Assembly (NCBI GenBank): GCA_902783115.1
Contig: CACZPW010000005.1
Location: forward strand, 1 to 32,825
Reading direction: 5' to 3'
From: an uncultured Ruminococcus sp.
Lineage (GTDB): Bacteria > Bacillota > Clostridia > UBA1381
Length of the DNA: 32,825 bases
Positions 1 to 32,825 of this stretch are shown piece after piece. Within the stretch, counting starts at the first letter, position 1, and each line of letters starts with the position of its first letter. A program made the position numbers and the translations under genes. Under the pieces are notes generated by a model that searched no databases, was not told the DNA's origin, and worked only from the letters and a program-made list of their open reading frames with translations.

Positions 1-624
1 ACGGGCAAGCAGTGTTTTACCCGTTCCCGGAGGCCCTACAAGCAAAACGCCCTTGGGTATCCTTGCACCCAAAGCCACGAATTTTGCGGGATTTTTCAAA
101 AATCCGACGATTTCCTCAAGCTCCGCTTTTTCCTCGTCCGCACCCGCAACGTCCTTGAATTTTACCTTTTTATTATCAGTATCAAGCCTTGCACGGGATC
201 TTGTAAATCCGCCCGCACCGCCGCCCCGGCGTGTAAACATCATTATAAACATCACCGCAAACAGCACGATAAGCACGATATTTGAAACGGCAGTCCACGT
301 CATTTTAGGCTCGTATGCGCTTTCCTTTAAGGTACCTTTTTCTATCTGCTCCCGCACATCATCGCCTATATCGTTTTGCATCACATCAAGCGACGGTATC
401 TGCGCCTTTACCTCAACGGATTTATCGCCGTTTCTGAGCGTTGCGGTAACATTTTTACCGCTTATCACCATTTCCTTTACTTCTTCGTTCCTGACTGCGT
501 TTACAAGCTCCGAATATGTTATCTGCGTACTGCCCGCAAATAAGCCCGAAGCAAACGTATATATCATATATACGACGATAAACAAAGCGATCCATGCACC
601 GATTCCCTTAAATCTGTTCTGCAA
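1..624 (-). CDS. ftsH: FtsH ATP-dependent zinc metalloprotease, N-terminal part
   Basis: This is the first 208 codons of the membrane AAA+ protease that degrades misfolded or short-lived membrane and cytosolic proteins. The window start cuts it just after the Walker A motif (GPPGTGKT, about residues 198-205). Visible parts are an N-terminal membrane segment (about residues 7-29), an extracytoplasmic FtsH-ext region, a second membrane segment (about 112-132), a Gly/Arg-rich linker and the start of the AAA domain ([13 protein letters not shown]). I place the start at a TTG because a GGAGGT ribosome-binding site (631-636) lies six bases upstream and no earlier ATG fits. It follows tilS by 17 bases, so it is the last visible gene of the operon. 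The hpt gene often found between tilS and ftsH is missing. Identity is certain; the exact start is likely. Confidence 0.95.
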
Positions 625-641
625 ATTTCTACCTCCAAACA

Positions 642-1988
642 TTATTCCGATACGGTAAGCTTTACGCCCTCACCGTTAAATTCAAAACGCTTATCACGCC
701 TGTGACCTATAATAGCCGCAACATTTTCGCCCGACACGAATATCGGCAGGCTGTTACGTTCGTTCCTTGGGATCTTACTGTCGATAAAATAGTTCTTGAG
801 CTTCTTTTTCCCGTTCATTCCCGTAGGATAAAACCAATCCCCGTCCCTGCGGTTCCGTATATACATATTATCCGTATCTATGCCCGAAAAATACATGGCT
901 TTGTCGTTTGCCCTGTGCTTAGCATTTTCAACTATGATCCTGATATTTCGCTCTTTTATATACACAGGCTCGTTGAGCTTTATTTTATATTCATACGGAG
1001 CTGTATCAACGGCTTTATCAATAACAAGTCTGCCGTATTCCATCCTTGCCTTAAAGCCCTTGGGAAGATCTATCGCCTTGCCGGTCACATTGTCCCGTAT
1101 AAGATCCGCCGTACCCTCAATAAATTCGGATGAAATATCATCACTTTCAAGCACAGCAAGAAGCATTTTCTTTATTACAAGCCGTCTTATTGCGATATGC
1201 TCGTTTTTCAGCATACCCGCATCGGCGCTGTTACCAAAAACCGTTCTTTCATACACCGAATCCGATACCTGCGCCAAATAATCGGCATTATCGGACATTA
1301 TATCCGCATTTTTTGCCGCAGTAGTAATAAAATTGGGATTGAACCCGCTTTCGATAAGCGGCAGAAGCCGGTGGCGTATTTTGTTCCGTGTATAGTTATC
1401 AAGCTTATTTGTGCTGTCTGTCACATATAAAAGTCCGTTATCCGCACAGTATAGCTCTATTTCCTGCCTTGTAAGGTCAAGTACCGGTCTTATGATATTG
1501 TCGCGCCTGTACGGAATGCCCGAAAGTCCCGGCATCGCAGCGCCGCGCATCATATTCATCAGTATCGTTTCGGCTCTGTCGTTACGGTTATGCGCGGTTG
1601 CTATTAAAGAAATCCCAAGCTCATTGCATACGTCGTTAAAAAACGCATACCGCAATTCTCTGCCCGCCGTTTCCTCGGATATGCCCCTATCCCTTGCGTA
1701 TTCGGGCACATTCACGCTTTTTGACACAAATCTTACCCCCAGCTCTTTGGCAAAGGCTTTGGAAAACTCCATATCACGCCTTGCCTCATCGCCGCGTATA
1801 TTGTGGTTTAAATGCGCCGCCGTAACGTTTATGCCCAAGGTGTGAAGAATATGGCACATCGCAACGCTGTCCGCACCGCCAGACAGTGCCGCAAGCACCG
1901 TATCGCCGGGGGCTATCAGATCATGCCGTTTTATTGTATGTTTTACCTTATTTAAAATGTTACTGCTCTTCACTTGCATATTCCACAT
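642..1988 (-). CDS. tilS: tRNA(Ile)-lysidine synthase TilS
   Basis: TilS ligates lysine to cytidine 34 of the CAU-anticodon tRNA(Ile), using ATP, which switches its reading from AUG to AUA. The N-type ATP pyrophosphatase P-loop SGGADS is at about residues 36-41, followed by the conserved HLNHNIRG segment and the arginine-rich NKIRHRLLP segment. The C-terminal substrate-binding domain is present, and the length (about 445 aa) is normal. The start is uncertain. The coordinate given is the first ATG, but ATG at 1979 or GTG at 1973 are also possible and no strong ribosome-binding site decides it. All of these starts lie inside the end of dnaB, so the gene is probably translationally coupled to it. 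It is unusual to find tilS attached to dnaB rather than heading its own tilS-hpt-ftsH group. Confidence 0.94.
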
Positions 1989-3309
1989 TTGAAAACTTAG
2001 TGTACTGTCCCTGCCAGCTAAGCTTCAGCGTTCCCGTTTCACCGTTCCTGTTTTTGGCGATTATACATTCCGCAAGGGTGTCCTCACTGTCCTTTTTATA
2101 GTAGGATTCACGGTATAAAAACATTACGATATCCGCATCCTGCTCTATTGCGCCCGATTCTCTCAGATCGGAAAGAAGCGGACGCTTATCCGAACGCCCC
2201 TCGCTCGCACGGGAAAGCTGTGAAAGCGCGATAACGGGGATATTCAATTCCTTTGCCAAAATCTTTAACGATCTTGATATTTCGGATATTTCCTGCTGAC
2301 GGTTATCCGCACGCTTACCCGCCTGCATAAGCTGGAGATAGTCGATAACTATAAGCGCAAGATTTTTTGTCTGCTTTAACCTTCTGCATTTTGCACGTAT
2401 CTGCGCAACCGTTACCGATGCGGTATCGTCTATATATATGGGCGAATTTGCAACGGTATTTATGACCTCGCCTATTCTCTCCCAGTCATCCGCCTTTATT
2501 GTACCCGTTCTTATCTTTGTAGAATCAACGTACGCCTGCGAGCATATTATTCTGTTTACTATCTGCTCCTTCGGCATTTCAAGGTTGAAAATAGCAACGG
2601 TTTTTTGCTCGTTTATCCCGACGTGCTCGGCAATATTCACCGCAAGAGACGACTTACCCATACCCGGCCGTCCCGCAATAAGGATAAGCTCGCCGCCGTG
2701 AAGTCCGCCCGTTCTTTCGTTTATCTGATAAAAGCCCGTCGAAATACCCGTAAGTCCATCGCCGCTTGCACAGTCGTCAATGAGCTTCTGATATGCGCTC
2801 ATCATAACGTCGCTTATCGGAACGATATCCCCCGCATCATCTGCGGAAACGTCGTAAATAAGCTGCTCCGCCTCTTCAAGCACTCTGTCAACGTTTGAAC
2901 CGTCACCGTAAGCCATTTCGTTTATTTTTGCCGAATTTTCAATAAGCTTGCGGCGCAGCGCACGTTCCTTGATTATGTTTGAATAGTATTCAACATGATA
3001 GGTAGTCGGAACGTTGGCAACATCTCTTAAATATGCGATCCCGCCGACTGCGTCAAGCGTGTTGCGCTGTGCAAGCCTGTCGCTCACCGTTACAAAATCT
3101 ATGGGCGAATTCTCGTTGAACAGCTCCATTATTACCGAGAATATTTCCCTGTTCGGAGTAAAATAGAAATCCTCCTCGGTCACTATCTGCGCCGCCTCGG
3201 CAACGGATTCCGACTTTGTTATAGCGCTGCCTATTACAGCCGCCTCAGCCTCCTGACTGTATGGAAGCTGTCTTCCGACAAGGTCGATTGGATTATTCGA
3301 TTGTGCCAT
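1960..3309 (-). CDS. dnaB: Replicative DNA helicase DnaB
   Basis: This is the hexameric helicase that unwinds the replication fork, 449 aa from the chosen start. The N-terminal DnaB domain that binds primase and loader covers about residues 10-115. The RecA-like ATPase domain has Walker A GRPGMGKSS and a Walker B region ending in VIDYLQLM. The later QLSRASEGR and DADIVMFLYR segments are typical. An upstream GTG in the same frame (3321) would add four residues, but the GGTGGTGA ribosome-binding site lies just before ATG 3309, so I use that start. It follows rplI by about 30 bases, the usual rplI-dnaB order in Firmicutes, and its 3' end overlaps tilS. No intein or insertion is visible. Confidence 0.97.
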   Translation of the reverse strand: MAQSNNPIDLVGRQLPYSQEAEAAVIGSAITKSESVAEAAQIVTEEDFYFTPNREIFSVIMELFNENSPIDFVTVSDRLAQRNTLDAVGGIAYLRDVANVPTTYHVEYYSNIIKERALRRKLIENSAKINEMAYGDGSNVDRVLEEAEQLIYDVSADDAGDIVPISDVMMSAYQKLIDDCASGDGLTGISTGFYQINERTGGLHGGELILIAGRPGMGKSSLAVNIAEHVGINEQKTVAIFNLEMPKEQIVNRIICSQAYVDSTKIRTGTIKADDWERIGEVINTVANSPIYIDDTASVTVAQIRAKCRRLKQTKNLALIVIDYLQLMQAGKRADNRQQEISEISRSLKILAKELNIPVIALSQLSRASEGRSDKRPLLSDLRESGAIEQDADIVMFLYRESYYKKDSEDTLAECIIAKNRNGETGTLKLSWQGQYTKFSNVEYASEEQ

Positions 3310-3337
3310 AGCGCTCACCACCGTTTTTTACAATTTC

Positions 3338-3784
3338 TTATTTCGCCTTTACTACTACTCTTAATTCTCCGACTATGCCCGTAAACAGTTTTACCTTTAC
3401 CTCATGCGTACCTAAGGTCTTTATTGCCTCGTCCATAACAAACTTTTTCTTGTCAAGCTTTATGTGATGCTGCTTTGTAAGCTCGTCCGCAACGTCCTTT
3501 GAGGTTATTGAGCCGAACAGCTTGCCGTTTTCGCCCGCCTTCGTTTCGATAACGACCTCTATCTCCTTGAATTTGTCCGCTATCTGTGCGGCGTGCTGTC
3601 TGTCCTGCTCGGTCCTGAATTCCAAGGATTCCTGCTTGCCCTTTAATATGTTGAGGTTTGTAGCGTTTGCCTCCTGTGCAAGTCCTCTGGGTAAAAGGTA
3701 GTTTCTTCCGTATCCGTCGGACACCTCTACAAGCTGTCCCTTTTTACCCTGTCCCTTTACGTCCTGATTTAAAATTACCTTCAT
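3338..3784 (-). CDS. rplI: 50S ribosomal protein L9
   Basis: Large-subunit ribosomal protein L9, 148 aa, the expected size. The N-terminal 23S-binding domain opens MKVILNQDVKG and contains the family signature around GYGRNYLLPRGLA. A long central helix and a C-terminal domain ending in RVVVKAK follow. A GGAGGAAT ribosome-binding site precedes the ATG. It lies between gdpP and dnaB, the conserved arrangement in Bacillota. Nothing unusual was seen. Confidence 0.98.
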   Translation of the reverse strand: MKVILNQDVKGQGKKGQLVEVSDGYGRNYLLPRGLAQEANATNLNILKGKQESLEFRTEQDRQHAAQIADKFKEIEVVIETKAGENGKLFGSITSKDVADELTKQHHIKLDKKKFVMDEAIKTLGTHEVKVKLFTGIVGELRVVVKAK

Positions 3785-3809
3785 ATCTCCATATTCCTCC
3801 GAAAACTTA

Positions 3810-5819
3810 TTATTTTGTCTTTATGTAATTATTTATTTCCTTCTTTAAAAGCTCTATCATACCCCGTATCGTAACGTCATCCCTTTGCACCGCCGCAACC
3901 GTCGCATGGCCGCCGCCGCCCAACGCCTCCATGATAACGTGTACGTTTACATCGCCGACAGACCTTGCGCTTACACAGGTCCTGCCCTCGTCGGTATATA
4001 CGACAAAGGACGCGCATACGGAATTTATATTCAGCATCTCGTCCGCCGCCTGCGATGCAATAACACGGATATTCGGCCAGCTATGCTCCGTATATGCAAT
4101 ACTGTAATTTGGCGCGACCTCCACAGCCGTACTTACGATTTGGGCACGTCTGTCATATTCGTCCTTATCCACGTTGAAAAGCCTCTTTACGTTGGCGGTA
4201 TTGAGTCCCAGACGCCGCAAATACGACGCCGCCTCAAACGTTCTTACACCCGTCTTTACGATAAAGTTCTTCGTATCAAGTAAAATTCCCGTATACAGAC
4301 ATTCTGCCTCCGCCGCAGTTACGGCAGAGCCTATGGACATATACTGGATTATCTCCGTCACCATTTCGCAGGTCGATGACGCATACGGCTCATGGTATAT
4401 AAGCGAGCAGTTGTTTATAAACTCGGTAGAACGCCTGTGATGGTCGATAAGTACTATCTTTGACGCCGCCTCGACCACCTTTTCCGATTGCAGCATACTC
4501 GGTCTGTGCGTATCAAGCACCACCACAAGGGTATCCTTTGTCATAAGCTCCGGCGCTTCGTCCGCCGATATGAACATATTTGCATATTCCTCGTTCTTTT
4601 TAAGCTCATCGTAAAGCTTTTTTACCGAAAGATACTGCTGGTCATAGACTATGTACGGGGTTTTCCCAAACTCTCTTACCGCCCTTTGCAGTCCCATAGC
4701 CGCCCCGAAGCAGTCATAATCGGCGTTTTTATGGCCGACGAATATCACCTTGTCCGAATTTTTGATGTAGTCCGTCAAAGCCGCGGCAACCGCTCTGGTT
4801 TTTACTCTTGTACTCTTTTCGTATTCACGGTTTTTGCCGCCATAGAATTTGTAACGGTTTACGTCCTTTAAGCCGACCTGGTCGCCGCCTCTGCCCTGCG
4901 CCATTTCAAGCGCCGTTCTTGCCGCCTGCTCGTTGTTTGATATATCCTCGCCCGTACCGATACCGATACTGACGCTTATCTGCTGTTTTACATTCTCGCC
5001 CGCAAGGCGTACCTTATCGAGTATATCAAAATTATTGTCTATATATTTCTGCAGATCCCTATGCTCAAAGAACAGGTAGTATCTGTCCCTGTCGATCTTC
5101 TTTATAACGCCCGTACTCTCGTTTGCCCAGCCGTTTATTATGCTCCTTAAGGCAGATGAAAGCTGTTGCTGTGAAGTGTCGCTCATTCTCTGGAATATCT
5201 CGTCATAGTTATCTACGCATATCACCGCAACATCGGTCTGGTGGTCAAGCTTCTGAGCTTTTGCCTCAAGCTCATCGGTTTTGTCGATAAGATAGAAATA
5301 CACTATATGCTCATGCTCGTCTTTGCCCTGTGCAAGCTTTTCACGGACAATCCTGCTTGTAACCTCGTATATGCGTCCGTCTATTTTTATATCCGTTTTT
5401 GTGCCCTTGCCAAACCGCAGAATCTCCAACCACTTTATTTCCGGAATTATCGACTCCAACGCACAGTCATACATATTTGCGCCGCCAAAAAGCTGTGAAA
5501 ACGAATCGTTATACCACTTTATGCTCCCGTCCGTCCTTGCCGCAACAACGGGCACGGGCGCAGAATTGAGCATATCAAATTCTTCCGTTTCCTCGTCCGA
5601 TACCAAAAGCCGCAGAAGCTCGCCGGCGGCTTTTATACGGGCGTTTTCCATATAGATCGCAGCTCCCGATACGACAAGCGCCGCCGCAACCTCACCTATC
5701 CCGATATAAATATCAAAACCCGGATAAAATATATTTAAAAGTCCGCACGATATCAAAATAACGGCACAAACAACCGCCAAGGCTATAACCGACCTTGTTC
5801 TGTTCCGATACTTTTTCAT
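3810..5819 (-). CDS. gdpP: Cyclic-di-AMP phosphodiesterase GdpP
   Basis: This is the membrane-bound DHH-family phosphodiesterase that hydrolyses c-di-AMP to pApA and so affects potassium/osmolyte balance and cell-wall stress. It has 669 aa from the chosen ATG, near the family norm of about 655-670. Order of parts: two N-terminal membrane helices (about 10-31 and 37-56), a PAS-like domain (about 80-185), a degenerate GGDEF domain (about 195-310), and the DHH domain from about 358. The DHH domain begins with the metal ligands H363, D367 and D369 and contains the IDHHRRS motif. The DHHA1 domain ends with GGGGHATVAA. An upstream in-frame ATG (5849) exists, but GGGAGG lies right before ATG 5819. 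Neighbours rplI and dnaB are the usual ones. Confidence 0.95.
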   Translation of the reverse strand: MKKYRNRTRSVIALAVVCAVILISCGLLNIFYPGFDIYIGIGEVAAALVVSGAAIYMENARIKAAGELLRLLVSDEETEEFDMLNSAPVPVVAARTDGSIKWYNDSFSQLFGGANMYDCALESIIPEIKWLEILRFGKGTKTDIKIDGRIYEVTSRIVREKLAQGKDEHEHIVYFYLIDKTDELEAKAQKLDHQTDVAVICVDNYDEIFQRMSDTSQQQLSSALRSIINGWANESTGVIKKIDRDRYYLFFEHRDLQKYIDNNFDILDKVRLAGENVKQQISVSIGIGTGEDISNNEQAARTALEMAQGRGGDQVGLKDVNRYKFYGGKNREYEKSTRVKTRAVAAALTDYIKNSDKVIFVGHKNADYDCFGAAMGLQRAVREFGKTPYIVYDQQYLSVKKLYDELKKNEEYANMFISADEAPELMTKDTLVVVLDTHRPSMLQSEKVVEAASKIVLIDHHRRSTEFINNCSLIYHEPYASSTCEMVTEIIQYMSIGSAVTAAEAECLYTGILLDTKNFIVKTGVRTFEAASYLRRLGLNTANVKRLFNVDKDEYDRRAQIVSTAVEVAPNYSIAYTEHSWPNIRVIASQAADEMLNINSVCASFVVYTDEGRTCVSARSVGDVNVHVIMEALGGGGHATVAAVQRDDVTIRGMIELLKKEINNYIKTK

Positions 5820-5892
5820 ACTTTCCTCCCAAACCCCGACATTGTGCAATATCCGCCAAGCGGTAATGCGGCGGGAATACCAAGGCGCTGTA
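5820..5892 (-). other. Intercistronic region with short stems, MazG-like/gdpP
   Basis: In the 73 bases between the MazG-like gene and gdpP, the minus strand has a CGCTG-ATA-CAGCG hairpin that starts at the upstream stop codon. A CCGCC/GGCGG stem with a 12-base loop follows. Neither is followed by a U-tract, so they do not look like terminators. They may affect RNA stability or simply reflect chance. No separate promoter was recognised. Confidence 0.3.
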
Positions 5893-6195
5893 TCAGCGAC
5901 TGTTTATATGCTTTTTAAGCTCGGACATATCCGAAAATTCCAGCTCCAGCTCATGGTTATTGTCGATGGCGATATTCAAAAGCTCGTTTATGCGCCCATC
6001 GACAGCCGAAAATCCGATACCCAGTCTTTTTGCAAGCAGATAATCCATCGCTATGATCGTCGCAAGTCCCTCACGGACTGCGTCATATCCCTCGATCTCG
6101 TCACACGCCGCCAAATTTCTGTAAAGATTTGCGACCTCCGACAAAATCTCGCCCTTTATTGTGTCAATTGCCCGCATATTTGTAGAAACAGCCAT
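5893..6195 (-). CDS. MazG-like family protein
   Basis: A 100-aa, largely helical acidic protein. It resembles the short MazG-like proteins that clostridia encode near rpsR, gdpP and rplI: an N-terminal stretch resembling KGEILSEVANLYRNL, then an AMDYLLAKRLGI segment and a short helical C-terminus. The all-alpha NTP pyrophosphohydrolase superfamily (MazG, dUTPase-2, DCTPP) hydrolyses NTPs or dNTPs. I cannot see a full EExxE...ExxD metal-binding set, so catalytic activity is doubtful and function is open. A clear GGAGGAC ribosome-binding site precedes the ATG. It is the first gene after a good sigma-A promoter and leads the gdpP-rplI-dnaB-tilS-ftsH operon. The family call is from memory of the motif pattern. 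Confidence 0.72.
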   Translation of the reverse strand: MAVSTNMRAIDTIKGEILSEVANLYRNLAACDEIEGYDAVREGLATIIAMDYLLAKRLGIGFSAVDGRINELLNIAIDNNHELELEFSDMSELKKHINSR

Positions 6196-6276
6196 TTTTT
6201 TGTCCTCCTAAATCCTTGATGTTTAAAGCAAATTTCTATATGACGTACAATTTTAAATAATCTTATGCAATTATAT

Positions 6277-6305
6277 ATTGTAGCACAAAGGCTTTATTAA
6301 GTCAA
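6277..6305 (-). promoter_or_regulatory. Sigma-A promoter of the MazG-like/gdpP/rplI/dnaB/tilS/ftsH operon
   Basis: The minus strand reads TTGACT (6305-6300), a 17-base spacer, then TACAAT (6282-6277): five of six matches in each box with ideal spacing. It lies about 80 bases upstream of the MazG-like start and downstream of the leuB terminator. No other clear promoter was noticed before ftsH, so this is the probable start of a six-gene transcript. Confidence 0.8.
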
Positions 6306-6340
6306 CAAAAAAAAGACCTCTTTGATAAAATGCAAAAACT

Positions 6341-6386
6341 CAAAAAACAGGATCACAGCAAAACGATAAATATTTACTGCGATCCT
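6341..6386 (-). terminator. Rho-independent terminator after leuB
   Basis: Reading the minus strand from 6386, there is a 12-bp stem (AGGATCGCAGTA paired with TGCTGTGATCCT, including two G-U pairs), a roughly 14-base AT-rich loop and a run of six T. It starts a few bases after the leuB stop codon and separates the leu operon from the dnaB operon promoter. Confidence 0.88.
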
Positions 6387-6391
6387 TTGAT

Positions 6392-7477
6392 TTATATATT
6401 ATACGCAATCAGCTCTGCCATCCTTTTACAGCCGACCTTTGTCATTCCCTCGGACATTATATCGCCCGTTCTGTAGCCGTCAGACAAAACCTTCTTTACG
6501 GCGCGTTCTATTGCGTCGGGTTCTTCGCTCATATCAAGCGAATAGCGAAGGAGCATCGCCCCCGACAGTATCGTTGCGATCGGATTTGCGATATCCATAC
6601 CCGCAATATCGGGCGCGGAGCCGCCGGACGGCTCGTAAAGTCCTAATTTTGTTTCGTTAAGACTTGCGGACGGGAGCATACCTATTGAGCCGGTTATCAT
6701 TGACGCTTCATCCGATAAGATGTCACCGAACATATTTTCCGTTACCATAACGTCAAACTGTGCCGGATCCCTTACAAGCTGCATCGCCGTATTATCGACA
6801 AGCATGTGCTCCAGGGTAACGTCGGGATAATCCGCCGCGACCTCTTCGACGATTTTCCGCCACAGTCTTGACGAATCAAGCACGTTTGCCTTGTCTACGC
6901 TTGTGACCTTTTTCCTTCTCTTTCGCGCAACGTCAAACGCTTTTACTGCGATCCTGCGTATTTCCTGCTCGTTATACGAAAGCGTATCAACAGCCGTCAT
7001 AACGCCATCGACCTCCTCGGTATAACGTTTTCCGAAATACAGACCGCCCGTGAGCTCACGCATTATAAGCATATCGAAGCCTTTTTCGCTTATCTCCGTT
7101 TTCAACGGGCACGCTCCGCTAAGCTCGGGATATAAAAGACACGGCCTTAAATTCGCAAAAAGTCCCAGAGCCTTGCGTATTCCCAAAAGTCCTGCCTCAG
7201 GTCTTAAATGTGCGGGCAGCTTGTACCAGGGTGATGTGGTCGTGTTTCCGCCGATCGAGCCCATAAGCACAGCGTCCGATTTTTTGCAAACCTCTATTGT
7301 TTCCCCGGGCAGCGGCTCACCAACCGCATCTATCGCCGCACCGCCCATAAGCACGTTGGTATAATTGAATTTATGCCCGTATTTTTGTGCAACGCTGTCA
7401 AGCACAAGTATTGCGGCGTCCACTATCTCAGGTCCGATGCCGTCACCTTTGATAACGGCAATATTAAATTCCGACAT
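6392..7477 (-). CDS. leuB: 3-isopropylmalate dehydrogenase
   Basis: NAD-dependent oxidative decarboxylation of 3-isopropylmalate to 2-oxoisocaproate, the third step of leucine synthesis, in the cytoplasm. Length is 361 aa, normal for LeuB. Family marks are the opening [14 protein letters not shown], the ELTGGLYFG motif, the catalytic Lys/Asp region ([14 protein letters not shown]), the metal and substrate segment [12 protein letters not shown], and the C-terminal NAD-binding [12 protein letters not shown], which favours LeuB over isocitrate dehydrogenase. AAGGAGG precedes the ATG. It is the last gene of leuC-leuD-leuB and is followed directly by a strong terminator. Confidence 0.97.
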
Positions 7478-7562
7478 ATTTGCCTCCTTATGTGTTTTAA
7501 CGAATATACTTTTAAATCACAAATCCGTAAGGATTTGCACCTTACTTATTCACTATTCCCTA
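7478..7562 (-). other. Intergenic region with repeat-like tract, leuD to leuB
   Basis: An 85-base AT-rich spacer inside the leu operon. On the minus strand the last codons of leuD and the following bases form a degenerate run of roughly five-base units (AGTAAT, AAGTAAT, AGGGAAT, AGTGAAT, AAGTAAG). A perfect inverted repeat CAAATCC-TTAC-GGATTTG follows. No U-tract follows the stem. It resembles small interspersed or slippage-derived sequence, but its copy number cannot be judged from one window. Confidence 0.45.
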
Positions 7563-8051
7563 TTACTTATTACTTTTTATATATTCCACCAGTCCGCCCT
7601 TATTGATTATCTCCTGCATAAACGGCGGGAATGCGACAGCTCTGTATTCCTTGCCCGTGGTTATATTTTTTATAACTCCGCTGTCAAAATCAACCTCTAC
7701 GCTATCGCCCGCCTTTATATCCTCGGACGCCTCCTTACATTCAAGTATCGGAAGTCCGATATTTATTGAATTACGGTAGAATATCCTTGCAAAATCCTTT
7801 GCAATAACACATGAGATGCCGCTCGCCTTTATAGCTATCGGCGCATGCTCACGGGACGAGCCGCAGCCGAAATTCGCGCCGCCAACCATAATATCGCCCG
7901 TACTGTGATTATTTACAAAATCCTTGTCGATATCCTCCATGCAGTGCTTTGCAAGCTCCGCAGGCTCTGATGTGTTCAAATATCTTGCGGGAATGATAAC
8001 GTCCGTATCAATGTTATCCCCGTATTTTATTACTTTTCCGTTAGCTTTCAT
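7563..8051 (-). CDS. leuD: 3-isopropylmalate dehydratase small subunit
   Basis: Small (swivel) subunit of isopropylmalate isomerase, which with LeuC converts 2-isopropylmalate to 3-isopropylmalate. Length is 162 aa, the short type that pairs with a roughly 420-aa LeuC. The swivelling-domain signatures are [15 protein letters not shown] near the start and [15 protein letters not shown] at about residues 57-71. The last codons, encoding KSNK and stop, fall within the repeat-like tract that continues downstream, so the C-terminus may have been altered by it. AAAGGA lies upstream of the ATG. Confidence 0.96.
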
Positions 8052-8176
8052 AATTATATCCTTTCCTTATAACAGGACGAAAAAGAAGCAAGCAGGTTGC
8101 CGCTTTAAGCGATGGTGCTGTATGCTTATACCGCCCCGAGCGCAAAAGCGGTGAAATGCGCCGCTTATTTTTTGCC
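8052..8176 (-). other. Intergenic region leuC to leuD
   Basis: 125 bases without a gene. The minus strand carries AAGCGG(9-base loop)CCGCTT soon after the leuC stop and a short CGCTTAAAGCG palindrome further on. No good promoter and no convincing terminator were seen, so leuC and leuD are probably cotranscribed. Confidence 0.4.
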
Positions 8177-9439
8177 CTACATTACCTCCTCGGGTGCTGT
8201 TATCTTGCCCGTGATCGCAGATGCCGCCGCAACCTCGGGGCTTGCAAGGTATACCTCGCTTTTAACGTGTCCCATTCTTCCCAGGAAATTACGGTTGGTG
8301 GTAGATACGCACCTTTCGCCTGCCGCCAAAATTCCCATGTGACCGCCAAGACACGGCCCGCAGGTGGGTGCGGATATTACACAGCCCGCCTCGACAAGCG
8401 TTGATAGGGTACCGTCCTTTAACGCTTCAAGATATATCCTTTGCGTTGCGGGGAATACAAGCACTCTTATTCCCTTTTTCACCTTTTTGCCCTTTAATAT
8501 TTTTGCGGCGTTTTGTAAATCGGACAGTCTGCCGTTTGTGCATGAGCCGATCACTACCTGGTCTATTTTTACATCGCCCCAGTTTTCGGGCGTTCTTGCA
8601 TTTTCGGGCAGATGCGGGAACGCAACCGTATGCGGTACTGTTGAGAGGTCTATGTCTATGACCTTTGCATACTCCGCATCGTTATCCGCGCTAAACTCCT
8701 TCCATTCCTTTTTGGAATGTGCCTTCATATATTCCCTTGTCTTATCATCGACCTCAAATATACCGTTCTTTGCGCCCGCCTCTATGGCCATGTTCGCAAC
8801 GGTAAATCTGTCGTCCATTGTAAGCGAATGTACGCCCTCGCCCACAAACTCCATTGACTTATACAATGCGCCGTCAACGCCTATCATGCCGATAATATGT
8901 AAAATCAGGTCTTTTCCGCTTACATATTCGTTCAGCTTTCCCGTAAGATTGAATTTGATAGCCTCGGGCACCTTAAACCACGCCTTGCCTATCGCCATGC
9001 CTGCCGCCATATCCGTTGAGCCTACGCCCGTCGAGAACGCGCCAAGCGCGCCGTATGTACAGGTATGCGAGTCTGCGCCTATTACAACGTCACCGGCCAC
9101 AACCAAGCCTTTTTCCGGCAATAATGCGTGTTCTATTCCTACCTCGCCGACCTCAAAATAGTTTACAATATCCTGCTCGCCCGCAAAATTCCGTACCGCC
9201 ATACACTGCTCCGCAGATTTTATATCCTTGTTTGGAGTAAAGTGGTCGGGTACAAGAGCAATTTTGGTATTATCAAATACGCTTTTTAAGCCCAGCTTGT
9301 CAAACTCCTTGATAGCGACAGGCGATGTAATGTCATTACCCAATACAAGGCTTAAATTCGCCATTATCAGATCGCCCGCACTCACACTTTCCAATCCTGC
9401 GGCATTTGCAAGAATTTTCTGTGTCATAGTCATTCCCAT
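8177..9439 (-). CDS. leuC: 3-isopropylmalate dehydratase large subunit
   Basis: The [4Fe-4S] aconitase-family large subunit of isopropylmalate isomerase, 420 aa from the chosen start. This is the shorter archaeal/clostridial type rather than the roughly 470-aa enterobacterial type. Cluster ligands are expected in GSCTNGR and in [10 protein letters not shown], with a [11 protein letters not shown] motif upstream. GTG 9448 would add three residues, but that GTG is part of the GAGGTG ribosome-binding site, so ATG 9439 is preferred. It leads leuC-leuD-leuB. No leuA and no T-box or leucine-rich leader peptide is visible in the short 5' region. Confidence 0.96.
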
Positions 9440-9471
9440 ATTTTTCACCTCGTAAATTTCAATTACATTGT

Positions 9472-9500
9472 ATTATACATCATTTAATGCAATTTGTAAA
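9472..9500 (-). promoter_or_regulatory. Sigma-A promoter of leuCDB
   Basis: Minus strand TTTACA (9500-9495), 17-base spacer, perfect TATAAT (9477-9472), about 33 bases before the leuC start. The leader is too short for a T-box. Control of leucine synthesis, if any, must be by a DNA-binding regulator or a signal not recognised here. Confidence 0.8.
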
Positions 9501-9547
9501 TATGCATATTTTAATCATTTTCTGCAAAAATTTTCTTGAATTTCTTT

Positions 9548-9580
9548 ATCAAAAAAGAGCCGTTAACGCAACAGCTCTTT
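9548..9580 (-). terminator. Rho-independent terminator after the anti-sigma gene
   Basis: The minus strand has an 11-bp stem (AAAGAGCTGTT with AACGGCTCTTT, one G-U pair), a five-base loop and a T-run. It lies about 16 bases after the stop codon at 9596 and upstream of the leuC promoter. Confidence 0.88.
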
Positions 9581-9595
9581 ATAATTCCGTTTTAT

Positions 9596-10609
9596 TTAAT
9601 ACTTTGCAATCTTAAACGTTATGATCCCGTCATGCTCGGGCATATAGGCGTCGAACTCAACGCCCGCATTTGTAAGTCTTGCCTCCAACGTACCCAGATC
9701 GCTTGCATTGATGTTAAAGCAATCACCTACCGAGCCGTTTATGCACTCTATCAAAATTCCCATAGCTCTGTCATACTGCTTTGAATTTATGGTAATTACG
9801 CCTATTTCGTATGAAATACTCCCACCGGTGCTTATGCTGTAGCCATCGCCTATCGCATAAATGTTTTCTGGGGCGTCTGTGTTAAGACTGTATCCGTCGT
9901 CATCACCCGGGGGTGCTTCGGTAGCCGCAGGCTCGCTTGTCTGAGCGGGTGCCTCCGTTACGGCAGGTGCCTCTGCGGGAGCCTGCACAGGCGGTTCGGC
10001 GGTCACCTTCGGGACAGCCGTCGCTTTTGCGGTATTCCTTACGGTATTCTGCGATACGGCAGGAGCGGTATCCTCTTTTTTGGGAGCTTCCTTTTGGGGA
10101 GCTTCTTTTTGGGGAGTCGTCTTGACCTTCGTATTTTCTTCCTTTACCCCGGGCGCCGGCGTTGCCTTATCGTCAGGCTTCTGCACAGCCGCCGCAGGAG
10201 TCGCCGATACCTCATTCTTCGGCAAAGGCGTTGCTGCCGTTTCTCTTATGACGCCGCTTGCGTCATTGCCCATTTTATCAATAAGTCTGTCCGAATTGGC
10301 ACCAACGACTGCCACAAGCAGTACGCAAGCGGCAATCGCTGAATACCTGTGCCAATTCTTTTTTAAATGACTGAATCTGTTTGCCGTCTCTGCTTCCTCA
10401 CTGTCGATCCTCATATTCAGATTCTCCAAGAAATCAGAGCCAACCTCAATTTTCGGAAGAGTTTTGGTCGTATTTATCACAGACTCCAAAAACAAAAGCT
10501 CACGCTTACAGCTTTCACATTCCTGTGCGTGGGAGCGCATTTGCTGCTTTTGCGCGTCCGTTAAATCATCATAATTATCCAGCATACTCAAAAACGCATC
10601 GCAATCCAC
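9596..10609 (-). CDS. Anti-sigma factor-like zinc-finger membrane protein
   Basis: A 337-aa protein with an N-terminal zf-HC2-type anti-sigma zinc finger (C3, H27, C31, C34 in a C-x(n)-H-x3-C-x2-C pattern). One transmembrane helix follows (about residues 90-106), then a long Pro/Ala/Thr/Glu-rich region (about 120-250) probably outside the membrane. A small C-terminal domain ends in GIITFKIAKY. The start is GTG 10609, because a perfect AAAGGAGG site lies just before it; the in-frame ATG at 10627 overlaps that site. Such proteins normally hold an ECF sigma factor encoded next door, but no sigma gene is adjacent. An ECF-like promoter lies right upstream. The partner and signal are unknown; the fold is well supported. 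Confidence 0.85.
   Translation of the reverse strand: MDCDAFLSMLDNYDDLTDAQKQQMRSHAQECESCKRELLFLESVINTTKTLPKIEVGSDFLENLNMRIDSEEAETANRFSHLKKNWHRYSAIAACVLLVAVVGANSDRLIDKMGNDASGVIRETAATPLPKNEVSATPAAAVQKPDDKATPAPGVKEENTKVKTTPQKEAPQKEAPKKEDTAPAVSQNTVRNTAKATAVPKVTAEPPVQAPAEAPAVTEAPAQTSEPAATEAPPGDDDGYSLNTDAPENIYAIGDGYSISTGGSISYEIGVITINSKQYDRAMGILIECINGSVGDCFNINASDLGTLEARLTNAGVEFDAYMPEHDGIITFKIAKY
10077..10121 (-). repeat. 15-bp tandem repeat coding the KEAPQ run
   Basis: About three copies of a 15-bp unit (plus-strand core gggagctt recurring at 10082 and 10097, with gggag again at 10112). It encodes the repeating lysine-glutamate-alanine-proline-glutamine stretch in the extracytoplasmic linker of the anti-sigma protein. 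The period is in frame, so copy-number changes would only alter linker length. Confidence 0.75.
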
Positions 10610-10661
10610 AAAAACTCCTCCTTTCATACAAATTTCAAATCAATTTCATTTCTGTTACTTT

Positions 10662-10690
10662 GTTAGACGCCAAATTATTCAAAAAGTTCC
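10662..10690 (-). promoter_or_regulatory. ECF-sigma-type promoter upstream of the anti-sigma gene
   Basis: Minus strand GGAACTT (10690-10684), 16-base spacer, TCTAAC (10667-10662) preceded by CG. This is the GGAACTT-N16-CGTCTA layout used by many group IV (ECF) sigma factors and often found at their self-regulated operons. No sigma-A-type boxes were seen in the gap. The site starts about 20 bases after the HAD phosphatase gene and ends about 53 bases before the GTG start. Confidence 0.7.
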
Positions 10691-10708
10691 ATTTTTAATA
10701 AATTTTTT

Positions 10709-11635
10709 TTACAAAATAATATCAAGCATCTGCATGAGATCGTCTATCCTGTAATCGCACAGCTCGCCTACGCCCGCCTGCCCGATATTTCCGCCCGATA
10801 TGCCTACGCAGGAAAAGCCCGCAAGCTTAATGGATATAACTCCTGCGGAGCTGTCCTCGATGCCTATGACCTTGTGCCGCCTTTCAAACGGGATACCCAG
10901 TCCCACTCTTGCCGTTTCTGCATAAAGCCACGGATGCGGCTTTGGCGAAAGCTCGCCCAAAGTCCCCGTCTGCCCTTTTCTGAGCGCCTGACCTGCAGTT
11001 ATTATAGAATCGTAAAAGTCAACGGGATCGCCCATATCGAGCTGATTGAATGCGGATATTATTTCGGGCATTGCCTTTTCGTAAAGTCCGCTTGTGACAA
11101 GACCGATCTTTATCCCCTCGCTTTTTACCGCTGTGAGAAATTCCTTTAAATGCGGCGCGGGCGTAAATGCGTCACTCTTGCCCCTGCCGTTGAGAATCTC
11201 GTTCATTTCATGGTTTACGATCTCAAAATAATACTTTCTTGCAAGCTCCAGGCTGCCTCCCTTTGCATATTTGTCGATCATATACTGTAAATGCTCCGAA
11301 ACGGAATGTCCCGAAATAAACGGCTCGTCCTCCGCTTCTCTTTTGAAGCCGTTATCACCCAAAAGCCTTGCGGTCGTTTTTTCTATCACCCACATCCAAA
11401 AGCTTTCGCTGTGTACGCTTGTACCGTCAAGATCCATTAAGATCGCATCCGCCTTCGGCTCAAAATGCGTTTTATGCATCGGATAGACGGCAGGATAGCC
11501 CATACTGCTTTTTACATAGCAAAGGGTTTTGTCCTCAAATTCTATTATGTCGGTTTTTCTGTCGTTGGGAGTAAGTATTCTCTTTACTCCGTCACGCCCG
11601 ACCTCAAAAAAATCACTTTTTTGTATCTCGTTCAT
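10709..11635 (-). CDS. HAD-family phosphatase, beta-phosphoglucomutase-like
   Basis: A 308-aa haloacid-dehalogenase hydrolase. Motif I is DLDGTS, with nucleophile D68 and acid/base D70. A helical cap follows (about 80-165), then motif II around VTSG, the motif III lysine near SPKPHPW, and motif IV GIEDSSAGV. The sequence resembles the PGMB/phosphatase subgroup, so sugar-phosphate dephosphorylation or phosphate transfer is likely, but the substrate is unknown. About 60 residues precede motif I and are not part of the HAD core. It lies 25 bases after the alpha/beta-hydrolase gene and probably shares its promoter. No terminator was recognised after it. Confidence 0.85.
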   Translation of the reverse strand: MNEIQKSDFFEVGRDGVKRILTPNDRKTDIIEFEDKTLCYVKSSMGYPAVYPMHKTHFEPKADAILMDLDGTSVHSESFWMWVIEKTTARLLGDNGFKREAEDEPFISGHSVSEHLQYMIDKYAKGGSLELARKYYFEIVNHEMNEILNGRGKSDAFTPAPHLKEFLTAVKSEGIKIGLVTSGLYEKAMPEIISAFNQLDMGDPVDFYDSIITAGQALRKGQTGTLGELSPKPHPWLYAETARVGLGIPFERRHKVIGIEDSSAGVISIKLAGFSCVGISGGNIGQAGVGELCDYRIDDLMQMLDIIL

Positions 11636-11660
11636 CTTTTCCGTCCTTACCTGTACTTTT

Positions 11661-12440
11661 TTACAGATTTTCTACCCATCTTATCGCCATGTTTATCCAC
11701 TGCTGTACCTCGGGCACTATACCCGCCTTGCTTGTTGCAACCCACTCGTTTGCAAGGGACAGACCGTGATCGCCTTTGGGGAATATGTGAAGCTCCGTCG
11801 GTATTTTTTCCTTTGCCAGGGCAGAAGCAAGCAAAAGGCTGTTTTCCACCGGCACACATTCATCGGAGAAGGTATGCCAGATAAATGCCGGAGGCGCGTC
11901 CTTGCCGACCTGCTTTTCAAGCGAGACCTTTTCCTCAATATCCTTATTACCCTTTGCCAAAACGTCTATCGAGCCTCTGTGAGCGTACCCGCCCGCCGTT
12001 ATTACGGGGTAGGACAAGATCATACCGTTCGGTTTGTTCTTTTTATCCTGTCTTATTATTTTCTCCTCGCTGTTCCATAAAACGCCCAAGGATGCGGCAA
12101 GATGACCGCCTGCGGAAAAGCCGCATACTATGACCTTATCCGTATCTATATTCCAATCCTTTGCATTATCTCTTATTATGCATACGGCTTCCGAAAGATT
12201 TTCAAGCGCCGCAGGATACGCCGTATTTATCGAATAATATACCACAGCCGCATGAAAGCCTGCGGCATTAAAGGCAAGAGCTATAGGCTCCGCCTCCCTT
12301 TCGGCACGGGAAACGTAGCCTCCGCCCGGACATACGACAATGACCGGTCTTTTTCTGTTATTTTCAAGCGGATCCTTTATTATGTAGGTTTCAAGATATA
12401 CATTTTCTCCGCCGCCAAGCTGTATTCTTTTATGAAGCAT
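11661..12440 (-). CDS. Alpha/beta-hydrolase, acetyl-xylan-esterase/lipase-like
   Basis: A 259-aa hydrolase without a signal peptide, so probably cytoplasmic. It has a PGGGY oxyanion-hole region (about 38-42) and a nucleophile elbow GFSAGG (S109). A likely acid lies in the FSDECVPV segment (D193) and the catalytic histidine in GDHGLSL (H225). This pattern matches the small esterases (BD-FAE/AxeA-like) often found with plant-polysaccharide genes; removal of acetyl groups from imported oligosaccharides or sugars is plausible. It begins a short two-gene unit with its own sigma-A promoter. Exact substrate unknown. Confidence 0.85.
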   Translation of the reverse strand: MLHKRIQLGGGENVYLETYIIKDPLENNRKRPVIVVCPGGGYVSRAEREAEPIALAFNAAGFHAAVVYYSINTAYPAALENLSEAVCIIRDNAKDWNIDTDKVIVCGFSAGGHLAASLGVLWNSEEKIIRQDKKNKPNGMILSYPVITAGGYAHRGSIDVLAKGNKDIEEKVSLEKQVGKDAPPAFIWHTFSDECVPVENSLLLASALAKEKIPTELHIFPKGDHGLSLANEWVATSKAGIVPEVQQWINMAIRWVENL

Positions 12441-12491
12441 TTTTTTATTTTCCTTTCCGCATCCAAGCTCCGAAAAAACGGATTTTCACAA

Positions 12492-12521
12492 ATTATACTA
12501 CCGTTTTTACAAAAAAGTCAA
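12492..12521 (-). promoter_or_regulatory. Sigma-A promoter of the esterase/HAD unit
   Basis: Minus strand TTGACT (12521-12516), 18-base spacer, perfect TATAAT (12497-12492), about 50 bases before the hydrolase ATG. It shows that the hydrolase and phosphatase can be made independently of the upstream GH4 gene. A GCATAA-ATAA-TTATGC hairpin just after the GH4 stop has no U-tract, so readthrough from upstream is also possible. Confidence 0.78.
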
Positions 12522-12543
12522 TACCCCGCATAATTATTTATGC

Positions 12544-13932
12544 TCAGATCTTATACATTTTCAGATAATTTTTGGTATTGTTTATCATTTCGTCAAACAG
12601 TTTTTTTGACTCATCCGGGGTAAGTCTTACAAGCGGATCCGATACAAACGCCTGATACGCCAGATCCGGATCTCTTAAAAGACCTGCCTCAACAACCATT
12701 TCCTGGCGCGCGGAAACTCCGGCTACCAACGAGCGCACATTCATCGGAAGTGCACCTGCGCAAACAGGTCTTACGCTGCCGGAGCAAAACGACGCATTTG
12801 TTTCAACCACCGCATCATACGGCAGATCCGATATCTGACCTTTGTTTGGCATATTCACATTTGTAACAAAATCTTCAAGTCCGAGTATTGCCCGAAGCTG
12901 CTTTACTCCGTCCTCCTCCGTAGGCTCGATAACGAACTTCTCCTCGCCCGCACAAAGACGCTTCGCTTTTTCGTCCCTTTGCGCATAGGTCTCACGCCTG
13001 TAGCTTACGGGAGTGAGTGCAAAGCACCAGTCTTCGACCTGTTCCCTGCTCTTTAAGTACCAGTCGCCCGGGCAAAATTCCGCCAGATGCCTGTCGCCCG
13101 CCGCCGCAATAACGCCGTATCTTAAGAACAGGTCAAATTTTACCTTTTCAAGAAAACTCATGTATTTGTTCCAATTTGCGGTCTTTGGACGTATAACGCC
13201 CGTTTCCTTATATTTTAAGGCAAATTCCCTGTATACGGGGAATAGATCTATGTTTTTATACCGCGCGTCGGTTATCCATGTAAAATGGTTTACGCCAAGA
13301 ACGTTTATTTTTATTTCCTCACGCTTGACGCCCTTTATACCCAGAATGTCCTCCATTGCCTCTATAAGCACCTTCTGCGTTCCGAACACCTCATGACAGC
13401 AGCCGAATGCCTTGATTTGCGGGAATACCCTGTACATTGTCCTTATGCATACGGTCATGGGGTTTGTGTAGGATATTACCCATGCGTTGGGACATATATC
13501 CCTTATTTTGAGGGCAATTTCCTCATACATCGGTATGGTTCTTAGCGCCCTTATTATTCCGCCCGGACCCGTTGTATCGCCCACCGACTGGTATATTCCG
13601 TATTTCTCCGGCGTGTGAACATCGCTTTCCATTTCGTCCATTGTCCCGGGCAGAATGGAAATTATCACAAAATCCGCACCGCAAAGCGCCTCGTCGATAG
13701 TTTCAACAGCATGATAATTCCATACGGTTTTTGCGCCTTCGGCTGTGTTTGCAAGATTTCCTATACACTCGTTTCTTTTTGCCGCGGCGTAGTCCGTATC
13801 GTAAAGATACACATCGCCGCTTATATCGTCCTTTAATATCAGATCGCTCATAAAGCCCCACGCCCACTGTCTTGAGCCGCCACCTATGTACGCGATTTTG
13901 ATGTTTTCGACCTTACCGTCACAATATTTCAT
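12544..13932 (-). CDS. lplD: GH4 glycosidase, LplD-like (putative alpha-galacturonidase)
   Basis: NAD- and divalent-metal-dependent glycoside hydrolase of family 4, 462 aa, cytoplasmic. It begins with the NAD-binding AYIGGGSRQW, followed by SILPGTMDEME, the GIYQSVGDTTGPGG segment, metal-site residues in GCCHEVFG (C179, H180) and GVNHFTWI (H216). It matches my memory of Bacillus LplD closely along its whole length; LplD-type enzymes include alpha-galacturonidases. That points to release of galacturonate from small pectin fragments, but no uronate isomerase or KDG pathway gene is present here, so the natural substrate may differ. GGGAGGAC precedes the ATG. It can be read from the long operon and also has its own promoter. 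Confidence 0.88.
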   Translation of the reverse strand: MKYCDGKVENIKIAYIGGGSRQWAWGFMSDLILKDDISGDVYLYDTDYAAAKRNECIGNLANTAEGAKTVWNYHAVETIDEALCGADFVIISILPGTMDEMESDVHTPEKYGIYQSVGDTTGPGGIIRALRTIPMYEEIALKIRDICPNAWVISYTNPMTVCIRTMYRVFPQIKAFGCCHEVFGTQKVLIEAMEDILGIKGVKREEIKINVLGVNHFTWITDARYKNIDLFPVYREFALKYKETGVIRPKTANWNKYMSFLEKVKFDLFLRYGVIAAAGDRHLAEFCPGDWYLKSREQVEDWCFALTPVSYRRETYAQRDEKAKRLCAGEEKFVIEPTEEDGVKQLRAILGLEDFVTNVNMPNKGQISDLPYDAVVETNASFCSGSVRPVCAGALPMNVRSLVAGVSARQEMVVEAGLLRDPDLAYQAFVSDPLVRLTPDESKKLFDEMINNTKNYLKMYKI

Positions 13933-13963
13933 GATTTATGTCCTCCCTGCATTTATATATTGT

Positions 13964-13992
13964 ATATTAGTACCTATGTCAAGTATTGTCAA
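13964..13992 (-). promoter_or_regulatory. Internal sigma-A promoter before the GH4 gene
   Basis: Minus strand TTGACA (13992-13987), 17 bases, TAATAT (13969-13964). A second TTGACA (13982-13977) ten bases on has TATATA (13959-13954) at 17 bases, giving two overlapping promoter options. The first -35 box includes the stop codon of the upstream EamA transporter gene. This would allow the glycosidase to be expressed apart from the long operon. Confidence 0.72.
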
Positions 13993-14873
13993 GCCTTTGT
14001 TTTCATATCAAGCACCGCAATCAGAATACTTGCCGCAATAACAAGCAGCGATCCCGCAAAATTCAGCGCGGTCATTGCGATATTGAATATGATCAGATCT
14101 ACCAAAATACTTGTTACGGGCTCAAGCGTGCCGAGTATTGCCGCCCCTGAGCCGCCTATTAAAAACGTTCCCTCCTGGAACAGCACAAGAGCGGCTATAT
14201 TGGTCATAACCGCAAACAGCAGCACCAAAAGCCAGCCCGCAGCGCTCACAGGATATGTGATATTGCCCGCAATGAGGCAGGCAAGAAGCATTATTACCGA
14301 AGAAAATACGGCAATATAAAAGCTGAACGTAAATCCGCCCATGTCCCTGTATTTAAAGCCCGAAAGCGATATTATATACACCGCATAGGCAAACCCGGAC
14401 AAAAGGGCAAGCATACCGCCCATCACATTTATATCGTTGCCCGGGCTGTAAAAAAGAGCGACGCCCGCAATACAAAGCAGCACGCTCAGCATACGCCCCG
14501 CCGTTATCCTGCTCTTAAAAAGCATAAACTCGCCCAGAACAACGGCTGCCGGGTATATAAAATGGAACACCTCTGCGGTTCCCGCCGATATGTAATTATA
14601 GGACGAGAACAGCAAAAGCGGCGTTACGCAGCAGCCCATAAGCGCAATAAATGCTGTATAAGGCGCGGCTCTCGCCTCTATCCTGACAGATTTATTTTTA
14701 TACAGTGCAAGACAAAAAAGGAGCGGGACTGATATTAAATTTCTCAAAAATACAAGGCTTTTGGGATCAACGCCCATTGCATATATTCCCCTTGCCATAA
14801 GCGGACTCATTCCATAAATAACCGCACTCAATATGACAAAAAGATAGCCCTTGAATAATTTCTTCCGTTCCAT
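13989..14873 (-). CDS. EamA/DMT-family transporter
   Basis: A 294-aa integral membrane protein with about ten hydrophobic helices in two halves, the layout of two EamA domains (about residues 10-135 and 150-285). Members of the drug/metabolite transporter superfamily move amino acids, nucleotide precursors, sugars or other small metabolites; substrate cannot be read from sequence. It lies 19 bases after the SIS gene and is the second transporter in the operon, so import or export of a pathway intermediate is possible. A weak AAGG site precedes the ATG. Confidence 0.85.
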   Translation of the reverse strand: MERKKLFKGYLFVILSAVIYGMSPLMARGIYAMGVDPKSLVFLRNLISVPLLFCLALYKNKSVRIEARAAPYTAFIALMGCCVTPLLLFSSYNYISAGTAEVFHFIYPAAVVLGEFMLFKSRITAGRMLSVLLCIAGVALFYSPGNDINVMGGMLALLSGFAYAVYIISLSGFKYRDMGGFTFSFYIAVFSSVIMLLACLIAGNITYPVSAAGWLLVLLFAVMTNIAALVLFQEGTFLIGGSGAAILGTLEPVTSILVDLIIFNIAMTALNFAGSLLVIAASILIAVLDMKTKA

Positions 14874-14892
14874 AGCCCGCCTTACCTTCAGC

Positions 14893-15495
14893 TTACCGAT
14901 TATTATTCAGTCTTTGTCCGACAGCGCCGCCCGGATGGATAAGCGCAAACTGCTCCGAGGCATAGCCCGTTTCCTCAATGAGTGCTGTCTGCAAAGCGTG
15001 GAATATCATTATAAGCGCCGTTGTACTCGTCGTACCCTGGCAGTTATACTTATCCGTTTCCCTGTTTACATACTGCTTCAGGACAACGTCCGCACCCTTT
15101 GCAAGCGGTGAGGATAAATTCTCCGTTACGGTTATCACCTTGACGCCCTTTGCCTTGCAGATATCCAATATCGGCATAAGCTCCGCAGTTTTTCCGCCCC
15201 GTGATGCAAAAAGCATAACGTCGCCGGATTTTAAATACCCCGTTCCGCCGTGCACCGCCTCGGCAGGCGATATAAACCTTGCGGGGCGTTCTATACAGCA
15301 CATCAGATGCGCAAAATGCCGGCAAGCTATCCCCGAATGTCCGCAACCCGCCGCGCCTATTCTTTCCGCATTCTTTAATAGCTCTACAGCGTCAGAAAAT
15401 GCCTGCGCATCGAAATATTTTTTCATATCCCGTATACATTCCGCTTCGATATCATACGCCGCAAGCGCCATATCCATTGCTTCCTTGCTTATCAT
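14893..15495 (-). CDS. SIS-domain sugar-phosphate isomerase-like protein
   Basis: A 200-aa single SIS domain protein. GAAGCGHSG is the phosphosugar-binding first loop, FASRGGKTAEL the second, and the C-terminal HPGGAVG motif is typical of the KpsF/GutQ arabinose-5-phosphate isomerase group. The CBS pair of KpsF/KdsD is absent, as in HxlB- or GmhA-size proteins. An aldose/ketose phosphate isomerase or epimerase-like role is likely; the substrate is unknown. GGGGGA lies before the ATG. It is 12 bases downstream of the FGGY kinase, which suggests it acts on that kinase's product or a derivative. Confidence 0.85.
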   Translation of the reverse strand: MISKEAMDMALAAYDIEAECIRDMKKYFDAQAFSDAVELLKNAERIGAAGCGHSGIACRHFAHLMCCIERPARFISPAEAVHGGTGYLKSGDVMLFASRGGKTAELMPILDICKAKGVKVITVTENLSSPLAKGADVVLKQYVNRETDKYNCQGTTSTTALIMIFHALQTALIEETGYASEQFALIHPGGAVGQRLNNNR

Positions 15496-15507
15496 ATTTA
15501 TATCCCC

Positions 15508-16908
15508 CTAAAAAAGCTTTTCGTCAAGTCCGCAGTATCTTTTGTAGCAATCCGAATAATCCTTGCCCGACGGCGTGTAGACCTTATTTCTCTCTGCCGC
15601 CATATCGCACGCCTTTTCGACGCTTTCAAAAACTCCCGCCGCAACGCCCGCAAGTATTGCGGAGCCAAGACACGCGGTTTCGTCGTTTTTGAGCGTTACA
15701 AGGGTCTTACCCGTCATATCCGCTTTTATTTGACACCAAAGCGGACTCTGCGCTCCGCCGCCCATCGTCCGTATCTCGTCACAATCTATACCGCCGTAAT
15801 CAAGACCCGCCTTTAACATACACGCAACGGACTCCAGAATACTTCTTACAAAATGCCCCCTTGTATGCTCCATGGTAAGTCCGTAAAATACGCCCCTTGC
15901 GTCGGGGTTGTATTTGGGCATGGTGGCTCCGCAAAGATACGGCAGGAACGTAAGCCCCGCAGAGCCTGCCGGAACCTTATCCGCAAGAGAGTCAAGCGCC
16001 TTGAAGTCATAGTCCTCACAGAAATTGTTTTTAAACCATTTAAGGGCGATGCCCGCCGTCGGCGTCCACAGAAGCAGGCAGTATTTTCCGTCATAATTTA
16101 TATGGCAGGGTATCTTGCTTGCGACATCGTAGCCGGGCACGGTATCGGAGGGTACAAATACCACCATGGTCGTTCCCGTCATTTCGCTTATTATTCCCTT
16201 TTTCACCACGCCTGCGCCTATCGCTCCCGCGATCTGGTCTATCGCTCCCGTTACGATCTTTATGCCTTTATATTCGCCGATTGCCGTTCCGCACGGTATT
16301 ATTTCGGGCAATACGCCTTTTTGTACGCCGATAAAATCAAGCATATCCTCCCACCATGTACGGTTATGTATATCAAAATATATGGTCGATGACTGCAGGG
16401 TAGGCTCTGTCACAAATCTGCCCGTAAGCCTATACAAAAGCCAGTCCTCCAGGAGAAATACCTTGCTTATTTTTGAAAATACGGAGGGCTCGTTTTCCCT
16501 TATCCATAAGAGCTTGCTTGCAGGCCAGGTCGCAGTTATCTCGGGCTGTCCCGTTACATCATAGACCTTTTTTTCGCCGAAATGCTCTTTTATCTTATCC
16601 GCCTGGTCTGCCGCGCGGTTATCAAGCCATACAATGGCTTTTCTTAACGGGTTTCCGTCCTTGTCCGTTACTATCATCGTTTCGCACTGAGTGTCTATGG
16701 AAAGTGCGTATATATTAAAATCTGAGGACAGCTCATCTATCGCCTCAGACGCCAATTCCCAGTATTTATCCGCATCAAACTCAACGGTATCGCCCGATAC
16801 CGAAAGAGTGTAATCCTTTGTTACGGTTTTTTTGCAGACGGCATTTTCATCAAAAACAGCCGCCTTTAATGATGTTGTGCCAACATCTATTCCAAGTAAA
16901 TATTTCAT
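15508..16908 (-). CDS. FGGY-family carbohydrate kinase
   Basis: A 466-aa sugar kinase of the xylulokinase/gluconokinase/ribulokinase group. It has the ATPase fold opening LLGIDVGTTSLKAAVFD, the WLDNRA substrate segment, a GAIDQIAGAIGAGVV region and the C-terminal MGGGAQSPLWCQI ATP-binding motif. These features most resemble XylB-like kinases, and a ketose (pentulose or similar) is the likely substrate, but FGGY specificity cannot be assigned by eye. An upstream in-frame ATG at 16923 would add five residues; the GCGGAG site just before 16908 favours the later start. It probably phosphorylates the ketose formed by the FucI/AraA-like isomerase of the same operon. Confidence 0.9.
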   Translation of the reverse strand: MKYLLGIDVGTTSLKAAVFDENAVCKKTVTKDYTLSVSGDTVEFDADKYWELASEAIDELSSDFNIYALSIDTQCETMIVTDKDGNPLRKAIVWLDNRAADQADKIKEHFGEKKVYDVTGQPEITATWPASKLLWIRENEPSVFSKISKVFLLEDWLLYRLTGRFVTEPTLQSSTIYFDIHNRTWWEDMLDFIGVQKGVLPEIIPCGTAIGEYKGIKIVTGAIDQIAGAIGAGVVKKGIISEMTGTTMVVFVPSDTVPGYDVASKIPCHINYDGKYCLLLWTPTAGIALKWFKNNFCEDYDFKALDSLADKVPAGSAGLTFLPYLCGATMPKYNPDARGVFYGLTMEHTRGHFVRSILESVACMLKAGLDYGGIDCDEIRTMGGGAQSPLWCQIKADMTGKTLVTLKNDETACLGSAILAGVAAGVFESVEKACDMAAERNKVYTPSGKDYSDCYKRYCGLDEKLF

Positions 16909-16932
16909 ATTTTTTCTCCGCATAAAATTGTA

Positions 16933-16976
16933 GAACAGGCACGGGGGATAATATTCTCCCCCTGTAATTCCTGTCC
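16933..16976 (-). other. Intercistronic stem-loop between yjbQ and kinase genes
   Basis: The minus strand forms a two-part hairpin: an outer 7-bp stem (GGACAGG with CCTGTTC, one G-U pair), an asymmetric internal loop (seven versus three bases), an inner 6-bp stem GGGGGA/TCCCCC and an eight-base loop. No T-run follows. The position in an 83-base gap inside the operon suggests RNA processing, stability control or partial attenuation. Confidence 0.6.
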
Positions 16977-16991
16977 CAAAACCGTTGATTT

Positions 16992-17612
16992 TTATCTCTT
17001 CTGCTGAAGATCATAGTGAAGATCGTAAGCCTTTTCCTCGTCCGTAAACTTGTGCTTTGTATCGATCACTTCACCGTTATTCCACTTTCTGTCGCCTACG
17101 TCCTCAGTCGTTCCCATAACCGTAACGTTTACCTGTCTGTGACGCGCAAGAACGTGATCCCAGTCAATGAAATATACATGTGCGAATTTTCCGCCGTCAA
17201 GGATACCGTCCTTAATGGTCATAGTCTCTGATCTTCCGAAGAAGCAGCTTCTTAAATGTCCGTCCGTATTCATGCTCGAATAATCGCCCGGCTCGTCAAC
17301 GTATCTGCCGTACTGCGCATGAATGGGACCGGGGTGACGGTACTGATGCTCCTCGGCAAAGTCGGGGATCATCTTGCGCATGATGTCAAGAAGGTCATGC
17401 TGTAAATACTCCAGATCAAACGAATCAATATCGTGTGAACATTCCTGTACCATTACCGAGCAGGTCGTATGGTGCGATACTATGCTTACGGTACCGTTCT
17501 TTACGCCCGATGCTTCAACGATCTCGTTTATCTCCTTTGAGATGTCGTGAAACGTCGGTATCCAGCCTCTTGACTGCAATTCCAATTCCTTCTGATAAAC
17601 TTTAAATTCCAT
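16992..17612 (-). CDS. yjbQ: YjbQ-family (UPF0047) protein
   Basis: A 206-aa member of the YjbQ/UPF0047 family. HHTTCSVMVQE (about residues 47-57), the NTDGHLRSCFFGRSE segment and the late VTVMGTTED are conserved family marks. E. coli YjbQ shows weak thiamine-phosphate synthase activity, but the physiological role of the family is unsettled. The protein is longer than the usual 130-140 aa because of an insert (about 70-120) rich in His, Pro, Tyr and Asp. There is no thiamine gene nearby; it sits between the MFS transporter and the FGGY kinase, so a step in sugar catabolism is more likely. AGGAGG precedes the ATG. Confidence 0.85.
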   Translation of the reverse strand: MEFKVYQKELELQSRGWIPTFHDISKEINEIVEASGVKNGTVSIVSHHTTCSVMVQECSHDIDSFDLEYLQHDLLDIMRKMIPDFAEEHQYRHPGPIHAQYGRYVDEPGDYSSMNTDGHLRSCFFGRSETMTIKDGILDGGKFAHVYFIDWDHVLARHRQVNVTVMGTTEDVGDRKWNNGEVIDTKHKFTDEEKAYDLHYDLQQKR

Positions 17613-17653
17613 TTTCTTTTCCTCCTGTGTTTTTTATTTTAATGAAATTTTAT

Positions 17654-18916
17654 TTACTTAGGTAAGCTTTTTTTAAATCTGACTGCCATAGGCGCCGCAA
17701 ACGCCGCCAATACAGCAGCTATAACTATCATTACAAGCCACAGCGTCGTGACCGTATTCCAGCCGAATATCTCCGCTATCCGGGTCATGCCGTAGCTTGA
17801 GAAAACCACGCCCGCGCTTGCAAGCGCATTTGCAACGCCCGCGGCGGTGGCATTTTTACCGAACGCCGTAAAATATGTATAATAATACATTAAAAACATA
17901 TGCGTTGCGGTTGTAGTGAAGGTTACGCCGCAAAGCGACACCACCGCACCGCCTGCCGGTATCGTGCCGACAAGCTTTAATGCCGCCACAAACGGCACAC
18001 ACGCCAAAAGCATGATCGCCGTACCGGCCGCTTCGTCCTTTACGATCCTCGGATACAGTACAAGCCTTACCAGCACAAGACTTGCCAAGCCCGCAATTAT
18101 AACAAATGTATTAAGCAGATTGCCTATGGACGGAGATATTTTTTCATATGATTCCATAAGCATGGTAGGCGAAAGCATTTTTGCTCCGTTCTCGACTGCC
18201 GCCCTGAAAAATACCGCAGGCAAAAGCAGTAAAAATCCGCTTTTTGCAAACAGCTTACACGTCCCCGCAGCGCCGCCTTTTACCTTGCTTGCTTTTGCTT
18301 CGTTACTTGTATCGGGCTTCTTTATATATTCTCCGTAATGGATACAAAGCTCATACATAATAACGGTAAGCACCGTAAGGATGATCGCCGATACGGCAAA
18401 GTTATACTCCCATGACGGGATAAATGCCGCGATCACATATCCTAAAAGCAGACCGAACGAGGTCCCAAACGATATCAGGAATATCATTTTCGGGCGCTCC
18501 TTCTCCGACATCTGCGATGAAATAACCTTGAACACGGCAGGCCACAAGGGCGCCTGAATGACTGCCCCTATCGTCCACACTATAAGTATAACGTAATAGT
18601 TATGATTAAAAAATATTATCATATTCACTATTGCGGCGCTTATAAGTCCGGTCTGTATCAGCCTTTCGGGGTTGTATTTATCCGCCAGAACTCCGCCCGC
18701 TATCTGCAATGGCGCATATACGGCATAATACATGGCGGTTATAAGTCCCGTCTGTGATTTTGTAAATACACCCTGTGCAACGATCGATGCCATCGCCGAA
18801 TTGAAGCAGTTTCTTGTCATGTAAACCATACCGTACATGATCCATATGTATATAAAGAAATGTCTGCTCCTTTTTCTGCTTGCAAGATAAAGCTCCGGCT
18901 CATTGAGCATATCCAT
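17654..18916 (-). CDS. MFS transporter, organophosphate/sugar-type
   Basis: A 420-aa membrane protein with about 12 transmembrane helices. The motif GGVLADKYNPERL (about residues 78-90) between helices 2 and 3 is the MFS signature. N-terminal residues such as YMTRNCFNSAM resemble the GlpT/UhpC (organophosphate:phosphate antiporter) and related anion/sugar carriers. It is the main uptake candidate of the operon; no ABC or PTS parts are present, so the substrate is probably a monosaccharide, sugar acid or sugar phosphate rather than a long oligomer. GGGGAG precedes the ATG by about ten bases. It lies 29 bases after the TIM-like gene. Confidence 0.88.
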   Translation of the reverse strand: MDMLNEPELYLASRKRSRHFFIYIWIMYGMVYMTRNCFNSAMASIVAQGVFTKSQTGLITAMYYAVYAPLQIAGGVLADKYNPERLIQTGLISAAIVNMIIFFNHNYYVILIVWTIGAVIQAPLWPAVFKVISSQMSEKERPKMIFLISFGTSFGLLLGYVIAAFIPSWEYNFAVSAIILTVLTVIMYELCIHYGEYIKKPDTSNEAKASKVKGGAAGTCKLFAKSGFLLLLPAVFFRAAVENGAKMLSPTMLMESYEKISPSIGNLLNTFVIIAGLASLVLVRLVLYPRIVKDEAAGTAIMLLACVPFVAALKLVGTIPAGGAVVSLCGVTFTTTATHMFLMYYYTYFTAFGKNATAAGVANALASAGVVFSSYGMTRIAEIFGWNTVTTLWLVMIVIAAVLAAFAAPMAVRFKKSLPK

Positions 18917-18945
18917 GATTAAATATCTCCCCTTTGTATACGTCC

Positions 18946-19644
18946 TTAATGCATTTCATCCCACGCCTTGCGAAGGTTATACAGCATTTCCTCTACCATT
19001 TCATAGGGCTTATCGGATTTCATTATCCCGCTTGTGGTACCGGTTGCCTGTGCGCCCAATTTTATGGTGTTATATACGTCTTTGCCGTTTGAGATGCCCG
19101 CCCCCTGCAACACCATGATATCGGGGTTTATTTCATTCACCCTCTTTATGGTTTCTGTAACGTAGTTTGCATCGCTTGTCACGCCCGTACCTATAAGCTC
19201 GGTAGGCTCGGCAACAAGCAGATTGGGCGACATTTTTGCGATCGCGCATAATTCCTCGACAGTATCTGCACATACTATGGTCGCAAGTCCGACCTCATCG
19301 GCACGCTCTATCGTCTTTTCAACAACATCAAGCGTTAATTTCTTTTCCGCATGGTTTAGCATTACGCCCTTTGCGCCCGCCGCCTTGACGGCTTCGGGCA
19401 AAACAGAGCCCAAGCCCCTTCCGGGCGTCAAATAATCCATGTGCTGTGCAAAAACGAGTATTCTTTCCGTATTGTCCGCCAAAAGCTTTATATCCGTATA
19501 CTGCGGTGTGACGATCACGTCAAGGTCATATTTTATCGCCGTTTTGTCTATCACCTTTGCAAGCTTTAACATCCCCTCGCCGTACAAAAACGCCTTTGGA
19601 CCTATCTCAAAAAACGGCGGCTTTATTTTAAAATCCTTATACAT
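18946..19644 (-). CDS. Triose-phosphate-isomerase-like protein, archaeal type
   Basis: A 232-aa TIM-barrel protein most like the short archaeal triose-phosphate isomerases and the TIM paralogues of tetrose-phosphate pathways (for example EryH/LerI). Catalytic positions are kept: K17 in GPKAF (the usual NxK asparagine is Gly here), H68 in AQHMD and E146 in AEPTELIGTG. The LNHAEK and GAGISNGKD phosphate-binding loops are also seen. An isomerase acting on a short aldose/ketose phosphate is likely. The operon position, eight bases after the transaldolase, and the divergent N-terminus argue for a dedicated catabolic paralogue rather than the glycolytic enzyme. AGGAGG precedes the ATG. Confidence 0.87.
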   Translation of the reverse strand: MYKDFKIKPPFFEIGPKAFLYGEGMLKLAKVIDKTAIKYDLDVIVTPQYTDIKLLADNTERILVFAQHMDYLTPGRGLGSVLPEAVKAAGAKGVMLNHAEKKLTLDVVEKTIERADEVGLATIVCADTVEELCAIAKMSPNLLVAEPTELIGTGVTSDANYVTETIKRVNEINPDIMVLQGAGISNGKDVYNTIKLGAQATGTTSGIMKSDKPYEMVEEMLYNLRKAWDEMH

Positions 19645-19652
19645 ACTGCCTC

Positions 19653-20327
19653 CTAAAAGTCAAGTATTGTCTTGTCGCCGTATACCGCTTTCCAATCGCT
19701 TGTAAATCCGTTTACGGCAGCGTCCGTCATCGGGTGCGATATAGCCGCCTTGAATAATTCGGGAGCTATGGTTGCGGTATGGCAGCCCGAAAGTGCGCAG
19801 TTATGTATCTGCTCAACGTTTTTAAAGCTTGCCGAGAGCACCTGACAATCCAGACCGTAATTATCAAACTCTATAACTATATCCTCTACCACTCTTGTTC
19901 CGTCGCCTACGATATTATCGAGCCTGTTTACATACGGTGCAACAAAGTCCGCGCCAGCCTTTGCGGCTATCAATGCCTGCTGGGGCGTGAATATTGCCGT
20001 CATGGTAACGCCGATACCGAGCTTTTTGAGCATCATGGTCGCCTTTAAGCCCTCCTCGCCGATCGGAATTTTTATGTACAGCTCTCCGCCGACGGTTTCC
20101 TTTATCAGCTTTGCTTCTTCCACCATCTTTTCGGCAGTTGTCTGCACGGTCTGAACGTGGAGCATCTTATCATCGCCTATGATATTGCGGATCTCCTTTA
20201 TAAGCTTCCAAAAATCCGTTTTCTCCTTTGCCACAAGCGTAGGATTTGTTGTAACTCCCGCAATCGGATAAAATTCGTTTATGTGGCGTATTGCCTCAAC
20301 GTTTCCGGTGTCTATTAAATATTTCAT
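19653..20327 (-). CDS. Transaldolase/fructose-6-phosphate aldolase family protein
   Basis: A 224-aa member of the small FSA/TalC subfamily of transaldolases. These form a Schiff base with a lysine, here K86 in YIKIPIG. Other family marks are GVTTNPTLV near the start, TAIFTPQQALIAAKAGADFVAPYVNR, and the LSASFKN segment. It could transfer or release a dihydroxyacetone unit from a phosphorylated ketose; FSA and TalC activities cannot be told apart with confidence. Its ATG overlaps the isomerase stop (ATGA), a sign of tight translational coupling. The fixed order isomerase-transaldolase-TIM supports consecutive steps of one pathway. Confidence 0.92.
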   Translation of the reverse strand: MKYLIDTGNVEAIRHINEFYPIAGVTTNPTLVAKEKTDFWKLIKEIRNIIGDDKMLHVQTVQTTAEKMVEEAKLIKETVGGELYIKIPIGEEGLKATMMLKKLGIGVTMTAIFTPQQALIAAKAGADFVAPYVNRLDNIVGDGTRVVEDIVIEFDNYGLDCQVLSASFKNVEQIHNCALSGCHTATIAPELFKAAISHPMTDAAVNGFTSDWKAVYGDKTILDF

Positions 20328-21670
20328 ATGATTTCAACCCCCAATATATCACAAAGATTTTTGATTTTTTCAGTATTGTCGCCGTAGGATATGATGTAGT
20401 GCTGGCACATTACCTTATCGGCAAAATCCTCTACATCGTCCAGAAGTATCTCAAGCCCCGGCAGCTGCGGAGCCGGCTGGGTCCAGCCTGCCTCCTCCCA
20501 TTTTCTCGGCGTTATTCCCTCGCCCGTTACCATGTGCATATAATATTCACCGTCTATTGCGGTAAGTCTGCACATCGTAACCTTGCCTGTTTTTAGCTTT
20601 GATACGTTCAGAATTCCCTCCGAAAGCTCGCCGAACGCCGCAGGCATAACCGTTACATCTCCGTCTACCGCCTCGGCAGGCACATAGTCGGGTACGCCCG
20701 CTATTACACGATCTGTAAAGAATTCATAAAACTCCAGATACATCGCGCACTGACCTGTGAGGTATTTTACCATAAGCTGAGTTATGTTGCCCAGAGAATC
20801 GTTTTCGGGTATCGTGCAAAGCCCCGCCTCGTCCGAAAGGAGCATAAATATAGGCGCGGGCGGGAAGCCGAGAAGCTTTTTCATTCCGTCAACGTCCTTT
20901 AATGATATCGCACCGTAGCCTCTTTCATCGCATATTTCCTTTACTGCAAGATAGTAGCCCGCCGCCATCTTCATACTTTCGGGATTTGCAGGCTTTAAGA
21001 ACTTCCACTTACTCATTGCCTTATCTATTACCGCCTGCTTTTCCCCGTCTGTAATTTTCTGATACCTCTGTTCAATTTCAAGCATTTCAAAGGTTTCAAT
21101 CTCAGGGCCTATTTCACGCTTTAGAGATCCGCCGTCATAAAGAGTGCCGTATAAATTCATATCTCTGTAGCCTGCCATGCCCGATCTTGCATGACGGAGC
21201 TTTTTGGCTGCCGCTGCAGCAAGACAGTAGTTATACACAGTCTCTGTTTTTGATTTAAGCCCCACGATGTCGTATACATATTTAAACGTATACCCCAAAT
21301 CGTAAAAGGTTTTTCTGAGCGCCGTTGTACCTGCCTGATCAGCCGTCGTTACAAGCCTGTCGCCCTCCATCCAGCCGCACAAGCCCCACAGCACCATCGG
21401 CTTATCCCTGAAATGCTCGCAAACCTTTACTACCGCATGGGTGGGTATCCAGCCCGCAATGCAGACGACAAGGCAGTCAAAATCCTTGCCTGTCAGAGCG
21501 TCAACAGCTTTTTTTATGTCCTTCTCCTCATAGTCGTCGGTCACGGGATAGACCGAAACAAGGTCAAGTCCCTCTTTCTTCAGATTTTCTTCGGCTGTCT
21601 TGCACTTATTGATAATAATATCAATCGGTGTGTTCACCTCGCCAAATCCTACAAATGCCGCTTTTACCAT
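20324..21670 (-). CDS. L-fucose/L-arabinose isomerase-like sugar isomerase
   Basis: A 448-aa protein related to the FucI/AraA ketol-isomerase fold (manganese-dependent aldose-ketose conversion). Visible: an N-terminal Rossmann-like domain with VCIAGWIPTHAVV and VLWGLCGWMEGDR, a middle part with AGYRDMNLYGT, an EAGLC segment and the C-terminal half containing MHMVTGEGITPRKWEEAGW. It is not close enough to known FucI, RhaA or AraA to name the sugar. Three in-frame ATGs occur at 21679, 21676 and 21670; AAAGG is best spaced for the last one. It lies four bases into the transaldolase gene and about 40 bases after the capA remnant. Confidence 0.85.
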   Translation of the reverse strand: MVKAAFVGFGEVNTPIDIIINKCKTAEENLKKEGLDLVSVYPVTDDYEEKDIKKAVDALTGKDFDCLVVCIAGWIPTHAVVKVCEHFRDKPMVLWGLCGWMEGDRLVTTADQAGTTALRKTFYDLGYTFKYVYDIVGLKSKTETVYNYCLAAAAAKKLRHARSGMAGYRDMNLYGTLYDGGSLKREIGPEIETFEMLEIEQRYQKITDGEKQAVIDKAMSKWKFLKPANPESMKMAAGYYLAVKEICDERGYGAISLKDVDGMKKLLGFPPAPIFMLLSDEAGLCTIPENDSLGNITQLMVKYLTGQCAMYLEFYEFFTDRVIAGVPDYVPAEAVDGDVTVMPAAFGELSEGILNVSKLKTGKVTMCRLTAIDGEYYMHMVTGEGITPRKWEEAGWTQPAPQLPGLEILLDDVEDFADKVMCQHYIISYGDNTEKIKNLCDILGVEII

Positions 21671-21708
21671 TATCATCATCCTTTCTTTGTCTTAATTATA
21701 TTTTTACT

Positions 21709-22188
21709 TTACCGTTTTTGTCGATTTTGATATTGCTCATTTTTGAATATCTTTCCGGTATCGAATTGTCCGCCGAAATCAAGCTCACCCTCCTTTGGAG
21801 GCGTTGCATATCCCTCTTTATAAAGAGCTTTTTTGGGGGCGTTAAGCTTTGTTTTCTCCGCTATTTCAAAGAGCTTATCCATATCCTCTTTTCCGACGTA
21901 CAGAACTTTTTTTATTTCAAGCGCATTTATACCCGGCCGCCCCGGGAAATCCCTTGACTGCTCGCCCGCCTGAGCTCCGGACGAATACGTTGTCGTGCAT
22001 GAAATTATTGCGGCCCTTCCCGACGGTGTATCGATGAAGACAGGTCTTGAAGCCTCCGCAAGATTTCTTCCTCCGCCGCTTTGGAAAAAGCCCTCGGCAT
22101 TGATATAATCTCTTACAGCGTCAAAGCCGTCATAATATTTAGGAAGATTTTTTTGAACGGCGCAATCGCCTACGGCTGTAATTCTCAT
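21709..22188 (-). pseudogene. Remnant of a CapA-family (PgsA-like) protein gene
   Basis: A 159-codon open frame. The first 30 residues (opening MRITAVGDCA and reaching GFDAVRDYIN) match the start of CapA/PgsA-type metallophosphatase-fold proteins. From about residue 38 it jumps to the later GRNLAEASRPVFIDTPSGRAA and GEQSRDFPGRPG parts. The central segment, normally with the NLE and ANNH metal-binding motifs, is missing, and the frame ends some 150-200 residues early. I read it as an in-frame internal deletion plus a 3' truncation. The original ribosome-binding site and start survive, so a short product may still be translated, but catalysis is not expected. It lies between the M20 peptidase and isomerase genes in the operon. 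Confidence 0.75.
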
Positions 22189-22201
22189 AGCATATTACCC
22201 C

Positions 22202-23302
22202 CTATTCAAAATAATGCATAACAATATCCCTTACGATATTGACGCCCTTTTGAAGACTTGATTTTTCAACCCATTCCTCTCTTGTATGCGTTCCGCCGCC
22301 CATATACGCTCCCACGCATACTGCGGGTATGCCCATGGAATGAGGAATGTTACAGTCGGTAGAGCCTGATTGCTCGGAAATTTCAATGCCGGTATGCTTT
22401 GCCTGTACAGCCTTTGCAAATTCGGTCATTTCACGCATTTTTTCCGCATCAACATTTCTCATACAAGGTCTGTCGCCTACCTTTACAACCTCGACCTTTG
22501 CGCCCAACGATCTCATATATTCAAAAATTTCCTCAAACCGTTCCTTCATATACATAAGGTTATCGTAGGATACGCTTCTGTACTCACAAAGCATTTCCGC
22601 CTGCTGAGCTATTGTATTTACTGATGTACCGCCTGAAATATGCCCCACATTATATGTGGTTTTTCCGCCGCTTTTGGGTATTTCCAAATCATAAATCCTG
22701 CTTATTCCCCTTGATATAACATCAATGGCGCTTTTATTCCCGAACTTACTGTAGGAATGTCCGCCCTCGGTTTTTACCGTGACCTTATAGCGGTGTGAGC
22801 CTACGCTTACGTTTGCAACAGCGTCGTAATGACCGTCAAAGGTGTAAAACGCAACAACCTCCTGCCCGTATTTTTCCATTACCGCTTTTGTGCCTTTGAG
22901 GTTTCCAAGCCCCTCCTCACACGAATTGAAAACGATAAGAAGAGTGTTACGGGGCTTAGTGCCGATGTCGATTATATGCTTTAACACCGTCATAAGCATT
23001 ATGACAGATACCGTATCGTCGCCGCAGCCGGGGCAGTACACGTTTTTTTCGTCCTCCCAAAACGGCAAAGGCTCGGTATCGGGAAAAACAACGTCCGTAT
23101 GTGCCTCAAAAACCACCGTATCGCTTTTTTCTCCGTCAAGCTTTACGATTACGTTCCTTGCGGCGTCGATTTCGGCAGCCACACCCCATTCCCGAAGCTT
23201 ATTAAAAATATATTCCGCCCTTTTTTCTTCGTGATGCGACGGCGCGGGAATAATACACAGCTCACGCCACAGAGTATTTGCAAGCTTGTAATATTTTTGC
23301 AC
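22202..23302 (-). CDS. M20-family metallopeptidase
   Basis: A 366-aa zinc-dependent amidohydrolase/peptidase of the M20 family (ArgE/DapE/PepT/YgeY relatives). Metal and catalytic residues: H68 and D70 in FEAHTDVVF, D95 in the CPGCGDDTVS segment, the E129-E130 pair in NSCEEG, and a late histidine in GGGTHTREEW. A dimerisation domain with EGGHSYSK lies between. Likely reaction: hydrolysis of an amide or peptide bond of a small substrate in the cytoplasm. It starts within a base or two of the end of the ceramidase-like gene, and together they could release an acyl or aminoacyl group from the pathway substrate. Substrate unknown. Confidence 0.88.
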   Translation of the reverse strand: MQKYYKLANTLWRELCIIPAPSHHEEKRAEYIFNKLREWGVAAEIDAARNVIVKLDGEKSDTVVFEAHTDVVFPDTEPLPFWEDEKNVYCPGCGDDTVSVIMLMTVLKHIIDIGTKPRNTLLIVFNSCEEGLGNLKGTKAVMEKYGQEVVAFYTFDGHYDAVANVSVGSHRYKVTVKTEGGHSYSKFGNKSAIDVISRGISRIYDLEIPKSGGKTTYNVGHISGGTSVNTIAQQAEMLCEYRSVSYDNLMYMKERFEEIFEYMRSLGAKVEVVKVGDRPCMRNVDAEKMREMTEFAKAVQAKHTGIEISEQSGSTDCNIPHSMGIPAVCVGAYMGGGTHTREEWVEKSSLQKGVNIVRDIVMHYFE

Positions 23303-23303
23303 C

Positions 23304-24809
23304 TTACGCCTCCTTAAACATCTTATTGATTTCCTCGGTCGTTTTCCTTACCAGCATCTCGCCGCCGGCATGACCTACCTTTCCGCTCGATACGTATGCG
23401 CTGTAATGACTTCCCTTTTCCGCCTTTTCGGTAGGCAAATATCCGCACTTTCCGCAGGCTAACTGAATCAAAATCGTCTGTCTTGCACGGCTCCTTGCGC
23501 GTATCTGATTACCGTAATCCAAAAACAGCTCAAACGGATTTGTTGCTATAGCAACGTTCCCGAGTCTTGCGATATGTATCTCTACAGGCTCGATATCCCT
23601 TGTATGCTGTAATTCATACCTCATTATCGTTCCCGTATGTATGTGCATTTTCGCATTATCATCAAAGTTTACATGATCCTCTACCTTAGCCGCAAAGCTT
23701 TCAAGCGCCTCCTTTGCATGCTCGTACTCCGCAGGCGTTACACGTCTTAAAGGCAGGTCTATTGTAAGCTTTTCGTGCTTTAATACCGCCTCGTCATACT
23801 TTGTACGGACTCTTTCAAGCGCCATTTCCATCTCGTTTACTATACGCTTTCCGACAAGCCAGCTTCCCTCTATATCAAACATCGAAGGATCGGCGTCACG
23901 CTCTATATAGTCGTTTCTTTCAATATTCGGATCGTCTATCGGGGTTTCGGGGTTTACCCACCTTATCATATCCCTCGGACACTGATCGCCCGCCGCAGAG
24001 CAAAGTCCCAGTACGAACAGATCCTCGCCGTACTTTTCACGCAGCAATATTTTCACCTTGCCCCAGTAATCGGAGGATATGAACATTCTGTGCTCCAAAA
24101 CCTGCGCAGGGCAGGCAATATCTCCTACAACGCCCGTAAGCTTACCGTTTTCATCGTAGAAGAAGAGCATTTCTATTCCGCTGTCGTTTCCGCCCTCAAG
24201 CTCGGTAAATGACGCCATATTGGTATCGCCCCACATTTTTGCGGAGCCGTCCGAATAGCACACACGTCTGCACATACCTATTGCCGCTCTTCCAAAGCCC
24301 TGTGCAAATTTTCCGCTTCGTCTGTTCTCCCATGCCTCGACTACCGCTTTTGTGATACGTTCCTCCAAAAACAAAAATGCTTCTTTTCCGTCCATAAAAT
24401 CATCGCCCTTTGCCGATACCTTGGGTACGTACTGCTTTTCGGGAGGAAGATATGAATCAAGAATTTCCTTGAATGTTCTCAGTCCGGTTTCCTGTTCATT
24501 GTTGCTTTCTCTTGCATAAACGTGCGATGTATGCGTATGTATTGCAGAAATAATTATCTTATCGGTATCTATCTCGCTATTTAAGCCCTTTACATTTTCT
24601 CTTACCTTTTCCAAAAGATTTTCGCCTATGCTCACAAGATCGCAGGAGCATATTATAAGCTGCTCTTCACCGTCCTCTATGGCAAGCGCCGTAACGGTTA
24701 CGGGCGTTTCAACGTATTCGGATATTCTTTCCGCAAACTGTCCCGCAAGACCTATTTTTTTATCGGGTGTTATGCTGACCTCAGACCAGCCGATATTCAA
24801 TTTATTCAC
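23304..24809 (-). CDS. Neutral/alkaline ceramidase N-terminal-domain-like protein
   Basis: A 501-aa protein with the fold of the neutral ceramidase N-terminal hydrolase domain: GWSEVSITPDKK at the start, then IICSCDLVSIG, the ISAIHTHTSH metal-binding motif, a GLCSAAGDQCPRD motif near residue 270, and a late C-terminal LACGKCGYLPT segment. There is no signal peptide and no C-terminal immunoglobulin-like domain, so it is probably cytoplasmic and unlikely to be a true ceramidase. Bacterial proteins of this type often sit in sugar gene clusters. Start is GTG, with AAAGGAGG upstream. It is the first gene of the large operon, after a consensus promoter. Its substrate may be an amidated or acylated sugar derivative, but that is inference. 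Confidence 0.8.
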   Translation of the reverse strand: MNKLNIGWSEVSITPDKKIGLAGQFAERISEYVETPVTVTALAIEDGEEQLIICSCDLVSIGENLLEKVRENVKGLNSEIDTDKIIISAIHTHTSHVYARESNNEQETGLRTFKEILDSYLPPEKQYVPKVSAKGDDFMDGKEAFLFLEERITKAVVEAWENRRSGKFAQGFGRAAIGMCRRVCYSDGSAKMWGDTNMASFTELEGGNDSGIEMLFFYDENGKLTGVVGDIACPAQVLEHRMFISSDYWGKVKILLREKYGEDLFVLGLCSAAGDQCPRDMIRWVNPETPIDDPNIERNDYIERDADPSMFDIEGSWLVGKRIVNEMEMALERVRTKYDEAVLKHEKLTIDLPLRRVTPAEYEHAKEALESFAAKVEDHVNFDDNAKMHIHTGTIMRYELQHTRDIEPVEIHIARLGNVAIATNPFELFLDYGNQIRARSRARQTILIQLACGKCGYLPTEKAEKGSHYSAYVSSGKVGHAGGEMLVRKTTEEINKMFKEA

Positions 24810-24852
24810 AATTTTATCCTCCTTTGATCAAGCGTTTTGGTTTTTGTTTTGC

Positions 24853-24884
24853 TTTCGGTTTGATTATATATCAATTTCGTTTTA
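24853..24884. promoter_or_regulatory. Candidate DeoR operator repeats
   Basis: On the plus strand tttcggtttg (24853-24862) and tttcgtttta (24875-24884) are direct repeats 22 bp apart, about two helical turns, flanking and overlapping the -10 box of the minus-strand promoter. A third partial copy, tttcggtctt, occurs at 24970-24979 after the deoR promoter. TTTCG-type direct repeats fit the style of DeoR-family operators, but the assignment is by pattern only. Confidence 0.5.
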
Positions 24885-24891
24885 ATGTCAA
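24863..24891 (-). promoter_or_regulatory. Sigma-A promoter of the carbohydrate operon
   Basis: Minus strand TTGACA (24891-24886), 17 bases, TATAAT (24868-24863): a perfect match to the sigma-A consensus. It lies about 54 bases upstream of the ceramidase-like start. The promoter is likely to need repression when the substrate is absent; the divergent deoR gene is the obvious regulator. Confidence 0.88.
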
Positions 24892-24917
24892 TGCTTTTGG
24901 AAAATATTATTTTTTTA

Positions 24918-24946
24918 TTGACAATTTGTTTGTTTTATCATATAAT
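24918..24946 (+). promoter_or_regulatory. Sigma-A promoter of the deoR gene
   Basis: Plus strand TTGACA (24918-24923), 17 bases, TATAAT (24941-24946): another perfect consensus. Its -35 box is 27 bases from that of the opposing operon promoter, so one bound repressor could affect both. Confidence 0.88.
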
Positions 24947-24984
24947 TCCAAGCGAAGACAGGTTTTGCGTTTCGGTCTTCAAAC

Positions 24985-25060
24985 GAAAAAAGAAGGTGAA
25001 AATACCGCAACATCGGAAGAAAGAAAAAAGAAGGTGAAAATACAGTGACATCGGAAGAAA
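24985..25060 (+). repeat. 38-bp tandem duplication at the deoR translation start
   Basis: Two adjacent 38-bp copies (24985-25022 and 25023-25060) differ at only three positions, and a partial third copy begins at 25061. Each contains the AAGGTGA ribosome-binding sequence and the first codons of deoR. In the downstream copy the start is GTG; in the upstream copy the equivalent codon is GCA, so initiation there is lost. The unit is not a multiple of three. Confidence 0.85.
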
Positions 25061-25800
25061 GAAAAAAGAAAATACTTGATATTATCAATAAAGAGGGCAA
25101 GGTAAAGGTCACGTCGCTGAGCCGCAGATTCGGCATATCCGAGGTGACGGTAAGAAGCGATCTTGCGGATATGGAATATAACGGACTTCTAAAACGCATA
25201 CACGGCGGGGCGGTAAGCTCGTATAAGCCGTATTATACGATGAATCTCACGCAGCGTATGGAGGCAAACAGGACGGGGAAAAAGGCGGTCGGTGAAAAGG
25301 TCGCCGCAATGGTGGAAAACAACGATACGATAATGATAAATTCGGGCACTACCACGCTTTCGGTATTCCGTTCCCTGCCCACAGACTATAGTCTCAATAT
25401 CATCACAAATTCCGTTACCATCGCATTGGAATCGGCAAACCGCCCCGGCTTTAACATAATCCTTTTAGGCGGACTTATAAACTCCAAGTATCAGTTTACC
25501 TACGGAGATGACGCAAACCGCCATATCGCAAACTACCATGCGGACAAGGCGATACTTTCCGTTGACGGTATCGACACCGCAAACGGCTACACCACCTATT
25601 ACGATAAGGAAGCGGAAATAGACCGTATGATGCTTGAGCGTTCCTCATTTAAAATAATAGCGGCAGATTTTACAAAGTTCAACCGTACCGCATTTACCAA
25701 AATATCGGATATAGACAGCGCCGATATCATCGTTACCGACAAGGACATACCCGATGATTTTGACGAAGCACTCATCGAAAAATGTATAGTATTTGAATGA
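25045..25800 (+). CDS. DeoR-family transcriptional regulator
   Basis: A 251-aa repressor with an N-terminal winged helix (about residues 1-57; recognition part FGISEVTVRSDLADME) and a C-terminal DeoRC sensor domain. The sensor domain has the sugar-phosphate-binding INSGTTTLSVFRSLP motif, and SVDGIDTANGYTTYY is a family mark. Members usually respond to phosphorylated sugar intermediates. It is the only plus-strand gene, transcribed away from the carbohydrate operon, so it is the likely local repressor of that operon and perhaps of itself. The start is the GTG preceded by AAGGTGA; it follows a 38-bp duplication. A bidirectional terminator lies after the stop codon. Confidence 0.93.
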   Translation: MTSEERKKKILDIINKEGKVKVTSLSRRFGISEVTVRSDLADMEYNGLLKRIHGGAVSSYKPYYTMNLTQRMEANRTGKKAVGEKVAAMVENNDTIMINSGTTTLSVFRSLPTDYSLNIITNSVTIALESANRPGFNIILLGGLINSKYQFTYGDDANRHIANYHADKAILSVDGIDTANGYTTYYDKEAEIDRMMLERSSFKIIAADFTKFNRTAFTKISDIDSADIIVTDKDIPDDFDEALIEKCIVFE

Positions 25801-25805
25801 ACATA

Positions 25806-25832
25806 AAAATTCGCCCAAAATAGGCGAATTTT
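25806..25832. terminator. Bidirectional terminator between deoR and ldh
   Basis: A perfect 10-bp stem AAAATTCGCC/GGCGAATTTT with a seven-base loop. T-runs follow on the plus strand and the sequence ends in TTTTT on the minus strand, so it can stop both convergent transcripts. The remaining bases up to the ldh stop (25833-25921) show no gene. Confidence 0.88.
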
Positions 25833-25921
25833 TACATTAGCTTTAGTTTGCTGCAGTATTTCAAATGACGTAATAACATTTTTTATGCTTTATGCGGTCT
25901 GTGCATTTTATCGCAGCCCTA

Positions 25922-27052
25922 TTACATATCGTAGGAGCTTTTTTGCAGTGTCAAATCTGCCGCCTCATCACCCAGATAGCTCTTTACGTCCATATCAAGG
26001 TATTTGCAAAGATCTACCATTTCCGCAAGCGTGTTAACGTTTACGGCTATGCCGTTTTTCATTCTGTCCTCACAGGCAAGAACTTCCTTTTCACCGTGAG
26101 TGTATATCCTCTCCTGCCCGTTTGCCTTAGGCGATTCGCGAAGCTCACAAAGCAGAGTCGACAAATGCTCGCAGATTGCGTCCTTATCGCCGAAGATAGC
26201 GGGATCTATAGCTATAAATCCGTGACAGGTGCCGCCCTTGCCGCCTATATGCGTGTGGTTTGAGGTAAGACCCATTGACAGAACAGATGTGAATATCTCG
26301 CAGACCATTCCGTAGCCGTAACCCTTGTGTCCGCCGCTCTGCTCCGTATTTCCGCCAAGCGGCATTATTCCGCCGCCCGCCTTTGCGACAATGTTTTTAA
26401 GCACGTCTGAAGCATCGCTTGTGGCATTGCCGTCCTTATCAAGCGCCCAGCCGTCCGGCAAAGGCTTCCCGAGCTTATTGTATATCTCAAGCTTACCCCT
26501 TGTTACAACAGTCGTTGATGAATCAAAGAAAAAGTCATACGGTTTTGCGGGCATTGCTATAGCTATGGGATTTGAGCCAAGCATCGCTTTTTTGCCGAAG
26601 GTGGGTACCATGATAGCCTCGGAATTTGTCATTGATATTCCGATAAGCCCCTCCTTGCACGCCATTTTTGCATAGTAGCCTGCGATCCCGTAATGGTTTG
26701 AATTTCTTACCGTAACAGCCGCCATACCTACTGTTTTTGCTTTTTCTATAGCCATATTCATAGCCTTATAGCCCAAAAGCTGTCCCATGCCGTCATGTCC
26801 CTCAATGACCGCCGATACGGGGGTCTCAAATACTACCTCAGGCTCTGCCTTTGGCTTTATGAGTCCCTTTTCGATACCCTTATGGTAGCGGACAAGCCTC
26901 TGCATACCGTGGGATTCTATTCCGTACAGGTCGCTCGTCAAAAGCACGTCAACGATAATATCGCTCTCGGACTGTGAAAATCCGAATTTGATAAATGCAT
27001 CCGTACAGAATTTTTTAAGCTGTTCGTAAGAATAAGTAACATAGTTGTTCAT
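25922..27052 (-). CDS. Ldh-family (malate/L-lactate dehydrogenase type) oxidoreductase
   Basis: A 376-aa NAD(P)-dependent enzyme of the Ldh_2 family (malate, L-lactate, ureidoglycolate, sulfolactate and 2,3-diketogulonate reductases). Typical parts are DLYGIESHGMQRL near residue 42, the catalytic-histidine region VRNSNHYGIAGYYA, the GSNPIAIAMP segment and the GGHKGYGYGMV motif. The 2-hydroxy/2-oxo acid substrate cannot be fixed by eye. Two adjacent ATGs exist (27055 and 27052); GAGGAGG is better spaced for the second. It follows the PASTA kinase by about 30 bases without a visible promoter or terminator, yet it borders the sugar-regulator gene, so it may serve the same catabolic system. Confidence 0.88.
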   Translation of the reverse strand: MNNYVTYSYEQLKKFCTDAFIKFGFSQSESDIIVDVLLTSDLYGIESHGMQRLVRYHKGIEKGLIKPKAEPEVVFETPVSAVIEGHDGMGQLLGYKAMNMAIEKAKTVGMAAVTVRNSNHYGIAGYYAKMACKEGLIGISMTNSEAIMVPTFGKKAMLGSNPIAIAMPAKPYDFFFDSSTTVVTRGKLEIYNKLGKPLPDGWALDKDGNATSDASDVLKNIVAKAGGGIMPLGGNTEQSGGHKGYGYGMVCEIFTSVLSMGLTSNHTHIGGKGGTCHGFIAIDPAIFGDKDAICEHLSTLLCELRESPKANGQERIYTHGEKEVLACEDRMKNGIAVNVNTLAEMVDLCKYLDMDVKSYLGDEAADLTLQKSSYDM

Positions 27053-27085
27053 CATATTGCCTCCTCATATTTAACTTTATTATCC

Positions 27086-29119
27086 TTAACCGCCGAAATC
27101 AATCGTCTGCGACTGTGCAACGCCGTCAACATACGCCGTTACGTTTACCTCGCCGCTGCCCGAAATGTCAACGGGTACCGTACCTGTATCGGATGGGTAT
27201 TCACCCTCATGTACCAGTGTGCCGTTTACATACACCTCGACATATACGTTGTCCTGACCGTTATTCGGTATCGAAACAAAGAATGTCTGCGTACCCGACG
27301 CACCGCCGCCCTGGTTTGAGCTTGTCTGCTGCTGCGGCTCCGCTTGTTGCGGCTCCTCCTGCTGAGGCTCTGTTTGCTGCACCTCTGCGGGTCCACCCGA
27401 AATAACGATACCTATGCTCGTACCCGAATTTACGCTTGCGCCCGCACTTACGCTTTGGGATATTACCGTTCCGTATGAGCTGTCGGACGTTACGCTGCTG
27501 ACGCTGCCCAATACCAGACCTGCGTCCGCCAAGAGGTTTCTTGCAACGTCCATATCAACACCCGTGACTTTCGGCACGACAGACTTGCCTGCCTGAGCGG
27601 TCTCGCCCGCTATGCCCTTGCTTAAATATATCGTGACATAATCGCCGCCAAACAGCTTTGTGCCCGATACCGGTATCTGCCTTATTACGTTGCCTGCCGG
27701 TACCGTTTTGGAATTTTCCTCTATGACCGTCGCCTTTAAGCCGGCATTGTCGATTATCTGCATGGCCTCGACTCTTGTTTTGTTTATAAGATCGGGTACT
27801 GCTATGTTTCCGCCCCTTGAGCCTATGGATACAACTATTCTTATCTCCGAATTCTTTTCGGTCGTTTTGCCCTTTTGCGGTGACTGCGTTACGATTTTCC
27901 CGTCCGGCACGGTATCCGATATCGAATACTCTATATCGCTGTCCAAAATCTTTAAATTCTTCTTTTTTGCAAGCTCCTTTGCCTCATCTACCGTCATATT
28001 GGTAAAATCTGGTACGGAAACGTTCAGAACGAAGTTGTTGACAAGCATATATATACCCGATCCGATAAGCGCTATGATCGCAATGGTTATTATCGCAAGC
28101 AGAGTAGCCATTCGGTTAGCCTTTTTCTGGGCGCGCTTTTTCTTTTCAAGCTCCCTTGCCTTTACAAGTCTTGCTTTTCTCTGACGCGCCTCAAGCTCCA
28201 TTGCAAGCTCCTTTGCCTTCTCATCGCTTTCCTCACCGTCCTCCGCCGTCTTTTCGGGGTCGATCACATTCTTGCTCGGCAGAGGCTCCGATGCCAATAT
28301 CGCATGGAGATCGTTGAGCATCTCCTGCACCGTCGTATATCTTTGCGACTGCTCCTTTGAAATCGATTTCATTACCACATAGGCAAGATCGGCAGGAACG
28401 TCAAGGTTTATGCATTTTACGTCCACCGGCTCCTCTTCAAGATGCTTCATTGCGATACCTACGGCGCTGTCGCCGTCAAACGGTACCTTTCCCGCAAGCA
28501 TCTCATAAAGCACGATACCCATTGAATATATATCCGTTCTCGGATCGGTATGTCCGCCCCTTGCCTGTTCGGGGGATATATAGTGTACAGAGCCCAACGC
28601 CGTACCGCTTACGACCGTCGTTCCCGACGATACCGCCTTTGCGATGCCGAAATCCGTGACCTTAACGGTCTTATCCTCCGTAAGGATTATATTCTGCGGC
28701 TTTATGTCGCAGTGGATAATGTTATTGGCGTGAGCCTCGCTTATGCCCTGACCTATCTGAATGGCATAATCGCAGGCCTCCTGCCACGGAAGCATTCCCT
28801 TGTCCTTTATGTATTCCTTGAGGGTTATTCCCTCGACAAATTCCATAACTATATAGTTTAACCCGTCGCTGTTACCTACGTCGTAAACCGAAACTATGTT
28901 GTTATGTACAAGTCCCGCCGACGCCTGGGCTTCCTTGACGAAGTTGTTTACTACATTTTCCTCCTCCTCAAGAGAATCACGGAGTATCTTTATCGCCACA
29001 TTTCTGTTCAAAAGCGTGTCCTTTGCCTTGTATACGGTCGCCATGCCGCCCGTACCTATTTTATCCAGAATCTCGTATCTTTCGCCGAGAAGCTCTCCCA
29101 CAAGATTATCTCCAGTCAT
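27086..29119 (-). CDS. prkC: PASTA-domain Ser/Thr protein kinase (PrkC/Stk1 type)
   Basis: A 677-aa membrane sensor kinase that responds to peptidoglycan fragments or lipid II and controls growth, wall synthesis and dormancy in Bacillota. The kinase domain spans about 14-275: the glycine loop IGTGGMATVY, K44 in VAIK, the catalytic loop HCDIKPQN (D138) and DFG (156-158). A basic juxtamembrane stretch precedes a membrane helix (about 337-362). Three PASTA domains follow (about 366-432, 439-502, 513-577), then a Gln/Glu/Pro-rich linker and an extra beta-rich C-terminal domain of about 70 residues. The HCD catalytic loop makes it a non-RD kinase. It starts four bases after the phosphatase gene, the usual pair. 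Confidence 0.95.
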   Translation of the reverse strand: MTGDNLVGELLGERYEILDKIGTGGMATVYKAKDTLLNRNVAIKILRDSLEEEENVVNNFVKEAQASAGLVHNNIVSVYDVGNSDGLNYIVMEFVEGITLKEYIKDKGMLPWQEACDYAIQIGQGISEAHANNIIHCDIKPQNIILTEDKTVKVTDFGIAKAVSSGTTVVSGTALGSVHYISPEQARGGHTDPRTDIYSMGIVLYEMLAGKVPFDGDSAVGIAMKHLEEEPVDVKCINLDVPADLAYVVMKSISKEQSQRYTTVQEMLNDLHAILASEPLPSKNVIDPEKTAEDGEESDEKAKELAMELEARQRKARLVKARELEKKKRAQKKANRMATLLAIITIAIIALIGSGIYMLVNNFVLNVSVPDFTNMTVDEAKELAKKKNLKILDSDIEYSISDTVPDGKIVTQSPQKGKTTEKNSEIRIVVSIGSRGGNIAVPDLINKTRVEAMQIIDNAGLKATVIEENSKTVPAGNVIRQIPVSGTKLFGGDYVTIYLSKGIAGETAQAGKSVVPKVTGVDMDVARNLLADAGLVLGSVSSVTSDSSYGTVISQSVSAGASVNSGTSIGIVISGGPAEVQQTEPQQEEPQQAEPQQQTSSNQGGGASGTQTFFVSIPNNGQDNVYVEVYVNGTLVHEGEYPSDTGTVPVDISGSGEVNVTAYVDGVAQSQTIDFGG

Positions 29120-29123
29120 ACTT

Positions 29124-29852
29124 TCAATTCCTTTCCATTACGGCTGCGGTTATATTATCATAACCTCCCGCCTCATTTGCTTTATCAACCAAAATTTTTG
29201 CCGCACCGTCAAGATCTTTGACATTGTTGAGTATTTCAAAAATCTCACTGTCATCAAGCATATTCGTAAGTCCGTCCGAGCAAACGAGTATCTTTTCCCC
29301 GTCATACGGCTTTATGATAATATCGACCTTTATAATATCTTCAACGCCCATAGCTCTGGTTATATAATTTTTCTGGGGATGATTTTTAGCCTGTTCCTTT
29401 GTTATCTCGCCCCTTGATACCAGCTCCTGGACATAGGAGTGATCCTTCGTTATCTGCTGTATTCTCTTTTTATCTATCGCATACACCCTTGAATCGCCGA
29501 CGTGGGCAATTATAAGCTTTTGCTGATATACCATGGCAAGGGTAAGCGTTGTTCCCATACCCATAACCTTATGGTTTTCCTTTGAATAGGCGTAAATTTT
29601 GGCATTGGCGCTTATAAACGCCTGCCTTAAAACCTCGCCCGCCTCGACATAGTCAAGAGCGGTGCTGAGATTTTTTTCAAGCTCCGCATCAATGACCTCT
29701 ACGGCTATGCGGCTTGCTACCTCACCGGCACGGTGTCCGCCCATTCCGTCTGCCACGACGATATACGGGAAGCTCTCGCCCGTTCCGATAAGAAAATTGT
29801 CCTCATTGACCTTTCTTACCTTACCTATATCGGTGGCTGCTCCGAATAACAT
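29124..29852 (-). CDS. prpC: PP2C-type protein phosphatase (PrpC/Stp)
   Basis: A 242-aa metal-dependent Ser/Thr phosphatase, partner of the adjacent kinase, that reverses its phosphorylations. Metal-binding and catalytic signatures: RKVNEDNFL, VVADGMGGHRAGE, VCSDGLTNML, and GGYDNITA near the C-terminus. Length is normal for the family. The pair prpC-prkC immediately after rlmN is the conserved arrangement in clostridia. It is separated from rlmN by about 40 bases, probably in one operon. Confidence 0.95.
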   Translation of the reverse strand: MLFGAATDIGKVRKVNEDNFLIGTGESFPYIVVADGMGGHRAGEVASRIAVEVIDAELEKNLSTALDYVEAGEVLRQAFISANAKIYAYSKENHKVMGMGTTLTLAMVYQQKLIIAHVGDSRVYAIDKKRIQQITKDHSYVQELVSRGEITKEQAKNHPQKNYITRAMGVEDIIKVDIIIKPYDGEKILVCSDGLTNMLDDSEIFEILNNVKDLDGAAKILVDKANEAGGYDNITAAVMERN

Positions 29853-29892
29853 TTCTGAAAATCACCCCTCTTTCCTTTTTTCCTTTAACTGA

Positions 29893-30921
29893 TTATAACA
29901 CCTTTTTCCTTAATTGTCCACAGGAAGCTGAAATATCTGCGCCAAGCTCCCGTCTTACGGTCGCATTTATGCCCAAAGCCGTAAGCGTATCGCAGAATTT
30001 CCGGATCTCCTCCCTTGTGCCCTTTTGGTACTCACGTTCCTCCACTTTGTTTACGGGTATCAGATTTACATGCCCGTGTACCGGCCTTATAAGCTCCGCA
30101 AGCTCCTTTGCCGCCTCCACGCTGTCGTTTACGCCCCGTATAAGCGAATATTCAAAGCTTATACGCCTGCCCGTAGCATTCAGATAATGCCTGCACGCTT
30201 TTATAAGCTCACCGATCTTATATTTATGATTTACGGGCATTATGGTATCACGGACGCTGTCATTCGGCGCATGCAGTGAGACCGTAAGCGTTATGGGCAG
30301 ATCATATTTTGCAAGCTCATAAATTTTGGGGACTATTCCGCAGCTTGACAATGTTATGTGCCTGTAGCCTATATTAAGCCCCTTTTCATGGTTTACATTA
30401 TGCAAAAATTTTATCACGTTTTCAAAATTATCAAGCGGCTCACCTATGCCCATAAGCACAATATTACTTATACGCTTCCCGATATCCTTTTGCGCAAATA
30501 TTACCTGATTCAAAATCTCGCCCGCCGTAAGATCACGGTAAAGTCCGCCTATGGTCGAGGCGCAAAACCGGCACCCCATACGGCAGCCCACCTGTGATGA
30601 AATGCATATCGTAAGCCCGTGATGATATTCCATTACAACGCTTTCTATGCAGTTTTTATCCGGCAGCTCAAACAGGTATTTTACCGTGCCGTCAAGCCTT
30701 GAAACATATTTTTCACGGATCCTGAGCGTTGAAACATAGGTATCACGCTTAAGCTTTTCCCTTGTTTCCTTTGCAATGTTTGACATCTCGTCATACGATA
30801 CCGCACCCTTTAAAAGCCACGAAAAAATCTGCTCCGCACGGAACTTTTTTTCGCCCAGCCCCACAATATAGTCTGTCAGCTCGTCATATTCAAAATCCTT
30901 TAGGTCCAATTTTACACACAT
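29893..30921 (-). CDS. rlmN: 23S rRNA/tRNA adenine-C2 methyltransferase RlmN
   Basis: Radical-SAM enzyme that methylates A2503 of 23S rRNA and A37 of some tRNAs, 342 aa. The radical SAM cluster motif is in the CRMGCRFCAS segment (CxxxCxxC). The opposing methyl-accepting cysteine is in SASCGQL near the C-terminus, and MGIGEPLDN is the SAM-binding motif. These indicate RlmN rather than Cfr. The start overlaps the last 32 bases of rsmB, so they are translationally coupled; the ATG used has no strong independent ribosome-binding site. Confidence 0.96.
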   Translation of the reverse strand: MCVKLDLKDFEYDELTDYIVGLGEKKFRAEQIFSWLLKGAVSYDEMSNIAKETREKLKRDTYVSTLRIREKYVSRLDGTVKYLFELPDKNCIESVVMEYHHGLTICISSQVGCRMGCRFCASTIGGLYRDLTAGEILNQVIFAQKDIGKRISNIVLMGIGEPLDNFENVIKFLHNVNHEKGLNIGYRHITLSSCGIVPKIYELAKYDLPITLTVSLHAPNDSVRDTIMPVNHKYKIGELIKACRHYLNATGRRISFEYSLIRGVNDSVEAAKELAELIRPVHGHVNLIPVNKVEEREYQKGTREEIRKFCDTLTALGINATVRRELGADISASCGQLRKKVL

Positions 30922-32155
30922 AAAAACCGTCGCCCCTGTCTATATTCGGATAAAATGTCTTTTCGTATGTCTTTTCAAATTCGGGGTGCTTATTTAAAAA
31001 TCCGCCGGTAATCTTTTCGTTTTCATCACGGTTTAAGGTGCAGGTGGAATACACTATGGCGCCCGACGGCTTTAAATACCGCGCGGCATTATCCAATATC
31101 CTTTCCTGCACGGATATAAGCGTACTCATATCCTCCTGCCTGTTCCACTTTATCTCGGGCTTTCTCCCGATTATTCCAAGCCCCGAGCACGGAACATCGC
31201 AAAGTATCTTATCGGCAATGCCCTCATAATCCGGATCGAAAACGGACGCGTCAAGACATTCTGCGTCTATTATATCAATACCCAGCCTTTGTGCGTTTTT
31301 ATTTATAAGCTCTATTTTATGCTCATATATATCAAAGGCATAAATTTTTCCTTCATTTTCCATGATCTCGGCAAGCTGTGCCGTTTTCCCGCCCGGCGCG
31401 GCGCACATATCTATAACGCTTTCGCCCTTTTTGGGTGCGAGAACCCTTGCTGCCTGCTGTGCGGATATATCCTGAACGGAAAAATATCCGTTTTTGTAAA
31501 GCGCACTATCCGCAACGTCAAAGCCGTCACAGATTATTGCGCCAGCAATGATTTTCGGAGAATATTCCTCCAATTCCTTTATAAGCGTATCTGTATCGAT
31601 TTTGAGCGGATTTACTCTTAACGTAAGCTGCGGGCTTTTTGAAAACGCCTCCATAAGCTCCTCGCAAAACTCATACCCGAAATCGTCCGTAAATTTTTTA
31701 CAAAGCCATAAGGGAAACGAATATTTTACCGAAAGATATTCAAGAGTGTCGGCAGGGTATTCCGTTTCATACCTTGACGCGCTTCGCAATACCCCGTTTA
31801 CATATCCGCCCGAAGCGCTGTGTCCGTACCGTTTTGCAAGGTTTACCGACTCGTTTACGGCGGCGCTTGCGGGCACCTTGTCCATAAACATTATCTGATA
31901 TATGCCGAGCCGCAGGATATTCAATATATACACCGAAAGCTTTTTGAGCTTTATTTTTGAAAGCTTTTCTATCACATAATCAAGCGTAAGCCTTTTATCC
32001 AGAACTCCGTATACAAGACGGGTAACAAAGTACCTGTCCTGCGTTGTAAGCTTTTTTGCCCTTGCAAGCTCGTCCTTAAGAGCGATATTTGAAAATGCGC
32101 CGTCCCTGTCGGTTTTTACAAGTATTTTAAGCGCTGTTTCCCTTGCGGCGTCCAT
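30890..32155 (-). CDS. rsmB: 16S rRNA m5C967 methyltransferase RsmB
   Basis: A 421-aa SAM-dependent RNA cytosine methyltransferase (Sun/RsmB). The N-terminal NusB-like domain (about 1-130) starts MDAARETALKILV. The methyltransferase domain has DMCAAPGGKTAQL, the general catalytic DVPCSGLG and the second cysteine in STCTLNRDE. The ATG directly abuts the stop codon of the yugP gene (TAA-ATG) with AGGAG upstream. The 3' end overlaps rlmN. This yugP-rsmB-rlmN-prpC-prkC order is common in clostridia. Confidence 0.95.
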   Translation of the reverse strand: MDAARETALKILVKTDRDGAFSNIALKDELARAKKLTTQDRYFVTRLVYGVLDKRLTLDYVIEKLSKIKLKKLSVYILNILRLGIYQIMFMDKVPASAAVNESVNLAKRYGHSASGGYVNGVLRSASRYETEYPADTLEYLSVKYSFPLWLCKKFTDDFGYEFCEELMEAFSKSPQLTLRVNPLKIDTDTLIKELEEYSPKIIAGAIICDGFDVADSALYKNGYFSVQDISAQQAARVLAPKKGESVIDMCAAPGGKTAQLAEIMENEGKIYAFDIYEHKIELINKNAQRLGIDIIDAECLDASVFDPDYEGIADKILCDVPCSGLGIIGRKPEIKWNRQEDMSTLISVQERILDNAARYLKPSGAIVYSTCTLNRDENEKITGGFLNKHPEFEKTYEKTFYPNIDRGDGFYVCKIGPKGF

Positions 32156-32825
32156 TTAGTTTCTCCTGTTTCTGTTGGCAAGAAGGAGAAGCCTCAAAAA
32201 TTGCAGCGCCGTTGACGCAACAGCCGCAACATAGGTCATAGCCGCAGCAGTAAGCACCTTTTTGGCGCCGTCATAATCGCTGCCCTCCAATATGCCCATC
32301 GTCTTTATCGTCTCAAGCGCTCTTCTTGACGCATTTATTTCCGTAGGCAGCGTTACAAGCTGGAACAGAAATACCGCGCCGAACAGAATTGCGCCGAGCA
32401 TGGCAAGCGAATACCCCGCCTGCGACCTTGCGCCGAGAATCATACCGATAACGAACATCGGCATTGACACACGGTTACATATATTCACAAACGGCACTAT
32501 CCCGTTTCTTACCTTTATCGGCACATAGCCGACCTTATGCTGAACGGCGTGCCCGCACTCATGCGCCGCAACGCCTATCGCGCCTACCGATTGACTGTCA
32601 TAGGTAGCGTCGGAGAGGCGGATAACGCCCTCTTTCGGGCTGTAATGGTCGGTAAGCTCGCCCGATATACGCTCTAACCTGATATTTTTTAACCCGTTTG
32701 CGTCAAGTATCTGCCTTGCCGCCTGCGAGCCCGTAAGCCCGCGCGCATTATATACGTCCTTATACTTGTTGAATGTACCTTTTACTCCGTAGGATGCGAT
32801 CAGGGTAAATATAAATCCCACGATA
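32156..32825 (-). CDS. YugP-family membrane zinc metallopeptidase, 3' part
   Basis: The C-terminal 222 codons of a neutral zinc metallopeptidase with the active-site motif HECGH (the HExxH type) in AAHECGHAVQ and several transmembrane stretches (for example near SMPMFVIGMILG and the AAMTYVAAVASTAL region). The frame runs into the window end without a stop upstream (an Ile codon precedes the internal GTG), so the true start is beyond the window. The family is widespread in clostridia at this locus; its cellular substrate is not known. Confidence 0.9.
   Translation of the reverse strand, partial: IVGFIFTLIASYGVKGTFNKYKDVYNARGLTGSQAARQILDANGLKNIRLERISGELTDHYSPKEGVIRLSDATYDSQSVGAIGVAAHECGHAVQHKVGYVPIKVRNGIVPFVNICNRVSMPMFVIGMILGARSQAGYSLAMLGAILFGAVFLFQLVTLPTEINASRRALETIKTMGILEGSDYDGAKKVLTAAAMTYVAAVASTALQFLRLLLLANRNRRN

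Follow-up and report, generated by a model that had tools for sequence, protein, structure and literature searches.

A 12-ORF cluster in the window, by which we mean the whole 32,825-nucleotide stretch of DNA that was analysed, belongs to a carbohydrate-catabolic operon whose gene set is kept in many gut Clostridia. Its conserved core consists of a sugar isomerase with the predicted AraA/FucI fold (ISO), an FGGY-family kinase and a ceramidase-like protein (CER), together with a triad made up of a TIM-like, a YjbQ and an SIS-domain protein. We tentatively favour a reading, to which we give slightly less than even chances, in which the operon could be a catabolic route for an aldose that passes through ISO and FGGY and then through a carbonyl relay formed by the TIM-like, YjbQ and SIS proteins.

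The ORFs are co-directional on the minus strand at 12544-24809 and are separated, from the CER end, by 1, 13, 29, -4, 8, 29, 41, 68, 12, 19 and 56 bases. The features of the operon and its regulator are as follows.

25045..25800, plus strand: DeoR-family regulator, AgaR-like (PF00455 148.1 bits; AgaR 198.1 bits)
24918..24946, plus strand: promoter of the divergent DeoR gene (TTGACA-17-TATAAT, 12/12 consensus)
24863..24891, minus strand: promoter at the operon head (TTGACA-17-TATAAT, 12/12 sigma-70 consensus)
23304..24809, minus strand: CER, 501-aa neutral-ceramidase-like protein (predicted fold; HxH motif)
22202..23302, minus strand: M20-family metallohydrolase, DapE/ArgE-like (PF01546 73.5 bits)
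21709..22188, minus strand: CapA/PGA_cap-family relic, pseudogene (alignment with intact 419-436 aa relatives)
20324..21679, minus strand: ISO, predicted sugar isomerase of the AraA/FucI fold (predicted model against AraA and FucI)
19653..20327, minus strand: TAL, fructose-6-phosphate-aldolase-type (FSA/TalC) enzyme (NF009299 222.2 bits; catalytic residues)
18946..19644, minus strand: TIM-like isomerase, FEIGPK replacing the N-x-K motif (PRK04302 200.1 bits, cut-off 132)
17654..18916, minus strand: MFS transporter, nearest UhpC/PgtP-type models (PF07690 98.7 bits; TIGR00881 83.5 bits)
16992..17612, minus strand: YjbQ/UPF0047 protein, 206-aa subfamily (PF01894 84.5 bits, gathering score 27)
15508..16923, minus strand: FGGY-family sugar kinase (PF00370 173.4 bits; nearest model XylB)
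14893..15495, minus strand: SIS-domain sugar-phosphate isomerase, KpsF/GutQ-like without CBS domains (PF01380 66 bits)
13989..14873, minus strand: EamA transporter (PF00892 90.5 bits)
12544..13932, minus strand: GH4 glycosidase, accessory (PF02056 185 bits; motif CHEV at residue 179)

The original prediction of a one-strand operon with a consensus promoter at its head and a divergent DeoR gene was borne out by these coordinates and by the 12/12 promoter match, and the families that it named (GH4, EamA, SIS, FGGY, UPF0047/YjbQ, MFS, TIM, TAL_FSA and M20) were upheld by profile scores. It had counted 12 cistrons; 12 ORFs are present, but only 11 are intact. Compared with intact CapA-like relatives of about 420-430 aa, ORF 21709-22188 has lost two large internal segments and carries a frameshift, which marks it as a decayed relic. 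A DeoR-family gene adjoins many ISO loci in relatives as well. Rfam and tRNA scans of the whole window gave no match, and ORF 9596-10627 had no family match in three libraries.

Conservation was followed in 101 genomes of relatives, with locus counts taken from 40 well-flanked ISO loci. The genes remained clustered, in shuffled orders, and the co-occurrence of ISO, FGGY, CER, TIM-like, YjbQ and SIS gave Fisher p values of 1e-10 to 4e-22, which ignore shared ancestry. No other link was as tight as that of YjbQ and SIS with the TIM-like gene: YjbQ and SIS were found in identical sets of genomes (21/21), and the TIM-like set added one genome. Neither YjbQ nor SIS had been singled out as core in the original prediction, but both belong to it. 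Eisenbergiella tayi DSM 26961 is one cultured carrier of the YjbQ gene. The pattern is not uniform, as some ISO loci carried only ISO and CER, with the triad absent within 8 kb, while five genomes, some of them incomplete, had the triad without ISO. A distant paralogous operon had FGGY, ISO, TIM and YjbQ, with a NagB-like isomerase taking the place of SIS. GH4 and EamA, initially taken as part of the sugar set, did not hold up as such, being found in 1/40 and 0/40 ISO loci, respectively, with EamA present only in the window's copy. The M20 gene was found in 3/40, and MFS, M20, GH4 and EamA were all set aside as core genes, given how seldom they occur at related loci.

For ISO, the assignment comes from predicted structure. 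Its model (mean pLDDT 92.6) matched L-arabinose isomerase with Z 32.8 (3.3 A over 434 residues) and FucI with Z 30.2, which identifies it as AraA/FucI-like by predicted fold. Residues E289, E313 and H424 were nearly invariant among relatives, E289 and H424 aligning to the GEGD and HH motifs of the AraA metal site. The proposed FucI/AraA-like identity stands for the predicted fold but not at equivalog level in sequence, where the only match, to SftI, was weak (45.3 bits, cut-off 700). Fucose_iso_C scored 25.1 bits, below its cut-off. A single-sequence search of the PDB with ISO gave no match at E<=1, which supports the original prediction. FGGY scored 320.5 against TIGR01312 (XylB), below the cut-off of 380. 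AraBAD, FucIKA and RhaBAD consist of an isomerase, an FGGY kinase and a class II aldolase or epimerase. The operon described here likewise has an AraA/FucI-fold isomerase and an FGGY kinase, but the AraD/FucA/RhaD-type third enzyme is replaced by the TIM-like/YjbQ/SIS triad and a ceramidase-like hydrolase is added.

The description of CER as ceramidase-like was confirmed by its predicted fold, even though no Pfam or NCBIfam family matched it. The predicted model (pLDDT 92.6) aligned with the neutral ceramidase of P. aeruginosa, 2zws, with Z 36.6 (3.5 A over 395 residues) and with 4wgk with Z 34.2, the next unrelated row having Z 4.2, and the CER family profile reached two ceramidases (E 5e-5 and 2e-4). 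The HxH motif, H91/H93, was invariant in 49 relatives and aligned to THTHSGP of human ceramidase. Known ceramidases are 630-670 aa long, and at 501 aa CER is shorter; because it lacks their C-terminal part, activity on a lipid is doubtful. No N-terminal signal peptide was apparent on inspection by eye.

TAL has the residues of an FSA-type enzyme. It scored 222.2 against NF009299 (cut-off 214) and 230.6 against TIGR00875, just under 245.95, and K86, Q59, Y132, R135 and S167, which we take to be the Schiff-base Lys, the FSA-type Gln/Tyr and the phosphate-site Arg/Ser, were invariant in 16 orthologues. The sulfo-TAL and sulfo-TK pathways also combine an AraA/FucI-superfamily isomerase with a TAL_FSA-family enzyme, the sulfo-TAL core being a sulfoquinovose (SQ) isomerase and a sulfofructose (SF) transaldolase (PMC9594981). 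Reading ISO as the SQ isomerase and TAL as the SF transaldolase is nevertheless highly improbable: the weak SftI match of ISO is consistent with it, but lies far from the cut-off, and TAL, with its FSA-type Gln/Tyr, is far nearer to the fructose-6-phosphate aldolase 9v4b (168.6 bits) than to BmSF-TAL (111.8 bits). An FGGY kinase is present here, a GH31 sulfoquinovosidase and a sulfolactaldehyde reductase are absent from the operon, and none of the defining genes (SQ isomerase, SF transaldolase, sulfoquinovosidase, sulfolactaldehyde reductase/dehydrogenase) is found in it at a defining level. A D-apiose route via the transaldolase was rejected too, since apulose offers no C3-C4 aldol bond whose cleavage would give DHA.

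The route that was originally inferred runs through import, isomerisation, phosphorylation and FSA cleavage to trioses, which the TIM-like protein would pass to glycolysis, with YjbQ and SIS as accessories. In the window, TAL overlaps ISO by 4 bases and adjoins the TIM-like gene, which, together with the intact FSA catalytic residues of TAL, argues for such a route. However, TAL was found in only 9/40 ISO loci, all with ISO more than 80% identical, and in 0/23 loci below 80% identity, where TIM, SIS and YjbQ persist. TAL is thus dispensable in the family and not core, which also counts against the sulfo-TAL reading. Of the proposed isomerase-transaldolase-TIM core, the isomerase and TIM-like genes do co-occur (17/19 ISO-bearing relatives have the TIM-like gene), but the transaldolase does not belong.

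The TIM-like protein keeps the catalytic Lys/His/Glu (K17, H98 and E146, invariant and aligned to 1hg3), which would suit a triose step. It scored 105 bits against the TIGR00419 equivalog, below 130.6, and the Asn of its N-x-K motif is replaced by Gly (F-E-x-G-x-K; G15 in the window's protein) in members that neighbour ISO/FGGY, SIS or HxlB, but kept in five members beside a class II aldolase. Because of this replacement, and because a canonical TIM is encoded elsewhere in the same genome (G000:C177), it is probably not a glycolytic TIM, and a housekeeping TIM role was rejected. We therefore consider the original route unlikely; the co-occurrence of isomerase and kinase with the TIM-like gene survives from it, while the transaldolase core and the glycolytic TIM role do not.

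In a phylum-wide sample of 299 genomes, the 8 other genomes with the TIM-like gene were the same ones that had this YjbQ subfamily. The two genes were adjacent in 8/8, 20-73 bases apart, whereas UPF0047 as a whole is in 199/299 of these genomes and also in E. coli, B. subtilis and archaea. The window's YjbQ scored 63.0 against TIGR00149, just under 67.75. Five of the 8 operons carry a class II ketose-bisphosphate-type aldolase, a further point for cleavage to trioses. Three carry an HxlB-type SIS, as in RuMP-type metabolism, together with Rpe, and a fructose-type PTS adjoins them in the two operons whose flanks are long; PTS genes accompany most of the 8. HxlB is a C3-to-C2 ketose-phosphate isomerase, and in the two operons scored it exceeded the family cut-off of 160 (205 and 197 bits), but no HxlA was seen among the neighbouring genes. 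The SIS protein of the window is closer to kpsF (114.1 bits; nearest solved structure 3fxa, 146 bits) and matches HxlB weakly (51.9 bits). The TIM-like/YjbQ pairing is a strong genomic clue that this YjbQ branch may work on sugar phosphates.

In the carbonyl relay that we favour, the aldose would in part arrive bound in a conjugate, through an amide or glycosidic link, and, judging from fold and family, CER and M20 (here also GH4) could free it inside the cell. ISO would convert the aldose to a ketose, which FGGY would then phosphorylate, and the triad would remodel the ketose phosphate in place of the usual FucA/RhaD/AraD-type third enzyme. Starting from a ketose 1-phosphate, the TIM-like protein could shift the carbonyl from C2 to C3, much as LerI does with L-erythrulose 1-phosphate. 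SIS, or HxlB in the operons with a PTS, would bring it from position 3 to 2 counted from the other end. The product would be a D-ketose 5- or 6-phosphate that could enter the pentose-phosphate pathway or glycolysis. YjbQ might carry out the intermediate shift that a hexose would require, or might instead epimerise or cleave the sugar phosphate at that point, and TAL would be an optional exit.

AraA/FucI-fold isomerases have, to our knowledge, only pentoses and longer sugars as substrates, which bears on a shorter version of this scheme. Tetritol routes (LerK/LerI/DerI; EryA-EryB-EryC-EryH-EryI) use a kinase, a ketose 1-phosphate isomerase and a second sugar-phosphate isomerase (PMC10733421, PMC10190533), and LerI followed by DerI provides a C4 precedent for the relay, from L-erythrulose 1-phosphate through D-erythrulose 4-phosphate to E4P (PMC10733421). 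The operon could accordingly be read as a tetrose pathway in which the kinase makes L-erythrulose 1-phosphate, the TIM-like protein D-erythrulose 4-phosphate and SIS D-erythrose 4-phosphate, which TAL would feed into the pentose phosphate pathway, with YjbQ acting on C4 phosphates. The kinase and two isomerases in the same order as LerK/LerI/DerI (PMC10733421) speak for this, as does the observation that in E. coli the pdxB block, which lies at a C4 phosphate, is bypassed when YjbQ is overexpressed (PMC7954711). Yet the operon has neither a tetritol dehydrogenase nor an RpiB-type DerI, and it differs by its PRK04302-type archaeal TIM, its SIS second isomerase, a prior aldose isomerase and the added YjbQ. 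Given also the substrate range of the isomerase fold, we regard a C4 route as improbable.

The longer carbonyl relay draws on the co-occurrence, the shuffled clusters, the 8/8 adjacency, the HxlB/Rpe operons, the Asn to Gly replacement and the canonical TIM elsewhere. Against it, the TIM-YjbQ operons with a class II aldolase need no walk to position 2, and the loci with ISO and CER only, the five genomes with an ISO-less triad and a KpsF-like SIS with its weak HxlB match do not follow from it. Were FGGY to make a 5- or 6-phosphate, no obvious substrate would be left for the TIM-like protein. We also know of no demonstration of isomerase activity for YjbQ, which counts against the relay. A more specific idea is speculative and rather unlikely to hold as it stands: that the YjbQ proteins associated with TIM-like genes are isomerases or lyases of sugar phosphates, whose step in a carbonyl-walking relay comes immediately before or after that of a modified TIM.

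As originally predicted, no named pathway that uses the whole set was found in the open-access literature searched. That literature also gave nothing useful linking YjbQ to ceramidase, isomerase or operon, or UPF0047 to TIM, and nothing useful on ceramidase-like proteins of gut bacteria. YjbQ/UPF0047 has, as far as we know, no accepted physiological role, and YjbQ was still listed as a protein of unknown function in a 2021 review (PMC7954711). The strict adjacent pairing of this YjbQ subfamily with the TIM-like gene, plus SIS/HxlB and a kinase or PTS, points to a role confined to sugar phosphates. If the carbonyl relay is true, it would open rare sugars to gut bacteria by a general route, and genes named triosephosphate isomerase or thiamine-phosphate synthase would in some cases be misnamed. 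If YjbQ takes part in it, the stereocentres of a ketose 1-phosphate would be erased and rewritten, turning rare and L-sugars into D-ketose 5- or 6-phosphates. This would be a pathway type common to kinase-fed and PTS-fed operons, and would give a branch of UPF0047/YjbQ its first physiological role.

The window comes from a 2.2-Mb draft genome (G000) whose closest relatives are gut and rumen Clostridia. The carbohydrate operon of 12 ORFs described in the original prediction proved sound: the ORFs occupy 24809 to 12544 of the minus strand, with intergenic gaps of -4 to 68 bases and a 12/12 consensus promoter at the head, and the divergent DeoR gene has its own promoter facing it, also at 12/12 consensus. 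The families GH4, EamA, SIS, FGGY, UPF0047, MFS, TIM, TAL_FSA, M20 and DeoR were confirmed by Pfam and NCBIfam. The ORF at 21709-22188 is a decayed CapA-family gene within the otherwise intact operon; relative to its relatives (419-436 aa), it has lost two large blocks, and its C-terminal end lies in a different frame. Intact CapA-family homologues occupy the matching position in two loci from other genomes (L032 and L004). On the same strand, after GH4, are HAD-family and BD-FAE esterase genes (10709-12440), the HAD gene having a syntenic counterpart near GH4, ~86% identical, in a relative of the same genus (L116). A 343-aa ORF on this strand downstream of the operon (9596-10627) was not matched by any family of Pfam, NCBIfam or PHROGs.

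The folds of two proteins were predicted with high confidence. The isomerase (ISO) matched Fucose_iso_C in Pfam only below threshold; its AlphaFold2 model, built from 53 sequences (pLDDT 92.6), aligned with L-arabinose isomerase at Z 32.8 (434 residues) and with L-fucose isomerase at Z 30.2, and E289 and H424, both nearly invariant in the family, line up with the AraA metal-site motifs in a family profile alignment. The first protein of the operon (CER, 501 aa) has no family in Pfam or NCBIfam; its predicted model (pLDDT 92.6) resembles neutral ceramidases (Z 36.6 over 395 residues, against Z 4.2 for the next unrelated entry), and its HxH motif is invariant. As CER is shorter than the solved ceramidases and has no signal peptide apparent by eye, it is more probably a cytoplasmic hydrolase of amidase type than a ceramidase.

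ISO relatives were taken from named genomes at 69 loci; Eisenbergiella tayi is among the sources, as are a Christensenella MAG and MAGs from the rumen and gut. Genes within 8 kb of ISO were counted in the 40 loci flanked by 6 kb or more on each side, giving CER (29/40), the FGGY kinase (27/40), the TIM-like isomerase (22/40), YjbQ (19/40), the SIS isomerase (18/40), DeoR (13/40), MFS (10/40), the FSA/TalC-type enzyme TAL (9/40), CapA (5/40), M20 (3/40), GH4 (1/40) and EamA (0/40). The gene order varies, including CER-ISO-TAL-TIM-MFS-YjbQ-FGGY-SIS, TIM-SIS-YjbQ-FGGY-ISO-TAL-CER and ISO-FGGY-CER-YjbQ-TIM-SIS; because the clustering survives rearrangement, it points to a shared function of these genes. 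The proposed core of isomerase, transaldolase and TIM-like protein was only partly right: ISO and TIM recur, but TAL is restricted to ISO relatives of >80% identity. All 16 TAL orthologues retain the FSA residues K86/Q59/Y132/R135/S167.

In L118 (16248-19306) and L119 (13307-16447), ISO and CER are followed by GH28-like and GH88-like genes, a hint of a pectin- or glycosaminoglycan-like source in some relatives. Nearer to the window than the phylum-wide loci described below, distant paralogous operons carry FGGY, an ISO paralogue, TIM, YjbQ and SIS or a NagB-like isomerase, some with an amidohydrolase. Those of L103, L104 (4726-11226) and L106 (2102-11316) have an AraA-like isomerase, FGGY, Amidohydro_2, TIM and one or two YjbQ copies, with SIS in L104 and L106, while that of L100 (5300-11320) reads FGGY-ISO-TIM-NagB-like-YjbQ, the NagB-like isomerase taking the slot held elsewhere by SIS.

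The robust result, and a more interesting one than the proposed core, is the pairing of TIM with YjbQ and the wider TIM/YjbQ/SIS triad. Among 101 relatives, close ISO was found in 19 genomes, TIM-like in 22, and YjbQ and SIS in an identical set of 21, to which the TIM-like set adds one incomplete genome. Pairwise Fisher tests of ISO, TIM, YjbQ, SIS, CER and close FGGY gave p values of ~1e-10 to 4e-22, which are descriptive and uncorrected for relatedness. In an independent test on 299 genomes sampled phylum-wide, the TIM-like gene and the 206-aa YjbQ subfamily were each found in 8/299 besides G000, in the same eight genomes, adjacent in 8/8 with 20-73 bases between matches, and close ISO was found in 0/8. 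As UPF0047 overall was present in 199/299, the link concerns a subfamily.

Three of the eight loci continue with an HxlB-type 6-phospho-3-hexuloisomerase and Rpe (two of the three HxlB-type genes scored, at 205.1 and 197.4 bits against a cut-off of 160). The other five have a class II ketose-bisphosphate-type aldolase adjoining or near the pair, scored in four and read from sequence in L128.

L122, 9203-12525: TIM-YjbQ-HxlB-Rpe, beside a DeoR gene and fructose-type PTS
L123, 7293-10581: TIM-YjbQ-HxlB-Rpe, beside a DeoR gene and fructose-type PTS
L124, 1179-3743: TIM-YjbQ-HxlB-Rpe, on a short contig, without the long flanks seen in the other two
L125, 5383-12793: TIM-YjbQ and class II aldolase
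L126: TIM-YjbQ and class II aldolase
L127, 5765-9976: TIM-YjbQ and class II aldolase
L128, 9500-13724: TIM-YjbQ and class II aldolase
L129: TIM-YjbQ and class II aldolase

Galactitol- or glucitol-type PTS parts, some read by eye, are present in most of the five aldolase loci. We infer that, in most settings outside the ISO operon, TIM-YjbQ would receive its sugar in phosphorylated form. A DRL-family oxidoreductase gene lies beside the pair in L126 (10278-11618). Phosphotriesterase-family (Php-like) genes were found near TIM/YjbQ in L118 (709-1746) and L107 (1310-2374), which may not be chance, given that an E. coli pdxB mutant is rescued by overexpressed php as well as yjbQ (PMC7954711).

The catalytic Lys, His and Glu are kept in every TIM-like protein examined. 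Those beside ISO/FGGY, SIS or HxlB have F-E-x-G-x-K and have lost the Asn of the canonical N-x-K motif (with S replacing G in a divergent copy in L092), whereas N-P-K is kept in the five beside class II aldolases; the split suggests a difference in substrate. As a lead, EryH-type enzymes may likewise lack this Asn. An ordinary TIM gene is present elsewhere in G000.

Known isomerase-kinase pathways finish with AraD, FucA or RhaD, whereas the operon in the window has TIM-like, YjbQ and SIS in that slot. The anatomy of the operon and the linkage of its genes are established by these data; all reactions of the pathway, as well as its sugar, are putative. In tetritol use, LerI and DerI shift the carbonyl in two steps, converting L-erythrulose 1-phosphate to D-erythrose 4-phosphate (PMC10733421). 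By extension, a ketose 1-phosphate could be turned end for end: TIM-like would move its carbonyl from C2 to C3, YjbQ would perform the middle shift if the substrate is a hexose, and SIS or HxlB would move it from position 3 to 2, numbered from the opposite end; the product would be a D-ketose 5- or 6-phosphate. Of the side activities known for YjbQ, one is that of a secondary thiamine-phosphate synthase, from which its family takes its name, and the other is the rescue of a pdxB mutant by an unexplained route (PMC7954711); both fit the binding of small phosphates and leave its reaction undecided.

A 3-keto intermediate is best supported by HxlB in the PTS version, an enzyme that moves the carbonyl of ketose phosphates from C3 to C2. 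Rpe in the same version would fit a pentose variant of the relay, and HxlB in the TIM-YjbQ operons has an apparent use outside formaldehyde fixation.
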